64,000 nt of DNA from positions 3,906,001 through 3,970,000 of the forward strand of contig NZ_CP117460.1 of assembly GCF_030687145.1 (NCBI RefSeq), given 5' to 3'. The notes under the pieces are model-generated. The model did no database searches. It was given only the letters and a program-made list of their open reading frames with translations, and was not told where the DNA came from. Source of the DNA: Pseudomonas sp. FP1742 (GTDB taxonomy: Bacteria; Pseudomonadota; Gammaproteobacteria; Pseudomonadales; Pseudomonadaceae). The position numbers and the translations under genes are program-made. Numbering within the stretch: position 1 is the stretch's first letter; every line of letters begins with the position of its first letter. This document shows positions 1 through 64,000 of this stretch, in pieces.

Positions 1-678
1 CGATGTTTGCGGGTAACGCTTGAACAATAACCTGGCCTGCTCATAAGCGCGTTCGCGGGTCCAGCCGCCATACACCAACTGGCGCAACCGCACTTCAGGG
101 TGTTCGGCCAATGCCCGCATCATGCCCTGCTCACGCTGTTGCGCGGCGGGCGTGATTTTCAGGCCGGAAAAGGCCAACAGATCGATGACCTCACCAGGCG
201 CGACCGGGCCATGCAGGCGAATCAGTTCCTTGAGCATCAGGTAGCCGCCCTCCTCATTGTTGGGCACCAGGCTACCCAGCCAGTCGGGATACTTGCCAGG
301 CTGGGCGCCGAGCAGGCGCATCTGGTCGGCGGTCAGGCCGTTGTTGACCAAAAACAGCTTCACGCCGCTGCCTTGAGCCAGGCGCAGGATTTCGGGGGCG
401 ACATACAGTTCGTTGGAGAACACCAGATAGTCCGGCCGACTCGGCCCTTGCAGCGCTTCGCGGGCCTGCTCGAGTGTGGTCTCGGCGTTTCGCTCGGCAT
501 ATTGGATATGCAAATCCATGCCCAGGTCCTTGGCCGCGGCCTGCATGAACTGCGAGTAACTGACCCAGAATGTCTCTTGAGAGGTCCCGGGATTGAGAAA
601 CAATACGGACGCCGCCTGGGCACACGGTCCCAGGACCGCGCCAAGCGCCAGCACTACACCGCAGAAGAACTTCAACAT
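1..678 (-). CDS. Periplasmic substrate-binding protein, ABC sugar-binding type (partial, 3' end outside window)
   Basis: The minus strand is open for 226 codons from ATG at 678 to the window edge, so the C-terminus is missing. It begins with a Sec signal peptide (positive start, hydrophobic GVVLALGAVLG, AQA-A cleavage site near residue 22). A type-1 periplasmic-binding fold follows, with SVLFLNPG as the first strand and helix and DYLVFSNELY and VKLFLVNNG as later strands. By family it would bind a small solute in the periplasm, either for an ABC importer or for a sensor protein. No permease or ATPase is visible here, so the ligand and partner are unknown. The ribosome site is weak (a G-run about 13 bases upstream). 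Confidence 0.75.
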   Translation of the reverse strand, partial: MLKFFCGVVLALGAVLGPCAQAASVLFLNPGTSQETFWVSYSQFMQAAAKDLGMDLHIQYAERNAETTLEQAREALQGPSRPDYLVFSNELYVAPEILRLAQGSGVKLFLVNNGLTADQMRLLGAQPGKYPDWLGSLVPNNEEGGYLMLKELIRLHGPVAPGEVIDLLAFSGLKITPAAQQREQGMMRALAEHPEVRLRQLVYGGWTRERAYEQARLLFKRYPQTS

Positions 679-759
679 TGATCGCCCGAGCCCCCGAAAA
701 TCCGCGGCGCATTATAGCCAGCGAAGTCCCTTGAAACGGCGCTTATTCCGGCTTTTAGT

Positions 760-773
760 CCGACAATTGTCGG
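760..773. promoter_or_regulatory. Perfect 14-bp palindrome, possible operator
   Basis: CCGACAATTGTCGG is a perfect palindrome with no loop. It lies 82 bp upstream of the binding-protein start and 23 bp beyond the end of the mini-protein gene, next to a second GC-rich inverted stretch (GCGCCGGGCCCGG). A loopless palindrome suits a dimeric repressor site better than a terminator. No regulator gene is adjacent, so this is only a candidate. Confidence 0.25.
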
Positions 774-795
774 CGCCGGGCCCGGACGGGGTCGT

Positions 796-909
796 TTATT
801 GATGGCTGACCCAGAATACCGCCGTACCCACGACCAGGATGATCAGGAACAAAATCGCCCAGGCATCGACCGTGCTATCGCTTTTCCTTGCTTTGGTTGG
901 GTTGCTCAT
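796..909 (-). CDS. 37-residue single-pass membrane mini-protein
   Basis: A 37-codon gene starts at ATG 909, preceded by a good GAGGCG ribosome site. The protein has a charged N-terminus (SNPTKARKSDSTVD), one transmembrane helix (AWAILFLIILVVGTAVFW, residues about 18-35) and a short SHQ tail. The same frame stays open upstream across cysI, but that extension is antisense shadow: the clear ribosome site and compact helix support the short form. It lies divergently from cysI. It resembles the small one-helix proteins that are common and uncharacterised in Pseudomonas, and no function can be read from it. Confidence 0.6.
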   Translation of the reverse strand: MSNPTKARKSDSTVDAWAILFLIILVVGTAVFWVSHQ

Positions 910-1200
910 TGCATCGCCTCTTGTCGGTTTTATCGGTGATTGCATAAAGACACGAGCACAGTTAAGACGATGATTGCCCGCACCACAAATGTGGGTTTTA
1001 TAACCATGAATTTCATTAGTCGTTTTGGTTCTTTGCATATACTCAAACATCACTTTTGCGCATAACTGCAAACTGGTATCTTGCGTCGGCTCCGTTGGGA
1101 GTGCGCGGCCGTGCGCGCAGAATTGCCGAGGCAGTATCGGACGAAGGCTTGCGATCACGCAGCTGTATCCGACCAGCCCAAGCCTGAGAACAGGACTTAT

Positions 1201-2859
1201 ATGTACGTATACGACGAGTACGATCAGCGGATCATCGAGGACCGCGTCAAGCAGTTCCGTGATCAGACCCGACGCTATCTGGCAGGCGAGCTGAGCGAAG
1301 AAGAATTCCGCCCCCTGCGCCTGCAAAATGGCCTTTATATCCAGCGTTTTGCCCCGATGCTGCGGGTGGCGGTGCCTTATGGCCAACTCACTTCGCGCCA
1401 GACGCGAATGATGGCCAAGATTGCCCGCGACTATGACAAGGGCTACGCCCACATCAGTACCCGGCAGAACGTGCAGTTCAACTGGCCGGCCGTGGAAGAC
1501 ATCCCGGACATCCTGGCGGAACTGGCGACCGTGCAGATGCACGCGATCCAGACCAGCGGCAACTGCCTGCGCAACGTCACCACCGACCAGTTCGCCGGTG
1601 TCGCCGCCGACGAATTGATCGACCCGCGGCCATGGTGCGAAATCGTCCGTCAGTGGACCACGTTCCACCCGGAATTCGCCTACCTGCCGCGTAAATTCAA
1701 AATTGCCATCAACGGTTCGACGTCCGACCGTGCGGCCATCGAAGTCCATGACATCGGCCTCGAGCCAGTGCACAACGCCGCAGGCGAACTGGGCTTCCGT
1801 GTGCTGGTCGGTGGCGGCCTGGGCCGTACTCCAGTGGTGGGCGCGTTCATCAACGAATTCCTGCCGTGGCAGGACCTGTTGAGCTACCTCGACGCCATTC
1901 TGCGGGTCTACAACCGCTACGGCCGTCGTGACAACAAGTACAAGGCGCGGATCAAGATTCTGGTCAAGGCCCTGACACCTGAAGTGTTCGCACAAAAAGT
2001 CGACGCGGAAATGGAACACCTTCGCGGTGGCCAGACCACGTTGACCGAGGCCGAAGTGCATCGCGTGGCCAAACACTTTGTCGATCCGGACTACAAGGCC
2101 CTGGAAAACCAGGCGGCCGAACTGGCCGACCTCGACAAGCAACACCCGGGCTTCGCCCGCTGGCGTGTCCGCAACACCCTGGCCCACAAAAAGCCAGGTT
2201 ACGTCGCCGTGACGCTGTCCCTGAAACCGACCGGTGTTGCGCCGGGCGACATTACCGACAAACAGCTCGATGCCGTTGCCGACCTCGCCGACCGTTACAG
2301 CTTCGGTCAACTGCGCACCTCCCACGAGCAGAACATCATTCTGGCCGACGTTGAGCAGTCCCAACTGTTCGCGATGTGGGGCGAGTTGCGCGAGCAAGGC
2401 TTCGCCACGCCGAACATCGGTTTGCTGACCGACATCATCTGCTGCCCTGGTGGCGATTTCTGCTCCCTGGCCAACGCCAAGTCGATCCCGATCGCCGAAT
2501 CCATCCAGCGCCGTTTCGACGACCTGGACTACCTGTTCGACATCGGCGAGCTGGACCTGAACATCTCCGGTTGCATGAACGCCTGCGGTCACCACCACGT
2601 CGGCCACATCGGCATTCTCGGGGTGGACAAGAAAGGCGAAGAGTTCTACCAGGTGTCCCTGGGTGGCAGTGCCAGTCGCGATGCGAGCCTGGGCAAGATC
2701 CTCGGCCCGTCCTTCGCCCAGGAAGCCATGCCTGATGTGATCGAGAAGCTGATCGACGTGTACGTCGAACAACGTACCGAAGACGAGCGCTTCATCGACA
2801 CCTATCAGCGTATTGGCATCGACCTCTTCAAGGAGCGCGTCTATGCAGCGAATAATTAA
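1201..2859 (+). CDS. cysI: Sulfite reductase, hemoprotein (beta) subunit / nitrite-sulfite reductase
   Basis: This 552-residue protein reduces sulfite to sulfide in cysteine biosynthesis, using siroheme and a [4Fe-4S] cluster. The duplicated ferredoxin-like halves are visible, with the siroheme-binding STRQNVQFNW motif near residue 90. The cluster ligands are Cys415 and Cys421 (CCPGGDFC) and Cys458 and Cys462 (CMNAC). I chose ATG 1201 (MYVYDEYDQ) because family members begin there; the open frame extends upstream without a good start. The next gene, of the DUF934 family, overlaps its end, which is the usual Pseudomonas arrangement. CysB control is likely from the pathway, but no site was identified. 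Confidence 0.93.
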   Translation: MYVYDEYDQRIIEDRVKQFRDQTRRYLAGELSEEEFRPLRLQNGLYIQRFAPMLRVAVPYGQLTSRQTRMMAKIARDYDKGYAHISTRQNVQFNWPAVEDIPDILAELATVQMHAIQTSGNCLRNVTTDQFAGVAADELIDPRPWCEIVRQWTTFHPEFAYLPRKFKIAINGSTSDRAAIEVHDIGLEPVHNAAGELGFRVLVGGGLGRTPVVGAFINEFLPWQDLLSYLDAILRVYNRYGRRDNKYKARIKILVKALTPEVFAQKVDAEMEHLRGGQTTLTEAEVHRVAKHFVDPDYKALENQAAELADLDKQHPGFARWRVRNTLAHKKPGYVAVTLSLKPTGVAPGDITDKQLDAVADLADRYSFGQLRTSHEQNIILADVEQSQLFAMWGELREQGFATPNIGLLTDIICCPGGDFCSLANAKSIPIAESIQRRFDDLDYLFDIGELDLNISGCMNACGHHHVGHIGILGVDKKGEEFYQVSLGGSASRDASLGKILGPSFAQEAMPDVIEKLIDVYVEQRTEDERFIDTYQRIGIDLFKERVYAANN

Positions 2860-3337
2860 AAACAACGAGGTGGTCGACGAAACCTGGCACTTGCTGCCCA
2901 AGGACGCGACCCTCGACGGTATTTCCAACTGCGACGACCTGATTGTGCCGCTGGCCCTGTGGCGCGAGCACGCTCACGCCCTCAAGGCCCGCGACGGCGG
3001 CCTGGGTGTATGGCTGGACGCCGATGAAGAAGCCGAAGAAATCGGTGACGACGTGGCACAGTTCCAGGTTATCGCCTTGAACTTCCCGGCTTTCACCGAC
3101 GGGCGCAACTACTCCAACGCTCGCCTGCTGCGAGACCGTTATGGTTTCAAAGGCGAACTGCGAGCAATCGGTGATGTGCTGCGTGACCAGTTGTTCTACA
3201 TGCATCGCTGCGGTTTCGATGCGTTTGCCATTCGCGCCGATAAAGACCCGTACGAAGCCCTTGAGGGTCTCAAGGACTTCTCGGTGACCTATCAGGCCGC
3301 CACCGACGAACCTCTGCCACTGTTCCGTCGCCGTTGA
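2843..3337 (+). CDS. DUF934 protein, partner of sulfite reductase
   Basis: A 164-residue soluble protein starts at ATG 2843 and overlaps the last 17 bases of cysI, implying translational coupling. The sequence (DLIVPLALWREH, GVWLDADEEAEEIGDD, FTDGRNYSNARLLRDRYGFKGELRAIGDVLRDQLFYMHRCGFDAF split over the middle of the protein) is typical of DUF934, which follows cysI in many proteobacteria. It has no signal peptide or membrane segment. Its biochemical role is not established; the fixed linkage suggests it helps assemble sulfite reductase or deliver electrons to it. A large antisense frame over it is a shadow. Confidence 0.88.
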   Translation: MQRIIKNNEVVDETWHLLPKDATLDGISNCDDLIVPLALWREHAHALKARDGGLGVWLDADEEAEEIGDDVAQFQVIALNFPAFTDGRNYSNARLLRDRYGFKGELRAIGDVLRDQLFYMHRCGFDAFAIRADKDPYEALEGLKDFSVTYQAATDEPLPLFRRR

Positions 3338-3345
3338 TCGTCTCA

Positions 3346-3371
3346 CCTTGAGCCCCTTCCGGGGTTCAAGG
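3346..3371. terminator. Hairpin between convergent cysI-DUF934 and DUF6543 genes
   Basis: CCTTGAGCCCC and GGGGTTCAAGG form an 11-bp stem with one G-T pair and a TTCC loop, in the 42-bp gap between two convergent genes. The T-tract after it is poor (TTCTCCCTTT), so this is a moderate, probably bidirectional terminator. Confidence 0.5.
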
Positions 3372-3379
3372 TTCTCCCT

Positions 3380-6300
3380 TTACTGTGCGTCTATCGGAAA
3401 CGGCTGTCCCATGGCCACCCAGTCCCGATAAAGCCGGGCCCGGTCTTCAAGTGCCTTGAACAACGTAAACGGGTTTTCCGGATCGATCTGAGCCGCCTCA
3501 ATCTCCTGAACCAACTGCGTTTGCAATGCCACTGAAGCGTCGGCTTCACCGAGCATCCGCCACACCCTCGCCTGCAGCGACAGATAGTCGACGCGGAAAT
3601 CCGCCGTCAGGCTCATGCCGTCGATGAATCTCAACAAACGAGTACCCTGCGGGCTCGCCGCCAGCCTCTGCCAGATCAAGCGCCGGGCTTCCCGTTGCCC
3701 GTCATCGACTTCATGCAGCCATTCATTGACGTTGCCGTAGCCTGCGCCAGGCTCGCTCAACCACAGGTTGATCCCGGTCCGCCGTCGGTGATCCACGAGG
3801 CGTAACAACGTATCCTCATCCGTCATCGGATTGCCCTGCAACAGCAAACGGTCCATGGCGATTCCCTGGTTCATCACGGACGGTGGCACGCGGGCGATGT
3901 GGTTATTACGCAGGTCCAGGGTCATCAGATAAGGCTGATCCAGGATGCCTATCGGGCAGGTGCTGATCCGGGTGTTTCTCAGGATGAGCTGGCGCAAGTC
4001 GTTCATTCCTTGCACCAAAGGCGGAACATTCAACGGGTTGTCGCTCAAATCAAGCGCTTGCAAGTGCGTCAGATCCGTCAGTTGAGCAGCGGCGCGCTCA
4101 CTGAACGTCAGATTCGTCGACCTGAGGTTCAGCGAAACCAGCTGTCGCATCCGGCTGATCGCACGAGGCAATGCATATTCTGCGACGCCTCCGGGGTTGA
4201 ACTGACTCAGGTTGGTATTTTCCAGGTTCAGCGTTTCAAGATTCGGAAAATTCTCGAGAAACCCGTCCAGACTCTCTATCGCGGTCAGGTGAAAGCTACG
4301 CATCGATAACTCGATCACGTTATTGAGCCGAACATTCAACGCGGGCAAGCGGTGGTGGTTTTCAAAGTCGAGGTCCAGCCTGACGCCACGTATTTGTTCT
4401 CCCGGCAAGAGAATAGCTTGCTGCGGCCTGCGCTGTTGCCAAATGGCCATCAGCTCTTGCGCCAGCTCGGTGCGGGTCGTTCGCTCGGACTGCATTTCAG
4501 TTGCAAGCAGCTGGACGTTAAAGGCTTCTATTTGCGCAGCGTTCATCCCCGCCGCATCGGGTTCGCCAGCGACCAGAAAGTCGATATCCATCTCATGGAT
4601 GTCACCTGCCGCCTGATCTATGTAGCCGGTCAGGTCGGTGTCGAGTTGCTGCAGTTGCTGCTTCAGCCATTCAATGTGTGCCTGTGCCCCTGCACCTTCC
4701 CGCTGAAGCACCGCATCGGCCTGAGCGTTGGTGAAGTCCGGATAAACCTCCTTGAGCTGCATCCTCATCATCTCGTGGGTCAAGGCCTCGGCCTGGGGCG
4801 TTCCCGGAAATCCGCCGCCGCTGAGTCCGTGGGCATCGAACGGCAACCCACCGTCCATTCTTTGCAGCCCGAGGATCACTTGTGACCGGGGCAACGCCTG
4901 GTCGCTGATGGCCAGTCGTAGCTCGTCGACTGAACCAGGCGACGTCAGGTGCAGCGCTGAACGGTCGTCGTCCGTCAACACACCGAGAAGCGCCGTATAA
5001 AAGTCTGTCGGCGAGCCCTGATGCAGATAGTGGTGTCCGATTCTGACCAGGCGCCGGACATCCGCGGCCTCCTGCGCGCCAATGCGGTCCAGCACTCGCC
5101 CCGCGACGGACCGATCAAGAACATCGATCCGCAGGTTCCGCGGCCAGCCCGGCAGGTTTTGCAGCGAATGCAAGGCCAGGATGTCCGAGTCCGGGCTCGC
5201 CACCGAACGCAGATAAAGACCTTCATAAGCACGATTGAGCCGCACATGCTGCTGGTATTGCCGCGCCTTGCTGTCCAGACGCGTGAACACTTGCCTGAAC
5301 TCGGTCACATCGGGGGCTTGCCGGATGTCCACGCCATAGCGGTCGAGCATTTGTTCGATGGCACCTTTGGGCAGCGTCGGGTATTGCTGCTGGAACAGTC
5401 GCACCCATTCATGTTCCGACTGCTGAAGTGCAGCGTAGCTACTGTTGAATTGCTCAGGCGTGCCGGCCGCCCCCAGATCCTGATCGATCTTGAAGCGACT
5501 GATCGTATCCGCCAGTAAAGGTGTCGGTGGACGCCCCGCCTGCATCAGTCGCAGCATGTCATCGTCAATCACACTGACCTTGCCGATCTGCGCCAGGACT
5601 TCATCGCTCAAAGACGCCACAGACGGGCCGATTCCGCGGATCAGCGCCACGCGGGAGGACTGCATGGAAACCGATGGCTCGGGCGTCGGGGCAACGGCGA
5701 TTTCCGAAGACGGGTGCACTGACTCAACGGCCGTTTCATCCTTCAGCGCCGCCTGTGCGCCGATCGGCAGCGCATTAAGCAAACCGAACACGGTGCGCGA
5801 CACGCCCTCCGACCGTTCACGTGGTGTTTTACCGTTTACCGCCTGATCAAGACCGTAACCGGCGTCAATAAGCCCGGCCAGCGCCAATACGCCTTCGCCT
5901 CCCGGGACGAATAACGCCAATGGCCCGAACCGGTTGATCCATTGCACCACCGGTTCGACAACCGCACTTAAATTGTCACGATTGACCTGTGCATCAGTAC
6001 GAATGCTTTCGATACTCGCGCAGGCAGCCTGCTTCATCGTCAGCACCAGTTGCGCAAACGGATCGGTCGCCGATGGCGGATTGTCGTAGCCAATGTAATC
6101 GGCGGGGTCCCAGTAGCCGTCGTTATTGAAAAAACCGGCGTTGTTGGTCAGCCGATGCATCGCGGGGTACTGCGCCATGCCGTCCAATGCCGTCAGCACA
6201 CCCGCATGAAACGTACCGTCCTGGCGATCATCTTCGGCAAAATGGGCGGCCAATGCCTGTTTTGTCTCGCTGAGCTTGCCCTGCGCGACAACCCATTGGT

Positions 6301-7222
6301 GCAGTTGAGTGGCATCGGTGAATTCGTGCAGCGGGGAAGAATTGCCAGGGATGTACAGCAGCACTCGGGTATTGGCAGTGTCACGGAACGCCCAGATATC
6401 TGTTGCGGTGTAACGGTATAGCTTCAAACGGCCGGCCCTGACGGACAAAGGGGTGCGCGTCGCCGCTTGCAGTTGCTCGATGGTCAGCGTTTCCCATGCC
6501 TGACCGGATGGCAATCCGGCCGCCTCCATCGCGAGCTGAAGTCCTTTTTGCGACAGGCAACGCTCCTTGAACTGCAACCAGGCCGTCATCACAAACGCGG
6601 CTTTGACCGAGGTCCTCAAGGCGTACGGACTGGACGCAGTGAGCACCTCATCAGAGGGCCAGGCCTGATCAAGATAGGCCTCGTACACGCGCTTGAAGTC
6701 CAGCTCCCAGACCCATTTCTTGAAATCGGCCGGCCTCAGCTTCAGTTGTGAGGCGGGGCCGTAAGTCTGCGGCGCCGTTTGTCGATAGATGCCTTCATAG
6801 GTGTCGTGATTGCCGCTGCCGTAATCGGCGAACTCATCGACATGCTCGACAATCCGCACCGCCGGTCCGACGTCCGGCGGTGTGTACAGACCAAAGGCGG
6901 TTTCAGCAAAGCGCCCGTCCCCAACCGCCTGGTAATTTGAAAGCAGCGCTTGCAGCAGCGACCGCGAGTTCGCCACCTGGCCCTGCTGGAAACCGTTCGC
7001 TTCAGGGTGGCCCTTGTAGTGGTAATCGAGGGTGACCATCAAGGTCGTTTGCGGGTCGATGTCCTGCCCCCATTTTTCCTTGATCAGACGTTCGCCCAAC
7101 TGGCCGGGGGTTTGGGGGAGAGCGATGTCCAGTGCAGCTTTCAGTTCGTCGCGCATTCGCAGCGATGGGGCCGGATGTGGGGCGGCAACGTGGTGAAGGA
7201 GCTCATTCATGGTGCAATCCAT
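3380..7222 (-). CDS. Very large DUF6543 (dermonecrotic/RTX-toxin-like) protein with leucine-rich repeats
   Basis: About 1,280 residues, and the largest gene here. The N-terminal two-thirds matches the DUF6543 / dermonecrotic-toxin membrane-localisation type seen in Pseudomonas. Leucine-rich repeats occupy roughly residues 960-1120 (for example LETLNLENTNLSQF, LVSLNLRSTNL, LQALDLSDNPLNVPP, LMTLDLRNNHIARVPP). The C-terminal tail resembles the start of a NEL E3-ligase domain (DFRVDYLSLQARVWRML) but ends before any Cys-containing CxD motif. The hydrophobic segment PLALFVPGGEGVLALAGL lies near residue 430. No signal peptide is seen. Alternative starts are TTG 7231 and ATG 7210; none has a strong ribosome site. 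By family it could be an effector or toxin acting on host or rival cells; export route and target are unknown. Confidence 0.8.
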   Translation of the reverse strand: MDCTMNELLHHVAAPHPAPSLRMRDELKAALDIALPQTPGQLGERLIKEKWGQDIDPQTTLMVTLDYHYKGHPEANGFQQGQVANSRSLLQALLSNYQAVGDGRFAETAFGLYTPPDVGPAVRIVEHVDEFADYGSGNHDTYEGIYRQTAPQTYGPASQLKLRPADFKKWVWELDFKRVYEAYLDQAWPSDEVLTASSPYALRTSVKAAFVMTAWLQFKERCLSQKGLQLAMEAAGLPSGQAWETLTIEQLQAATRTPLSVRAGRLKLYRYTATDIWAFRDTANTRVLLYIPGNSSPLHEFTDATQLHQWVVAQGKLSETKQALAAHFAEDDRQDGTFHAGVLTALDGMAQYPAMHRLTNNAGFFNNDGYWDPADYIGYDNPPSATDPFAQLVLTMKQAACASIESIRTDAQVNRDNLSAVVEPVVQWINRFGPLALFVPGGEGVLALAGLIDAGYGLDQAVNGKTPRERSEGVSRTVFGLLNALPIGAQAALKDETAVESVHPSSEIAVAPTPEPSVSMQSSRVALIRGIGPSVASLSDEVLAQIGKVSVIDDDMLRLMQAGRPPTPLLADTISRFKIDQDLGAAGTPEQFNSSYAALQQSEHEWVRLFQQQYPTLPKGAIEQMLDRYGVDIRQAPDVTEFRQVFTRLDSKARQYQQHVRLNRAYEGLYLRSVASPDSDILALHSLQNLPGWPRNLRIDVLDRSVAGRVLDRIGAQEAADVRRLVRIGHHYLHQGSPTDFYTALLGVLTDDDRSALHLTSPGSVDELRLAISDQALPRSQVILGLQRMDGGLPFDAHGLSGGGFPGTPQAEALTHEMMRMQLKEVYPDFTNAQADAVLQREGAGAQAHIEWLKQQLQQLDTDLTGYIDQAAGDIHEMDIDFLVAGEPDAAGMNAAQIEAFNVQLLATEMQSERTTRTELAQELMAIWQQRRPQQAILLPGEQIRGVRLDLDFENHHRLPALNVRLNNVIELSMRSFHLTAIESLDGFLENFPNLETLNLENTNLSQFNPGGVAEYALPRAISRMRQLVSLNLRSTNLTFSERAAAQLTDLTHLQALDLSDNPLNVPPLVQGMNDLRQLILRNTRISTCPIGILDQPYLMTLDLRNNHIARVPPSVMNQGIAMDRLLLQGNPMTDEDTLLRLVDHRRRTGINLWLSEPGAGYGNVNEWLHEVDDGQREARRLIWQRLAASPQGTRLLRFIDGMSLTADFRVDYLSLQARVWRMLGEADASVALQTQLVQEIEAAQIDPENPFTLFKALEDRARLYRDWVAMGQPFPIDAQ

Positions 7223-7343
7223 TGCAGTCAATTCAGGCCTGTCACCCTACCCCACCTGACTCCTCACGAAAGCGCGACCGATCGACAATGGCATTAGGAA
7301 AATTCGTTATGTTCGGAAGGAGCGTGGACACCTTCTGCAGGGC

Positions 7344-7374
7344 AAAAAAAACCGTGGGCAATCCACGGTTTTTT
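7344..7374. terminator. Bidirectional rho-independent terminator
   Basis: CCGTGG (7352-7357) pairs with CCACGG (7363-7368) across a GCAAT loop, flanked by A7 on one side and T6 on the other. It stops minus-strand transcription leaving sohB and would also work on the plus strand. Confidence 0.85.
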
Positions 7375-7397
7375 ACTGACGATGATGCCCTGTACGG

Positions 7398-8420
7398 TTA
7401 CCAGAAGCGTTGCTGGGTCAACCGGCTCCACCAGCTCAGCAATACGCGATCGACCGAACCGCTGGCCGCCATGCCAATGCGTTCCTGCAGGCTTTTGCGT
7501 TCGGCGTAATGCAAGTGATAGAGCTCGGACTGTTTGGCACGTTCAGCGAGGTATTCGTCGCTGGTCTTGAGCTCGTCCACCAGTTGCTTGTCGAGTGCCG
7601 AAACACCGAGCCAGATTTCCCCGGTGGCGACTTCGTCGATAGCCAGTTGCGGGCGATAGCGGGAAACGAAGTTCTTGAACAACTGGTGGGTAATGTCCAG
7701 TTCTTCCTGGAATTTCTCCCGGCCCTTCTCGGTGTTTTCGCCAAACACCGTCAGGGTGCGCTTGTACTCGCCCGCCGTCAGCACTTCGAAGTCGATGTCG
7801 TGTTTCTTCAGCAGGCGATTGACGTTGGGCAACTGCGCCACCACGCCGATCGAGCCGAGAATCGCGAACGGTGCGCTGATAATCTTCTCGCCGATGCACG
7901 CCATCATGTAGCCACCACTGGCCGCCACCTTGTCGATACATACGGTCAATGGCACGCCGGCGTCACGGATCCGCGCCAGTTGCGAAGACGCCAGGCCATA
8001 GCTGTGGACCATGCCACCGCCGCTTTCCAGGCGCAGCACCACTTCATCCTTGGGTGTGGCGAGGGTCAGCAATGCGGTGATTTCGTGGCGCAGGCTTTCT
8101 GTGGCTGACGCCTTGATGTCACCGTCGAAATCCAGCACGAATACCCGCGGTTTGGCCTCGGGTTTCTTCTTTTGCTTTTTCTCGGTTTTCGCCTGGGACT
8201 TGCGCAAGGCCTTGAGCTGGTCCTTGTCGAGCAAGGTTTGCTCCAGGCGTTCACGCAGCCCTTTGTAGAAATCATTGAGTTTGCTGACTTGCAGCTGGCC
8301 GGGCGACTTGCGCCGACCTTTGCTGCGCAACGCCGCAAAACTGGCCAGGACCACCAGAATGGCGATCACCAGGGTCACAGTCTTGGCCAGGAAAATGGCG
8401 TACTCGGACAAAAGCTCCAC
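7398..8420 (-). CDS. sohB: SohB, inner-membrane signal-peptide-peptidase-family serine protease
   Basis: This 340-residue protein belongs to peptidase family S49. It has one N-terminal membrane anchor (AKTVTLVIAILVVLASFAAL, residues about 12-31), a basic linker rich in Lys (KTEKKQKKKPEAKP, near residue 85), then the protease domain facing the periplasm. The nucleophile is Ser168 in KVAASGGYM. The general base is probably a Lys in the NTEKGREKFQEE stretch. SohB is thought to degrade signal peptides and misfolded periplasmic proteins. It is transcribed alone, with a terminator directly behind it. Confidence 0.9.
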   Translation of the reverse strand: MELLSEYAIFLAKTVTLVIAILVVLASFAALRSKGRRKSPGQLQVSKLNDFYKGLRERLEQTLLDKDQLKALRKSQAKTEKKQKKKPEAKPRVFVLDFDGDIKASATESLRHEITALLTLATPKDEVVLRLESGGGMVHSYGLASSQLARIRDAGVPLTVCIDKVAASGGYMMACIGEKIISAPFAILGSIGVVAQLPNVNRLLKKHDIDFEVLTAGEYKRTLTVFGENTEKGREKFQEELDITHQLFKNFVSRYRPQLAIDEVATGEIWLGVSALDKQLVDELKTSDEYLAERAKQSELYHLHYAERKSLQERIGMAASGSVDRVLLSWWSRLTQQRFW

Positions 8421-8623
8421 AGGGACTCCTTCACTACGATGCGCGGCATAAACACGCGCGGGACACCTCCAGCATACCCATGCGCCGGCCCGAGGACCAG
8501 TCGAGAAACCTCTGGCAACAGGCCTGTAACGGGCATTTCAAACAAGCGTATGTTTTTTCATTGACAGCTCACCGTCATCCCCATAACCTCGCCAAACCTT
8601 CAACGTACCGGGATGACGCGGAC

Positions 8624-9334
8624 GTGGGCAGCATCTATTTGATTCGACATGGCCAGGCCTCCTTTGGTGCAGACGATTATGACGTTCTGTCGCCGACCGG
8701 TATTCGTCAGGCGGAAGTCCTCGGCCGGCACCTGGCCGAACTTGGTGTCAGCTTCGATCGCTGCCTGTCGGGCGACTTGCGCCGTCAGCAACACACGGCC
8801 AACAGCGCGCTGGAACAATACGCCGCCGTTGGTTTGCCGGTGCCGACGCTGGAAATCGATTGCGCCTTCAACGAATTCGACGCCGACGCGGTGATCCGCG
8901 CCCTGCTGCCGGCCATGCTGGAAGACGAGCCCGATGCGCTGGACATCCTGCGCAACGCCGCGCAAAACCGTGCCGAGTTCCAGCGCATCTTCGCCCTGAT
9001 CATCGAGCGCTGGCTCGCCGGTACCTACGACACCCCGGGGCTGGAAAGCTGGCTGGGCTTCGTCGAGCGCGTACAGGCCGGTCTGCATCGATTACTCGAA
9101 CAAGCCGACAACACCCAGAAAATCGCCGTATTCACCTCCGGCGGCACCATCACCGCCCTGCTCCACCTCATTACGCAAATGCCTGCCAGGCAGGCTTTTG
9201 AACTGAACTGGCAAATCGTCAACACCTCGCTCAACCTGCTCAAGTTTCGTGGTCGCGAGGTGGCCCTGGCTTCCTTCAACAGTCATGCGCACCTGCAACT
9301 GCTGAAGGCCCCGGAACTCATCACGTTTCGCTGA
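8624..9334 (+). CDS. Histidine phosphatase (phosphoglycerate mutase-like) family protein
   Basis: 236 residues. The RHG motif lies at the very N-terminus (IYLIRHGQASFG), giving the catalytic phospho-histidine near residue 8. A second conserved region (VFTSGGTITALL) occurs near residue 170. I take the GTG at 8624 as the start, since the RHG motif should lie a few residues in and the open frame upstream is low-complexity. Members hydrolyse small phospho-metabolites or phosphoproteins; the substrate cannot be told here. It is followed 64 bp later by an SCP2 gene in the same direction, so the two may be co-transcribed. Confidence 0.85.
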   Translation: MGSIYLIRHGQASFGADDYDVLSPTGIRQAEVLGRHLAELGVSFDRCLSGDLRRQQHTANSALEQYAAVGLPVPTLEIDCAFNEFDADAVIRALLPAMLEDEPDALDILRNAAQNRAEFQRIFALIIERWLAGTYDTPGLESWLGFVERVQAGLHRLLEQADNTQKIAVFTSGGTITALLHLITQMPARQAFELNWQIVNTSLNLLKFRGREVALASFNSHAHLQLLKAPELITFR

Positions 9335-9398
9335 GTCCGGACTATTGTGACCCTGGCTGTAATCACCCAGCTCTTATTATCCAAGAAAGGATCGAACC

Positions 9399-9713
9399 AT
9401 GACCTCCGTAGCTGATGTCGTACAAGCAATGAAAGCCAAGTTCAACCCTGCCGCCGCTGCCGGTCTGGACCTGGTCTTCGGTTTCCGCATCGACGACACC
9501 AAGAACTTCTCGCTAGTCGTCAAAAACAGCACCTGCGAATTGCTGGAAGGCGAAAACCCGGACGCCCAGGTGACTCTGGTGATGGACAGCGAAACCCTGG
9601 AAGGCATCGTCGACGGTTCGACCGACGGCATGCAAGCGTTCATGGGCGGCAAACTGCGCGCTGAAGGCGACATGATGCTGGCCATGAAACTGTCGGAACT
9701 GTTCCCGGGCTAA
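9399..9713 (+). CDS. SCP2 sterol-binding-domain protein
   Basis: A 104-residue single-domain SCP2 protein. The fold is apparent from the alternating pattern VFGFRIDDTKNFSLVVK, PDAQVTLVMDSETLEGIVDG and MQAFMGGKLRAEGDMMLAMKL, the last being the conserved lipid-pocket end. It is cytoplasmic, with no signal peptide. The ribosome site AAGAAAGGA lies upstream of ATG 9399. The family binds lipids or acyl-CoA non-specifically; the bacterial role is unclear. A strong terminator follows. Confidence 0.85.
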   Translation: MTSVADVVQAMKAKFNPAAAAGLDLVFGFRIDDTKNFSLVVKNSTCELLEGENPDAQVTLVMDSETLEGIVDGSTDGMQAFMGGKLRAEGDMMLAMKLSELFPG

Positions 9714-9755
9714 GCACCTCGCTCCCGAGCTTCGGGAGCACGTCTGGCAGCAAGC

Positions 9756-9790
9756 GAATCCCGCCCCTCGTGGCGGGATTCGTCGTTTTT
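9756..9790 (+). terminator. Rho-independent terminator after the SCP2 gene
   Basis: GAATCCCGCC (9756-9765) pairs with GGCGGGATTC (9772-9781) and is followed by GTCGTTTTT. A second perfect hairpin (GCTCCCGA/TCGGGAGC, 9721-9739) lies just upstream. Confidence 0.85.
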
Positions 9791-9909
9791 CGCCCTCGGA
9801 AAACGGCTATCTGCGCGGATGCCGTCTATATTCCTTCTGGCCGCATGTGTCAGACATCGGCTGTTTGCCCTCGCTTCTTTTATGAAAGAACTGTGTGGAG
9901 AGCACTGCC

Positions 9910-11868
9910 ATGAGCCCACCCGAGGAGCCCAACGACTTCAGTCGCCGCCGTGTATTACAAGGCCTGTCGGCAGGCGCCATCGGTGCCTGGATCAGCCCGC
10001 TAACCGCAGGGAGCAAAACCATGCCTGAAACTCCAGCCGACCTGATCCTATACAACGGACGCCTGCACACCGTCGACCGCAAGAAACCCCAGGCCAGTGC
10101 CGTCGCGATCAAGGACGGGCATTTCGTAGTGGTCGGCAGCGATGCCCAGGCCATGGCCCTGCAAGGCCCCGGCACGCAAATCATTGACCTGCATGGACGC
10201 ACGGTAATTCCCGGCCTCAACGACTCTCACCTGCACTTGATCCGTGGCGGCCTCAATTACAACCTCGAACTGCGCTGGGAAGGCGTGCCATCCCTGGCCG
10301 ATGCCTTGCGCATGCTCAAGGATCAGGCCGATCGCACACCGACGCCGCAATGGGTGCGGGTGGTCGGTGGCTGGAACGAGTTCCAGTTTGCCGAAAAACG
10401 CATGCCGACCCTTGAAGAACTGAACAAGGCCGCGCCGGACACTCCGGTGTTCGTCCTGCACCTCTATGATCGCGCCCTGCTCAACCGTGCCGCGTTGAAA
10501 GTGGTCGGCTATACCCGCGACACGCCGAACCCACCAGGCGGCGAGATCCAGCGCGATGCCAATGGCGACCCCACCGGCATGCTGATCGCCCGCCCCAACG
10601 CGATGATCCTCTACTCGACCCTGGCCAAGGGGCCGAAGCTGCCACTGGAATATCAGGTCAATTCAACCCGCCAGTTCATGCGCGAACTCAATCGACTGGG
10701 CGTCACCAGCGCCATCGATGCCGGCGGCGGTTATCAGAACTACCCGGACGACTATCAAGTCATTCAGCAATTGGCCAAAGAACAACAGCTCACGGTACGC
10801 ATTGCCTACAACCTGTTCACCCAAAAGCCCAAGGAAGAACTGACCGACTTCAAGAACTGGACCAGCACCACTCATTACGGCCAGGGCGATGACTTCCTGC
10901 GGCACAACGGTGCCGGGGAAATGCTGGTGTTCTCGGCAGCGGATTTCGAAGACTTCCTCGAACCACGCCCCGACCTGCCGCAAACCATGGAGCAGGAGCT
11001 GGAACCGGTGGTGCGGCATCTGGTGGAGCAGCGCTGGCCCTTCCGTTTGCACGCCACCTACAACGAATCCATCAGCCGCATGCTCGACGTGTTCGAGAAG
11101 GTCAACCGGGATATTCCATTCAACGGTTTGCCATGGTTCTTCGATCACGCCGAAACCATCACCCCCCGGAACATCGAACGGGTCAAGGCCCTGGGCGGTG
11201 GCATCGCGATTCAGGACCGCATGGCGTTCCAGGGCGAATACTTCGTCGAGCGTTACGGCGCGAAGGCCGCCGAAGCGACACCGCCGATCGCGCGCATGCT
11301 CGCCGAAGGCGTGCCGGTGGGCGCCGGCACCGATGCCACGCGCGTCTCCAGCTACAACCCCTGGACCTCGCTGTACTGGCTGGTCAGCGGCCGCACCGTC
11401 GGCGGGCTGGAGCTGTACCCACAGGGCTTGAGCCGCGATACCGCACTGGAACTCTTTACCCACGGCAGCGCCTGGTTTTCCTCCGAACAAGGCAAGAAAG
11501 GCCAGATCAAGGTCGGGCAACTGGCGGACCTGATTGCGTTGTCGGCGGATTACTTTCACATCGAAGACGAAGCCATAAAGTGGATCGAATCGGTACTGAC
11601 CATTGTCGACGGCAAGATCGTCCACGGTAGCGTCGAGTTCGAAAAACTGGGGCCACCGCCAATCCCGGTGGTGCCTGAGTGGTCGCCCGTGGTGAATGTA
11701 CCGGGGCACTGGAAACCCCTGGCGCCAATGACCGCGCAAGCGCACCAGTGTGTGGGCGCTTGCGCGGTGCATGCCCACAGCCACGAACGGGCGCGGTTAT
11801 CGTCGGCGCCGGTCAGTGACTTCCAAGGGTTCTGGGGGGCGTTTGGGTGTTCGTGTTTCGCGTTCTGA
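9910..11868 (+). CDS. Tat-exported amidohydrolase (YtcJ/Amidohydro_3 type)
   Basis: 652 residues. It starts at ATG 9910 with GGAG nine bases upstream; GTG 9895 is a weaker alternative. The N-terminus carries a twin-arginine signal (SRRRVLQGLSAGAIGAW), so the folded enzyme is probably periplasmic. The metal-binding HxH is His107/His109 (DSHLHL). Later conserved pieces include FRLHATYNESI, FFDHAETI and AGTDATRVSSYNPW. The family hydrolyses C-N bonds with one or two metal ions; the substrate is unknown. It is transcribed alone. The C-terminal 50 residues, with a run of Cys/His, look unlike the core domain. A second, Sec-type member lies at 27833. Confidence 0.88.
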   Translation: MSPPEEPNDFSRRRVLQGLSAGAIGAWISPLTAGSKTMPETPADLILYNGRLHTVDRKKPQASAVAIKDGHFVVVGSDAQAMALQGPGTQIIDLHGRTVIPGLNDSHLHLIRGGLNYNLELRWEGVPSLADALRMLKDQADRTPTPQWVRVVGGWNEFQFAEKRMPTLEELNKAAPDTPVFVLHLYDRALLNRAALKVVGYTRDTPNPPGGEIQRDANGDPTGMLIARPNAMILYSTLAKGPKLPLEYQVNSTRQFMRELNRLGVTSAIDAGGGYQNYPDDYQVIQQLAKEQQLTVRIAYNLFTQKPKEELTDFKNWTSTTHYGQGDDFLRHNGAGEMLVFSAADFEDFLEPRPDLPQTMEQELEPVVRHLVEQRWPFRLHATYNESISRMLDVFEKVNRDIPFNGLPWFFDHAETITPRNIERVKALGGGIAIQDRMAFQGEYFVERYGAKAAEATPPIARMLAEGVPVGAGTDATRVSSYNPWTSLYWLVSGRTVGGLELYPQGLSRDTALELFTHGSAWFSSEQGKKGQIKVGQLADLIALSADYFHIEDEAIKWIESVLTIVDGKIVHGSVEFEKLGPPPIPVVPEWSPVVNVPGHWKPLAPMTAQAHQCVGACAVHAHSHERARLSSAPVSDFQGFWGAFGCSCFAF

Positions 11869-12058
11869 ACGAAATATCTCCAAACACCATCCCACCTGAA
11901 ATCCGCCTTGTCCCTGCAGCTCCGAAACACCCACTGACACAAGCTTGATCTCGATCACTTGTTCGCCACCGCACACTCTTTACTATCGCGCTTCCATCGA
12001 AGGCCAAGGACGGCTCATTGGGAGCCTGCGGCCGATCATTCTCAAGGAAGAGTCAATC

Positions 12059-13777
12059 ATGCGGTCATTGAAAATCATTCTGCTGGCATCGGCATTCAAC
12101 GGCCTGACCCAGCGGGCCTGGCTGGATTTGCGTCAGGCCGGTCACTCGCCCAGCGTGGTGCTGTTCACCGATGAAGACGCGGTGTGCGAGCAGATCGAAC
12201 ACGCCGGCGCCGACCTGGTGATCTGCCCGTTTCTCAAGGACCGGGTACCGCAGCAACTGTGGAGCAACCTCAAGCGCCCTGTGGTGATCATTCATCCGGG
12301 CATTGTCGGCGACCGTGGCGCCAGTGCGCTGGACTGGGCGATCACCCGAGAGCTCAGCCGCTGGGGTGTGACTGCGTTGCAAGCGGTGGAGGAAATGGAT
12401 GCCGGACCGGTCTGGGCCACCTGTGAATTCAACCTGCCCCAGGGTCTGCGCAAATCCGAGTTGTACAACGGGCGCGTCAGCGACGCGGCGATCGCCTGCA
12501 TCCGCGAAGTCGTAGAAAAGTTTATCGACGGTTTCGAGCCAGTGCCTTTGGACTACAGCCAACGCCATGTGATTGGCCGCTTGCAGCCGAACATGAAGCA
12601 AGCCGACCGTTCCTTCAGCTGGCACGACAGCTCACACTTCATCAAACGCTACATCGATGCCGCCGACGGCCAACCCGGTGTATTGGCCAGTCTGGCCGGC
12701 GGTCAGTACTATCTGTATGACGCTCATCTGGATTCGCGCAGCGGCACGCCGGGGCAGATTCTCGCGGTGCACGACGATGCGGTACTGGTGGCGACCGGTG
12801 ATCACAGCCTGTGGATCGGTTCGCTGCGACGCAAACCCCAGCCCGGCGAAGAAACCTTCAAACGTCCGGCTCGGCATGTGCTCGCCGAACAGCTGACACA
12901 GGTGCCAACGCTGGATTGGTCGATCGTCTCTCAGCCTTTTAATACCGAAGGCTATCAACCGATCCGCTATCGCGAGTCGGGGCATGTCGGCGAGCTGACC
13001 TTCGAGTTTTACAATGGCGCCATGAGCACCGAACAGTGCCAGCGACTGGTGGAGGCTCTGCGCTGGGCCAAGTCCCGGGACACCCAAGTGCTGTTGATCA
13101 AGGGTGGACGCGGCAGTTTCTCCAACGGCGTGCACCTCAATGTGATTCAAGCCGCAGCGGTTCCGGGACTCGAAGCCTGGGCCAATATTCAGGCGATTGA
13201 CGACGTCTGCCAGGAATTGCTCAGCGCCCGGCAACTGGTGGTCAGTGGCCTGACCGGCAATGCCGGGGCCGGCGGCGTGATGCTGGCGCTGGCTGCCGAC
13301 ATCGTCTTCGCCCGCTCCGACATCGTGCTCAACCCCCATTACAAGACCATGGGCCTGTACGGCTCCGAATACTGGACCTACAGCCTGCCCCGCGCCGTCG
13401 GCCCGGCAATGGCGGAAAAACTCACTGAAGACTGCCTGCCGATCAGCGCCCTCCAGGCCTTGCAATTGGGCATGGTCCAGGAAATCGGTCCGCGCTGCCC
13501 GGATGAGTTTGGTCTTTGGTTGTTGCAGCGGGCCAATGGTGCGTTGAGTGATCCGGCGTACCAAGCGATACGTGAGCGCAAAAGCCAGCTCGATCCTCAA
13601 CTGATGCAGCACTGCCGCAATGCCGAGCTGGAAGAAATGCATCAGGACATGGTGCAGAACCGCAAACAATTCGCCGAGAAGTGCAGAAATTTTGTGTTCA
13701 AGCGCAAAGCGTGTGGCACGCCGCAGCGGTTGGTGGCCGATTGGGCGGTTGTTCGGGATGTTGAATTAGCCGATTGA
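12059..13777 (+). CDS. HypX-like formyltransferase / enoyl-CoA hydratase fusion (orphan hydrogenase-maturation homologue)
   Basis: 572 residues starting at ATG 12059, with AAGGAAGAG upstream. The N-terminal half (1 to about 270) is a formyl-tetrahydrofolate-binding fold with the signature IIHPGIVGDRGASALDWAI; His79 matches the catalytic His. The C-terminal half (about 300-520) is crotonase-like (LIKGGRGSFSNGVHLNVI, GLTGNAGAGGVMLALAADIV). This two-domain plan is that of HypX/HoxX, which takes a formyl group to make carbon monoxide as a ligand for oxygen-tolerant NiFe hydrogenases. No hydrogenase gene is in the window. The role here is therefore open: CO or formyl-CoA chemistry for something else, or a remnant. 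It appears intact and singly transcribed. Confidence 0.8.
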   Translation: MRSLKIILLASAFNGLTQRAWLDLRQAGHSPSVVLFTDEDAVCEQIEHAGADLVICPFLKDRVPQQLWSNLKRPVVIIHPGIVGDRGASALDWAITRELSRWGVTALQAVEEMDAGPVWATCEFNLPQGLRKSELYNGRVSDAAIACIREVVEKFIDGFEPVPLDYSQRHVIGRLQPNMKQADRSFSWHDSSHFIKRYIDAADGQPGVLASLAGGQYYLYDAHLDSRSGTPGQILAVHDDAVLVATGDHSLWIGSLRRKPQPGEETFKRPARHVLAEQLTQVPTLDWSIVSQPFNTEGYQPIRYRESGHVGELTFEFYNGAMSTEQCQRLVEALRWAKSRDTQVLLIKGGRGSFSNGVHLNVIQAAAVPGLEAWANIQAIDDVCQELLSARQLVVSGLTGNAGAGGVMLALAADIVFARSDIVLNPHYKTMGLYGSEYWTYSLPRAVGPAMAEKLTEDCLPISALQALQLGMVQEIGPRCPDEFGLWLLQRANGALSDPAYQAIRERKSQLDPQLMQHCRNAELEEMHQDMVQNRKQFAEKCRNFVFKRKACGTPQRLVADWAVVRDVELAD

Positions 13778-13799
13778 TTTGCGGTGTCTGACAGGGCCT

Positions 13800-13894
13800 C
13801 TTCGCGAGCAAGCCCGCTCCCACATTGGATTGGTGTCGGACAAGGATATTTGTCACACCGTAGATCGAATGTGGGAGCGGGCTTGCTCGCGAAG
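13800..13894. repeat. REP doublet (REPIN) in inverted orientation
   Basis: Two copies of a 27-bp REP-type sequence face each other: 13800-13826 (containing GCGAGCAAGCCCGCTCCCAC) and its reverse complement at 13868-13894, separated by 41 bp. They lie in the gap between the HypX-like gene and the LysR gene. Such doublets are abundant in P. fluorescens-group genomes. Confidence 0.85.
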
Positions 13895-13963
13895 AACGAT
13901 AACGCGGTATCGGAAGGCCATGGCTGCTCTTACAATGCCCGCATCTCCCACATCGGCCTGCCC

Positions 13964-14827
13964 ATGGACATCGACCTCGCCCGCACCTTTCTGGAAATCG
14001 TCCGTCACGGCAGCCTGGCCGCGGCGGCTGAAAAGCTGCACGTTACCCAGACCGCGATCACCGCCCGGGTGCAGAAGCTCGAAAGTCAGTTGGGCAGCAC
14101 GCTGTTCGTGCGCAACCGCGCCGGTGCGCGCCTGACGCCGAACGGTGAGGCCTTTGTGGTTTACGCCAATCAACTGGTGCAGACCTGGGAAGCGGCGCGC
14201 CGGGACTTGCCGCTGCCCGAGGGTTACCGCGATGTGTTGCACATTGGCGGCGAAGTCAGCCTGTGCAACCCGTTGATGCTCAGTTGGGCCGGCGAGCTGC
14301 GCGAGAAAATCCCCAGCCATGCCCTGCGCATGGAAATCCGCGACGGCGAAAACCTGCTGCGCCAACTGGAACTGGGGGTGCTGGATGCGGCGCTGGTCTA
14401 TCAGCCGGAGTACTGGCCGCGCCTGCAAGTCGAGCAAGTGCTGGAAGAAAAGCTGATCCTGGTACGCCTGGCCGGACGGCCCGATCCTTACGTGTACATC
14501 GACTGGGGCCCGGACTTCCGTCGTCAGCACGATGCCGCGCTGCCGGAAAAAGCCAAGGCGGCCTTGAGTTTCAATCTCGGCCCGCTGGCCTTGCAGTACA
14601 TCCTGGAAAACGGCGGCAGCGGCTATTTCCGTACCCGCGTGGTCAATAGCTACCTGGAAAGCGGCTTGCTGGAGCAAGTGCCCAAAGCCCCGGAGTTCAG
14701 CTATCCGACCTACCTGGTTTACTCCCGAGACCGCGACTCGGCGACCCTGCAACAGGCGTTCGACCTGCTGCGTGAAGTGATCAAGACCGATGACGACTGG
14801 TCCCAGCGCTGGAACCCGTTGACCTGA
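13964..14827 (+). CDS. LysR-family transcriptional regulator
   Basis: 287 residues from ATG 13964 (MDIDLARTFLEIVRHGSLAAAA). The open frame continues upstream through a REP doublet, but that part is not protein-like. The N-terminal winged helix covers residues 1-60 (AAAEKLHVTQTAITARVQKLE), followed by the linker helix and a periplasmic-binding-like effector domain (VLHIGGEVSLCNPLM, GVLDAALVYQPEYW). It probably activates a nearby or divergent gene, but both neighbours run in the same direction, so the target is not evident. The inducer is unknown. Confidence 0.88.
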   Translation: MDIDLARTFLEIVRHGSLAAAAEKLHVTQTAITARVQKLESQLGSTLFVRNRAGARLTPNGEAFVVYANQLVQTWEAARRDLPLPEGYRDVLHIGGEVSLCNPLMLSWAGELREKIPSHALRMEIRDGENLLRQLELGVLDAALVYQPEYWPRLQVEQVLEEKLILVRLAGRPDPYVYIDWGPDFRRQHDAALPEKAKAALSFNLGPLALQYILENGGSGYFRTRVVNSYLESGLLEQVPKAPEFSYPTYLVYSRDRDSATLQQAFDLLREVIKTDDDWSQRWNPLT

Positions 14828-14940
14828 CGCTAAACAGACGCCCTGCACCGGAGCATGGCATTTGTGTCCTCAAGTTCAGCCCGCCTGTGCGGCGGGATCG
14901 ACTAATCTGCTGGTTATAACGATAACCACAGGTGACCTCA

Positions 14941-16086
14941 GTGAGGCAGACCACCGAAGCGTTCCGCGCGCGCTACCGTGCCGACATTCATCCGCTCTAC
15001 AACCCTTGGTTGCACGGCGCCTTTGTGTTGCTGTTCGGGTTGCTGGCCATCGGCGGATTCTGGCGCACGGTGCATCAGGTGCAACCGCTGGAATGGATGG
15101 CGGTGCCGCTGACCCTGTTGTTTTTCAACTTCGGCGTGTACGTCGTGCATCGGCATCTGGGGCATCATAAAAAGCGCCTGGCGCGGATGTTCTATGACCG
15201 TCACACCGGTGACCATCACAGCTTTTTCACCCCCGGCCACATGACCTACGACAGCGCCCGCGACTGGCGGGTGATTCTGTTTCCGGCCTGGCTGATCGTG
15301 TTGCACACCCTCGTCATCACGGGGCCTGCCTGGTGGTTGCTGGCTCAGCTCAATAGCAACGTCGCGGGGCTGTTTGGCGGCTGCATGGTGCTCGGTTACC
15401 TGACCTACGAGGTGTTCCATGCCTGCGAACATCTACCGCCCGGCAACCCGGTGACGCGTTTGCCGTGGATCCGCCAGATGCGCCGTCTGCATGAGCTACA
15501 TCACCGTCGTGAGCTGATGCAGGAGCGCAATTTCAATATCGTGTTGCCCCTGATGGACTACCTGTTCGGCACCCTCTACTGGGAACCGGAGCAAGCGCCC
15601 CCGCACCTGACGAGCACGTCCATGACCCGTATGCAGCATGTGATCGACATCGCTGGAAACCCAGTGGCTGTGCTCGCCTACGCCAGCACCGCGACCCATT
15701 GGCCGCAGTGGCATCTGTCCTCCCTCAAGGTCGACGGTCAGAGCGGTCCTTTGTATGCCGGAGCGCGGTTCGAGGAAGATATTCGGGCCGGCGGGCGTGA
15801 GGGGCATTTGAGCTGGGAGGTCGACGAATACCTGCCCGGTCGCCGCTGGAGCGCTCGGGCCCGGGGCGATCATGGTCTGTCGTTGGTGGTGACTTACGAG
15901 TGCGAGGCTGCGGGCGATGGCACGCGGTTTGTCCGGACCCTGGAGTATGGCTTCAGCAGCCCGGCCATGCGCATCGCCAATCGACTGTTGTTCAAGCGGC
16001 GCATCGAACATGAATCGGCGGAGTCGATGCTGGCGTTACAAGAAATGGCGCAAAAACATCTGGCCCCGGCAGGAATCGGCGCATGA
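14941..16086 (+). CDS. Fatty-acid hydroxylase/sterol desaturase fused to an SRPBCC domain
   Basis: 381 residues. I prefer GTG 14941, which has AGGTGA five bases upstream, over GTG 14932. Residues about 20-210 form the membrane di-iron hydroxylase. Helices include GAFVLLFGLLAIGGFW, and His clusters are HRHLGHH, DRHTGDHH, HACEH and LHELHHRR. Residues about 225-375 look like an SRPBCC/polyketide-cyclase lipid-binding fold (MQHVIDIAGNPVAVLAYAS, HLSWEVDEYLPGRRWSA). The pairing suggests that the soluble domain presents or receives a hydrophobic substrate. Its end overlaps the next gene by ATGA, so the two are coupled. The substrate is unknown. Confidence 0.75.
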   Translation: MRQTTEAFRARYRADIHPLYNPWLHGAFVLLFGLLAIGGFWRTVHQVQPLEWMAVPLTLLFFNFGVYVVHRHLGHHKKRLARMFYDRHTGDHHSFFTPGHMTYDSARDWRVILFPAWLIVLHTLVITGPAWWLLAQLNSNVAGLFGGCMVLGYLTYEVFHACEHLPPGNPVTRLPWIRQMRRLHELHHRRELMQERNFNIVLPLMDYLFGTLYWEPEQAPPHLTSTSMTRMQHVIDIAGNPVAVLAYASTATHWPQWHLSSLKVDGQSGPLYAGARFEEDIRAGGREGHLSWEVDEYLPGRRWSARARGDHGLSLVVTYECEAAGDGTRFVRTLEYGFSSPAMRIANRLLFKRRIEHESAESMLALQEMAQKHLAPAGIGA

Positions 16087-17174
16087 AAAGAGTCCTCAAG
16101 TTTCGGCATGTATTGTTGCTGCTGATCATTGTGATTGGCGCCTTGCTGTTGTTATTGCCGACCAAGGTTCAACCGGTGGCCTGGACACCGCCACTGGCGC
16201 CCTCCCTCGTCGAGGGTATCTACGCCGATAATCAACGACTCAAAGGCGTGGAACGTGTCGGCCCCGCTGACATCGACGGCCCGGAGGCGTTGCTGCTGGA
16301 GGAAAACGTCCTCATCACCGGTTTGCATGACGGGCGGTTGATTCGCACCAGCCTCGACGGCAAAACCACCCAGGTGCTGGCCGATACCGGCGGCAGGCCG
16401 TTGGGCCTGGCGCGGCATCCCAATGGTTTGCTGGTAGTCGCCGACGGCATCAAGGGTTTGCTGTCGCTCGACGCTCAGGGCCGGTTGATTGCATTGACCA
16501 CCACGGCCAACAACGTGCCCTTCGGCTTTACCGATGACGTGGCCATCGACAAGTCCGGGCATTACGCCTATTTCAGCGATGCTTCCAGCCGTTGGGGTTA
16601 TGGCAAGGATGGCGAGGCGATCATCGAGCACGGCGGCGATGGCCGTTTGCTGCGTTATGACTTCCAGACCGGCAAGACGGCGGTCCTGCTGGACAAACTG
16701 GAATTCGCCAACGGCGTGACCCTGGGGCCTGACGACGCGTTTGTACTGGTCAATGAAACCGGCGCCTATCGCATCAGCCGCTATTGGCTGACCGGGCCGA
16801 AAGCCGGCACCCACGACCTGTTCATCGACAATTTGCCGGGGCTGCCGGACAACCTGGCATTCAATGGCCGCGACCGCTTCTGGGTGGCGCTGTATGCGCC
16901 GCGCAATGCACTGCTCGACACCACGGCCCCCTACCCCCTGGTACGCAAGATGATCGCACGTGCCCTGACCGTGCTGCCCAAACCGGTGGAGAAACGCGCC
17001 TTTGCCCTCGGCCTGGATCTTGACGGTAAAGTGATTGCCAATCTGCAGGACGCCAGCAGCGGCAACTACTCACCCATCACTACCGTGCGCGAGTATGGGG
17101 ATTGGCTGTATCTGGGTTCGCTGAAAGCGCGGCACATGGCGCGATTGCCGTTGAGTACGGCATTGCAGCTATAA
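16083..17174 (+). CDS. SMP-30 / strictosidine-synthase-like beta-propeller protein, membrane-anchored
   Basis: 363 residues, overlapping the upstream hydroxylase gene by four bases. A single N-terminal anchor (HVLLLLIIVIGALLLLLP, residues 9-26) places the rest in the periplasm. The propeller shows repeated strand motifs (GLHDGRLIRTSLDGKT, RPLGLARHPNGLLVVAD, GFTDDVAIDKSGHYAYFSDAS, LEFANGVTLGPDDAFVLVNE, GLPDNLAFNGRDRFWVALYAPRN split across two blades). Relatives hydrolyse lactones or act on strictosidine-like amines and need Ca or another divalent ion. Coupling to a hydroxylase suggests that they act in sequence on one lipid or lactone. Confidence 0.8.
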   Translation: MKRVLKFRHVLLLLIIVIGALLLLLPTKVQPVAWTPPLAPSLVEGIYADNQRLKGVERVGPADIDGPEALLLEENVLITGLHDGRLIRTSLDGKTTQVLADTGGRPLGLARHPNGLLVVADGIKGLLSLDAQGRLIALTTTANNVPFGFTDDVAIDKSGHYAYFSDASSRWGYGKDGEAIIEHGGDGRLLRYDFQTGKTAVLLDKLEFANGVTLGPDDAFVLVNETGAYRISRYWLTGPKAGTHDLFIDNLPGLPDNLAFNGRDRFWVALYAPRNALLDTTAPYPLVRKMIARALTVLPKPVEKRAFALGLDLDGKVIANLQDASSGNYSPITTVREYGDWLYLGSLKARHMARLPLSTALQL

Positions 17175-17186
17175 CGGTGATCACAT

Positions 17187-17278
17187 TGTGGGAGCGGGCT
17201 TGCTCGCGAAAGCGGTGTGTCAGGCAACATCAATGTTGACTGTGCCATCGCCTTCGCGAGCAAGCCCGCTCCCACATT
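17187..17278. repeat. REP doublet (REPIN) in inverted orientation
   Basis: The same REP core as at 13800 occurs as GTGGGAGCGGGCTTGCTCGC (17187-17210) and its reverse complement (17253-17276), 42 bp apart. It sits in the gap after the SMP-30-like gene and may act as a transcript-end structure. Confidence 0.85.
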
Positions 17279-17325
17279 GGATTGTGGTTGCCCGGGCGAT
17301 TTGCAATCACTCCGGATCCTTGTCG

Positions 17326-17565
17326 TCATCGCGCACTGTTATCGGTCTCTTCGCGCACTCGCTTCGGGTCGATATCAGTGACGTCATCCTGCTTCAGGGG
17401 CGTTACGTCCTCATCGTCCGGCAATTCATCAATGCCCGGTTCATCCTCGGGGTTGACGGTGGTGCGCCCCGGGCTCAAGGGTTCGGGATGGGTCGGGATC
17501 GGGTCGTAGCCACCCTGTTCTTCGCTGGGGTACTTTTCTTTATGGGGAAAGGCTGGGTGGGGCAT
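17326..17565 (-). CDS. Small acidic, Pro-rich hypothetical protein
   Basis: 79 residues from ATG 17565, with GAGGTG seven bases upstream. The protein is hydrophilic and acidic with many Pro and Asp (EDEPGIDELPDDEDVTPL). It has no signal, membrane helix or Cys and is likely disordered. It resembles the small unannotated proteins found beside stress genes in Pseudomonas. No function can be assigned. Confidence 0.55.
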   Translation of the reverse strand: MPHPAFPHKEKYPSEEQGGYDPIPTHPEPLSPGRTTVNPEDEPGIDELPDDEDVTPLKQDDVTDIDPKRVREETDNSAR

Positions 17566-17675
17566 GGGGCACCTCGCATGGAGCCGTTACGTCAGACTCT
17601 GATCATTCGAGGTGCCGGTATTGATCCCCGTTCCAATTTTTCAGTCACCGGTCATCGGTGATGCTGCATAGCGTC

Positions 17676-17918
17676 TCAGGACGGCGTCTTAAGTCGCTCA
17701 ACGATCTTCTTCTTGACCTGCACACGCTTCTCCTTGAGCTTCTTCAGTGCTTCATCGCTGGGCGCATCCGATTGTGCGGACTCGGCCTTCAACACCTCTG
17801 CGTCCGTCTGGGAGTACTTGTTGAGCAGTGAATCCAGTAACGGATCCTTGGTGCGTTTTTGCTGGATCTCTTCCTTCGTGCAGCGCAAGTCCTGATAAAG
17901 GTCATGGGTCACCGGCAT
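17676..17918 (-). CDS. Small coiled-coil protein, DUF465/YdcH-like
   Basis: 80 residues, starting at ATG 17918 with a strong GGAGGTG site; the frame's upstream extension is not protein-like. It is highly charged and helical. Two helices are predicted (DLYQDLRCTKEEIQQ and SDEALKKLKEKRVQVKKKIVERL), with Lys/Glu heptads typical of DUF465 proteins. It is cytoplasmic, and its function is unknown. It is divergent from the DUF4142 gene at 18137. Confidence 0.65.
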   Translation of the reverse strand: MPVTHDLYQDLRCTKEEIQQKRTKDPLLDSLLNKYSQTDAEVLKAESAQSDAPSDEALKKLKEKRVQVKKKIVERLKTPS

Positions 17919-18136
17919 GGAACACCTCCGTTTGTTAATCGGTGGCAAACGTGATCGATGGCGTTCGCCAATTATCAGAATGGCCTCGCTTACCCGGTTC
18001 TGTCGACCGTCTATCAGACCAGCGGTGCCCGTTCGTCGTCCTGTCGCAAACGCGATAAAACCTTTGCCCAAGCGCCCGCCTCCATTGAATAACGATCATC
18101 TGGATCGCCCGTAAAAACCTGAGTGGAGAATGATCA

Positions 18137-18658
18137 ATGGACGGATTCACCCTGCGCCACCTCGCCTTGGCCGTAGCCTTGAGCACCGGTATGGGCACGG
18201 CTTTTGCCGCCACCTCCAACGACTTTGTCGATGACGCAGCCGCAGGTGGCATTGCGGAAGTCGAGACCAGCAAACTGGCCCTGGAAAAAAGCTCATCGGC
18301 CGACATCAAGGCGTTCGCCAAGATGATGATCACCGATCATTCCAAGGCCAACGAAGAACTGGCGGCATTGGCGAAAAAACATGACATTGAAGTGCCGGAC
18401 TCGACGACGCTGGTCAAACAGGCCAAGGAGAAAATTCTTGATCTGCGCGATGAATCCTTCGACGCGGCTTATGCCAACAATCAAGTGAAGGCCCACGAAG
18501 AAACCATTGAGCGGTTCAAGAAAGAAGCCAATACGGTGACAGACGATAGAGTCAAGGGCGCCACCGAGCTCAAGGCGTTCGCGCAAAAAATGTTGCCGGC
18601 GCTGGAAAAGCACCTGGAGATGGCGAAAAAACTCCAGGCGGCTCATCCCGATAAATAA
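18137..18658 (+). CDS. DUF4142 periplasmic protein
   Basis: 173 residues with a cleavable signal peptide (LALAVALSTGMGTAFA-A, cleavage near residue 24). The mature part is an all-helical ferritin-like DUF4142 domain (GIAEVETSKLALEKS, IKAFAKMMITDHSKANEELAALA, VKAHEETIERFKKEA). Members are periplasmic and associated with stress or envelope conditions; the precise role is unknown. GGAG lies nine bases before the ATG. Confidence 0.85.
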   Translation: MDGFTLRHLALAVALSTGMGTAFAATSNDFVDDAAAGGIAEVETSKLALEKSSSADIKAFAKMMITDHSKANEELAALAKKHDIEVPDSTTLVKQAKEKILDLRDESFDAAYANNQVKAHEETIERFKKEANTVTDDRVKGATELKAFAQKMLPALEKHLEMAKKLQAAHPDK

Positions 18659-18694
18659 GCCCACGCCTTGATACCGGTCAGGGCGCGGAACTCT

Positions 18695-18720
18695 GGGGGA
18701 GCGAGCAGGCTCGCTCCCCC
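18695..18720. repeat. Perfect GC-rich inverted repeat between convergent genes
   Basis: GGGGGAGCGAGC and GCTCGCTCCCCC are exact complements two bases apart, in the gap between the DUF4142 gene and the oppositely oriented kinase gene. There is no T-tract. It may be a REP-type palindrome acting as a transcript end for both genes. Confidence 0.6.
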
Positions 18721-18748
18721 ATGGATTGTGTCCCTCGCCACAATAGAA

Positions 18749-20860
18749 TCAGCCACCCAGCACGCTGCGGATCATGCGCAATAGGGCTTCAGGACCATAA
18801 GGCTTGCTCAGCAGATAAGTATCGGAACTGAGTTGGTGATTGCGCGAAATGATGTCGCGGGTATGGCCGGAGGTGAACAGCACGGCCACCGGAGGATTCT
18901 GCACCTTGGCCCAGGCAGCCAGGTCCGAGCTTTTGATCAAGCCGGGCATGACCACGTCGGTGAAAATCAGGTCCACTGTCGCGCCGTCCAGCAACATCTG
19001 CATCGCCAGGTCACCGTTGGCCGCAGTCAGGACCTGATAGCCCTCTTCGCGCAATAAGTCCACCGCCGAGCCGCGCACCGCTTCGTTGTCCTCGACCACC
19101 AGAATGGTTTCATGTCCGCCCCGGTGCTGCGGATCATGGCGCGTTGTTTCACCGGGCAACGGGCGCAAGCTGCGAGGGAAATACAGCTGCACCCGAGTGC
19201 CTTGCCCGATGACGCTGGAAATCTCGATATGCCCGCCGCTCTGTTTGACGAAACCGAACACCATGCTCAAACCCAGGCCGGTGCCTTGGCCATCAGCCTT
19301 GGTGGTGAAAAACGGCTCGAAGGCCTGTGCGAGCACTTGCGGCGACATACCGACACCCGAGTCAGCCACCGTTACGCAAACATAGTCGCCGGCGACGATA
19401 CCCTTTCCTGCGCAAAACTTGCGGTCGAGGACGGCGTTCTCGGCGCTCAGGGCAATGGTCCCCTCGCCGTTCATCGCATCTCGGGCGTTGATCGCAAGGT
19501 TGAGAATGGCGTTTTCCAGTTGATTGCGATCCACGTACAGATGCCATGGATCGTCAGGCGTCGTCACGTCGATCTGAAAGATTTCCCCCAGCGCCCGCTG
19601 CAGCAATTCTCCCAGGCCTTCGAAAATCTGCCGTGGATCGCACACTTCCGGCGACAAGGGCTGACGACGGGCAAAGGCGAGCAGCTGCGAAGACAGTTTG
19701 GCCCCGCGCTCGACTGCGGCAATCGACGCGCTGACCCGGCGTTGCACGTTGGCGTTATCCGGCTCGTGACGCGCCAGCAAGTGCAGGTTGCCGGCGATCA
19801 CCTGCAACAGGTTATTGAAGTCATGGGCCACGCCACCGGTGAGACCACCAATGGCTTCAAGCTTCTGTGATTGACGCAATTGCTCTTCTGCGGCTAGCCG
19901 CGCTTCGACTTCATCAGCGACTCGCTGCTCCAGGTTGCGGGTGAACTTGAGCAAGGACTCTTCGGCAATCTTGCGTTCATGGATGTCGATCAACACCCCG
20001 GGAAAGCGGAACGGTTCACCTTGCCTGTTGAACTCGCAACAGCCGCTGGCGAGCACCCACAAGTAACTGCCATCGGGACGCAGAACCCGATATTCGGCGT
20101 TATAGGGCATGCCGGTTTCCACCGATTGGTTGATCCGCTCCTGAACCCAACTGCGGTCGTCGGGATGAATCTGCATTTGAGCGATGATCGGTGACAGGTT
20201 GGCCAGGTCCTGATCGGGCGGGTAGGAAAACGTGCGGGCGAATCGTTCGTCGGCAGACAACACATCAGCCTTGATGTCCCAGACGAACGAGCCGAGCAAA
20301 GCCCCGGCATTGAGGGCCAGGCGAACCCTTTCATTGTCGGCGCGATAGGCGTTTTCGGCTTCCTGGCGTCGGCGTTCGGAAATCACATGGTCAGTGGTTT
20401 CAACCACCATCGCCATGACCCCGGCCGGGGCCCCTTCATCATTGGCGACCGGGCTGTAGTAAAGGTCCATCCAGACGTCTTCGGGCATGCCATCGCGCAG
20501 CAGCACCAGTGCTTTGTTGTGATAGGACAAAGTGCCACCCGCAAGGCAGGTGTCCACCACATGCCGATTGAATTCGGCGACCTCCGGCCAGCCCAGCTCC
20601 ACCGGGGAACCCAGCAGGTAAGGATGACGCCCACCGGCAAATCTCGAATAGGCATCGTTATAGATCATGTAACCGGGTCGGCCCCACAGCATCACCATCG
20701 GCAGCGGTGAAGCGAGCAATAACCGCACCGCGCTGCACAGACTCCCGGGCCAGGTCTCGATGCGCCCGAGTTCGGTCTGGCTCCAGTCGAAGGCGCGAAT
20801 GCGTTCGGCCATTTCGCCGCTCCAGCCGGTACATCCGTGGCTATTGTCTAGAAACTGCAT
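18749..20860 (-). CDS. Hybrid sensor histidine kinase with PAS domains and a C-terminal receiver
   Basis: 703 residues from ATG 20860 (MQFLDNSHGCTGW). It is soluble. A PAS-like domain covers about residues 35-160 and a PAS/PAC domain about 180-305 (YRVLRPDGSYLWVLASG). A coiled-coil linker follows, then the HisKA box with His346 (GGVAHDFNN), the ATPase domain (NLAINARDAM, GTGLGLSMVFGF) and a receiver with Asp635 (FTDVVMPG). The plan resembles phytochrome-less, light/redox-type hybrid kinases that pass phosphate internally. No partner regulator is adjacent. Signal and output are unknown. Confidence 0.88.
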   Translation of the reverse strand: MQFLDNSHGCTGWSGEMAERIRAFDWSQTELGRIETWPGSLCSAVRLLLASPLPMVMLWGRPGYMIYNDAYSRFAGGRHPYLLGSPVELGWPEVAEFNRHVVDTCLAGGTLSYHNKALVLLRDGMPEDVWMDLYYSPVANDEGAPAGVMAMVVETTDHVISERRRQEAENAYRADNERVRLALNAGALLGSFVWDIKADVLSADERFARTFSYPPDQDLANLSPIIAQMQIHPDDRSWVQERINQSVETGMPYNAEYRVLRPDGSYLWVLASGCCEFNRQGEPFRFPGVLIDIHERKIAEESLLKFTRNLEQRVADEVEARLAAEEQLRQSQKLEAIGGLTGGVAHDFNNLLQVIAGNLHLLARHEPDNANVQRRVSASIAAVERGAKLSSQLLAFARRQPLSPEVCDPRQIFEGLGELLQRALGEIFQIDVTTPDDPWHLYVDRNQLENAILNLAINARDAMNGEGTIALSAENAVLDRKFCAGKGIVAGDYVCVTVADSGVGMSPQVLAQAFEPFFTTKADGQGTGLGLSMVFGFVKQSGGHIEISSVIGQGTRVQLYFPRSLRPLPGETTRHDPQHRGGHETILVVEDNEAVRGSAVDLLREEGYQVLTAANGDLAMQMLLDGATVDLIFTDVVMPGLIKSSDLAAWAKVQNPPVAVLFTSGHTRDIISRNHQLSSDTYLLSKPYGPEALLRMIRSVLGG

Positions 20861-21040
20861 CGACTGGCCTATGTCCTGTGAATGACATGTCTTCAGGCAG
20901 TGCAACGGCATCAGGAGACGGTGCGTGCCCGTTTGTTTCGAGCACCGCCGACGCCAATGGTTTCATAGAGGTATAGCTGATTCTCGACTGGCCCCTGTGA
21001 CAAGCTGCTCCTGCCCAGGTGACCTATCCACCACCAAGGC

Positions 21041-24000
21041 TCAACGGAAATCCCGGCTGCGCACATGGATACCGTCGAGCAACGAACTCAGGTCGCTCAA
21101 GCGTCCGGCAATCAGATGCCGCACCTCGCCCACCTTTTCCCAGCGCCCGTCGACCTTGAGCAATTGCGAGCCGACCAATACCTGCCGTTGCCGTTCGGCC
21201 AGGTCGCGCCAGACCACCACGTTGACGTTGCCAAATTCGTCTTCAAGGGTCACGAAGGTCACACCACTGGCGGTCCCCGGGCGCTGCCGACCGGTGACCA
21301 ACCCGGCAACGCTGACCGGGCGTCCATGCTCGACCATCAGCAATTCCCTGGAGCTGCGACAGCGCCGGGCCTTGAGTTCCCCCCGCAGCAACGCCAGCGG
21401 ATGCGGGCCGAGGGTGGTGCCGACACTGGCGTAATCGGCTTGCAGGTCCTCGCCCACGGTGGGTTTGGGCAGATCCACCACCGGCTCTTCCTGGCTTGGC
21501 AAACCGGCAAACAGACCGAGTTGCTTCTGTACCCCCGCCACTTCCCAGCGCGCCCGATGCCGGTCACCGGCCAGTCCACGCAGTGCACCGGCATCGGCCA
21601 GTTGTTCCTGGGCGCGAGCATCGAGTCGTGCCCGTTCGCCAAGGTCGGCGATGTCGGCAAACGCCCCCTTCGCCCTTGCCCTCTCGATGCGCCGGGCATC
21701 GTCTTCGCGAAAGCCCTTGATCATCCGCAGCCCCATGCGAATGGCCGGCTGTGCGCCGGTGATCGGTTCCAGGCTGCAATCCCAATCACTGGCCCGCACG
21801 TCCACGGGGCGAATCTGCAAATGATGGCGGCGGGCGTCCTGGAGAATCTGGTCCGGGCTGTAGAACCCCATCGGCCAGCTGTTGATCAGCGCACAGGCGA
21901 AAGCCGCCGGCTCGTGGCATTTCAACCAGCAACTGGCGTAGGTCAGCAAGGCGAAACTGGCGGCGTGGGATTCGGGAAAACCGTAATCGCCGAAGCCTTT
22001 GATCTGCTCGAAGATCTGCGCGGCGAACTCCGCCGTGTAGCCGTTTTTCTTCATGCCGTCCGCCAGGCGTTCCTTGTGCGGTTCCAGTCCGCCGTGGCGT
22101 TTCCACGCGGCCATGGAGCGACGTAATTGATCGGCCTCGCCGGGACTGTAGTCAGCGGCGACAATCGCGATCTGCATCACCTGTTCCTGGAACAGCGGCA
22201 CGCCTAGCGTACGCTTGAGCACCGCTTCAAGTTCTTTCGACGGGTATTTCACCTCTTCTTCGCCCTTACGCCGTCGCAGGTAGGGATGCACCATCCCGCC
22301 CTGAATCGGTCCCGGACGAACGATCGCCACCTCGATCACCAGATCGTAGAAGTTCTTGGGCTTGAGCCTGGGCAACATCGACATCTGTGCCCGGGACTCG
22401 ATCTGGAACACCCCGATGGTGTCCGCATGGCCGATCATCTCGTAGGTTTGCGGGTCTTCGGCCGGCACCGTCGCCAGGCTCAGGTCGCGGCCCCGGTGCC
22501 GACGCAGCAGATCGAAACAACGGCGAATCGCGCTGAGCATGCCCAGCGCCAGAATATCGACCTTGAGCAGCCCGACCGCATCCAGATCGTCCTTGTCCCA
22601 CTGGATGATGGTGCGCTCGGCCATGGCGGCGTTTTCCACCGGCACCAGGCTGTCCAGAGGCTGCTCGGAAATCACGAAACCACCGGGGTGCTGGGACAGG
22701 TGCCGGGGAAAACCGATCAGTTGCCGGGTCAGGCTCAGCACCCGGCGCAACACCGGGCTGTCGGGATCGAAACCGCCTTCACGCAGGCGCTCGACGGGCG
22801 GCGCCTGATCACTCCAGCGCCCGCAACAATCGGCCAGGGCGTTGACTTGATCCGGTGGTAAACCCAGTGCCTTGGCCACGTCACGGACTGCGCCGGCACC
22901 GTGGTAAGTGCTGACCACCGCGGTCAGCGCCGCACGGCTCCGGCCATAACGCTGGAAGACATACTGCAGGACTTCTTCGCGTCGCTCGTGCTCGAAATCC
23001 ACGTCGATGTCCGGCGGTTCGTTGCGCTCTTTGGAGAGAAACCGCTCGAACAGCAGCGTGCTGCGATCCGGGTCGATCTCGGTGATCCCCAGCACGAAGC
23101 ACACCGCCGAGTTGGCGGCAGAACCGCGGCCCTGACAAAGGATGTGTTGCTGGCGGGCGAAATTCACAATGTCGTGAACCGTCAGGAAGTAGCTTTCGTA
23201 CCCCAGCTCGGCAATCAGCTCCAGTTCCTTGTCGATCTGCGTCAACACCTCGGCCTTGGGGCTTTTTTCCCAGCGCCACCGAATGCCTTTTTCAGCCAAT
23301 GCCCGCAACCAGGACGTGGCCGTATGACCGTCGGGCACCAGCTCCCGGGGATATTGATAGCGCAACTGACTGAGGTCGAAGGTACAGCGCCGGGCGATGT
23401 TCAGGGTCTCGTCGAGCAATGCCTGCGGGTAGAGATCGCGCAAGTCGTCGAGGCTGCGCAAATGCCGTTCGCCGTTGGGATGCAGGCGCAACCCGGCCTC
23501 GGCCACCGGCAGGTGATGACGAATCGCGGTCATGGTGTCCTGCAAGGCGCGCCGGCCACGGGCGTGCATGTGCACATCGCCGCTGGCCACTGCCGGGATT
23601 CGCAGTTCCCGCGCCAGGGTCAGCAGTGCCGCCAGTCGCCGGGGGTCATCCTGCCCGCGATGTAACTGCACGCTCAGCCACAGGCGCTCGGCGAAGCTCT
23701 GCTTCAGCCAATGGCCCTGCGCAAAATCATCGACGGCGTCCGGCGCCCACAACGCCAACAGCCCCGGCAACGGCTCGCTGAAATCCTCCCGCAGCACCTG
23801 ATACTGGCCTTTCTGCGTGCGGCGTCTGGCCCGGGTGATCAGTCGGCACAGGGCTTGATAACCCTCGAGGTTTTCCACCAGCAGCACCAGTTTCGGGCCA
23901 TTTTCGATACGTATTTCGCTGCCGATGATCAGCGGCAACTCCACGGTCTTGGCCGCCTGCCAGGCACGGACGATCCCCGCCAGCGTGCATTCGTCGGTGA

Positions 24001-24118
24001 TCGCCAGCGCCTGATAGCCCTGCTTTTTCGCCCGTTGAAAAAGCTCAAGCGCACTGGAGGCACCGCGCTGGAAACTGAAGTTCGACAGGCAGTGCAGCTC
24101 GGCATAGTCGACGCTCAT
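21041..24118 (-). CDS. dnaE2: Error-prone DNA polymerase III alpha homologue DnaE2 (ImuC)
   Basis: 1,025 residues, the usual DnaE2 length. It starts at ATG 24118, which overlaps the imuB stop as ATGA. An N-terminal PHP domain ([18 protein letters not shown]) leads into the polymerase III alpha palm, with the catalytic acidic cluster in [19 protein letters not shown] (near residue 390). Helix-hairpin-helix and OB domains come last ([32 protein letters not shown]). DnaE2 performs translesion synthesis after DNA damage together with ImuA and ImuB. It is the last gene of the lexA2-imuA-imuB-dnaE2 operon. Confidence 0.95.
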
Positions 24119-25530
24119 GCGAACCAGCCTTGCAGCCACAACGGACCGTCTTCGCCCACCGCCCGATAGGCCCAGCCCTGCTGACCGGAACGGGTTTCGA
24201 TCAGGTAGTAATCGCGGCGCACGTCGTCGCCGTCCCACCAGCCGGACTCGATGCGCTCCGGCCCCATGAGGATGCGCGTCGAGCTTTCGTGTACCGCCTG
24301 CGGTTCAGTCAGCAACCAGCCCGGACGTTGTACCGCAGGCAGTGCCCCACAGGCCTGGCTGGTGACACTGGCCTGCCACGCGCATTCCGGCCGGTGATCA
24401 GCCTGGAAGCGCAAGCCCTGCACCGCGTCATCCCCCAGCCGTGCGCGCAAGCGTTCACGCAGTTGCTCCCAGGGCAAGGACTGCTGCGGACGGTCGTCGA
24501 ACAGCTCCTGACGCTGGGGCACGAAGGCCGGCAGATCTTCGGCGCGTAGACGAAAACCGCGCACCGGGGCTTCGACCTGAACCTGTTCCAGCCGCCCCCG
24601 GGCCAGTTCGAACAGCATCGCCGGATCGCGCTCGGCGCTGAGCAGGCCGACCTTGATCACGGTGTCCGGCAAGCCGGCATGTTCCAGATGCAGGTCGAAA
24701 CGTTGCACACCGCTGTCCCGGCCGCAGAGAAACGCCGACAGATCGCCGGTCAATCGTCTTAAAGGAAACAACAACGCCTGATGGGATTGCACATCGAAGT
24801 TGAGCTCGATGCGCACATCGAAACGGTCCGGCGGCAGGTAAAACGCCAGCGCCAGCCGTCGCTCACCGAACAGGCTGTCCAGATGCTTGAGCACCTGGGC
24901 CTCGAAACGCCGGGCCAGGCTATGCCGGGGCAACGCCTGCACCTGACTCAAGGTGCGCAGCCCCATGCGCGATAACGCCGTGGCAACGCTGGGCTCCAGG
25001 GCGATCCGGTCGACGGGCAACTGCCCGAGATAATGCTGCAAGGCGTCATTGTCCGGCACCACCAGGCCGTCATAAACGTTGGCCAGCACCCGCGCCGCCA
25101 CCGGGTTGGGCGCGGCGACAATCCGGTGACGAAACCCCAGCTCAGCGAGCTCGGTGCGCAGCCTTGCCTCAAACTGCGGCCAGGGCCCGAACAAGCCCAG
25201 GCTGGATTCGATTTCAAACACCACGGCGCGCGGGTAATGCACGCTGACCTGGGAGCTGAACCGATAGGCCCAGGCGGCCAGGAACTGCTGCCAGTGTTCG
25301 ATTTCGGCGGCATCGTATTCAGCGGTGACGAACCCCTTGCTCAGGGCCTGGGCGGCGGTCATCGACTGACCGGGCCGCAAGCCCAGCGCCCGCGCCGAAC
25401 CGTTGACCGCCTGCAGCACCCGCCGCTGGGCCGGGCCGGTCAGCAGTGCCAGCGGCTCATCGGGGTCGGGACGCTGACGCAGTACCGCGTCCAGCGCCAA
25501 TTGCGGGAAGAGAATGCACACCCAGCGCAT
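24115..25530 (-). CDS. imuB: ImuB, Y-family polymerase-like accessory subunit
   Basis: 471 residues from ATG 25530. It has the overall plan of a Y-family polymerase with a little-finger domain and a long C-terminal tail. The catalytic carboxylates are not in place: the N-terminus reads [16 protein letters not shown], and the usual SIDE motif is replaced by [11 protein letters not shown]. That matches known ImuB proteins, which bridge the beta clamp, ImuA and DnaE2 rather than synthesise DNA. It lies 7 bp downstream of imuA and overlaps dnaE2 by four bases. Confidence 0.93.
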
Positions 25531-25537
25531 GGCAACC

Positions 25538-26155
25538 TCAATGCCCGATGGTAAAGGCAATCGGCGCCGAACGGGCCAGCCCGCCCCGGCACTTGAGCAC
25601 CCGCAACTGCGCAGGTTTGGCGTCGATGGCGATGCGCAGGGCCGCTGGTGACGGGTTGATGGCTTCACTGAGCGAGCGATAGGCGAACGCCAGGGTCTGC
25701 CCGGTTTCCGCCGCCACCTGCAAACGGCGCAACGCCCGGTCATCGGCCTTGTGCGGCCAGCACAACACCGCCCCGCAACTGCCCGAACGCAGGCATTGCT
25801 CCGCCGCCCACAGCGCATCGCGTTCGCTGGCCTGGATGATCGACAGTTGCCGCAGATCGACCCCGGCGTTCTGCCAGGCCTGGGGATACGGCACGTAGGG
25901 CGGCGCCACCAGCACGATGCGCTCGCCCGCCGCCGACAACCGCGCCAGCGTTGGCCACACCAGTTGCAACTCACCCACGCCCTGCCCCGCCAGGAGAATT
26001 TCGCTCAACGCCGCTTCCGGCCAGCCACCGCTCGGCAAGGCCGCATCCAGCGCCGCATGCCCCGTGGGTTGCGGGCTGACGGTCGGTGGCGCAGGCCGGC
26101 CCTTCCAGACCTGGCCGCCATTGAACAGCGTATCCAGCGCAACGACGGCGCCCAT
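25538..26155 (-). CDS. imuA: ImuA, SulA/RecA-like mutasome protein
   Basis: 205 residues. ATG 26155 shares one base with the lexA2 stop (TGATG). It has a degenerate RecA-like fold: TGHAALDAALPSGGWPEAALSEILL replaces a Walker A region (split around residues 32-57), and GERIVLVAPPYVPYPQAW follows. Known ImuA proteins bind RecA and ImuB in the SOS mutasome. The gene's place between lexA2 and imuB is the conserved Pseudomonas order. Confidence 0.93.
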   Translation of the reverse strand: MGAVVALDTLFNGGQVWKGRPAPPTVSPQPTGHAALDAALPSGGWPEAALSEILLAGQGVGELQLVWPTLARLSAAGERIVLVAPPYVPYPQAWQNAGVDLRQLSIIQASERDALWAAEQCLRSGSCGAVLCWPHKADDRALRRLQVAAETGQTLAFAYRSLSEAINPSPAALRIAIDAKPAQLRVLKCRGGLARSAPIAFTIGH

Positions 26156-26763
26156 CACCCTTGCCTCACCAAGCCGCAGAACACCCCTTCGATGGCCAGG
26201 TCCTGATCGGCTCGAACAATGATCGGCTGGTAAGCCGGATTGCGCGGTAACAGGCGAACAGAATCGCCGACCCGCTCGAAACGCTTGATGGTGACTTCGC
26301 CGTCAAGCCGCGCCACCACGATCTGGCCGTTGACCGCCTCGGGATTGCGCCGCACGCCCACCAGATCGCCATCGAGAATGCCGTCCTCGATCATCGAATC
26401 ACCCTGGACCCGCAGCAGGTAATCCGGCACCCGCGAGAAGATCGACGGATCGAGCAGCAAGCGGCTGTGGACCTCGGCATCGGCACCGATCGGTGCGCCG
26501 GCCGCCACTCGACCGAGTACCGGAACGTCCAGCAGCTCGGGCCGTGGCGGCTGGTTCAATAAGCGGATGCCGCGTGCCTGATGCGGATTGACCTCGATGA
26601 AACCGGCTTCGGTCAGCGCCAGCACGTGCTTGCGCGCCACGCTACGGGAGGCGAAGCCAAAGGCCTCGCTGATCTCAGCGAGGCTCGGGGGCTGACCGTG
26701 TTCGGCGATGCGATCGCGGATGAAGGTCAGGATGGCGGTACGGCGGGGAGTTAAAGTCGTCAT
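26155..26763 (-). CDS. lexA2: LexA2, SOS repressor of the mutasome operon
   Basis: 202 residues from ATG 26763 (MTTLTPRRTAILTFIRDRI). An in-frame ATG at 26772 would add MYS but lies inside the operator and the putative -10 box. An N-terminal winged helix (PPSLAEISEAFGFASRSVARKHVLAL) is followed by the Ala-Gly cleavage site (RVAAGAP). The S24 protease domain has its Ser in QGDSMIEDG and its Lys in LDGEVTIKRF. RecA-stimulated self-cleavage would release this operon after DNA damage. It is first in lexA2-imuA-imuB-dnaE2. Confidence 0.93.
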   Translation of the reverse strand: MTTLTPRRTAILTFIRDRIAEHGQPPSLAEISEAFGFASRSVARKHVLALTEAGFIEVNPHQARGIRLLNQPPRPELLDVPVLGRVAAGAPIGADAEVHSRLLLDPSIFSRVPDYLLRVQGDSMIEDGILDGDLVGVRRNPEAVNGQIVVARLDGEVTIKRFERVGDSVRLLPRNPAYQPIIVRADQDLAIEGVFCGLVRQG

Positions 26764-26765
26764 GG

Positions 26766-26779
26766 AGTACATTTGTACT
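26766..26779 (-). promoter_or_regulatory. LexA2-type operator
   Basis: AGTACAAATGTACT (minus strand) is a perfect inverted repeat with the GTAC-N4-GTAC core, close to the GTAC-N4-GTGC box described for LexA2 in Pseudomonas putida. It lies immediately before lexA2 and overlaps the candidate -10 box, as expected for autorepression. Confidence 0.75.
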
Positions 26780-26800
26780 CTTTCGGCTTTTTCCTGGCAA
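26772..26800 (-). promoter_or_regulatory. Candidate sigma-70 promoter of the lexA2-imuAB-dnaE2 operon
   Basis: On the minus strand TTGCCA (26800-26795) and TACAAA (26777-26772) are 17 bp apart. The -10 lies within the LexA2 operator. A transcript starting about seven bases on would begin nearly at ATG 26763, leaving almost no leader. Confidence 0.45.
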
Positions 26801-26810
26801 GGACCGGCAG

Positions 26811-27728
26811 TCAGCTCAGCCCGCGAGAGGCCAGAAACCCGGCGATGTAATCGATAAAAGCCACGACTTTGGCGGTCGCTCGCCGATGGCTCGGGTACAC
26901 CGCCAGAATGTGCGGGCCAAAGCTGTCGGGATCGATGTCGTAGTCCGCCATCACCCGCACCAGTCGACCGTCGGCCAGATACGGCGCAGCGCTCCATAGC
27001 GGCGTGTGCAACAACCCGCGTCCGGCCAGCGCATTGGCCAGCAGCAAGTCGTAATTGTCGCTGCGCAGCCGTGGCGCCTGGGGTTGCGGCAGGCTCAAGC
27101 GCTGCCCATCGCGCTCGGCCCACCAGAATTCGCGGCTGAGCAAGGGATGGCGATACAGCAACCACTCGTGTTCATCGAGGGTTTGCGGGGTGACCGGCAA
27201 CGCCTTGCGCGCCAGATAGGCCGAGCTGCCACACAACGCCAGACGATTGCTGCCAACGACGCGGGCGATCAGCCCCGGCAGGTCGTCATGGCCTTCGCGC
27301 AGGGCCAGGTCGTAGCCGCTTTCCAGCAGATTGACGAACTCATCGCACAGGTCCACTTGCAGATTGATCTGCGGATACTGTTCCAGAAAACCGCCACACA
27401 CCTGATCGAGAAAGGCTTGCCCATAGGCCAATGGCGCGGTGATTTTCAGATTGCCGCGCAGGCCATGCTGCAACTGCTCGATTTCCTCACCGGCCTCGTC
27501 CAGCCGCTGCAACACCTGACGCGCGGTTTCCAGGTAGAGCCGCCCCACTTCCGTCAGCAGAATCCGCCGGGTGCTGCGCTCGAACAGCCGGGCGCCGAGT
27601 TCGGCCTCCAGGTGATTGACCGCTTTGGTCAGGGCAGACGGGGTCTTGCCCAGTTGCTCGGCGGCGCGGCTGAAACTGCCCAGTTGCGCCGTGACCACGA
27701 ACATTTTCAACGCACCCAGCTTGTCCAT
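26811..27728 (-). CDS. LysR-family regulator, divergent from an amidohydrolase
   Basis: 305 residues from ATG 27728 (MDKLGALKMFVVTAQLGSFSRAA), with GGAA upstream; the longer open frame is not protein-like. The winged helix spans residues 1-60 (AEQLGKTPSALTKAVNHLEAELGARLFERSTR in pieces), and the effector domain begins near residue 90 (GNLKITAPLAYGQAFL). The start of the amidohydrolase gene lies 104 bp away on the other strand, the classic arrangement of a LysR activator and its target. The inducer is unknown. Confidence 0.9.
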   Translation of the reverse strand: MDKLGALKMFVVTAQLGSFSRAAEQLGKTPSALTKAVNHLEAELGARLFERSTRRILLTEVGRLYLETARQVLQRLDEAGEEIEQLQHGLRGNLKITAPLAYGQAFLDQVCGGFLEQYPQINLQVDLCDEFVNLLESGYDLALREGHDDLPGLIARVVGSNRLALCGSSAYLARKALPVTPQTLDEHEWLLYRHPLLSREFWWAERDGQRLSLPQPQAPRLRSDNYDLLLANALAGRGLLHTPLWSAAPYLADGRLVRVMADYDIDPDSFGPHILAVYPSHRRATAKVVAFIDYIAGFLASRGLS

Positions 27729-27832
27729 TCTTTTTCCATTCCGGCAAAAACGTTTTTCGTGAGTGAGGCGTTCTGCTAAGCGTGAGCAGCCACTAATCTG
27801 GGCCATCAGACGCAATAACAAGGAAACTTTCA

Positions 27833-29575
27833 ATGAAAAGATTCATCCCGAATCTATTGATGGCCGCTGTGGCTTTTGCCTCGATGGAAGCCATGGCAGC
27901 GACCGATCTGGTGCTGCTCAACGGCAAGATATTCACCGCCGACCGCAACCAGCCCAAAGTGCAGGCCTTGGCGGTGCAGGACGGCAAAGTGCTGCAAGTT
28001 GGCAGCGATGCACAGATAAAAGCCTTGATTGAATCGCAAACGAAAGTGATCGACCTCGGCGGCAAAACATTGATGCCCGGCCTGATCGACAGCCATTCCC
28101 ACGCGATTTTCGGCGGTCTGGAAATGGCCTCGGCCAATATGGAAGATGAGGTGGTCGGCCTCGATGAGCTGGAAAAACGCCTGCGCGGATGGCGTGATGA
28201 CGGCAAGGCGAAACACGGCGATGTGCTGAGCGTGGCCGGCATGAGTTCGGCGTATTGGGCCCAGGCCGAGGCCCTCGGCAAGAAATTCAACAGCGGCGAA
28301 TGGGCCAAGGTGCCCGTGGTATTCACCGGCAGCGACCACCACACCGCCTGGGCCAACAACGTCATGCTCGAACGCGCGGGCATCGACGCCGCCCTGCTGC
28401 AAAACCTGCCGGCCGCCGAACTCGACACCATAGGCAAGCTTGCCGACGGTCGCCCCAACGGTTTTCTGGTGGACGCCGGTTGGGATCGAGTTGCGTTAAA
28501 AATGCCCGCGCCCAGTGCCGCCGACATGCTGCGCGCCGCGCAAACCGCCGTGCGCTACAACAACAGCCTGGGCATTACGGCCTGGATGGACCCCGCTGCC
28601 AACGCCGCCCCCGGCGAGCCGGTGTTTGCCCTTAAACCCACAGAGAAAACCGTCGGCGTACTGCCGGTGTACAAAGCGCTGTCGCAAAGCGGTGGCATGA
28701 CCGCCCACGTCGCGGCCCTGCTGGTGGCCAATCCGAAAAGCGTACCGGCCGATCTCGACACGCTGGACAAGGTCCGCCAGCAATTCCAGGGCATCCCCAA
28801 CCTGACTCTGCCCGGTATCAAGATTTTTGCCGACGGCGTGATCGAATACCCGGCCCAGAGCGCGGCGATGATCGATCCTTACACCAACTCGCAAAAACAG
28901 GGCGAGTTGCTGATCGATCCCAAGCACTTCGGCGAACTGGTCAGTGCCATCGATCAACGCGGCTGGCGGGTGCATATCCACGCCATCGGCGACCGCGCGG
29001 TACGCGAATCCCTGAACGGCATCGCTCAGGCGCGTAAGGATCGCCAGAGCGGCGTGACTCACTCGATCACCCATTTGCAAATGGTCAACCCGAAAGAGTT
29101 TGCGCGGTTCAAACCGCTCAACGTCATCGCCTCCATGCAGTTGCTCTGGGCCTCCGCCGACGATTACACCCTGGACATGATCAAGCCTTACGTCAGCGCC
29201 CTCGCCTTCCGCTATCAGTACCCGGCGCACTCGCTGCTCAAACAGGGCGCGACGATCGCCGGAGCCAGCGACTGGCCGGTGTCTTCGCCCAATCCATGGA
29301 ACGCCATGGCCCAGGCAATCACCCGAAACGGCCCGTTGGGTGTGTTGAACGCCGACGAACGCATCGACCGGGAAACGATGTTCTACGCCTACACCCTCAA
29401 CGCCGCCCGCACTATCGGTCTAGAGAAGCAAATCGGCTCGTTGAGCCCCGGCAAGCAAGCCGATTTCATCGTGCTGGACCGCGACGTGTTCAGCGTCGAT
29501 GAGAAAGCCCTGCACGACACCCAAGTGCTGCAAACCTGGTTCGCCGGTCGCGAAGTCTACGCCCCGACACTCTGA
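27833..29575 (+). CDS. Sec-exported amidohydrolase (YtcJ/Amidohydro_3 type)
   Basis: 580 residues with a Sec signal peptide (MKRFIPNLLMAAVAFASMEA, cleavage MA-A near residue 23). The metal site HxH is His88/His90 (DSHSHAIFGG). Also conserved are VHIHAIGDRAVRE (near residue 380) and GASDWPVSSPNPW. The family hydrolyses amides or related C-N bonds; the substrate is unknown. It is paralogous to the Tat-type enzyme at 9910, yet uses a different export route. It is probably controlled by the divergent LysR gene and may share a transcript with the porin-like gene 104 bp downstream. Confidence 0.88.
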   Translation: MKRFIPNLLMAAVAFASMEAMAATDLVLLNGKIFTADRNQPKVQALAVQDGKVLQVGSDAQIKALIESQTKVIDLGGKTLMPGLIDSHSHAIFGGLEMASANMEDEVVGLDELEKRLRGWRDDGKAKHGDVLSVAGMSSAYWAQAEALGKKFNSGEWAKVPVVFTGSDHHTAWANNVMLERAGIDAALLQNLPAAELDTIGKLADGRPNGFLVDAGWDRVALKMPAPSAADMLRAAQTAVRYNNSLGITAWMDPAANAAPGEPVFALKPTEKTVGVLPVYKALSQSGGMTAHVAALLVANPKSVPADLDTLDKVRQQFQGIPNLTLPGIKIFADGVIEYPAQSAAMIDPYTNSQKQGELLIDPKHFGELVSAIDQRGWRVHIHAIGDRAVRESLNGIAQARKDRQSGVTHSITHLQMVNPKEFARFKPLNVIASMQLLWASADDYTLDMIKPYVSALAFRYQYPAHSLLKQGATIAGASDWPVSSPNPWNAMAQAITRNGPLGVLNADERIDRETMFYAYTLNAARTIGLEKQIGSLSPGKQADFIVLDRDVFSVDEKALHDTQVLQTWFAGREVYAPTL

Positions 29576-29679
29576 GAAAAATCGCCTGTACACGCTGCCC
29601 AACTCCGCGTTCATCGCTGGGGTCTGGAGCAGCTTTGTCTCAAATCTGCCCATAACAATCACAACCAAGGCACTGCACC

Positions 29680-30417
29680 ATGAAAGCGCTCACCCTATTC
29701 GCCCTCGCATCCTTCAGCCTGTTGCCCTTGAGCAGCCGGGCCCTGCCCTTGAATGACGACTTCGCCGTGCTGGTCGACCTGACCCTGGCCAGCGACTATC
29801 GCACTCGCGGTATTTCGCAAACCCAGAACGACCCCGCCGCGCAAGCCGGTGTGACCCTGGCCCACAGCAGCGGCCTGTACCTGGGCGCCTGGAGTTCGAA
29901 CGTCGATTTCGGCGGTGGCCTGAAAACCCGTCAGGAAGTCGACTACTACGGTGGCTGGCTGTGGCAGGCGACCGACGCCATCAGCCTGGATGTCGGCTAT
30001 CTCAAATACGCGTATCCAAAAGAGAGCCAGTTCAATCAAAGCGAGGTCTACGGGATTCTCGACGTCTATGGCGTGAAACTCGCGGCCTATTACTCCGCCG
30101 ATGCATCGGGCATCGACAGCAAACAGAGCACGTTGTACCGCTACGTTGGCTACGAAACCGAATTGCCCTATGGGCTGGGGCTGAAACTGCGCTACGGCGA
30201 AATGGACTTCAAAGACCCGCGCCTGTATTCGGCCTCGGGGCATGGCGAGGAGGCTTACCACGAGTGGGAGGCGAAGCTGACCCGCGAAGTGGCCGGGGTG
30301 CTGCTGGGGTTGAGTTACATCGATACCGATTTGTCGAAAAGCCAATGCATCAGCAACTGGGGGTTCGACGATGTGTGCAGCGCGACCCTGGTGGCGAGTG
30401 TCAGCAAATCGTTCTGA
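29680..30417 (+). CDS. TorF-family putative porin (Gcw_chp)
   Basis: 245 residues. A signal peptide (TLFALASFSLLPLSSRA-L) precedes a beta-rich outer-membrane protein with the family signature LTLASDYRTRGISQTQNDPAAQ at residues 30-50. Alternating aromatic strands follow (GLYLGAWSSNVDF, QEVDYYGGWLW), ending in the porin-like C-terminal Phe (VSKSF). It may admit a substrate for the periplasmic amidohydrolase just upstream, an inference from position only. Confidence 0.85.
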   Translation: MKALTLFALASFSLLPLSSRALPLNDDFAVLVDLTLASDYRTRGISQTQNDPAAQAGVTLAHSSGLYLGAWSSNVDFGGGLKTRQEVDYYGGWLWQATDAISLDVGYLKYAYPKESQFNQSEVYGILDVYGVKLAAYYSADASGIDSKQSTLYRYVGYETELPYGLGLKLRYGEMDFKDPRLYSASGHGEEAYHEWEAKLTREVAGVLLGLSYIDTDLSKSQCISNWGFDDVCSATLVASVSKSF

Positions 30418-30482
30418 CTGCCGCACACGCTCTACGCAGGCCGGGATCTTTTGGCGACGTCAAGGTGACCTGGAGCAAGATC

Positions 30483-30540
30483 AAAAGATCGCGGGCTTCG
30501 CCTGAGTCTTGTAGGTGCTGGCGAAGCCTGCGATCTTTTT
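30483..30540. repeat. Long inverted repeat, terminator-like, of Pseudomonas GATCGC type
   Basis: AAAAGATCGCGGGCTTCGCC (30483-30502) pairs with its near-complement at 30520-30540 (one mismatch) across a 17-base loop and ends in T5. It lies between convergent genes and could stop both. The AAGATCGC-CTTCGCC core looks like a dispersed intergenic repeat. Confidence 0.7.
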
Positions 30541-30553
30541 CTGGTTTCGCTAT

Positions 30554-31441
30554 TTAGCCGACACGCAATGCGCGCAGATCGAGGCGACCGTCCTTGAGCG
30601 GCGGGCACCAGTAGTAGCCGCCAGTGATCGGCCGACTGATACGGTACAAACCGTCGGTGATGCCGTCTTCCAGACCGCTCATGCGCCGCAGTTGCGCTTC
30701 GAACGCATCGAGGGAAAAACCGAAAGCCAGGAACATCAGGCCAGCGCGATCGCCTTCAATCCACGGCATCGAGCGACGGACCACGAAGGCTTCGGGGGTG
30801 AAGCTTTCCTGGGCGGTGCGTTTGACGTGGGCGGAGATCGGCGCGTCGTCGAGTTCTTCGTTGTCGCTCAGGCGCCGGCCCATGATGTTGTCCTTCTCGT
30901 GGGACGGCATCGCGTGAAAGCCTTTCAGGTCATGCTGCCATTGCTGGATCGCCGCGAAGCTGCCACCGACCAGCCCCTCAGCACCCTCGCCCAGCAGCGC
31001 GGCGGCTACAGCGGCTTCATCGTGAGGGTTTTCGGTGCCGTCTTCGTAACCAGTCAGGTCATTGCCGGTCATGTGGCGGAAGGTTTCGTTCATCTGCACC
31101 AGACGCAGGGCCGGTGCCAGCGCGGCTTCGATGGCGTGGCTGCGATTGAGCAATTCGCCACGGTCAATACCGTGCAGCCAGCACCAGAGCGCGTGTTGGG
31201 TCGACGGGTTGTCGACGCCGACACCAACCAGCGCAGGAAAGGCGCGCAAGCCGTCGATCTGCGCGTGCAGCGCCTTGACCAGGGACTCGCCGAAACCGAC
31301 CACCGCCGATTTTCCGTCCACCAGGCGCGTCAGGTTATCCAGCGCTGTCGGCAGTGCCTCGGCGGATTCGAGGGCGAAGAACATATGACGAGCTTGAGGC
31401 GGAACTGGGGTGGCGAGGATGCCCGGCTGGTAGTAACTCAT
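30554..31441 (-). CDS. Dye-decolorizing (DyP-type) heme peroxidase
   Basis: 295 residues, with no signal peptide. The family motif GxxDG is GYEDG at 131-135, with catalytic Asp134; the proximal heme His is probably in PISAHVKRT near residue 210. The ferredoxin-like double domain is complete (GLMFLAFGFSLDAFEAQLRRM near the end). DyP enzymes oxidise dyes, phenolics or porphyrins with hydrogen peroxide. There is no encapsulin gene nearby, and it stands alone. Confidence 0.9.
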   Translation of the reverse strand: MSYYQPGILATPVPPQARHMFFALESAEALPTALDNLTRLVDGKSAVVGFGESLVKALHAQIDGLRAFPALVGVGVDNPSTQHALWCWLHGIDRGELLNRSHAIEAALAPALRLVQMNETFRHMTGNDLTGYEDGTENPHDEAAVAAALLGEGAEGLVGGSFAAIQQWQHDLKGFHAMPSHEKDNIMGRRLSDNEELDDAPISAHVKRTAQESFTPEAFVVRRSMPWIEGDRAGLMFLAFGFSLDAFEAQLRRMSGLEDGITDGLYRISRPITGGYYWCPPLKDGRLDLRALRVG

Positions 31442-31656
31442 ATGAACTCCTTTAGAAAGAGCGTGAAGTTTAACCGGGGGATCATTACTTGTGTGTTCTC
31501 AAGGGCAAAAGTTCGGCTTTCATGAGCGGATGAGCCGACAGATTCGCGATCCACAACGCCGAGCCCAAAAAACCCTAAGATGAGTCATGACAAGCCAGGC
31601 CGAGGTCTGCTAAAACGTTTCATCAGTGCATCACCCAATCCAGACGGGGTAGCGAC

Positions 31657-33282
31657 ATGACCACAGCACCGATCCTAGGCAACCTGTTTCCCACCGCCGA
31701 CAGCATCCCGGAAAAGTACCGCCTCAACGGCCAGACCGAACAGCGTGAATATCTGGTCGACGGCGAACTGGAGACCTGGTCCGGGCCCCTCGCCCAAGTC
31801 CGCAGCCCGGTGTACCTGAGCAGCGCCAATGGCGACGAACAAGTGATCCTCGGCAGCACGCCGCTGCTCGATGCCGACACCGCACTGACCGCACTCGACG
31901 CCGCTGTCCGCGCCTATGACCGGGGCCAGGGTCTGTGGCCGACCATGCGCGTGGCCGAGCGTATCCAGCATGTCGAGACCTTCCTCGGTCGTATGCGCGA
32001 ACAGCGCGAGGCCGTGGTCAAGCTGCTGATGTGGGAGATCGGCAAGAACCTCAAGGATTCGGAGAAAGAGTTCGACCGCACTTGCGACTACATCGTCGAC
32101 ACCATTAATGCCCTCAAGGAACTCGACCGCCGCTCCAGTCGCTTCGAACTGGAACAGGATACCCTCGGCCAGATCCGCCGCGTTCCGCTGGGCGTGGCGT
32201 TGTGCATGGGGCCTTACAACTATCCGCTGAACGAGACCTTCACCACGCTGATTCCGGCGCTGATCATGGGCAACACCGTGGTGTTCAAGCCGGCCAAACT
32301 TGGGGTGCTGTTGATTCGCCCGCTGCTGGAAGCCTTTCGCGACAGTTTCCCGGCCGGGGTGATCAACGTGATCTATGGCAGCGGTCGAGAGACCGTCAGC
32401 GCGCTGATGGCCAGCGGTAAGATCGATATCTTTGCGTTTATCGGCACCAACAAGGCCGCCAGCGACCTGAAAAAACTCCACCCAAGGCCTCACCGCTTGC
32501 GCGCGGCCCTGGGCCTGGATGCGAAGAATCCCGGCATCGTTCTGCCGGAAGTCGATCTGGACAACGCAGTCAGCGAAGCCGTCACCGGCTCCCTGTCGTT
32601 CAACGGCCAGCGCTGCACCGCGCTGAAAATCCTTTTCGTCCACGAAGACGTGGTCGAGGCATTCATCGACAAATTCAACGCCAAACTCGCCAGCCTCAAA
32701 CCCGGCATGCCGTGGGACAGCGGCGTGGCCCTGACGCCATTGCCGGAGTCGGGCAAGGTCGATTACCTGCACACCCTGGTGGCAGATGCCGTCAGCAAAG
32801 GCGCCGCCGTGGTCAACCCCAATGGTGGTGAGTCCCGGGCATCGTTTTTCTACCCCGCCGTGTTGTTCCCGGTGACACCGCAAATGCGCGTCTACCAGGA
32901 AGAACAGTTCGGCCCGGTCGTGCCGATCGTGCCTTACCGTCATCTGGACACGGTGATCGATTACGTCCTGGAGTCCGACTTCGGCCAGCAACTGAGCATC
33001 TTCGGCACCAACCCGGTGGCGGTCGGCAGGCTGGTGGATACCTTTGCCAACCAGGTCGGTCGGATCAACCTCAACGCACAGTGCCAGCGCGGCCCGGACA
33101 CCTATCCATTCAACGGCCGCAAGAACTCCGCCGAGGGCACGTTGTCGGTGCATGATGCGCTGCGGGTGTTTTCGATTCGGACCCTGGTGGCGACCAAGTT
33201 CCAGGAAAGCAGTAAAGAGCTTCTCAGCGAGATCATTAGCGGCCGGAACTCGAGCTTCCTGACCACCGACTATATTTTCTGA
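31657..33282 (+). CDS. gapN: NADP-dependent glyceraldehyde-3-phosphate dehydrogenase (non-phosphorylating)
   Basis: 541 residues, aldehyde-dehydrogenase fold. The NAD(P) region reads GVALCMGPYNYPLNETF (about 180-195) and VVFKPAKLG. The catalytic Cys is in FNGQRCTALK (near residue 325), and the C-terminal EEQFGPVVPIVPY motif is present. Enzymes of this type oxidise glyceraldehyde-3-phosphate to 3-phosphoglycerate while making NADPH. The long N-terminus (FPTADSIPEKYRLN) is typical of the Pseudomonas form. An 18-bp duplication starts at its stop codon (see the repeat feature). Confidence 0.85.
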   Translation: MTTAPILGNLFPTADSIPEKYRLNGQTEQREYLVDGELETWSGPLAQVRSPVYLSSANGDEQVILGSTPLLDADTALTALDAAVRAYDRGQGLWPTMRVAERIQHVETFLGRMREQREAVVKLLMWEIGKNLKDSEKEFDRTCDYIVDTINALKELDRRSSRFELEQDTLGQIRRVPLGVALCMGPYNYPLNETFTTLIPALIMGNTVVFKPAKLGVLLIRPLLEAFRDSFPAGVINVIYGSGRETVSALMASGKIDIFAFIGTNKAASDLKKLHPRPHRLRAALGLDAKNPGIVLPEVDLDNAVSEAVTGSLSFNGQRCTALKILFVHEDVVEAFIDKFNAKLASLKPGMPWDSGVALTPLPESGKVDYLHTLVADAVSKGAAVVNPNGGESRASFFYPAVLFPVTPQMRVYQEEQFGPVVPIVPYRHLDTVIDYVLESDFGQQLSIFGTNPVAVGRLVDTFANQVGRINLNAQCQRGPDTYPFNGRKNSAEGTLSVHDALRVFSIRTLVATKFQESSKELLSEIISGRNSSFLTTDYIF

Positions 33283-33311
33283 GGACACCAACATTTTCTG
33301 AGGACACCAAA
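33274..33311 (+). repeat. 19-bp tandem duplication carrying a ribosome site
   Basis: ATTTTCTGAGGACACCAA occurs at 33274-33291 and again at 33293-33310. The first copy contains the gapN stop codon. Both carry TGAGGAC, so the FUSC gene has two Shine-Dalgarno sites in a row, with the second placed nine bases before CTG 33313. Confidence 0.9.
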
Positions 33312-33312
33312 C

Positions 33313-34389
33313 CTGAGCATCATCAAAGGCCTTCGACTGCCACCGCTGTTGCGCCGAATACTGCGTCCATTGCTGGACCCGTACCGGCGCTACCGCCACG
33401 CCAAACTGATCCATGCGGTGCGGGTTTCGTTGGGGTTGCTGGCGTCGATTCTGCTGACCACCGGCATCCATCTGCCCCACGGCGAATGGGCGTCGGTGAC
33501 CATGCTGGTGGTGATCGGCGGCTTGCAGCACCACGGTAATATCGGCAAAAAAGCCGCCGAGCGAGCCATCGGCACCTTGATCGGGGCCGGTGTCGGCTTG
33601 TTGCTGGTGGCGCAACAGGCCTGGCTCGGGATGCCGTGGCTGACCTATTTCGCAATGTCGGTGGTGTGCGGATTTTTCTCGTACCACGCCATCGGCAAGG
33701 GTGGTTATACGGCGCTGCTATCGGCGATCACCGTGTTTATCGTTGCGGGGCACGGTGACAACCCAGTCACCGATGGCCTGTGGCGCGGGGTGGATATTCT
33801 GATCGGCATCGCCCTGGCACTGGCTTTCTCCTTCGCCCTGCCGCTGTATGCGGTGTACTCCTGGCGCTACAACCTGGCCGATGCGTTGCGCGACTGCGCG
33901 GCAATCTACGGCCGTATCATCAACGGCGAATCCGTCACCGCTGACGAGCACCTGAAGCTCATGAATCGCTTGAACGCAGTCATGGTGCAACTGCGCTCAC
34001 TGATGCCCTCGGTGTCCAAGGAAGTGCGGGTTTCCATGACCGAACTCGATGCGATTCAGCGCAATCTGCGGATGTGCGTCAGCATCCTGGAGATCCTCGG
34101 CAATAGCCGGCCGAATGCCGATGACTCTACGGCAATGGCCCATCTGCAATCGGCATTGAAAACCGAGCACCGACAGATCCGGGTGCAACTGATCGGTATG
34201 GCTCGAGCATTGAAATCGGGCGTTTCACAACGGCTCGACCGGCCAGCCGAACCGCCATTGGACTCAACGCTCGATGCGCCGGTCTACAGCCCACTGGATG
34301 GCTATCGATTGCTGACCCGACAATTGACCGCGAACATCGGCGAGATGCGCCAGCGCCTGGCGAGGACCGCACCGCGCTGGAACATCTGA
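33313..34389 (+). CDS. FUSC-family inner-membrane protein (fusaric-acid-resistance type)
   Basis: About 358 residues. Membrane helices include VRVSLGLLASILLTTGI, WASVTMLVVIGGL, AIGTLIGAGVGLLLVA, WLTYFAMSVVCGFF, TALLSAITVFIVA and ILIGIALALAFSFALPLYAV. A cytoplasmic helical tail begins near residue 190. No ATG lies near the natural start. CTG 33313 (reading LSIIKGLRLPP) has GAGG at proper distance; TTG 33349 has none. I favour CTG, perhaps mutated from ATG. The family moves aromatic acids or toxins outward. It lies directly after gapN and is probably co-transcribed. Confidence 0.75.
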   Translation: MSIIKGLRLPPLLRRILRPLLDPYRRYRHAKLIHAVRVSLGLLASILLTTGIHLPHGEWASVTMLVVIGGLQHHGNIGKKAAERAIGTLIGAGVGLLLVAQQAWLGMPWLTYFAMSVVCGFFSYHAIGKGGYTALLSAITVFIVAGHGDNPVTDGLWRGVDILIGIALALAFSFALPLYAVYSWRYNLADALRDCAAIYGRIINGESVTADEHLKLMNRLNAVMVQLRSLMPSVSKEVRVSMTELDAIQRNLRMCVSILEILGNSRPNADDSTAMAHLQSALKTEHRQIRVQLIGMARALKSGVSQRLDRPAEPPLDSTLDAPVYSPLDGYRLLTRQLTANIGEMRQRLARTAPRWNI

Positions 34390-34396
34390 GAGGCCG

Positions 34397-35290
34397 TTAT
34401 TGTGTAGCCACCCGCCGCAGCTTCAGGCCCCAACCCTGTTGCATCCCGGCGGCGGCCAACAGAATCGCGACAACACCGATCCATTGCAGCGGCTCCAGAC
34501 GATGACCGAAGGCAAACCAGTCGACGAAAATCGCCGCAATCGGGTAGATGAATGAAAGCGCGCCGGTCAGGGCCGTCGGCAGTTTTTGAATCGCGCCGTA
34601 GAGCAGCACATACATCAAACCGGTATGCACGATGCCCAGGGTCACCAGGCTGGCCCAGGCACTGGGCGCTTGCGGCAGCGCCGAAAAATGCGCAAAGGGT
34701 GCGAGCAATAGCACGCCGGTGCAGACCTGGACCAACGCGATCAGATGCGGTGGCGTGCCGGTCAGACGCTTGATGATCAACGCGGCAATCGCGTAAAGAA
34801 AGGCAGCCCCCAACGCCAGAGCAATCCCCATCAGGTAATCACTGCCGCCCTCGCCTTGTTCGCCATGGGCGCTGACAATCGCCAGCATCCCGAGAAACGA
34901 AATGCCCAGCCAGAACAGCTTTTGCAGGGTGATCTTCTCCCCCAGAAACAGTGCCGCCAGTCCCACCAGCATGAATGGCTGGACGTTATAAACCGCCGTG
35001 CCGATCGCAATCGAGGCGCGAGAATAGGAGGCGAATAACAGCACCCAGTTACCCACAATCGCCACACCGCTCAGTACGGCCAGCAAGAACGTGGTGGACG
35101 TCAGAATGCCGGGACGCAGAAAGCCGAACGCCGCGCAGATCAGCAACAAGGTGGCGGAACCGAACACGCAGCGCCAGAACACCACGTCCAGCACCGGTTG
35201 CCCGGACACCAGCACGAACCAGCCTATGGTTCCGGAAATCAGCATGGCGGCAGTCATTTCGAATGAGCCGCGACGTAGTGTTCTGTCCAT
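34397..35290 (-). CDS. EamA/DMT-family transporter
   Basis: 297 residues from ATG 35290, with AGGAGG upstream; the adjacent ATG at 35293 is too close to the site. Ten membrane helices form two EamA repeats (for example AAMLISGTIGWFVLVSG, TTFLLAVLSGVAIVGNWVLLF, YLMGIALALGAAFLYAIAAL, IGVVAILLAAAGM). It is probably an exporter of amino acids or metabolites. It is divergent from the Lrp-type regulator at 35426, which may control it. Confidence 0.88.
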   Translation of the reverse strand: MDRTLRRGSFEMTAAMLISGTIGWFVLVSGQPVLDVVFWRCVFGSATLLLICAAFGFLRPGILTSTTFLLAVLSGVAIVGNWVLLFASYSRASIAIGTAVYNVQPFMLVGLAALFLGEKITLQKLFWLGISFLGMLAIVSAHGEQGEGGSDYLMGIALALGAAFLYAIAALIIKRLTGTPPHLIALVQVCTGVLLLAPFAHFSALPQAPSAWASLVTLGIVHTGLMYVLLYGAIQKLPTALTGALSFIYPIAAIFVDWFAFGHRLEPLQWIGVVAILLAAAGMQQGWGLKLRRVATQ

Positions 35291-35425
35291 CATCAACCTC
35301 CTGTGTTTGAGCCCAAAGTATGCCAATCCATCGGGGGGCTTCTCCAGCGCAAAAAGCAGGCTAAACTCGACTTCTGCCTTTTTTATCAAGGCCTATCCAA
35401 CCGATTGCCTAACAGGGGATTCGCC

Positions 35426-35863
35426 ATGACCGACGACATAGACCAAGTGTTGATCAGCGCATTGATGGAAGACTCACGCCGTTCGCTCAAGGCTCTGGCA
35501 CAGATCAGCGGCCTGTCCTCGCCCAGCGTTGCCGAGCGTTTACGTCGTCTTGAAGAACGTGGCGTGCTCAAGGGTTACACCGTCGAGATCGACCCCAGAT
35601 GTTTCGGTTATCAACTCCAGGCCATCGTCCGCGTCCGCCCGCTGCCGGGCCAGTTGCAGGAAGTGGAGCGGCAGATTCAGGCGATTCCCGAATTCACCGA
35701 GTGCGACAAAGTCACCGGCGACGACTGCTTCATCGCCCGCCTGCACGTGCGCTCGATGGAACAACTGGACACCCTTCTCGACCGCCTCAACGCCCACGCC
35801 GAAACCAGCACCGCCATCGTCAAGAAGACTCCGGTCAAGCGCCGGTTACCACCGATGGCGTGA
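35426..35863 (+). CDS. Lrp/AsnC-family regulator
   Basis: 145 residues from ATG 35426, with AGGGG upstream. The N-terminal helix-turn-helix (SLKALAQISGLSSPSVAERLRRLEERGVL) is followed by a RAM/AsnC ligand domain (YQLQAIVRVRPLPGQL, FTECDKVTGDDCFIARLHV). It probably senses an amino acid and regulates the divergent EamA exporter 135 bp away. Confidence 0.9.
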   Translation: MTDDIDQVLISALMEDSRRSLKALAQISGLSSPSVAERLRRLEERGVLKGYTVEIDPRCFGYQLQAIVRVRPLPGQLQEVERQIQAIPEFTECDKVTGDDCFIARLHVRSMEQLDTLLDRLNAHAETSTAIVKKTPVKRRLPPMA

Positions 35864-35966
35864 GTGCTGTTTTGTTTGTAACGTCGGCGTAGTCATTTCC
35901 GGTGCTCTCGACACCGAGGGCAGCATTGTCATTACCGAATAACCTTGAGCGCCCCGATTCTCAGGC

Positions 35967-35994
35967 AAAAAAAACCCGCCGAAGCGGGTTTTTT
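35967..35994. terminator. Bidirectional rho-independent terminator
   Basis: ACCCGC and GCGGGT pair across a CGAA loop, with A-rich and T-rich flanks (AAAAAA and TTTTTT). It ends both the Lrp-type gene and the Bax-inhibitor-1 gene, which converge here. Confidence 0.9.
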
Positions 35995-36009
35995 ACTCAA
36001 GGCTGGCGA

Positions 36010-36681
36010 TCAATCATCGCGGCTCATGATGCCGAACAGTTGCAGCAAGCTGATAAACAGGTTGTAGATCGATACATACAGGCTGATGGTCGCCATGATG
36101 TAGTTGCGCTCGCCGCCGTGAATGATGGCGCTGGTCTGGAACAAGATGCAGACCGAGGAGAACAACACGAAACCTGCGCTGATCGCCAGTTGCAGACCGC
36201 TGATCTGGAAGAAAAAGCTCGCCAGCGTCGCGCCCAGCAGCACGAAGAAACCGGCCGTGATGAAACCGCCGAGGAAGCTCATGTCCTTGCGGGTGATCAG
36301 CACATAAGCCGACAGGCCGCCGAACACCAGCGCGGTCATCGCGAAAGCCGAACTGACCACTTCCGCGCCGCCCTGCATGTGCAGGTAACGGTTGAGGATC
36401 GGGCCGAGCAGGAACCCCATGAAACCGGTCAACGCGAACGCAGAAACCAGGCCCCACGCCGAGTCACGGAGCTTGTTGGTGAGGAAGAAAAGGCCGTAGA
36501 AACCGATCAGCACCACGAAGACGTTCGGGTAGCCGACACGCATCTGCTGTGCAACAAACGCCATCACGCCGCTGAATGCGAGGGTGAGTGCGAGCAAGCC
36601 GTAAGTGTTGCGCAGGACGCGGCTAACCTCTAGCTGCTCAGCCTGCACGCTGTTATTAACTGCGTAATCCTGTTCGCGCAT
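36010..36681 (-). CDS. Bax inhibitor-1 / YccA-family membrane protein
   Basis: 223 residues from ATG 36681, with AGGAG upstream. Seven membrane helices (TYGLLALTLAFSGVMAFVAQQ, VFVVLIGFYGLFFL, AWGLVSAFALTGFMGFLLGPIL and four more) form a BI-1 fold, with the late acidic cluster ending LQLFGIMSRDD. E. coli YccA modulates FtsH proteolysis, and other members leak calcium; the role in Pseudomonas is inferred only by family. Transcribed alone, upstream of and divergent from the tRNA-Ser gene. Confidence 0.9.
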   Translation of the reverse strand: MREQDYAVNNSVQAEQLEVSRVLRNTYGLLALTLAFSGVMAFVAQQMRVGYPNVFVVLIGFYGLFFLTNKLRDSAWGLVSAFALTGFMGFLLGPILNRYLHMQGGAEVVSSAFAMTALVFGGLSAYVLITRKDMSFLGGFITAGFFVLLGATLASFFFQISGLQLAISAGFVLFSSVCILFQTSAIIHGGERNYIMATISLYVSIYNLFISLLQLFGIMSRDD

Positions 36682-36805
36682 GGCGACACTCCTGTTGGGT
36701 TTGAAACGTTCAGTCGCAAAGATCATAACAGACGCTCTGTAACAAGCCATGCAGAGAGTTTGACAGTGTGTTTCATTCAGGTATTATGGCGCCCGCAACG
36801 CAAAC

Positions 36806-36893
36806 GGAGGTGTGGCCGAGTGGTTTAAGGCAACGGTCTTGAAAACCGTCGACTGTAACAGGTCCATGAGTTCGAATCCCATCGCCTCCGCCA
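36806..36893 (+). tRNA. tRNA-Ser (anticodon UGA)
   Basis: An 88-nt gene with CCA encoded. The acceptor arms GGAGGTG and CGCCTCC pair with one G-U. The anticodon stem ACGGT/ACCGT encloses the loop CTTGAAA (anticodon TGA, serine UCA). A long variable arm (CGACTGTAACAGGTC) and the T-loop GTTCGAATC confirm a class II tRNA. A terminator follows. Confidence 0.97.
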
Positions 36894-36905
36894 TATTTTT
36901 ACGCT

Positions 36906-36931
36906 AAAGCCCTGATTATTCGGGGCTTTTT
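36906..36931 (+). terminator. Terminator of tRNA-Ser
   Basis: AAAGCCC (36906-36912) pairs with GGGCTTT (36923-36929), followed by T's. Confidence 0.8.
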
Positions 36932-37142
36932 CGTTTCTGTGATTTAGTAAAAAGCCACAGCCCACACTTCAGCCCACACCCTGGATGGAGTATTGCTTTT
37001 TCGACCAACGGCTAGTTTTTCGAATGGTCTTTTGTCCCTGCACTTCTGAAGCACCGATTAAGGCGCAACTCTTGAAGGAAGCGCCGAGACAGAAATACCG
37101 ATTTTGACCTCCCCCAGCGAAGCCCAACAAACTACGTACAAA

Positions 37143-37174
37143 CGAAAACGCCGCTCAAATGAGCGGCGTTTTCG
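37143..37174 (-). terminator. Strong hairpin, terminator of the vanished tRNA-Gly
   Basis: CGAAAACGCCGCTC and GAGCGGCGTTTTCG are exact complements around an AAAT loop. On the minus strand it lies about ten bases after the tRNA-Gly 3' fragment, where a tRNA terminator belongs. Confidence 0.75.
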
Positions 37175-37183
37175 CTTATGTTA

Positions 37184-37204
37184 TGGAGCGGGAAACGAGA
37201 CTCG
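37184..37204 (-). other. tRNA-Gly 3'-end fragment, probable attachment-site remnant
   Basis: Read on the minus strand, these 21 bases equal the 3' end of the standard bacterial tRNA-Gly(GCC): part of the T-arm (CGAGTCTCG), the acceptor strand (TTTCCCGC) and TCCA. The rest of the tRNA is absent. Tyrosine integrases commonly use exactly this stretch as their att core, so this looks like one end of an integrated or excised element. Confidence 0.65.
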
Positions 37205-37747
37205 TATCTGGCGTCCGACTCATTGAAATATAAGGGGTTTCTTTTCTTAATGAAGCAGGAAAAGACTTAACTCTGGACTAGTTTTTGGGGTATTTCAACA
37301 GCAACAAAACTAACTTTCAGCAAGGCTATAGGATTACCCTTAGCCAATGGACGAACAACCACCAAGTTTCAGGCATCAATTACGTAGCATCCCTTCGGAA
37401 CGCTCAAAAAATGGATAGATGCGACGCACTTCCTGACGCAAGAGCTGGCCGACATGAGTGCGGAAATGAGCTTGAATGTGCTCAGTATCCATAGCATCCT
37501 CATGAAACTCAGATGAGGTGACGGCATCATGAGTTATTCAGTCACCCCACCAGTTTGTCTTAGTATTTTTTTCAAACCCTGTCTTCACGTATAAGGTCGT
37601 GGGGCCAGGAGGCCAATTGGTTTACTCCAAATTCCGGACAGTTAACCCTATCTTGTTTCCGGTGGCGGAGGCTGCCTTGGGCCTTCGGTGGAACACTAGC
37701 GCAGGAGATGTTGTGAATTCAGGTATCAATACAGGAACGACTCAACT

Positions 37748-39868
37748 TCAGGTGCGGAAACCGCCCATAAGTTGCTGCTGATGATTCGCTAGCAAATTCA
37801 AGGATTGACTGATGCTCGCAGAATCTTTCGATTGGCGTGCCAGAACATCCGTGACGTCCCGAATACTGGATAAGTTACGATTCACCTCCTCTGAAACGAC
37901 GCTCTGCTCTTCCGCTGCACTGGCAATCTGAATATTCATCTCACTGATAATCTCGATACCCTGATTGATTTTTTGAAGCGCTCCCACAGCACGTTTCACC
38001 TGTGCAACACTGCTATCGGCCTGGCTGCGGCTGTTTTGCATCGACTGAACCACGCTTCGAGTGCCTGATTGAAGATGTTCGATGACGTGTTGAATCTGCC
38101 CTACCGACTCTTGGGTTCGCTTGGCTAAATGACGCACCTCGTCCGCGACTACCGCAAATCCCCTACCAGACTCACCTGCCCTAGCCGCTTCAATCGCAGC
38201 GTTCAAGGCAAGAAGATTCGTTTGCTCGGCAACAGAGCGAATTACTTCGAGGACTGACCCAATTTGCTCGCTATTGTTGGCCAGCGCCTCTACTTGTTGC
38301 ATCGCCTGATGCATTTCCGTAGCAAGTTGTGTGATGCAATCAGTGGTTCTGTCGATTGTCTGCACACCCTCCTGGGTCGCGAGATCAACATTACGAACCG
38401 CTTGAGCTGCTAACGCAGCATTGCGTGCCACCTCCTGCGAAGTCACGCTCATTTCCTGAGATGCAGTTGCGACCTGGTCAACTTCAAGCAATTGTTGCTG
38501 CATGCCGCTATTGGTTTGCATAGCAATGTCTGCTGCCTGGTCAGCAGTACGACGGGTGTCATCAACTGATGATTTCACTTGAGCGATAATGGGCTGCAGC
38601 TTGTCAAGAAACCGGTTGAACCAACTCGTTAAATTCCCGATTTCATCATGTCTTTCATAGTCCACCCGCCGTGTCAGATCACCCTCACCACTTGCGATGT
38701 CCTGGAACATCGCGGCAACACGTAGGATCGGCTGCGTGATGCTACGAGCCAGCATCCATATCAGCACCAATCCGGATAATGCCGCCAAAATACCCACCAT
38801 GAGTTGAATGCCAGCCGCATCCTTGTTTGCTTTGTTCAGCGCCTCTTTGAGCTGTCGAGCCGAGGCGAGCAGGACCACTTCTGGAACCTGAATGACAATA
38901 CTCCAATGCTGCGCACCTGGAATGGGGGAAAACGGCATAATGACGACGACGTTCCCGTCACGCTCAAGTACCTCAGGAGTATCACCTTTCGTACTCGCCG
39001 AGATTTGTTTTCCAAGTTCAGGATCTACGCTTACCAAAGGCTTTCCCGCCGCTTGGGGCTCACCACTTCGAGCGGCAACAACCCCGTCAGCGCTGATGAA
39101 ACTTACCTGTGCATTGCCGCCGTAAAGCGCACGGCTGGACTTTTCTACCAGCTCTTGCAGGCTTGCCAAACTTAAGTCCACACAGAGAACGCCGAGCACA
39201 GAATCACCGCTCATCAAAGGGACTGAAACAGTCGACATCAGCGTCGTGATGCCTTGGGCATTAGTGAACGCATACGGGTTACTTACGCAGTCTTGCTTGG
39301 TCTTGAACGCACAGGTGTACCAAAAAGTACCTGGAGTCCCATCATCGGCCATCTCCTTTTCGCTCATGGTATAGCTCGGAACAAGCGTGGATGCGTAGGA
39401 AGCGAAACGACCTTTTTCATTCCCCCCATCGGTTTTTTGGTTAGTAAAACGAGCGTCATCGCCATCCAATGCATTGGGCTCGAATCCTACCCCTAAGCCT
39501 AATACGCCGCGATTAGCAGCCACTTGCAACTGCATGAGTTTGAATAGGTCACCACGCAGTGTTTTGGTGTCCGTGCCTAGACGCGTCGCTTGTTCACGCT
39601 GAAAGATAACTTGGCGCATGACCGTGTCGCCAAAAACCCTGCTGGTGTCGAATCTTTGACTCACAACTTGGGCTTGCTGCTCACCCAGTTTGGTCATGTA
39701 CTTCAATGCACCTTCTTTGATGGTGAGTGAACTGGACTCATTGCTCAATATCGAAATAGCGTCGATCCGATAGATTGAGAAACCTATCAAGATGGTTGCT
39801 ACGCACAGCATGCAAATGCCCGCGAGCAGCGTTATGCGAAGCTTTATGGAAAAGCTGAGGATGGACAT
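37748..39868 (-). CDS. Methyl-accepting chemotaxis protein with dCache sensor
   Basis: 706 residues from ATG 39868, with AAGGAG upstream. TM1 is at about 10-32. A large periplasmic dCache domain covers 40-345 ([58 protein letters not shown]). TM2 is at about 350-372 ([17 protein letters not shown]), followed by HAMP and the signalling domain with the hairpin tip [24 protein letters not shown]. It lacks a C-terminal NWETF-like pentapeptide. It directs swimming in response to a ligand, often an amino acid or amine for dCache. It follows the catabolic genes upstream of it, which may handle its ligand. Confidence 0.92.
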
Positions 39869-40016
39869 GTCAACGCTCCTTGAGTTATTGCAACTCTTCA
39901 GTCATTCGAGTGCATGGCCCTACTGGTTTACTCCCATACGCTGCGAGATAACGCCTAAACAAAACGCCAGTGACGGCCCAACGAAGAAAGCACCGTCACT
40001 AGCTAAACTGGCGAAG

Positions 40017-41093
40017 TTAAAGAGCGTCGGCGATCGCTTGGCCTACCTCTTGGGTAGATCCTTGTCCGCCCAAATCACGCGTCTTCGGTCCTTGAGCAAT
40101 AACCGTCTCAATGGCCTGCATGATTGCATCGTGAGCAGCACGGAACTCTGGACCGTCACCCAGGAAATCAAGCATCAACGCACCCGACCAAATCATGGCA
40201 ATAGGGTTGGCAATGTTCTTGCCGAAGATGTCCGGCGCCGAGCCGTGGACGGGTTCGAACAGCGAAGGAAATTTGCGCTCCGGATTGAGGTTGGCCGAAG
40301 GTGCAATACCAATGGTGCCCGTGCAGGCCGGGCCGAGGTCAGAGAGGATGTCGCCAAACAGGTTGGACGCCACCACCACATCAAAGCGATCTGGATGCAA
40401 GACAAAGCGGGCACACAGGATGTCGATATGTTGCTTGTCCCATTTGATGTCGGGGTAGTTGTCCGCCATCGCCGCAACGCGTTCATCCCAGTACGGCATG
40501 CTGATTGCCATGCCATTTGATTTGGTAGCTGCGGTCACATATTTGCGTGATCGTGTCTGGGCGAGATCGAAGGCGTATTTGAGGATGCGGTCGACACCTC
40601 GCCGGGTGAATACCGATTCCTGCAGCACGAATTCATGTTCAGTACCTTCAAAGACCCGGCCCCCCACTGAAGAATATTCACCTTCGGTATTTTCCCGGAC
40701 AACGATGAAGTCGATGTCTCCAGGCTTGCGATTGGCTAAGGGACATGCCACACCAGGAAACAGCTTCACCGGGCGTATGTTCGCGTATTGATCGAACTCC
40801 CTGCGAAATTTCAACAAGGACCCCCAAAGGGAAATATGATCCGGCACTTTATCCGGCCAACCAACAGCACCAAAATAAATAGCATCAAAACCTTTAAGTT
40901 GCTCAAACCAGTCGTCGGGCATCATCTTGCCGCAGGCGAGATAATAATCGCAGCTGGCCCATTCAAAGTTTTGAAACTCAAGTTCAATACCGTACTTGGC
41001 AGCAGCCTTCCGCACAACTTTAATACCCTCAGGCATCACTTCGACACCGATTCCGTCGCCGGCAATCGCGGCAATTCGAAACGTCTTGCTCAT
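40017..41093 (-). CDS. Tartrate/D-malate dehydrogenase-type beta-decarboxylating dehydrogenase
   Basis: 358 residues from ATG 41093, with AGGAAG upstream. It has the isopropylmalate/isocitrate dehydrogenase fold: IAAIAGDGIGVEVMPEG at the N-terminus, substrate Arg region RPVKLFPGV, VRENTEGEYSSVGG, catalytic Lys in AATKSNGM, metal Asp in DILCARFVLHPDRFDVVV and NAD region EPVHGSAPDIFGKNIANP. Family members act on tartrate, D-malate or similar 2-hydroxyacids. It is at the downstream end of the minus-strand catabolic series. Confidence 0.88.
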   Translation of the reverse strand: MSKTFRIAAIAGDGIGVEVMPEGIKVVRKAAAKYGIELEFQNFEWASCDYYLACGKMMPDDWFEQLKGFDAIYFGAVGWPDKVPDHISLWGSLLKFRREFDQYANIRPVKLFPGVACPLANRKPGDIDFIVVRENTEGEYSSVGGRVFEGTEHEFVLQESVFTRRGVDRILKYAFDLAQTRSRKYVTAATKSNGMAISMPYWDERVAAMADNYPDIKWDKQHIDILCARFVLHPDRFDVVVASNLFGDILSDLGPACTGTIGIAPSANLNPERKFPSLFEPVHGSAPDIFGKNIANPIAMIWSGALMLDFLGDGPEFRAAHDAIMQAIETVIAQGPKTRDLGGQGSTQEVGQAIADAL

Positions 41094-41247
41094 CACACTT
41101 CCTCTTTAGATTATCAAATCTGCAATAGCTATGAATTAAATCGACTTAAGCAATGACAAAGCGTAGTGAAGAACTTTACGTTCATAATCATTAATTCAGC
41201 CGCTACTGCACCCATCGCAGCAGCGGCAAAGACAGGTCACCGAGTTG

Positions 41248-42762
41248 TCAGACTTGATCGCCTAACGAAGATTCCAACCGTGCATATTTCTCGGGTGACC
41301 GGACACTCAAGTAGAATGCGCCCAGAAAACCCAGCGCAAACGAACCAAACAACAGCGCCATGAAGAACACCTCAAGTGCGCCTTGTACGCCCAGCAAGAC
41401 ATCGAAGCTGGTCAGGGCAAAATAAAGAAACGGTAGGAGACCTGCGACGCTTAACAGGGGGGCGAGAAAGGTATGCCACAACCGTTTGTCCACCGTGGAA
41501 CGACGGAAGAACACAAAGATCGCAATGCTGGCGATGCACTGGATGGTGATGATCCCTGCCGCACCGACTCCGGTGAACCAGGTGAAGAGCGTGTCGTAGG
41601 GATTCAGCCCCAGCACCGCGAATATCGCAACCACCACCGCAACCATTGCGGTTTGCACGTAGCACGCCACATGGGGTGACTTTTGCACGGGGTGAGTCGA
41701 GCCCAGTTTCTGGCTGAGCAACCCCTGGCGCCCCAATGAGTAGAGGTAACGGGCAACGTTGCTGTGGAACGTTACGATGGCAGCAAACAGACTGGTAATC
41801 ACCAGCACTTGAAACAACTCCGTCGCCCAGCCACCGAGGATCTTATCGCTGACCCAGAAAATCAGATTGCCCGATTGGTCCTTGGCCACCGCCACTGCTT
41901 CGGTTGTACCGATTGCATTGATGATCAACCAGGCTGTCAGCGCATAAAATACGCCCATGAAAATCACCGCGATATAGGTCGCTATGGGCACCGTGCGTTT
42001 GGGGTCGCGTGCTTCCTCACCATAAATGGCAGTGCCCTCGAAGCCGATGAACGATGCATGGGCGAACATCAGAGCGACACCGATTGCGCCTGAGAATGTC
42101 GCCGACGGACTGAATGGTTCAAACGAAAACTGGCTCACTGGCACCGAGTGATCGCCAAATAAAATGCCCAGGTCCAGTATCAGAATAATTACCGTCTCCA
42201 GCGTGAGCAGGACCGCCAATACCACGGCGCCTGCATGCAAACGCCGTAACCCCAGCCACAGGCACATCGCCATGGCGGTGAAGGAGTACACCCACCACGG
42301 CAGATGGAGGTTGAGTTGCTTGCCGAGCAACTCATTGAGGTAATAGCCGATACCTCCGTACAGACCAAGTTGAATCGCGTTATAGGAAAAAATTGCCAAA
42401 GAAGCAGAGCCCAGTCCCATGGGGCGGCCGATGCCTTTGGTGATGTAGGCGTAGAACGCCCCGGCGTTGGTGATGTGTTTACTCATCGCCACGTAACCCA
42501 CAGCGAACAGCAATAGCACCAGGGCGACCGCCACAAATGCACCGGCGATGCCGATGCCGTTTCCGGAACCAATGATGACAGGGAACAACGCGACAACCAC
42601 GGTCAGTGGCGCCGCAGCGGCAATCACAAAGAACACGATGCCCATGATACCGATACTGTTTCGTTCGAGGTCTCGGCTATCAGAACTTGGGTTCATGGTC
42701 TTGCCCGGTGTTGATCCCGTTAAGCCCAGCGTAGCTGGTTTATTACTATATTCGTATGACAT
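41248..42762 (-). CDS. APC-superfamily amino acid/amine permease
   Basis: 504 residues with about 12 membrane helices. The first helix has the APC signature (IGIMGIVFFVIAAAAPLTVVV, residues 37-57), followed by VGYVAMSKHITNAGAFYAYITKGIGRP and the consensus GFEGTAIYGEEARDPKRTVP. An extended N-terminus of about 35 residues is hydrophilic. It imports amino acids or amines with protons. Its place among catabolic genes suggests it carries the pathway substrate. It is separated from the upstream SSADH gene by 266 bp with no gene. Confidence 0.9.
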   Translation of the reverse strand: MSYEYSNKPATLGLTGSTPGKTMNPSSDSRDLERNSIGIMGIVFFVIAAAAPLTVVVALFPVIIGSGNGIGIAGAFVAVALVLLLFAVGYVAMSKHITNAGAFYAYITKGIGRPMGLGSASLAIFSYNAIQLGLYGGIGYYLNELLGKQLNLHLPWWVYSFTAMAMCLWLGLRRLHAGAVVLAVLLTLETVIILILDLGILFGDHSVPVSQFSFEPFSPSATFSGAIGVALMFAHASFIGFEGTAIYGEEARDPKRTVPIATYIAVIFMGVFYALTAWLIINAIGTTEAVAVAKDQSGNLIFWVSDKILGGWATELFQVLVITSLFAAIVTFHSNVARYLYSLGRQGLLSQKLGSTHPVQKSPHVACYVQTAMVAVVVAIFAVLGLNPYDTLFTWFTGVGAAGIITIQCIASIAIFVFFRRSTVDKRLWHTFLAPLLSVAGLLPFLYFALTSFDVLLGVQGALEVFFMALLFGSFALGFLGAFYLSVRSPEKYARLESSLGDQV

Positions 42763-43028
42763 CGCTAAAACCCTGTAGGTAGTGAGTTTTTTATTTCGGT
42801 AAAGCGAGGCAGTCGTTAAAAAAGCAATACTCGGCAGCTGTGCCTATATACACCTCGGCACTTTCTGGTTTTTCGTAGTGACAAGTGTCCGTATTATTGT
42901 TGAATCGGTGCAGACTTTGTTCGTAGATCCGTCATATCCCTGTACCGCGACAACCAAAAGATCTCTCCAGACTGTTCGCGCCCAAATCAAATGCTTTAGA
43001 ACAGGCGTTCATCATGTAAGACGCATGT

Positions 43029-44504
43029 TTATGACTCCAAAGTGCAACGTTCAAGTTTGGTCGATATGAACTTCACGTCGAGATACTCTTGAAGTCCCCA
43101 GTGACCACCTTCCCTGCCCAATCCGCTGTCCTTATTGCCACCGAACGGCGCTTGTGCGGTCGATGGTGCTCCATCGTTGACGCCGATCATTCCGTATTCC
43201 AACGCTTCAGCCACCAGTTGCGCTCGGGTCAAGTTCCTTGTCCACAGATAGGCCGCCAAGCCGTATGGCGATGCGTTGGCTGCCGCCACCACTTCAGCTT
43301 CACTGTCGAACGTAATCAGCGGCGCCACCGGACCAAAGGTTTCCTCCTGCATGATCAACATCGTTGCAGTCACGTCCTGGAGCACGGTCGGTTGAACATA
43401 GAAGCCTTCCATCCGGACACCTCCGGCGATGATTCGAGCACCTTGGGCCACCGCATCGGCGATATGGCTGAGTGCTTTATCGCGTGCATGTTCATCCACC
43501 AACGGGCCTATCCGGGTGGACTCTAGCAATGGGTCACCCACCTGGAGCCGATTGACCGCAACGGCGAGTTTTTCGGCGAACTGATTGACGATCGAGCGAT
43601 GGACATAGATGCGATTGGTGCACACACAGGTCTGTCCAGCATTGCGGAATTTGCAAGCCACGACCTCATCCACGGCCGCGTCCAGATCGGCATCTTCAAA
43701 AATGATGAACGGTGCATGCCCCCCCAATTCCAGAGACATCCTTTTCAGTGTCTTGGCCGATTGTTCGTACAGACGCTTGCCCACTTCAGTGCTACCGGTA
43801 AAGGTGAGTTTGCGAATACGCGGGTCATCGAACATCACCTGAGACACCGTTCGCGGATCCGTGGTGGTAATCACCTGCAAGGTTCCAGGAGGGCCCCCGA
43901 CTTCTTCCCACAGTTTGGCGAAATACAGTGCTGTGAGCGGTGCTTGCACAGGAGGTTTGACAATGGCCGTACACCCCACTGCCAGCGCCGGCGCCAGCTT
44001 GCGGGTGATCATCGCCGCAGGAAAATTCCACGGTGTAATGGCATACACAGGCCCAACCGGCTGTTGCAGGGTCGCCAGCCGTTTGTTGCCATGTTGGCTC
44101 GGCATGCTTTCGCCGCCGACACGCCGCCCTTCTTCGGCAAACCAGTCGATAAACGAAGCGGCGTAAACGACTTCTCCACGGGCTTCCTGGATCGGCTTGC
44201 CCATTTCCATGGTGATGGTACGGGCTATGCCCTCGGTGTGTTCGATGACAGCGTTGTACCAGGCACGCAGCAGTGCGCACCGATGATGAGCGGTTGTCTG
44301 ACGCCAGGTCTGGAATGCGGCACTGGCGGCATCGGCAGCCAATATTGCCTCTTCAATACCGGCGCTCGGAAGCTCGGCGATGATTTCCCCGGTCGCTGGA
44401 GAGCGCACCGGAAACCAGGCAAAGGCGCTGATCCATTGACCATTGACGAACATCTTGCGACGACCGCCATCGTTCGAGCCCGGTGTAAAGATTGGAAGTT
44501 TCAT
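43029..44504 (-). CDS. NAD(P)-dependent succinate-semialdehyde dehydrogenase-like aldehyde dehydrogenase
   Basis: 491 residues from ATG 44504, with AGGTGG eight bases upstream; GTG 44516 lies within that site. Typical GabD-type motifs: AITPWNFPAAMITRKLAPAL, FTGSTEVGKRLYEQ, catalytic Glu in MSLELGGHAPF, catalytic Cys in GQTCVCTNR and EETFGPVAPL. It would oxidise a semialdehyde (succinate or glutarate semialdehyde are likely) to the acid. It is the second aldehyde dehydrogenase in the cluster, 68 bp downstream of the flavoprotein gene. Confidence 0.88.
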   Translation of the reverse strand: MKLPIFTPGSNDGGRRKMFVNGQWISAFAWFPVRSPATGEIIAELPSAGIEEAILAADAASAAFQTWRQTTAHHRCALLRAWYNAVIEHTEGIARTITMEMGKPIQEARGEVVYAASFIDWFAEEGRRVGGESMPSQHGNKRLATLQQPVGPVYAITPWNFPAAMITRKLAPALAVGCTAIVKPPVQAPLTALYFAKLWEEVGGPPGTLQVITTTDPRTVSQVMFDDPRIRKLTFTGSTEVGKRLYEQSAKTLKRMSLELGGHAPFIIFEDADLDAAVDEVVACKFRNAGQTCVCTNRIYVHRSIVNQFAEKLAVAVNRLQVGDPLLESTRIGPLVDEHARDKALSHIADAVAQGARIIAGGVRMEGFYVQPTVLQDVTATMLIMQEETFGPVAPLITFDSEAEVVAAANASPYGLAAYLWTRNLTRAQLVAEALEYGMIGVNDGAPSTAQAPFGGNKDSGLGREGGHWGLQEYLDVKFISTKLERCTLES

Positions 44505-44572
44505 GTAGTGATCCACCTATTCGGTTATGCCGCCTTCCCATCAAGAGAAAGGCACGTCGTACACAATCGCTG

Positions 44573-46285
44573 TCACTTGCTCAGGCGTTCGGTGAGGCTT
44601 CGAAAAATGCGCGACCTGGCGACCTGATAGCCGAGGCGTTGCCCGACATCCGTTTTCAACAAATTGCCGATCAGCCCGTTATCCGCCTTGAGCACCTTGC
44701 GCCCCGCTGCCGTATCGGTTTGCCCGGCCAGGTCGGCAAGGATGCGTTGCGCCGCGTTGTGCCCGGGCATACCACTGACACCGCCGCCGGGATGGCTGCC
44801 GGAGCCACAAAGGTAATAACCGGGAACCGGCGTCCGGTAATGCGCCGCCGCTTTGATGGGGCGATTGTCGAAGAGGTTATCCAGGCCGATCATGGACTGA
44901 TGGAAGATGTTTCCACGGGTGATGTGATAGTCGCGATGCAGATCCAGTGGGGTGATCACGTGGCGAGCGAGAATGTGATTGCGCATGTTCGGTGCATAGC
45001 GGAAATAGATCTCCAGCACCTTGTCAGCCCACTCTTCCTTGCGTGTGTCCCAATCTCCATGGGCCAGGTCAAATGGCAATTGCTGCACCCCCAACGAGAG
45101 CGTATGAGTACCTGGCTGGCTCACCAGTCCCGGGTGGGTCACAGAGGGAATCAGCGCCTCAACCACCATGTCATCCGGAAACTCGCCACGCTGCTGTGCT
45201 TGCCAGGCCATTTCATAAAGGGCCGGGGATGGGCCGAGAATGTTCAAACCCTGATGCTGGGGCCCCAGCTTGCCGGCCGGAAAGCCGACATAATCCGGCA
45301 GCGCGTCCACCAGCAGGTGAATACGCGCCATGGAGCCGCGCTGATCAATCTCCTTGGCATCGGCTGCCGCCGCCTCTGGTAGCGCCCCTTCAGGTAACAA
45401 CCCCACCAGAGAGCGAGTCGGGTCTGCACCGGAAATGACCAGCGGCGCGCGAATCTGCTCGCCCGAGGCCAGCAGAACCCCCACTGCCTTACCCTCTTCA
45501 ATCAACACCTTCTGGATGGGCGTACTCGTTTCAACCCTTCCGCCGAATGCTTGCAAGGCACTGACCAGCGATTCACTGATCATGCCCATCCCGCCTTTCG
45601 GCAGACCATAACGACCGAACTGACCTTCGAACTCTCCCAACGCGTGATATCCATAGACATAGGCCGTGCCTGGCGTGGTTGGACTTCCCCACGTGGAGAC
45701 CAGGCCCATGAACATCATGAAGCCGCGAAGACGATCGGACTCTATGTAGTCCTTCAGCAGGTCCTCGGCCGAAGCCGTCATGAACTCGTCGTACAGCGCG
45801 CTTTCACCAGCGTCGTCAAAGATCGCTTTCAAGCGTTGTTGAGTCGGCGGGTCGCTGAGCTGGATTTCATGCGTCAGCTCACCGAAACGCTTGAGCCGCG
45901 TGGCGAAACGCATGAAGTTGGCGCCATCGGCTTTGTTGTGATCTTCGATCGAACGCAGGGTCTTGTCGATCTCCTGCCAGAACATCACGCGATCACCGTC
46001 GTCCCATAGCGCCATTTCCTGCAAGCCCGGAGCCACCGACTCCAGTCCGTATTTTTTCAGTTCCAGATCGTCGACCACTTCCTGTCGAAACATCATCTGA
46101 ATGTACGAGCAAGAAGAGAAAATAGCGCCCGGTATCAGTTCTTCACTGGTACAGGCGCCCCCCACAATCGGCCGGGCCTCCAACACCAATACTTTGAGGC
46201 CTGCCCTGGCCAGATAGTTTGCGCACACCAGCCCGTTATGGCCGGCACCGATGATCAGGGCATCAAGATCGTTATGCTTATTCAC
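44573..46285 (-). CDS. PYROXD2/phytoene-desaturase-like FAD oxidoreductase
   Basis: 570 residues, starting at GTG 46285 (GGAA upstream). The N-terminus holds the FAD Rossmann motif ALIIGAGHNGLVCANYLARAG with an acidic ribose-binding residue (VLEARPIVGGACTSEE). The C-terminal FAD closure reads GYYLCGSGSHPGGGVSGMPGHNAA. The fold is that of carotenoid desaturases and amine oxidases. Relatives are poorly characterised, but in amine-degrading clusters this type could oxidise a C-N or C-C bond. It lies 77 bp after the unknown small gene. Confidence 0.85.
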   Translation of the reverse strand: MNKHNDLDALIIGAGHNGLVCANYLARAGLKVLVLEARPIVGGACTSEELIPGAIFSSCSYIQMMFRQEVVDDLELKKYGLESVAPGLQEMALWDDGDRVMFWQEIDKTLRSIEDHNKADGANFMRFATRLKRFGELTHEIQLSDPPTQQRLKAIFDDAGESALYDEFMTASAEDLLKDYIESDRLRGFMMFMGLVSTWGSPTTPGTAYVYGYHALGEFEGQFGRYGLPKGGMGMISESLVSALQAFGGRVETSTPIQKVLIEEGKAVGVLLASGEQIRAPLVISGADPTRSLVGLLPEGALPEAAAADAKEIDQRGSMARIHLLVDALPDYVGFPAGKLGPQHQGLNILGPSPALYEMAWQAQQRGEFPDDMVVEALIPSVTHPGLVSQPGTHTLSLGVQQLPFDLAHGDWDTRKEEWADKVLEIYFRYAPNMRNHILARHVITPLDLHRDYHITRGNIFHQSMIGLDNLFDNRPIKAAAHYRTPVPGYYLCGSGSHPGGGVSGMPGHNAAQRILADLAGQTDTAAGRKVLKADNGLIGNLLKTDVGQRLGYQVARSRIFRSLTERLSK

Positions 46286-46362
46286 GGCGTCATTCCATCT
46301 GAATGTGAAATCAAATGCCTGTCCACCTGCACGGTGAACAGGCCGCCTGCACGGCCAGCGAC

Positions 46363-46803
46363 TCAGGCCGGCAGCACCAACTTGAACAACTGGTGATCGG
46401 TGAAGGTGTCATCCGGGTGACCGACAAAATTGCCCGTCACAATGCCGGTCGCGCCTTCGAATCGGCCACCACCACGAATCACGCGCCAAGCGATCGAACC
46501 GGTGCTGTAGCCGCTTGCCTGCACTTTAAACTGGCCTGGCATGACCGTTTCAACATCGAGATAACTGTCGATCCCGGGGAAGTCGACGCGGCCGGTTTCC
46601 CAACTTTGCTCGCCCCGCACGGTCACCACCGTATCGAAGTGTGCGACACCAGTCGGAACCTGCAACGCCCCCTCGCCCTGCACATCCGCCACTGGATCGA
46701 GTGCAAGAATTAGCCCCTGGGCACGGGACCTTACGACACCGGTGGCGTGGCCAATGGCTTCGGCCTTGCCGGTGAAGTAGATCAGCATGGTGTAGGTTTT
46801 CAT
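46363..46803 (-). CDS. Unrecognised 146-residue beta-rich protein
   Basis: Three ATGs in a row (46809, 46806, 46803) overlap the aminotransferase stop. The third has the best spacing from GAGGGG. It has no signal or membrane helix. The protein is rich in short strands and glycine (MLIYFTGKAEAIGHATGVV, IAWRVIRGGGRFEGATGIVTGNF), suggesting a small beta-barrel, somewhat like the allene-oxide-cyclase or dirigent shape. I do not recognise the family. Its embedding in the operon suggests a pathway enzyme or binding protein. Confidence 0.6.
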   Translation of the reverse strand: MKTYTMLIYFTGKAEAIGHATGVVRSRAQGLILALDPVADVQGEGALQVPTGVAHFDTVVTVRGEQSWETGRVDFPGIDSYLDVETVMPGQFKVQASGYSTGSIAWRVIRGGGRFEGATGIVTGNFVGHPDDTFTDHQLFKLVLPA

Positions 46804-46805
46804 CA

Positions 46806-48155
46806 TCATCCCCTCACACCGGTGGTTTTGCTCAGATCGGCCATGACGTCGGCCAGAATGTCGAGGAAGTAGGCGGCGTTGTCGGCGGTAAATGGCAACG
46901 GCGGGCGTATCTTCAGAACGTTGCCCAACGGACTGGAAGCGCTGATCAACACGTTGTGGTCGCGCAACTTGTTGACCACTTGCATGGCCAGTTCCTCGTA
47001 CGGCTCTTTGGTGAGCGGGTCCTTAACGAATTCCGCCCCAATGAACAGCCCCGCTCCCCGGACATCACCGATCACCGGATATTCCTTGGCCAGATCACGC
47101 AGACCGGCACGCAATACCTCACCGACCACCAGAGAATTCTTTTGCAGGCTTTCCGCTTCGATCACCTCCAGTACCGCCATCGCCGCGGCGGTGGAAACCG
47201 GATTACCGCCAAAGGTATTGAAGTAACGCGCGGTCGTTGCAAAACGGGTCAGCAGTTCCGGTTTCGCCACCACACCACCGATGGGAAGACCGTTGCCCAT
47301 TGGCTTGCCCATGATCACCAGGTCTGGCACGACACCGTGACGCTGGAAGCCCCAAAACGTATCGCCGGTACGCGCGAAACCAGGCTGGACCTCGTCAGCG
47401 ATGAACAGCCCGCCAGCCCGGCGGACCGCTTCGACGGCCTTGACCAGAAAACCACGCGGGTCGGAGAAGACGCCATCACTGGAGAATATGGTGTCTGTCA
47501 CCAGCGCCGCCGGACGGATGCCGTGACGCAGCATGTCCGCGATTGCCGCTTCAACCGACTCGGCGAACGCGTCGCCGACGTCCTTGTCGCCCGCACGATA
47601 GGCGTCCGGTGCCGGGACCAGGCGCACCATGCTGCCCAACGCCACGCCTTCACCCAAAGAGGGGGACATCTCGGCAATCGCGGCAGTAATGCCGTGGTAG
47701 GCGTTTTCAGTCACGATGATGCCAGTATTACCGGTATGGCAACGCGCGATTCGTACCGCAAGGTCCGATGACTCACTACCGGTGCAAGTAAACATGACGT
47801 TCGCCAATTCCCCAGGGAAGGTAGCGATCAGCTTTTCGGCGTAGGTCAGTACAGTGTCGTACAGATAGCGGGTGTGGGTATTGAGCAGTGCCATCTGTTT
47901 GGAAACCGCCTCCACGACATGAGGATGGCAATGGCCTACCGAAGGCACGTTGTTGTACACATCCAGGTACGGCGTGTTGTGCGAGTCGTACATCCACACG
48001 CCTTCAGCGCGGACGAAGTGCACAGGCTTTTCATAAAACAACTTGTAGGACGGGCCCAGCACTTTTGCGCGGCGTTTGAGCAGTTGTTCGATCACTGGGT
48101 CCAGGCCATGAGCCTGAGCAGGATCGAACGAGTTGATCATCAATGGACGATTCAT
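46806..48155 (-). CDS. Class III PLP aminotransferase-fold protein, probable amino-alcohol-phosphate phospho-lyase
   Basis: 449 residues from ATG 48155, with GGAG upstream. It has the full fold: VRAEGVWMYDSHNTPYLDVYNNVPSVGHCHP, FTCTGSESSDLAVRIAR and LFIADEVQPGFARTGD. The PLP Lys is Lys284 in VIMGKPMGNGLP. The GKPMGNG stretch and DVYNNVPSVGH are features I associate with phosphoethanolamine/phosphohydroxylysine phospho-lyases (AGXT2L1/L2) rather than ordinary omega-aminotransferases. Such enzymes remove ammonia and phosphate together to give an aldehyde. An APH-type kinase lies 4 bp upstream, the expected partner. Confidence 0.75.
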   Translation of the reverse strand: MNRPLMINSFDPAQAHGLDPVIEQLLKRRAKVLGPSYKLFYEKPVHFVRAEGVWMYDSHNTPYLDVYNNVPSVGHCHPHVVEAVSKQMALLNTHTRYLYDTVLTYAEKLIATFPGELANVMFTCTGSESSDLAVRIARCHTGNTGIIVTENAYHGITAAIAEMSPSLGEGVALGSMVRLVPAPDAYRAGDKDVGDAFAESVEAAIADMLRHGIRPAALVTDTIFSSDGVFSDPRGFLVKAVEAVRRAGGLFIADEVQPGFARTGDTFWGFQRHGVVPDLVIMGKPMGNGLPIGGVVAKPELLTRFATTARYFNTFGGNPVSTAAAMAVLEVIEAESLQKNSLVVGEVLRAGLRDLAKEYPVIGDVRGAGLFIGAEFVKDPLTKEPYEELAMQVVNKLRDHNVLISASSPLGNVLKIRPPLPFTADNAAYFLDILADVMADLSKTTGVRG

Positions 48156-48159
48156 TATT

Positions 48160-49224
48160 TCACTCCAGGTTGCATGCTTTGCGAAGAATGGATTGGGCAT
48201 CCGCTCGACTGACTTGCGCCAATCGCTGGAGCCCATCCCAGGCAACGCCTGTGTTCTTGAGGATGTAATGACGGTTTGCGGGATATAGACGTGCCCGAAA
48301 TTCGGTGATCGCAATCGCGGTACACAGACGCGTGATAATCAGGTCATAAAGCAAGTCCACTTCCTCGACCAGGAGCGGCAGCACGCGGTGATAGGCCCCA
48401 AGCATCTCGGCAACCTTGCTCAACGGGTGGTCGCCGTCGGTGTGGTAACTGGCGGCAATGGCGATGTCGTTGATCAGCTGGGTCGCCACCATGTCGCCAA
48501 AATCGAGGATGCCCGAGACTTCATCATGACGCCCCTCATCCATCAGGATGTTGTGTGGATTGAAGTCGGCATGAACCACCTGGCTGCGCAATTTGATAAG
48601 TCGGTGGTAGACGACTTCGTCGAAATAATCGAAGCCTGCCCGAACCAGGTTCCAGGGTTTATTGCCATCGGCATGCTGCGTTGATGGCAGCATCTCCCGG
48701 CAAGCTGCCGCTTGCTGAATGTCCCACGCCAGGACTCGATCAGCACCCGGGTGATTGAAACCACGCAGCGCTAACCCAAGCTCGGCCAGACTGATGCCGA
48801 TGTTTCGCAACTGGGCTTGCGAGCTGACACTTTTCGGCAACGCCAAGCCTTCCAGAAACGAAGTCATCCAGATAATTCGTCTCGGGTTGTCACCCACTTT
48901 CGCCGCAAAGGACGTTTCACCGTTGAGCGACGCAATCAATAGGGGAACTGGAATATACGGTGCGCGTTCGGCCAGCCAGGCCAGCGCCTGAATCTGCATA
49001 TCAATGGTCGCGTGATCATCTGCAGGGTTCGACATCCGCAGGATGTACTGCAAGCCGTCGACTGAAAAAACATGGAACAGCTCGTCGCGTTCACAACTGA
49101 TTCGCGTGCATCGGACACTCATGCCATACCGGCCCAGAACAAGCGCTTCGACTTCCGCCAAAGGCGTCTCTTCGACAGCGGTCGTCATATTGCTCAGTGA
49201 TAGCGAAAGACCGTTAATAGTCAT
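48160..49224 (-). CDS. APH-fold kinase, probable amino-alcohol or hydroxylysine kinase
   Basis: 354 residues; ATG 49224 is taken, ATG 49188 is an alternative, and neither has a strong ribosome site. The kinase fold shows the nucleotide-loop region VDGLQYILRMSNP. The catalytic loop is VVHADFNPHNIL, with His218 and Asp220 and a metal Asn, and the metal Asp is in GILDFGDMV. This family includes hydroxylysine kinase, homoserine kinase II-like and choline kinases. Pairing with the phospho-lyase (4-bp gap) indicates that it phosphorylates the hydroxyl of an amino alcohol or hydroxy amino acid. It is not an antibiotic-resistance gene by context. Confidence 0.75.
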   Translation of the reverse strand: MTINGLSLSLSNMTTAVEETPLAEVEALVLGRYGMSVRCTRISCERDELFHVFSVDGLQYILRMSNPADDHATIDMQIQALAWLAERAPYIPVPLLIASLNGETSFAAKVGDNPRRIIWMTSFLEGLALPKSVSSQAQLRNIGISLAELGLALRGFNHPGADRVLAWDIQQAAACREMLPSTQHADGNKPWNLVRAGFDYFDEVVYHRLIKLRSQVVHADFNPHNILMDEGRHDEVSGILDFGDMVATQLINDIAIAASYHTDGDHPLSKVAEMLGAYHRVLPLLVEEVDLLYDLIITRLCTAIAITEFRARLYPANRHYILKNTGVAWDGLQRLAQVSRADAQSILRKACNLE

Positions 49225-49344
49225 TGGATATGCTGCCTAATGCTATTCAGGACCCGTTTTCGAAGCACGGCCCAGCCGCGACCTGATAAACAGGTCGCTC
49301 TGCAGTGCGCTCACAAGAGTCCCGAATCTCGAATATCGGGAGTA

Positions 49345-49362
49345 CCCCCGCCGGAGCGGGGG
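49345..49362 (-). terminator. Hairpin between aldehyde dehydrogenase and kinase genes
   Basis: CCCCCGC and GCGGGGG pair around a 4-base loop, seven bases beyond the aldehyde dehydrogenase stop. No T-tract follows on the minus strand, so it may weaken rather than stop transcription into the kinase gene or protect the upstream message. Confidence 0.5.
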
Positions 49363-49369
49363 CGTCATA

Positions 49370-50815
49370 TCATTCGAAGTTCATCATGACGTGACGAACG
49401 ACCGTGTAGTCTTCCAGGCAGTAGATCGACTGATCCTTGCCATAACCGGACATCTTCATGCCGCCGTGAGGCATTTCGCTCAGGAGGGTGAAGTGTTGAT
49501 TGACCCAGGTGGTGCCGTATTGCAGACGCGCACTGACCTTGGCAGCAGTCTTGGCATCACGGGTCCAGACTGACGAAGCCAAGCCATAGCGGCTGTCGTT
49601 CGCCCAACCGATGACCTGATCAACGTCCTGGAAGGAGGTCACGGAAACCACGGGGCCAAACACTTCACGCTGGACAATTTCATCGGTCTGCAAGGCCCCG
49701 ACGACGAGCGTCGGCTCGTAATAGAAACCATTACCCGCCACATACTTGCCGCCAGTGATGACCTTAATATGCGGTTGGTCCTTCGCACGGTCGACAAAGC
49801 CCCCAACGCGTTCACGCTGTCGGGCGCTGATCAGCGGACCGAGTTCTGTACCAGCCTGGTCGGTAGGCCCCAGTTTGATCGAAGACACGGCCACTTTGAG
49901 GGCCGCAACGAGTGCATCGTGAACACTTTCATGCACATAGATACGGCATGCAGCGCAGCAGTCCTGGCCGGCGTTGTAGAAGCCAGCCGAGCGCACGGTG
50001 GAAACCACCGCCTCCAGATCCGCATCAGCCATCACGATCACCGGCGCCTTGCCGCCCAGTTCGAGGTGGGTGCGTTTGAGATTACCTGTCGCCGCTTTCA
50101 GGACTTTCTGGCCGGTGGTGACATCTCCTGTGATGGACATCATGTTGATATCCGGATGTTCACCAAGCGCTTGGCCGACCGTTTGCCCACGCCCGGTGAC
50201 AATATTGACCACACCAGGTGGCAGCATCTCGGCAAGAATACTGCCCAGTTTCAATGCGGTGAGCGGGGTGTTTTCCGAAGGTTTCATCACCACGGTATTA
50301 CCCACGGCAATCGGCGCAAAAATTTTCCAGGTGGCCATTGCCAATGGGAAGTTCCAAGGAGCGATGGCCCCCACCACGCCAACCGGATCACGACGAATGA
50401 TGCTCGTGTGGTTGGCTGCGTATTCACCTGCCGCCAGCCCGGTCAGGCAACGCGCCGCGCCGGCAAAAAAGCGAATGTTATCGACTACGCCCGGTATCTC
50501 ATCCTCAAGCATGCGCTCGTAGGGCTTGCCCACGTTCAACGATTCTATTTGGGCAAAAGCGGCACCTTCCTGTTCGATTCGATCGGCAATTTTCAGCAGC
50601 AGCGCCGAGCGTTTTCCTGGGGGCAACTGCGACCAGGCCGGGAACGCCTTGCGAGCGGCCGCCACCGCTTGATCAATCTGTTCGAGGCTGGCTTCCGGCA
50701 CTTCTCCCAGCACTCGACCGGTGGCCGGGTTCACCAGCGTTTCTGCGTGGCCTTCGCCGCGAACCAGCTGGCCGTCAATCAACAGATCAATCACGAACTC
50801 TTGTGTAGTGCTCAT
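49370..50815 (-). CDS. Gamma-aminobutyraldehyde dehydrogenase-like aldehyde dehydrogenase
   Basis: 481 residues from ATG 50815, with GAGAG upstream. Motifs: [21 protein letters not shown], Glu in [13 protein letters not shown], Cys in [24 protein letters not shown]. The overall sequence most resembles aminobutyraldehyde/betaine-aldehyde dehydrogenases, which accept amino-aldehydes. That suits the product of an amino-alcohol phospho-lyase. It is the first gene of the minus-strand series and is divergent from the MocR regulator 131 bp away. Confidence 0.87.
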
Positions 50816-50908
50816 AGTTACTCTCACGCTCGTCTGTAAAAACTGTGGCAGGGCAACCAGCACGTCACGACCCGGCTGCGCTCCTCGTTACAGACAAACT
50901 ATGACAAT

Positions 50909-50932
50909 ATGGACTGAGCACCTATGTCCAAT
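50909..50932. promoter_or_regulatory. Inverted repeat in divergent promoter, possible MocR operator
   Basis: ATGGAC (50909) and GTCCAAT (50926) form an imperfect inverted repeat 14-38 bp before the regulator start. On the minus strand it covers a plausible -35/-10 pair (TTGGAC, 16 bp, TATTGT) for the aldehyde dehydrogenase gene. Position fits an operator; proof is lacking. Confidence 0.3.
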
Positions 50933-50946
50933 CGGAACGAGTTGTT

Positions 50947-52443
50947 ATGTCCACTTTTGACCCCAATCTACTGTCTGACCTGATTCTCGCCACGCTGAAG
51001 GAAGACAGCGGAATATCGCTGCAACGGCAAATCTACAAAGTGGTGCAGCAAGCAATCCTTGAAGCGAGGCTGGCCCCGGGTCATCGCCTGCCTGCCACCC
51101 GCGCGCTGGCCAAAGAATTGAAGGTCTCACGCATGACCGTCACCCTGGCCTACGACAAACTGGGCGCCGAGGGATACATCATCAGCACTCATGGCAGCGG
51201 CAGTTTCGTGGCCAATATTCACCCCGCCGTCAGCCGAGCACAGGTGGCAACGGAGCTTTCGGCGTCTGATGACAGACCAGGACTGTCACGCCGGGCAGTC
51301 GAATTGGTGGGTGGGACTCACGGGGCTATAGAGCATGAAGGGGCATTCGTCCCGGGTGTTGCCGACACCACCAACTTCCCCTTCCATATCTGGCAACGCA
51401 TGCAGAATCGATACGCCAAGAAACCGTTCTCGGCGCTGACCGGCTACAGTAGCGACGGGGGTTATCTGCCTCTGCGTCAGGCCCTGGCGGAGTACTTGCA
51501 GATATCGCGCTCGGTAAAATGCAGCCCGCACCAGATCCTGATCACGATGGGAACGAATCAGTCCCTGGACTTGTGCGCACATATGCTGGCCGACACGGGC
51601 GACGTCGCACTGATCGAGGAGCCCTGCAACTGGAGCACGGCACTTATTTGGAAGGCGGCAAGCCTGAGAGTAGTGCCCGTTCCGATCGATGAGGATGGTG
51701 TCGCTGCTCAGCTCTTTCCTTTTCAGAAAACCAAGCCTGAAGACCTGCCAAAATTACTCTTCACGACACCGTCGCACCAATATCCGATGGGGGGCTCGAT
51801 GGGCTTGCACCGGCGCCGACTGTTGATTGAATTGGCCAGGAAACATAACTTCTGGATTATTGAGGACGACTACGACAGCGAGTTCCGTTATGACTCCAGC
51901 CCCCTACCCTCTCTGCAGGGACTGGATGAACATGAGCGGGTCATCTATCTGGGCACCTTTAGCAAGGTGATGTACCCAGGGTTGCGAATGAGTTATCTAG
52001 TGGTGCCCGAAGCACTCGCCGACGCCTTCGCCAGTGGCCTGACTCAGTTGTACCGCCCAGGCCAGCTTGGACTTCAGGCCGCCATGGCCGACTTCATCGG
52101 CGAGGGCTATTTCGCGACCCATATCAGAAGAATGCGGGGCATTTACGCGGAGCGTCAGCGCGAACTGAAACGTGCGTTGAATGAACACTTTGGTGACACC
52201 ATAACGGTTTCAACCGGTAACACCGGACTGCACCTGACCATACAGTTCACCTCCAACATTGACCTTGCCAGAATGACAGCAGAAGCCAGAACGAGAGGCG
52301 TATATCTGCGCGATATAAGCCTCTATCACCAACTGCCGCATTCAATGAAAGGTTATGTCCTAGGTTATGGAGGAGTCAGGACGAATGATATCGAACCCGC
52401 CGTCAAAAAGATGGCCGAGGCCTATCTAGTGGCAAAAAAGTAA
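50947..52443 (+). CDS. MocR/PdxR-type regulator (GntR winged helix fused to aminotransferase domain)
   Basis: 498 residues. The GntR winged helix covers about 20-90 (GISLQRQIYKVVQQAILEARLAPGHRLPATRALAKELKVSRMTVTLAYDKL in pieces). A linker follows, then a class I aminotransferase fold with a PLP Lys at 340 (GTFSKVMYPGLRM) and IIEDDYDSEFRYD. MocR proteins use the PLP domain to sense an amine or amino acid and switch adjacent metabolic genes. It is divergent from the aldehyde dehydrogenase, so it very likely controls this cluster and senses its substrate or an intermediate. Confidence 0.92.
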   Translation: MSTFDPNLLSDLILATLKEDSGISLQRQIYKVVQQAILEARLAPGHRLPATRALAKELKVSRMTVTLAYDKLGAEGYIISTHGSGSFVANIHPAVSRAQVATELSASDDRPGLSRRAVELVGGTHGAIEHEGAFVPGVADTTNFPFHIWQRMQNRYAKKPFSALTGYSSDGGYLPLRQALAEYLQISRSVKCSPHQILITMGTNQSLDLCAHMLADTGDVALIEEPCNWSTALIWKAASLRVVPVPIDEDGVAAQLFPFQKTKPEDLPKLLFTTPSHQYPMGGSMGLHRRRLLIELARKHNFWIIEDDYDSEFRYDSSPLPSLQGLDEHERVIYLGTFSKVMYPGLRMSYLVVPEALADAFASGLTQLYRPGQLGLQAAMADFIGEGYFATHIRRMRGIYAERQRELKRALNEHFGDTITVSTGNTGLHLTIQFTSNIDLARMTAEARTRGVYLRDISLYHQLPHSMKGYVLGYGGVRTNDIEPAVKKMAEAYLVAKK

Positions 52444-52452
52444 AAACTAGAC

Positions 52453-53203
52453 ATGCTGAATAGAATCCGGGGTCGGTTGCGCGTGATCAGCAGCGCCGGA
52501 GAGCCACTCAATCCCCAAGTCATCCGCTGGTTCGCCGAGCACTTAGGCGTGGGCATCCACCACCACTATGGACAGACCGAGCTGGGCATGGCACTTTGCA
52601 ACCATCATGGTCGGAGCCACCCTGTACGTAAGGGCTCTGCTGGCTACGCTATTTCTGGCCACCGAATTGTAGTGTTTGATGAGCAACACTAGGAATTGCC
52701 GGCTGGCCAACCTGGTGCGTTGGCAATCGATCGCGAACTCTCGCCCTTGTACTGGTTCGGTGGTTACTTCGGCATTCGGCATGCCGACGAAGGCCTTCAT
52801 GCGTCATTATTACCTGAGCGGGCATACCGCGGAACTCAACGACGATGGGAGCATTAGCTTCGTAGGTCGTAACGACGACGTGATCACCACCTCCGGCTAT
52901 CGGGTAGGACCGTTTGACGTTGAAAGCGCGCTGGTGGAGCATCCAGCCGTGATTGAGGCCGCCGTGATCGGCAAGCCCAACCCGCAGCGGACAGAGGTGA
53001 TCAAGGCTTTCGTAGTACTGAACAAGCAATATCTACATGGCCCGAAACTGGCCGAAACATTTCGGCTACACGTCCGCAGGTGTCTCGCGACTCATGTCTA
53101 TCCACGCGAAATCGAGTTCGTCAATGAGCTGCCGAAGACACCGAGCGGCAAGCTGCAACGGTTCATCCTGCGCAACCAAGAGATTGCCAAGCAGCAGCGC
53201 TAG
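52453..53203 (+). pseudogene. Decayed acyl-CoA synthetase (AMP-binding enzyme), C-terminal part only
   Basis: Reading across two frames gives the back half of an AMP-forming acyl-CoA ligase: LRVISSAGEPLNPQVIRWF, HHHYGQTELGM, then a TAG stop at 52690, continuing LPAGQPGALAIDRELSPLYWFGGY in the same frame. A frameshift near 52785 leads to MRHYYLSGHTAELNDDGSISFVGR, DDVITTSGYRVGPFDVE and the terminal LPKTPSGKLQRF. The N-terminal ATP-binding half is missing. It lies 9 bp after the MocR gene and is not functional. Confidence 0.85.
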
Positions 53204-54234
53204 GACTTAAAAGTGGAGTGGCGCGCGAAAGTTCCAGATGCGCCAAGGGGCTACCTTAACGAATTATCGTTAGAATCCAGCGAATGCAGCAGGAACGCCA
53301 TTTCGCAGCCTATCGGCATTCTTCCATTGCTCACGCTCTTAACAATTCGATTTATTTAGCAGAGCGATTACTACAGTAGCTTTTCAAGATCATCGTGAGT
53401 CCTCCATGCTGGAGAATATCAATTTTTTATGTCGCTCAGCGGCTTGAAGCTGATCGTTGAACACAAGCATTAGTTTTGAGCATCTTGATGTCGTACAGTC
53501 GCAATCATCTAAAAACATAAGATACGATACGTAACAAAATAGCGCGAACTCTTACAAAAAACGACAGTAGAGTCCTTTTATCTTTTAACTTTTCGCTCTC
53601 CTCCCCCTTCGCTAAAACGACCTTTAACGACGCATCCTCGCCGCTCAAAGTAATCGGGAGTTCGTCATGGATACGATACTTCCTGATACCCGCCATTGAA
53701 TTGAGTGAATGCATAATAGCCTCTATTTTTGCGTTAGTGGTTGCGAAATATAATGCAAAAAACACACCAACTCTGAGCTCTCTATCACAATTAACATTTC
53801 GATAAAAAATCCTTATATCAATTAGATTAGCTCTAACCTACAAACTGCGCCGCCATCAGCAGGATTCTGACTGGACGGGATTGCCAACAAGCCAAATCAG
53901 CTAAAAGGACGCAACCAACGCTACGTAAGAACTATAACGCTCATTAGAGCAGCTTCCTTTCGAAAAGCGAACTATAAAACATCAACACTACGGCGCTACG
54001 GACCTGCTTTCGTCATTATCAATTACCCCCCCCAACAAGCTTAGGTTAAGCCTTGCACATCAGTTAAGCGTTGGACAAAAAGTATAAAACTACCTTTACA
54101 AGCGAATAAAATGGTCATAAATTAGAAAATATCAATTTTTTGTTTTACCCATCACCGCCAAGCACAGCGACGAACACTCGCATAGCTTGACAGACATTTT
54201 TGAGGTTCCGTTAGTATGCTCCTGAAAGCCAATA
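53204..54234. other. AT-rich 1-kb intergenic stretch
   Basis: Clearly lower in GC than the surroundings by eye, with no recognised gene apart from one doubtful small frame (53505-53714). A 14-bp sequence AATATCAATTTTTT occurs twice (near 53415 and 54127), about 710 bp apart, in the same direction. There is no tRNA, transposase or integrase trace that I can see. It could hold the long regulatory region of the Nudix gene. Confidence 0.6.
53505..53714 (-). CDS. Possible 69-residue basic hypothetical protein
   Basis: ATG 53714 has GAGG five bases upstream. The product (MHSLNSMAGIRKYRIHDELP to VRAILLRIVSYVFR) is charged in the middle (GEESEKLKDKR) with an amphipathic, Arg-rich C-terminal helix. 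No family is recognised. It is isolated in AT-rich DNA, where chance frames are fewer but possible. Confidence 0.3.
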   Translation of the reverse strand: MHSLNSMAGIRKYRIHDELPITLSGEDASLKVVLAKGEESEKLKDKRTLLSFFVRVRAILLRIVSYVFR

Positions 54235-54984
54235 ATGAAATTTGATCTGGATAATTTCAATGGCGTGACCATTGATCCTTCTTCATTACCACCCTCCGCG
54301 GAGGAGCTAAAAGCCGAAATTGCGGATCTGTTAATGTATCTCGACGCTCACAAAAAGTCCCTTTGCTGGATCTCACTTCCTATTTTTCAGTCCGAGATGA
54401 TCCCGCTATTTGTCAGCGCCGGCTTCACCTTTCACAGCTGCCTTCGTCAAGAGTTGACGTTGGTGCGTCAACCTTCACAAAGTACTTTTATACCTTTCAT
54501 TCCAACCCACACGATTGGTGCAGGCGCTATTGTTTTGAATGAAGCGAACGAAATACTCCTGGTAAAAGAGCGAGGAACCACTGGATTCAAATTGCCGGGA
54601 GGCTATGTAGAATCAGGCGAGCACATTCAGCATTCTATCCAGCGTGAGGTACTGGAAGAAACCGGAGTAGAATCGGTATTCTTATCTATAGTTGGATTCA
54701 CTACAATGCATACTCATCAGCTCGGAAAATCTAATCTGCACTTCATCTGTAAAATGAAAGCGCTGACACAAGCGATCAACATTTTGGATGCCGTGGAAAT
54801 CGAGGACGCTAAATGGGTACCGTTGACTTCATATGTTTCCGAGCCTACTAACAGCCTCACAGATCGGCAAATGGTCAACATCGTTGCTCGCAGCACAGGA
54901 TTGATAGCGACAGATTTCTCCGGAAATATTGAGCCTCATAAAAGAGATGAAATATTTATCTCTACATCCACATCGATCATCTAG
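54235..54984 (+). CDS. Nudix hydrolase with N-terminal pre-Nudix domain
   Basis: 249 residues. The Nudix box is complete: GGYVESGEHIQHSIQREVLEETG (beginning near residue 122, in the G-x5-E-x7-REVLEE form). Residues 1-90 (AEELKAEIADLLMYLDAHKKSLCWISLPIFQSEMIPLFVSAGFTFH in pieces) match the helper domain of NUDT6-like proteins. It cleaves a nucleoside diphosphate linked to another group; the substrate is unknown. AT-richer than the backbone, suggesting transfer. It converges with the MFS gene 40 bp away. Confidence 0.85.
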   Translation: MKFDLDNFNGVTIDPSSLPPSAEELKAEIADLLMYLDAHKKSLCWISLPIFQSEMIPLFVSAGFTFHSCLRQELTLVRQPSQSTFIPFIPTHTIGAGAIVLNEANEILLVKERGTTGFKLPGGYVESGEHIQHSIQREVLEETGVESVFLSIVGFTTMHTHQLGKSNLHFICKMKALTQAINILDAVEIEDAKWVPLTSYVSEPTNSLTDRQMVNIVARSTGLIATDFSGNIEPHKRDEIFISTSTSII

Positions 54985-55024
54985 GACATTGCTCAGAAGA
55001 AGCAGAGCATCCGTAAACCCAATT

Positions 55025-56191
55025 TTATTCTGCCTTGCTTTCCAAGCGCTCAGCCAGCCAGTAAATTAAACACCCTACAAACGCCATGCTGGCGCCTACA
55101 TAACCTGTCGATGTCCACCCCAAACCAGCATTAATCGCGAGTCCACCCAACCAAGGGCCGAGCGCGTTGGCAAGGTTTAACGCGGCATGGTTGGAAGCTG
55201 CAACAAGTGACTGCCCATGCTTACTGATATCCATCAGTCGCATCTGTAGCGCAGGCGCCAATGCGACCATGCATCCAAGTGACACCGTGGCAAGTGAAAT
55301 CCCCATTAACGTCTGGGACAGAATTGGAAACGCGAACAAGGCAACAAAACTAAATAACATAATATATTTTACAGCGACAAATTTGATGCGATCATAAAGC
55401 CAGCCACCTGCAAAATTCCCAATCATCGTACCGACACCAAACAACACGAGCATGGGCGCGATCCAACTAGCTTCCAGCTTAGTAACATTTAATATAATTG
55501 GAGCAAGGTAACTGTAGGCACCAAACATCCCGCAGAAACCAAACGCACCAATTGCAAGGGCAAGCCATATCTGCGGGCGAGTGAAAGGTATCAATTCATC
55601 CTTGACATTTAGTCGCCGCTCATCCTCAACTTCAGGCGCATTTCGATAAAGAAGAATCAAACTCGTCAAACCGAAAATAGTGATGCCGGCAAAAACTGAG
55701 CGCCAGCCGAAAACTTGACCTAGGTAAGTCGCGCCCGGTGCACCAATCAATATCGCTGCCGTAACTCCCAATAGTATCCTGCTCACTGCCTTGCCTCGCT
55801 TATTGAATGGTGCCATAGAAGCCGCAATCATTGCGGCGACACCAAAATAGGCTGCATGAGGGAAGCCGGCCAATAGCCTAGACAATAAAAGCGTCTCATA
55901 GTTTGGGGCCATTAAACTCAACGCATTTGCACAGACATATAACCCCAATAGAACTAGAATAAGTTTTCGCTTTTTTAGATAAACCCCTACAAAAACCATG
56001 AAAGGGGCACCTACGACGACCCCAATCGCGTATGCGCTGATCAGATGGGCTACACTCGTTTCTGGCTTCTGAAAAGCGGACGACAACGTTGAAATAAGGC
56101 CCATCATTGCAAACTCGCCAGTGCAGAACGAGAAAACACCTACGATCAAGGCGAACTCAACGAGGAAGCGCTTGTTTCGAAAAAAACCCAA
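55025..56191 (-). CDS. MFS transporter (drug/sugar-efflux type)
   Basis: 388 residues with 12 membrane helices. I take TTG 56191 as the start, because GAGG lies about eight bases upstream and the first helix (FLVEFALIVGVFSFCTGEFAMMG) begins at once. The motif GWRSVFAGITIFGL and loop RNAPEVEDERRL separate the two halves. It resembles the DHA1 group that exports sugars, drugs or purine analogues. Low GC for this genome. It shares direction with the NCS1 gene upstream but is cut off from it by a strong terminator. Confidence 0.82.
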   Translation of the reverse strand: MGFFRNKRFLVEFALIVGVFSFCTGEFAMMGLISTLSSAFQKPETSVAHLISAYAIGVVVGAPFMVFVGVYLKKRKLILVLLGLYVCANALSLMAPNYETLLLSRLLAGFPHAAYFGVAAMIAASMAPFNKRGKAVSRILLGVTAAILIGAPGATYLGQVFGWRSVFAGITIFGLTSLILLYRNAPEVEDERRLNVKDELIPFTRPQIWLALAIGAFGFCGMFGAYSYLAPIILNVTKLEASWIAPMLVLFGVGTMIGNFAGGWLYDRIKFVAVKYIMLFSFVALFAFPILSQTLMGISLATVSLGCMVALAPALQMRLMDISKHGQSLVAASNHAALNLANALGPWLGGLAINAGLGWTSTGYVGASMAFVGCLIYWLAERLESKAE

Positions 56192-56212
56192 ACTAATTAC
56201 CTCATGTTAAGC

Positions 56213-56249
56213 AAAAAAAGCACTCAACATGTTCATTCATGTTGAGTGC
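56213..56249 (-). terminator. Strong rho-independent terminator of the NCS1 permease gene
   Basis: On the minus strand GCACTCAACATG and CATGTTGAGTGC form a perfect 12-bp stem with a 6-base loop, followed by seven T's. It ends the permease transcript before the MFS gene. Confidence 0.92.
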
Positions 56250-56313
56250 AAAGCACGCATTGTTCGGTCAAAGTCTTCTAAGCATCCTCTGCGCCTCCAC
56301 TGCTCCCCCGCCT

Positions 56314-57909
56314 TTAGTTCGCCTGCGCAGGAGAAGCACGCACACCGCTGCCCTCTTGGCGCGCCGATTGGAGGAAGACATAGTTACCCTCGGCGCAACC
56401 TGCGCATATAGCCTGTTGTCCGGCCGAGGGATCGCGGTCCATCTCAATAGCGCTGTACGATCGATTACACACGTGACACTCGATGTGTGCCCGCCACACA
56501 TCGAAAACATCGTCTCGCGGATCGGAGGATCGGGAAATCAATCCACCGTCGACAAATTTGATAATCATCCAGTAGCTGAACGCAGCCAGACCCGAAATCA
56601 GAATGGGCGCGGTTTCCACATACCAACTCCCTTTGGTCCCGCCCTCAACGATTGTGATGCCCACGACCGTTGAAATGATCATCGCCCATGCGCCAGGCAT
56701 GAAAGCCTTGACCCTACCCGGACGAAACTCTAGACCATGTTTCGCGTCACGGTTGAGTGCGTAGTGAGTCATAAGAATTGCAACCCAAGAAGTAACCGCG
56801 ACGCCCTGCCATGCCAACGCTTTAAGCAAATAGCTGAACACGTTGGTGAGCATCAGCAGATAAACGCAGCAGCCCACAAACAGCACCCAGACCCAGCGAG
56901 GCCAGTAAAGTCGCAAGCCACGAGCAGCAAACCCAGCGAAGTTCAACGAGGCCACATAGTAATTAGCCGTATTGATGCGCGTCTGACTAATCAGAATGAA
57001 GATCAGGCCCAAAAAGCCGGAGGCATTCAAAATGGCTTCAGCGATACCGCGCTCACTGGCTTTCAGGCCAGGGAAAACAGTATCCATGATGAATACGCCC
57101 GCTAATCCATTCACTACGAATAGCGCAAGGTAGAACACCGGGCCAAAGGTAATCAGGCCATGAAACTTTGCATCAGCCGGTTTTCCGAACCGCGAAAACT
57201 CGGCCGTGACCATCATGTTGACGCAAATGCCCATGTACACAATGAACGCCCACATCCATCCGGGGACCACCGAATCGCTAGAGGCTGGAATGGACAGGAA
57301 CGAGGTGGTGAACCCATATTTGTTGCCAGCCATGAAAATAACCAGCACCAGGCCAACGATATACAGCGGCAGCAGTGCACCGTTGAGCTTGTCGAGCCAA
57401 ACCTGGACACTTCCCATCACCAAAGGTAATGCATACAGCACCACTAGCAGGTACCACCAGCGCATGTCGCTCTCGGGTGCGAAATACTGCTGGAACGCGA
57501 CCGCGATGATCGACCCCTCAAACACCGCGTAATACGTCGCCGTCACCGCAAACAACAACGAAGAAATGATTGCACCTGCGCCACCGAAAATCCCGCGCGA
57601 CAGCAATGCGACGGTCAGTCCATTTTTGATCGAGCGTTGCGATATCACATAGTTAATGCCGCCATAGAACAGTGCCGAGAGCACGATCCCCACAATCGCG
57701 TTCTTGCTACCCACGGACTGAGCGACTGCCACACTAATGTACAAGTAGAACATCGCGCTGAGCACGGACCAGGAGGCCATTGCCAGGCTCCAGCGATTTG
57801 TTCTCGCCGACAACGGCACCACATGCCTCGAATAATCCTCTGCTGATTGCTCAATCAACACACGAGGGTCATCTGTATACGTAACATTAAGCGGATTCAA
57901 TTCCGACAT
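56314..57909 (-). CDS. NCS1-family permease (purine-cytosine type) with four-cysteine C-terminal tail
   Basis: 531 residues. About 12 membrane helices follow an N-terminal NCS1 signature (EDYSRHVVPLSARTNRWSLAMASWSVLSAMFYLYISVAVAQSVG in pieces). The transporter ends near residue 455. The tail of about 75 residues carries CHVC and, 20 residues on, CAGC (C-x2-C-x20-C-x2-C), a zinc-ribbon-like knuckle not usual in this family. NCS1 proteins import nucleobases, hydantoins, allantoin or related heterocycles. It is encoded just downstream of an alpha/beta hydrolase and an SDR, probably the enzymes for its substrate. Confidence 0.85.
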   Translation of the reverse strand: MSELNPLNVTYTDDPRVLIEQSAEDYSRHVVPLSARTNRWSLAMASWSVLSAMFYLYISVAVAQSVGSKNAIVGIVLSALFYGGINYVISQRSIKNGLTVALLSRGIFGGAGAIISSLLFAVTATYYAVFEGSIIAVAFQQYFAPESDMRWWYLLVVLYALPLVMGSVQVWLDKLNGALLPLYIVGLVLVIFMAGNKYGFTTSFLSIPASSDSVVPGWMWAFIVYMGICVNMMVTAEFSRFGKPADAKFHGLITFGPVFYLALFVVNGLAGVFIMDTVFPGLKASERGIAEAILNASGFLGLIFILISQTRINTANYYVASLNFAGFAARGLRLYWPRWVWVLFVGCCVYLLMLTNVFSYLLKALAWQGVAVTSWVAILMTHYALNRDAKHGLEFRPGRVKAFMPGAWAMIISTVVGITIVEGGTKGSWYVETAPILISGLAAFSYWMIIKFVDGGLISRSSDPRDDVFDVWRAHIECHVCNRSYSAIEMDRDPSAGQQAICAGCAEGNYVFLQSARQEGSGVRASPAQAN

Positions 57910-57955
57910 GACGGCTCTCTTTGTTCTATGCGCTGTAAACCGGGCATCAAGACAA

Positions 57956-57983
57956 CAACGCCCGAGAACAGGCCCGGGCGTTG
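57956..57983. terminator. Hairpin between hydrolase and permease genes
   Basis: CAACGCCCG (57956-57964) pairs with CGGGCGTTG (57975-57983). The T-tract on the minus strand is weak, so it may attenuate rather than end transcription from the SDR-hydrolase pair into the permease. Confidence 0.55.
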
Positions 57984-58001
57984 CTGGTCATACCACCGCT
58001 A

Positions 58002-58889
58002 TCACTTCACATTGGAAAAAAACTTCAGCAGCTCATCAACTAGACCGTTGGGTTGTTCCTCTGGAATGTAATGACCGCTTTTAACCATGGTGCCCGATAC
58101 ATTGGCCGCAACTTTCTTCAGCTCGCTGACCAGATCAGGCATCGACCCTTGGTCTGCGCGAACGGCAAGCACAGGCATCTTCAGTAAAGCTTTGGCAAAC
58201 TCACGATTTTGTTCAGCCGACTGCGTGGTAGCGCGATAATACGCGAGACCGCCCTTCCATCCATTCAGTCGGAACGCACGTAGATACTCGGCAAAATCTT
58301 CCTCGGTGAAGATCTGAGGATTTGCCGCTTTACGTTGCAGATACCACCTCAAGTAGATGTGTTCACGGCCTTCCAGCAACTCTTCCGGGAGGTCCGGAAT
58401 ATTGTGGAACGCAACATGCCATGTCCGCCAAGCAGCGTCGGATGCCCACGGAAGATTGTCTGGCAAGCTGATTCCGGGAATGCCCGTGTCCAGAATGGCC
58501 AGTCCAGTGACACTGTCACCGAATTGAGCACAATACGGGTAACCCACCCAGGCACCAATGTCGTGAACTACCAACGAGTGCTTTTCGACACCCACCTGAG
58601 TCAGAAATTTTCTCAGCAGGCGGGACACGTTGCCGGTATCACAACTGGACGGTCGATCCGAATCACCCTGACCTGGAAGATCCGGCGCAATTACGCGGTA
58701 GTGCTTGCCCAGCAGAGGCAGCACCTTGCGCCAGGCATACCAGCTTTGCGGAAAACCACACACCAGCACCATCACTTTACCGTTCTCGACACCACCGCTC
58801 ACATAATGAATACGGGTGCCGTCCACTGTTTCAAAACCCCGCTTGAATCCTTCAACACCACTGTCCGGCCACTCACGAGCACTAAACAT
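58002..58889 (-). CDS. Alpha/beta hydrolase of epoxide-hydrolase/haloacid-dehalogenase type
   Basis: 295 residues, no signal peptide. The oxyanion motif is CGFPQSWYAWRKVLP. The nucleophile is Asp110 in VVHDIGAWVGY, so an aspartate rather than a serine, as in epoxide hydrolases and fluoroacetate dehalogenases. His273 (KSGHYIPEEQP) completes the triad, with a lid domain about 150-220. It would open an epoxide or remove a halide through an ester intermediate; which one is not decided here. It lies 54 bp after the SDR gene in the same direction. Confidence 0.85.
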   Translation of the reverse strand: MFSAREWPDSGVEGFKRGFETVDGTRIHYVSGGVENGKVMVLVCGFPQSWYAWRKVLPLLGKHYRVIAPDLPGQGDSDRPSSCDTGNVSRLLRKFLTQVGVEKHSLVVHDIGAWVGYPYCAQFGDSVTGLAILDTGIPGISLPDNLPWASDAAWRTWHVAFHNIPDLPEELLEGREHIYLRWYLQRKAANPQIFTEEDFAEYLRAFRLNGWKGGLAYYRATTQSAEQNREFAKALLKMPVLAVRADQGSMPDLVSELKKVAANVSGTMVKSGHYIPEEQPNGLVDELLKFFSNVK

Positions 58890-58943
58890 TTTTCCGTTAC
58901 CTTTGCACAGAAAGATTGAAGTTAATGGCTACACAGCCGTGTA

Positions 58944-59717
58944 TCAGAAGGGATCGCGCGCCGCGGCCAGCCAGCCACCATCCATCACGTATTCGCTGCC
59001 ATGGACGAAGTCGGCTTCATCACCGCCGAGGAAGGCAGCAAGTTTGGCTATTTCGCTTGGCTGGCACCAACGTTGGGCCGGGAATTTCTTGATGGCTGCC
59101 TCCATATCTGGCGAGCCTGCGGTAACCGGGTCCGCCAAGGCCAGGGGAGTCGCAGTAGCACCCGGACAGATCGTGTTAACGCGAATGCCACGCGCCCCGT
59201 ACTCGAATGTCAGTTGACGAGTCAGACCAATAACGCCGTGCTTGGAGGCGGTATACGCAGTACCGCCGCCAGCCGCACTGAAGCCAGATGTCGACGAGGT
59301 GTTGATAATGGCTCCTTTGCCTTGCTTAAGCATTTGGGGGATAACGGCCCGCGCCATCAGGAACGGGCCAGTCAAATTGACGGCAATTACTTTGTTCCAT
59401 TCTTCCACGCTGACTTCATGCGCAGTCGCATGACCATCCAGAATGCCCGCGTTGTTGCACAGCAGATCAATATGGCCCCAGCGCTGGATAACAGCATCAA
59501 CCGCTGACTGGACGCTTTTGGGGTCACTCACATCAACTTCGTGGGCAAAGGCGAGCTCAGGTTGAGCCAGTTCGGAAATGGTTTCCACTGCGCGTTTCGG
59601 GTTGATATCCAGCACCGCCACGTTGGCGCCGCGAGCTGTAAATTCGTGCACCATGGCACGGCCCATCCCCGAGCCACCACCAGTTACAATCACTACACGA
59701 CCATTATAATTATTCAT
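58944..59717 (-). CDS. Short-chain dehydrogenase/reductase
   Basis: 257 residues, starting at ATG 59717 with GAGG upstream. Classical SDR: TGGGSGMGRA (12-21), Asp36 in AVLDINPKRA pointing to NAD preference, NNAG (88-91) and the active site Ser near 142 with Tyr155 and Lys159 (YTASK). It oxidises or reduces a hydroxyl/carbonyl substrate. First gene of the SDR-hydrolase-permease group. Confidence 0.88.
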   Translation of the reverse strand: MNNYNGRVVIVTGGGSGMGRAMVHEFTARGANVAVLDINPKRAVETISELAQPELAFAHEVDVSDPKSVQSAVDAVIQRWGHIDLLCNNAGILDGHATAHEVSVEEWNKVIAVNLTGPFLMARAVIPQMLKQGKGAIINTSSTSGFSAAGGGTAYTASKHGVIGLTRQLTFEYGARGIRVNTICPGATATPLALADPVTAGSPDMEAAIKKFPAQRWCQPSEIAKLAAFLGGDEADFVHGSEYVMDGGWLAAARDPF

Positions 59718-59955
59718 GTCATCAACCTCGCCATTAATAATATCGCCAGCACAGCGAACTACAGTTCAAGTCCAGCAACCATTGAAAGCATTCTGCAAAA
59801 AGATAAGTACTTATGAGTACTCAATAGACCGTGTCTAGCCCGTATATGATTTAGATATTCCCCTACCCTTCTGATAGGGTCAAATCCCGATTTATGATTG
59901 GTGACGATAGCCTTTTCTTATCAATCGGCACGTGTGGTGCTTCGTGATGCTCAAC

Positions 59956-61404
59956 TTACTCGACCGCCTTGACCATGTCTTCGATGACTTTCTTCGCATC
60001 GCCGAAAACCATCATGGTCTTGTCCAGATAGAACAACTCGTTGTCCAGACCGGCATAGCCGCTGGCCATCGAGCGCTTGTTGACGATGATGGTCTTGGCC
60101 TTGAACGCTTCGAGAATCGGCATGCCGGCAATCGGGGATTTCGGGTCGTTCTTGGCTGCCGGGTTCACCACGTCGTTGGCGCCGAGCACCAGCACCACGT
60201 CGGCCTGGCCGAACTCGGAGTTGATGTCTTCCATCTCGAACACCTGGTCGTAAGGCACTTCGGCCTCGGCCAGCAATACGTTCATGTGGCCAGGCATCCG
60301 GCCGGCAACCGGGTGAATCGCATACTTCACGGTCACGCCACGGTGGCTCAGTTTCTCGGTCAGCTCTTTCAAGGCGTGCTGCGCCCGTGCTACCGCCAGG
60401 CCATAGCCTGGAACGATGATCACGGTGTCGGCGTTGGTCAGCAGGAAGGTGGCGTCATCAGCCGAACCGGATTTCACCGGACGGGCTTCCTTGGAGCCCG
60501 CCGGGCCAGCATCCGCGGTGTTGCCGAAGCCGCCGAGCAGTACGTTGAAGAACGAACGGTTCATCGCCTTGCACATGATGTACGAGAGGATCGCACCGCT
60601 TGAGCCCACCAGCGAGCCGGCAATGATCAGCATCGAGTTGTTCAGCGAGAAGCCGATACCCGCTGCAGCCCAGCCGGAGTAACTGTTGAGCATCGACACC
60701 ACGACGGGCATGTCGGCGCCGCCGATCGGGATGATGATCAGTACACCCATCACGAAGGCCAGGGCCAGCATCAGAACAAACGCGCTGAGATTGCCGGTCA
60801 GCATGAAGGTGATGCCCAATGCCAGCGTCGCCAAGCCCAACAGCAGGTTCAGCTTGTGTTGACCGCTGAACTGTACTGGTGCGCCCTGGAACAGGCGGAA
60901 CTTGTACTTGCCCGACAGCTTGCCGAATGCGATCACCGAACCGGAGAAGGTGATTGCACCGATGGCCGCGCCGAGGAACAGCTCCAGACGGTTACCCGCC
61001 GGAATCGAATCGCCCAGATGTTTAACGATACCCAACGATTGCGGCTCGACGACGGCTGCAATGGCGATGAACACCGCCGCCAGACCGATCATGCTGTGCA
61101 TGAAGGCGACCAGCTCCGGCATTTTGGTCATTTCAACGCGCTTGGCCATGATCGAACCGGCGGTACCGCCGGCCAGCAGACCGACGATGACGTAGCCGAT
61201 GCCGGCGGTAGCACCGCCTTGCTCAATGGAGAGCGCCGCCAACTTATAGATGAGACCGATGGTGGTGAGGATCGCCAGGGCCATGCCGAGCATGCCGTAC
61301 ACGTTGCCGCGCCGCGACGTGGTCGGGTGCGACAGGCCTTTGAGGGCCTGGATGAAGCAGATCGACGCGATCAGATAGAGCGTCGGTACCAGGTTCATGC
61401 TCAT
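59956..61404 (-). CDS. pntB: NAD(P) transhydrogenase subunit beta
   Basis: 482 residues. The N-terminal half has eight or nine membrane helices (ending near residue 270). The C-terminal NADP(H)-binding domain III reads TVIIVPGYGLAVARAQHALKEL, with KYAIHPVAGRMPGHMNVLLAEA and DVVLVLGANDVVNPAAKNDPKSPIAGMPI. It uses the proton gradient to drive hydride transfer from NADH to NADP. ATG 61404 overlaps the pntAB stop as TAATG. It is the last gene of the operon. Confidence 0.95.
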   Translation of the reverse strand: MSMNLVPTLYLIASICFIQALKGLSHPTTSRRGNVYGMLGMALAILTTIGLIYKLAALSIEQGGATAGIGYVIVGLLAGGTAGSIMAKRVEMTKMPELVAFMHSMIGLAAVFIAIAAVVEPQSLGIVKHLGDSIPAGNRLELFLGAAIGAITFSGSVIAFGKLSGKYKFRLFQGAPVQFSGQHKLNLLLGLATLALGITFMLTGNLSAFVLMLALAFVMGVLIIIPIGGADMPVVVSMLNSYSGWAAAGIGFSLNNSMLIIAGSLVGSSGAILSYIMCKAMNRSFFNVLLGGFGNTADAGPAGSKEARPVKSGSADDATFLLTNADTVIIVPGYGLAVARAQHALKELTEKLSHRGVTVKYAIHPVAGRMPGHMNVLLAEAEVPYDQVFEMEDINSEFGQADVVLVLGANDVVNPAAKNDPKSPIAGMPILEAFKAKTIIVNKRSMASGYAGLDNELFYLDKTMMVFGDAKKVIEDMVKAVE

Positions 61405-61727
61405 TACTTGGGCGCCTCTTCTTTTACGGCTTTCGGGGCTTTTTTCTTGAACATCTCAAGCATGCGACGGGTGACAAGGAAACCACCGAACACGTTCACC
61501 GCCGCCAGAGCCACCGCCAGGGTGCCCATGGTCTTGCCCAGTGGCGTCACGGTCAAAGCTGCCGCCAGCATCGCGCCGACGATCACAATCGCCGAAATGG
61601 CGTTGGTCACCGCCATCAATGGTGTGTGCAGTGCAGGTGTAACGTTCCAGACCACGTGATAACCGACATAAATCGCCAGCACGAAGATGATCAGGTTGTA
61701 GATACCGGGGGAGATAAGCTCTTCCAT
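61404..61727 (-). CDS. pntAB: NAD(P) transhydrogenase subunit alpha part 2 (membrane)
   Basis: 107 residues with about three membrane helices ([64 protein letters not shown]). It is the membrane half of the alpha subunit, encoded separately as in many alpha-proteobacteria and Pseudomonas. It lies 15 bp after pntAA and overlaps pntB by one base. Confidence 0.93.
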
Positions 61728-61742
61728 CGTCTGAATCCCTGC

Positions 61743-62864
61743 TTAGGCGTTTTTGCGGATGACTTGGCCGTCGCGGCACATCAGGCACGCGGCGACGATG
61801 TCGTCTTCTAGGTTCACTTCGAACTGGCCTTCCTTGTTGAAGACCAGCTTCAGGAAGTCCAGCAGGTTGCGTGCGTACAGCGCCGAAGCGTCTGCCGCCA
61901 CCGCACCGGCCAGATTGGTCGGGCCGACAATGGTCACGCCATTCGAGACCACGACCTGGTCCGCCACGGTCAGCGGGCAGTTGCCGCCCTGGGCTGCAGC
62001 GAGGTCGACAACCACCGAGCCTGGCTTCATCTGCGCCACGGTTTCGGCGCTGAGCAGCGTCGGCGCCTTGCGACCCGGGATCAGTGCCGTGGTGATGACG
62101 ATGTCAGCCTGCTTGGCGCGTTCGTGTACGGCCAGGGCCTGACGCTGCATCCAGCTGGCCGGCATGGGGCGCGCATAGCCGCCGACGCCGACGGCGCATT
62201 CGCGCTCTTCATCGGTTTCGTACGGCACGTCGACGAATTTCGCACCCAGGGATTCAATTTGCTCCTTCACCGCAGGACGTACATCGGACGCTTCGATCAC
62301 GGCACCCAGACGTTTTGCCGTGGCAATCGCCTGCAAACCGGCCACACCGGCACCGAGAATCAGCACGCGCGCCGCTTTCACAGTGCCCGCGGCGGTCATC
62401 AGCATCGGCATGAAGCGTGGGTAGTAGTGAGCGGCCAGCAGCACCGATTTATAGCCGGCGATGTTCGCTTGGGAGGACAGCACATCCAGGCTCTGGGCGC
62501 GGGAGGTGCGTGGCGCAGCTTCCAGCGCAAACGCGGTAATGCCGCATTCGGCCAGTTTGGCGATGGTTTCATTGCTGAACGGGTTGAGCATGCCCACCAC
62601 GACGGTGCCGCTCTTGATCAGCGTCAGTTCGCTGTCGCTGGGGGCGACCACCTTGAGAATCAGCTCGGCACCAAACGCATCGGTGGCGCTGCCAATGGTT
62701 GCGCCTGCCGCTTCATAAGCACTGTCGACAACGCTGGCGTTAATGCCGGTGCCGCTTTGTACAGTGACCTTATGACCCTGGCTAATTAGCTTCTTAATGG
62801 TTTCAGGAGTTGCAGCAACTCTAGTCTCCCCAATATGCGTTTCTAAAGGAACACCAATGTGCAA
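61743..62864 (-). CDS. pntAA: NAD(P) transhydrogenase subunit alpha part 1 (NAD-binding)
   Basis: 373 residues, soluble domain I. The N-terminus HIGVPLETHIGETRVAATPETIKKL and the NAD fold (ARVLILGAGVAGLQAIATAKRLGAVIEASDVRP) are clear. No ATG lies at the expected N-terminus; TTG 62864 has GGAG eight bases upstream and gives the family's usual M-HIGVP start. It heads the pntAA-pntAB-pntB operon, and the TTG start may hold its output down. Confidence 0.93.
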   Translation of the reverse strand: MHIGVPLETHIGETRVAATPETIKKLISQGHKVTVQSGTGINASVVDSAYEAAGATIGSATDAFGAELILKVVAPSDSELTLIKSGTVVVGMLNPFSNETIAKLAECGITAFALEAAPRTSRAQSLDVLSSQANIAGYKSVLLAAHYYPRFMPMLMTAAGTVKAARVLILGAGVAGLQAIATAKRLGAVIEASDVRPAVKEQIESLGAKFVDVPYETDEERECAVGVGGYARPMPASWMQRQALAVHERAKQADIVITTALIPGRKAPTLLSAETVAQMKPGSVVVDLAAAQGGNCPLTVADQVVVSNGVTIVGPTNLAGAVAADASALYARNLLDFLKLVFNKEGQFEVNLEDDIVAACLMCRDGQVIRKNA

Positions 62865-62920
62865 GAACGTTACTCCGTTACTGTTATAGAAAGGACAACA
62901 TAGGTGGCGTTTCGACTTTT

Positions 62921-63991
62921 TCAGAACTCTAAAACAGCGGGTCCAGGCTCGATCATCCGAACCGAAGCGGTGCTAGGGCCATGTCGATAATTCAGAGGCT
63001 CCAGAGACACAGACAAGCCAGTTGAAACCGAACGTTCAATGGCAAACAGAACCCTGAGGTCCGCCAGTCCCTCCTCTCCGTCGTCTATTGGCTTGGCCCC
63101 ATCCTCGATGCACCCAGAGAAATAAGCGATCTGGCCTGCAAAATGATCGAAATGCGGAAACTCGGTTCGCTTAAAGCCTGTCGAAGTCTCTGTTTTCATG
63201 GTCATCGGTGTTTCGAAGCGGAACCCTGGCTCCATGCTTAACACGCCCTTTGTACCTACGACTCGATAGATGTCGACAGGGTGTGCAGCAAAACTGCAAT
63301 AGAATTGCGCCAAGCGATTGCCTGGAAAGCGCATTGTCACTGCGATCGAATCGGATATTTCCAAGAAACGAGGATCGCTTTCATCCCGACAACCGATGGC
63401 CTGAACTTCAACTGGCTCTGACGCAAATACGTGACGCGCCGCGTTGATGCAATAGATGCCGATGTCCTGAAGCGGCCCCCCCCAATGCTCCAGGTTTAAG
63501 CGATGGTTATCCGCATCGGACTGAAAACTGAAAGTCGCGGAGAAAAATCGGGGCTCACCAATAGCGCCCGAACGTATCGACTTGAGTGCTTCAACAGTGC
63601 CAATGTCGTGGTGCAAACGGTAGCTGGTCATTAGTAATTTGCCGGATTGTTGCGAAGCCCTAATCATGGCCTCGGCATCTGGCAGTGATGTGGCCATCGG
63701 TTTTTCAACCATAACGTGCTTGCCATGTTTCAAAGCGCTGATCGCGAACGAGGCGTGCAACGGGTTAGGCACGGCGATGTAGACAGCATCAATCAGATCA
63801 CCTCTAACCAACTCATCAAAATCTTCATACGAGACCACCATTTTGATGCCATATTGCGCGGCGATCTGTCTGGAGCTCTCTATTTTTCCAGTTACGAGTG
63901 CCGTTACAACAGAATTACCGGTCAACACCACCGCCGGCAGAAATGCTTTTTTCGATATCCAACCCAACCCTACCACGGCATACCTAATCAT
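62921..63991 (-). CDS. Gfo/Idh/MocA-family NAD(P)-dependent oxidoreductase
   Basis: 356 residues from ATG 63991, with GAGGCG upstream, apparently complete. The Rossmann motif is YAVVGLGWISKKAFLPA. The family motif EKPMA holds Lys97, and substrate-side residues include HWGGPLQDIGIYCINAARHVF. Members oxidise or reduce sugars, inositols or their derivatives. It lies 56 bp upstream of pntAA in the same direction and might share its transcript. The neighbours do not indicate the substrate. Confidence 0.88.
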   Translation of the reverse strand: MIRYAVVGLGWISKKAFLPAVVLTGNSVVTALVTGKIESSRQIAAQYGIKMVVSYEDFDELVRGDLIDAVYIAVPNPLHASFAISALKHGKHVMVEKPMATSLPDAEAMIRASQQSGKLLMTSYRLHHDIGTVEALKSIRSGAIGEPRFFSATFSFQSDADNHRLNLEHWGGPLQDIGIYCINAARHVFASEPVEVQAIGCRDESDPRFLEISDSIAVTMRFPGNRLAQFYCSFAAHPVDIYRVVGTKGVLSMEPGFRFETPMTMKTETSTGFKRTEFPHFDHFAGQIAYFSGCIEDGAKPIDDGEEGLADLRVLFAIERSVSTGLSVSLEPLNYRHGPSTASVRMIEPGPAVLEF

Positions 63992-64000
63992 CTTCGCCTC

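Follow-up and report, generated by a model that had tools for sequence, protein, structure and literature searches.

Gene content and layout of the locus

We analyzed a stretch of 64,000 nucleotides from the genome of Pseudomonas sp. FP1742, referred to here as the window. The initial annotation had described a MocR regulator facing eight genes, and this layout was borne out: all nine open reading frames were confirmed in place at 40017-52443, with families assigned. They are listed below with an adjoining chemotaxis gene.

50947..52443, + strand: MocR-type regulator (GntR plus aminotransferase-like domain), divergent from the operon
49370..50863, - strand: gamma-aminobutyraldehyde-type aldehyde dehydrogenase (NF010000)
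48160..49224, - strand: APH-fold kinase, putative amino-alcohol kinase (PF01636, motifs)
46806..48155, - strand: class III PLP enzyme, phospho-lyase group, with GKPMGNG at the PLP lysine (bit scores, residues, tree)
46363..46809, - strand: 148-residue protein without a family, predicted 8-strand barrel
44573..46285, - strand: flavoprotein of carotenoid-desaturase/amine-oxidase fold, putative amine oxidoreductase
43029..44516, - strand: succinate-semialdehyde-type dehydrogenase, putative malic-semialdehyde dehydrogenase (TIGR01780, 8s33 alignment)
41248..42762, - strand: APC-family permease, putative importer (PF13520)
40017..41096, - strand: tartrate/D-malate dehydrogenase, beta-decarboxylating (TIGR02089, 3flk)
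37748..39868, - strand: methyl-accepting chemotaxis protein, cluster membership unsure

The eight minus-strand genes of the cluster are spaced by -4 to 266 bases, and 83 bases separate the MocR start from the first aldehyde dehydrogenase (ALDH). Two promoter-like sites were counted where 6.9 were expected, and 13 terminator-like sites where 12.1 were expected; the MocR promoter contained one inverted repeat pair of 8 bases. The methyl-accepting chemotaxis protein is a possible sensor for the substrate. It also adjoins the related cluster at locus L096, where its sensor part is 86% identical, and the chemotaxis protein of L085 is unlike it.

Families of the encoded enzymes

The PLP protein matches Aminotran_3 and scored 360.2 bits against human ETNPPL (6tor) and 351.5 bits against the Arthrobacter phospho-lyase (5g4i), compared with 190.2 bits for the next-best solved class III enzyme. 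The residues common to 6tor and 5g4i (N68, N69, R96, N313, K415 and the GKPMGNG motif) are all present in it, and it falls in a clade of its own in the tree. GKPMGNG occurred in 76 of 84 lyase-like rows and in 0 of 12 fetched paralogues, using a motif pattern able to catch it. Bit scores, residues and tree assign the protein to the phospho-lyase group, and its scores are closer to ETNPPL and 5g4i than to transaminases. One paralogue from the same genome, contained in an open frame of 976 residues at 333 kb, keeps NNV, Arg96 and Lys415 but has AKGMGNG for GKPMGNG and Ser for Asn313.

The kinase matches PF01636 and, as read from its translation, has intact HADFNPHN and DFGD motifs. Its only PDB matches were homoserine kinase and APH(2''); a characterized hydroxylysine kinase was absent from them. 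The best NCBIfam matches of the kinase and the PLP protein are the fused kinase-aminotransferases PRK06148/PRK06149 (NF004799, NF004800), one protein matching each end, with the kinase scoring 248.9 bits against the kinase portion of NF004799; in the cluster the two are separate proteins. The combination of kinase and PLP phospho-lyase chemistry on an amino alcohol, as proposed in the initial annotation, is well supported at the level of sequence by these bit scores, the signature residues and the adjoining APH kinase. The closest known counterpart, ETNPPL/AGXT2L1 or Arthrobacter 5g4i with an amino-alcohol kinase, likewise pairs an APH-type kinase with a class III PLP enzyme carrying NNV, Arg96, Asn313, Lys415 and GKPMGNG. 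The present cluster differs in that its lyase forms a separate clade and in its additional genes, which encode a flavoprotein, a dehydrogenase of the D-2-hydroxyacid type and two different ALDHs.

The aminobutyraldehyde-type ALDH scored above the cut-off of NF010000 (747.8 bits; cut-off 615), below that of the equivalog TIGR03374 (714.1 bits; cut-off 909.3) and at 640 bits against 1wnb. The succinate-semialdehyde dehydrogenase (SSADH)-type ALDH fell below both GabD cut-offs (TIGR01780, 611.0 against 646.35; NF008415, 559.6 against 828), which its homologue at L084 exceeds. It scored 502.8 bits against the malic-semialdehyde dehydrogenase 8s33, and in the alignment the substrate residues Arg166, Arg284 and Ser447 and the catalytic Cys290 and Glu256 are kept, while the cofactor residue Asn184 is replaced by Val. 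The Arg/Arg/Ser set was present in all six cluster SSADH enzymes examined (window, L003, L084, L085, L068 and L080); because GabD also has it, these residues indicate a C4 semialdehyde-acid rather than malic semialdehyde specifically. The last enzyme scored 564.5 bits against TIGR02089 (cut-off 470.4; homologues at L003 and L084, 534.5 and 527.3), a family that does not separate tartrate from D-malate dehydrogenases, and 657 bits against the tartrate dehydrogenase/decarboxylase 3flk.

The same genome contains a second pair of SSADH and tartrate dehydrogenase genes, with 53% and 83% identity, which seem to share an operon with flavoproteins of the BFD and DAO types. Elsewhere, an SSADH homologue precedes a gene for a class III aminotransferase in what looks like a gabD-gabT arrangement. 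Known putrescine/GABA catabolism uses a homologous pair of ALDHs, whereas the cluster is without an ordinary GABA transaminase and adds the kinase/phospho-lyase and tartrate/D-malate-type steps.

The flavoprotein is CrtO/CrtI-like, with a match to PF01593. It is also paired with an aminoaldehyde-type ALDH at the kinase-free loci L093, L094 and L104 (ALDH identity 49% at L094 and 51% at L104), a pairing that suggests amine chemistry. Its protein matches bear the names Klebsiella variicola, Pantoea and Caballeronia; in the gene families it appeared in 0 of 343 for a Pectobacterium genome and 0 of 249 for a Caballeronia genome, an empty result that is uninformative as the comparison had no positive control. 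The 148-residue protein had no match in NCBIfam or Pfam, and among the listed structural candidates its predicted barrel resembles the cyclase PloI4, dirigent proteins and allene oxide cyclases.

Conservation of the gene set

The kinase, phospho-lyase, both ALDHs, flavoprotein, tartrate/D-malate dehydrogenase and barrel protein occur together again, with their order shuffled, in a gammaproteobacterium from a bog and on plasmids of Rhizobium and Agrobacterium. Three arrangements were observed: that of the window with L001 and L096, that of L003, and that of L084 with L085. The aminobutyraldehyde-type ALDH is 63-67% identical in L003, L084 and L085, and the APC permease shows 67% identity in L003 and 66% in both L068 and L104. 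The Rhizobium and Agrobacterium versions have a LysR-type regulator in place of MocR and a sugar-type ABC transporter instead of the APC permease, an importer that fits a polyhydroxylated substrate. The gene set is rare and is kept together in distantly related bacteria. Other lineages have the genes rearranged and with identities of 34-68%, a recurrence that is more than chance would give, and we infer from it that the genes serve one pathway. The initial annotation had suggested further steps by the flavoprotein and the dehydrogenase; their conservation alongside the kinase and phospho-lyase does make both look like steps of the pathway.

Two mycobacteria (L068 and L080) carry most of the set without the small barrel protein; the aminobutyraldehyde-type ALDH was not found within the L068 stretch. 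The tartrate enzyme was not found in the stretches examined at either locus, and between phospho-lyase and SSADH lies a YdiJ-like protein, so assigned by domains and model score for L068. One or other of these two dehydrogenases is present in all eight clusters examined, and the replacement suggests that the product of the pathway is a D-2-hydroxyacid. A tartrate dehydrogenase gene near the phospho-lyase of Agrobacterium vitis (L014) was left out of the set; as read by eye, it adjoins a second such frame and a LysR-like gene, and that genome gave no flavoprotein match at E 1e-70.

Candidate substrates and proposed route

To infer the substrate, we filtered 264 unbranched chains by five steps in a rule-based enumeration. 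A single chain, 1,4-diamino-2,3-butanediol (2,3-dihydroxyputrescine), uses all five steps once, and 14 chains, including 2-hydroxyputrescine, use the flavoprotein, the kinase/lyase and both ALDHs. Our preferred, though tentative, reading is that the operon serves the catabolism of a C4 diamino-diol. The most likely substrate is then (2S,3S)-2,3-dihydroxyputrescine, the corresponding ring compound 3,4-dihydroxypyrrolidine or an N-substituted derivative. The substrate and step order come from pathway logic, and the kinase, phospho-lyase, ALDH and dehydrogenase classes from sequence. The (2S,3S) diamine is reported to be a constituent of pharnilatins A and B from Pharbitis nil seeds (PMC11944718).

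In the proposed route, whose order is partly exchangeable, the flavoprotein would oxidize one amine of the diamine to an aldehyde, which the aminobutyraldehyde-type ALDH would convert to 4-amino-2,3-dihydroxybutanoate. The kinase would phosphorylate the hydroxyl adjoining the remaining amine, and the phospho-lyase would remove ammonia and phosphate to give 2-hydroxy-4-oxobutanoate. This would be oxidized to D-malate by the SSADH-type enzyme, and D-malate would be converted to pyruvate and CO2 by the tartrate-type dehydrogenase. The small barrel protein may, as a guess, handle a cyclic imine between the flavoprotein and ALDH steps. Taken through these steps, the (2S,3S) diamine yields (R)-malate, which is D-malate. 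The malic-semialdehyde route outlined in PMC11353897 has the same pair, an SSADH-type enzyme and a beta-decarboxylating dehydrogenase leading through D-malate to pyruvate; there the semialdehyde comes from a Rieske monooxygenase, whereas here it would come from the kinase, phospho-lyase and an amine-oxidizing flavoprotein.

Among the substrates named in the initial annotation, hydroxyputrescine would explain all but the tartrate/D-malate dehydrogenase, whereas 5-hydroxylysine, ethanolamine and 1-amino-2-propanol leave the SSADH, that dehydrogenase and the flavoprotein unexplained. 5-Hydroxylysine was rejected since it needs an aminoadipate-semialdehyde enzyme and both ALDHs best match aminobutyraldehyde and succinate-semialdehyde types, and ethanolamine and 1-amino-2-propanol since the matching aldehyde step is absent and too many extra genes are conserved. 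By reasoning, hypusine-type 4-amino-2-hydroxybutyl compounds were judged unusable by the phospho-lyase because of their 1,3 amine/hydroxyl arrangement, and tartrate was set aside as a product because, under the enumeration rules, the lyase step removes one hydroxyl.

2-Hydroxyputrescine becomes the main alternative if the last dehydrogenase is taken to be accessory, a reading that we consider unlikely. The kinase and lyase would give 4-aminobutanal, the ALDH GABA, deamination succinate semialdehyde and the SSADH succinate; the names of both ALDHs would then fit literally, and the chain is one of the 14 above. This leaves no job for the tartrate/D-malate dehydrogenase or its YdiJ-like counterpart, despite their presence across the clusters, and the gabD-gabT-like pair already exists elsewhere in the genome. 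Another polyhydroxylated amine reaching the same malic-semialdehyde tail, such as 4-amino-1,2,3-butanetriol or a larger iminosugar, seems to us similarly doubtful. The enumeration permits the butanetriol if the flavoprotein oxidizes a primary alcohol, and the sugar-type importer and the aldose-epimerase-like genes adjoining related flavoproteins at L086, L102 and L103 agree with such a substrate, but the kinase-free pairing of flavoprotein and aminoaldehyde-type ALDH points to amine chemistry.

It is improbable that the kinase and phospho-lyase act in the ordinary way on ethanolamine, 1-amino-2-propanol or 5-hydroxylysine and that the other genes are unrelated neighbors. The nearest solved sequences of the lyase are phosphoethanolamine-type phospho-lyases, and outside the window's clade a kinase homologue was detectable at 38 of 76 loci, and few loci had any other cluster gene nearby. 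Against this, the neighbors are co-conserved, rearranged, in distant lineages; the flavoprotein lies near the phospho-lyase at only one of those 76 loci, and neither ALDH has its top score against an enzyme for acetaldehyde, propionaldehyde or aminoadipate semialdehyde. It is very improbable that the PLP protein works as an ordinary omega-transaminase while the kinase acts on something else: the class III fold is common to transaminases, but about 160 bits separate the two phospho-lyases from the next solved class III enzyme, the signature residues are rare among 13 others compared (fused paralogue excluded), the lyase and kinase genes lie 4 bases apart, and 41 of 80 loci have a kinase homologue close to the lyase.

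Our literature search did not find a description of the dihydroxyputrescine route, and among the 30 of 63 matching papers listed, one contains the term dihydroxyputrescine and no title had 2,3-dihydroxyputrescine breakdown as its subject. With more reserve than for the preferred reading above, we put forward the complete scheme, which would possibly be the first pathway for the breakdown of a diamino-diol from plants. In it, (2S,3S)-2,3-dihydroxyputrescine, free, cyclized or conjugated, would be oxidized at the amine and then at the aldehyde and be phosphorylated; PLP-driven release of ammonia and phosphate would lead on through 2-hydroxy-4-oxobutanoate and D-malate to pyruvate. The stereochemistry of the natural diamine would force the D-malate step, and the barrel protein would open or channel the cyclic imine. 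The proposed route predicts exact intermediates. If true, it would assign functions to seven proteins together, among them the phytoene-dehydrogenase-like flavoprotein and the unannotated barrel protein, and would explain what becomes of a rare plant polyamine in bacteria.

Gene content and the probable kinase and phospho-lyase pair

The cluster (40017-52443) lies in a 6.67-Mb genome carried on a single contig, and its nearest named locus is from Pseudomonas sp. RIT288, whose PLP protein is 98% identical. Open reading frames located in the window bore out the positions that the initial annotation had given for nine genes. Family searches placed on the minus strand, in order, a tartrate/D-malate-type dehydrogenase (TDH), an APC permease, a succinate-semialdehyde dehydrogenase-like enzyme (SSADH), a flavoprotein, a 148-aa protein, a class III PLP protein (46806-48155), an APH kinase (48160-49224) and an aminobutyraldehyde-type aldehyde dehydrogenase (ABALDH). 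The gaps from TDH to ABALDH are 151, 266, 56, 77, -4, 4 and 145 bases, and a MocR-type regulator is divergent from these eight genes. Next to the cluster, 37748-39868 encodes a methyl-accepting chemotaxis protein whose sensor is of the Cache type; such a protein also adjoins the cluster in another Pseudomonas (L096; sensor part 86% identical).

Among the solved sequences searched, the PLP protein scored 360.2 bits against human ethanolamine-phosphate phospho-lyase (6tor) and 351.5 bits against the phospholyase 5g4i of Arthrobacter; the next solved class III sequence reached 190.2. Its residues N68, N69, R96, N313 and K415, all common to 6tor and 5g4i, are among the columns that set 84 phospho-lyase-like rows apart from a comparison group of 13 further class III enzymes; this group comprised 11 paralogues from the window's genome and two outgroups, leaving out the fused paralogue L106. 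L106 itself has N68, N69, R96 and K415, and not N313. The motif GKPMGNG was present in 76 of the 84 rows and in none of 12 paralogues of the same genome, checked with a pattern able to catch it; these were 12 of the genome's 14 other class III proteins, one of the 14 having an internal stop. The translated kinase reads HADFNPHN and DFGD at its APH motifs, and in NCBIfam it comes closest to a family of fused kinase-aminotransferase proteins, over their kinase part. With scores to 6tor and 5g4i far above those to other solved class III proteins, the kinase and phospho-lyase chemistry that the initial annotation proposed is very probable on sequence grounds.

In a tree of the 84 phospho-lyase-like proteins and two outgroups, the window's protein falls in an eight-row clade (98/89) with L001, L096, L084, L085, L002, L003 and L004, nested in a larger grouping that also takes in L022, L029, and mycobacterial and Arthrobacter/Erwinia rows.

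Conservation of the gene set and rarity of the flavoprotein

The gene set recurs in different arrangements. In a bog gammaproteobacterium (L003), SSADH-TDH-small protein is divergent from FAD-ABALDH-kinase-lyase-APC, where FAD is the flavoprotein. On plasmids of Rhizobium CIAT894 and Agrobacterium CFBP7129 (L084/L085), SSADH-TDH is divergent from LysR-ABALDH-kinase-lyase-four ABC genes-small protein-FAD. The encoded proteins are 39-67% (L003) and 34-68% (L084) identical to those of the window. Mycolicibacterium hippocampi (L068) has APC-FAD, plus kinase-lyase-FAD/FeS dehydrogenase-SSADH; the examined stretch holds no ABALDH-type gene, and one that is 49% identical lies elsewhere in the genome (L094) with a second flavoprotein. 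In Mycobacterium NS-7484 the genes are divided between two contigs: L080 has kinase-lyase-homologue of the L068 FAD/FeS dehydrogenase-SSADH and, farther along, an aldehyde dehydrogenase 45% identical to the window's, and L104 has ABALDH-FAD-APC.

Of 80 loci compared (16 shorter than 15 kb), 4 belong to the window's clade; 2 of these 4 have a flavoprotein at least 40% identical close to the lyase, against 1 of the 76 others, and the counts for TDH were the same at this limit. Two sets of loci count against full linkage. In L002 and L004, of the window's lyase clade, the other cluster genes are not nearby, save the kinase in L002. A further Pseudomonas locus (L093) has a flavoprotein 74% and an aldehyde dehydrogenase 82% identical to the window's, and kinase, lyase and TDH are all absent from its examined stretch; it reads as a different pathway with the same first two steps. 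The small protein was found, among the loci examined, in L001, L096, L003, L084, L085 and the fragment L099, and 10 of its 27 database homologues apparently share a genome with a flavoprotein homologue, among the matches listed. Overall, the cluster is almost certainly real and co-conserved.

The flavoprotein itself is rare. Counting its own genome, it was matched in 3 of the 298 Pseudomonas genomes scanned (E limit 1e-100); among 274 genomes of the class (1e-120), its own was the 1 match. At 1e-150, matches numbered 3 of 297 genomes in the family of an Agrobacterium genome and 1 of 201 in that of the Mycolicibacterium genome, which was that genome itself; the families of a Caballeronia genome (0 of 249) and a Pectobacterium genome (0 of 343) gave none, both without a positive control.

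Several neighbourhoods were also recorded. In L093:8356-16171 the neighbours are a permease of the NCS1 type, a small protein with an HD domain, a class II aldolase and what reads as a GntR-type regulator. In the Pseudomonas of L096 (L105:2375-11837), the cluster's MocR gene is followed by a pyridine-nucleotide oxidoreductase-like protein, one that reads as flavodoxin-like, a cytochrome P450 and two APC-permease homologues. The second Mycolicibacterium copy of permease, aldehyde dehydrogenase and flavoprotein (L094:1723-10478) sits behind apparent meta-cleavage lower pathway genes, named from their first residues as hydratase, acylating acetaldehyde dehydrogenase and aldolase. A second flavoprotein clade (L086, L102, L103) immediately follows an aldose-epimerase-like gene, with ABC transporter genes nearby, L086 and L103 also having an SDR and a LacI regulator; a sugar- or iminosugar-type use is possible.

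A probable D-malate tail

Excerpts of the paper on the malic-semialdehyde dehydrogenase 8S33 name a substrate-binding Arg, Arg and Ser (PMC11353897). In alignment, the window's SSADH-type enzyme keeps all three, as do five other cluster SSADHs (L003, L084, L085, L068 and L080), and Asn184, a cofactor residue of 8S33, is Val in the window enzyme. Because GabD also has Arg/Arg/Ser, these residues indicate a C4 semialdehyde-acid only, not malic semialdehyde specifically. The final enzyme belongs to the tartrate/D-malate dehydrogenase type and scored 657 bits against 3flk, a named tartrate dehydrogenase/decarboxylase. 3flk is from P. putida, and D-malate is a further substrate of that enzyme.

Where TDH would be needed, L068 encodes a protein in which the domains FAD_binding_4, FAD-oxidase_C, Fer4 and CCG were identified. 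In NCBIfam this protein matches D-2-hydroxyglutarate dehydrogenase YdiJ best, with 476 bits against a cut-off of 1350 that it does not reach. The corresponding L080 frame (3348-5309) seems shortened, with 653 residues versus 971 and the C-terminal part missing, through real truncation or sequencing error. Since two unrelated D-2-hydroxyacid-type enzymes adjoin the same genes, on the mycobacterial side within the examined stretches, the arrangement suggests that the pathway passes through a D-2-hydroxyacid intermediate, and a D-malate tail is reasonably likely.

The window's genome also contains another SSADH, 53% identical, with another TDH, 83% identical, directly behind it (L124:8968-11529, around G000:C1:3033512-3036025), in an apparent operon with a Dpp/peptide-type ABC transporter, BFD-type and DAO-type flavoproteins, which resemble opine oxidases, and an M20 deacetylase. 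This operon seems to serve a distinct opine- or amine-type catabolism that likewise ends in malic semialdehyde and D-malate, and its SSADH and TDH seem to be a standard tail that follows amine oxidation. Elsewhere in this genome, a homologue of SSADH precedes a gene for a class III aminotransferase, an arrangement resembling gabD-gabT.

Candidate substrate

We enumerated 264 unbranched C3-C6 starting chains, with the five activities written as our own rules, each used once, and the chain ending at the tartrate-type enzyme; branched and cyclic compounds fall outside these rules. A single chain qualified, CH2NH2-CHOH-CHOH-CH2NH2, via six orders; the cyclic counterpart of this skeleton is 3,4-dihydroxypyrrolidine. 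Allowing the flavoprotein to act on CH2OH also admits 4-amino-1,2,3-butanetriol, and dropping the final TDH step leaves 14 chains, including 2-hydroxyputrescine.

Natural occurrence was looked up only after the enumeration had singled out the skeleton. As excerpted from a review (PMC11944718), pharnilatins A and B of Pharbitis nil seeds bear (2S,3S)-2,3-dihydroxyputrescine. By priority bookkeeping, the leftover carbinol of the (2S,3S) isomer becomes that of (R)-malate, which is D-malate; the (2R,3R) isomer would give L-malate, for which no special dehydrogenase is needed. The transporter of the rhizobial clusters belongs to SBP_bac_1, its best solved matches being mostly sugar-binding proteins, and such a sugar-type transporter fits a polyhydroxylated compound.

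Literature searches, with most subscription journals outside their reach, returned no paper naming four of the five enzymes together and no such pathway in titles or abstract openings; by our searches, the pathway is novel. Its substrate may, as a tentative assignment somewhat short of even odds, be the 2,3-dihydroxyputrescine skeleton in open, cyclic or substituted form.
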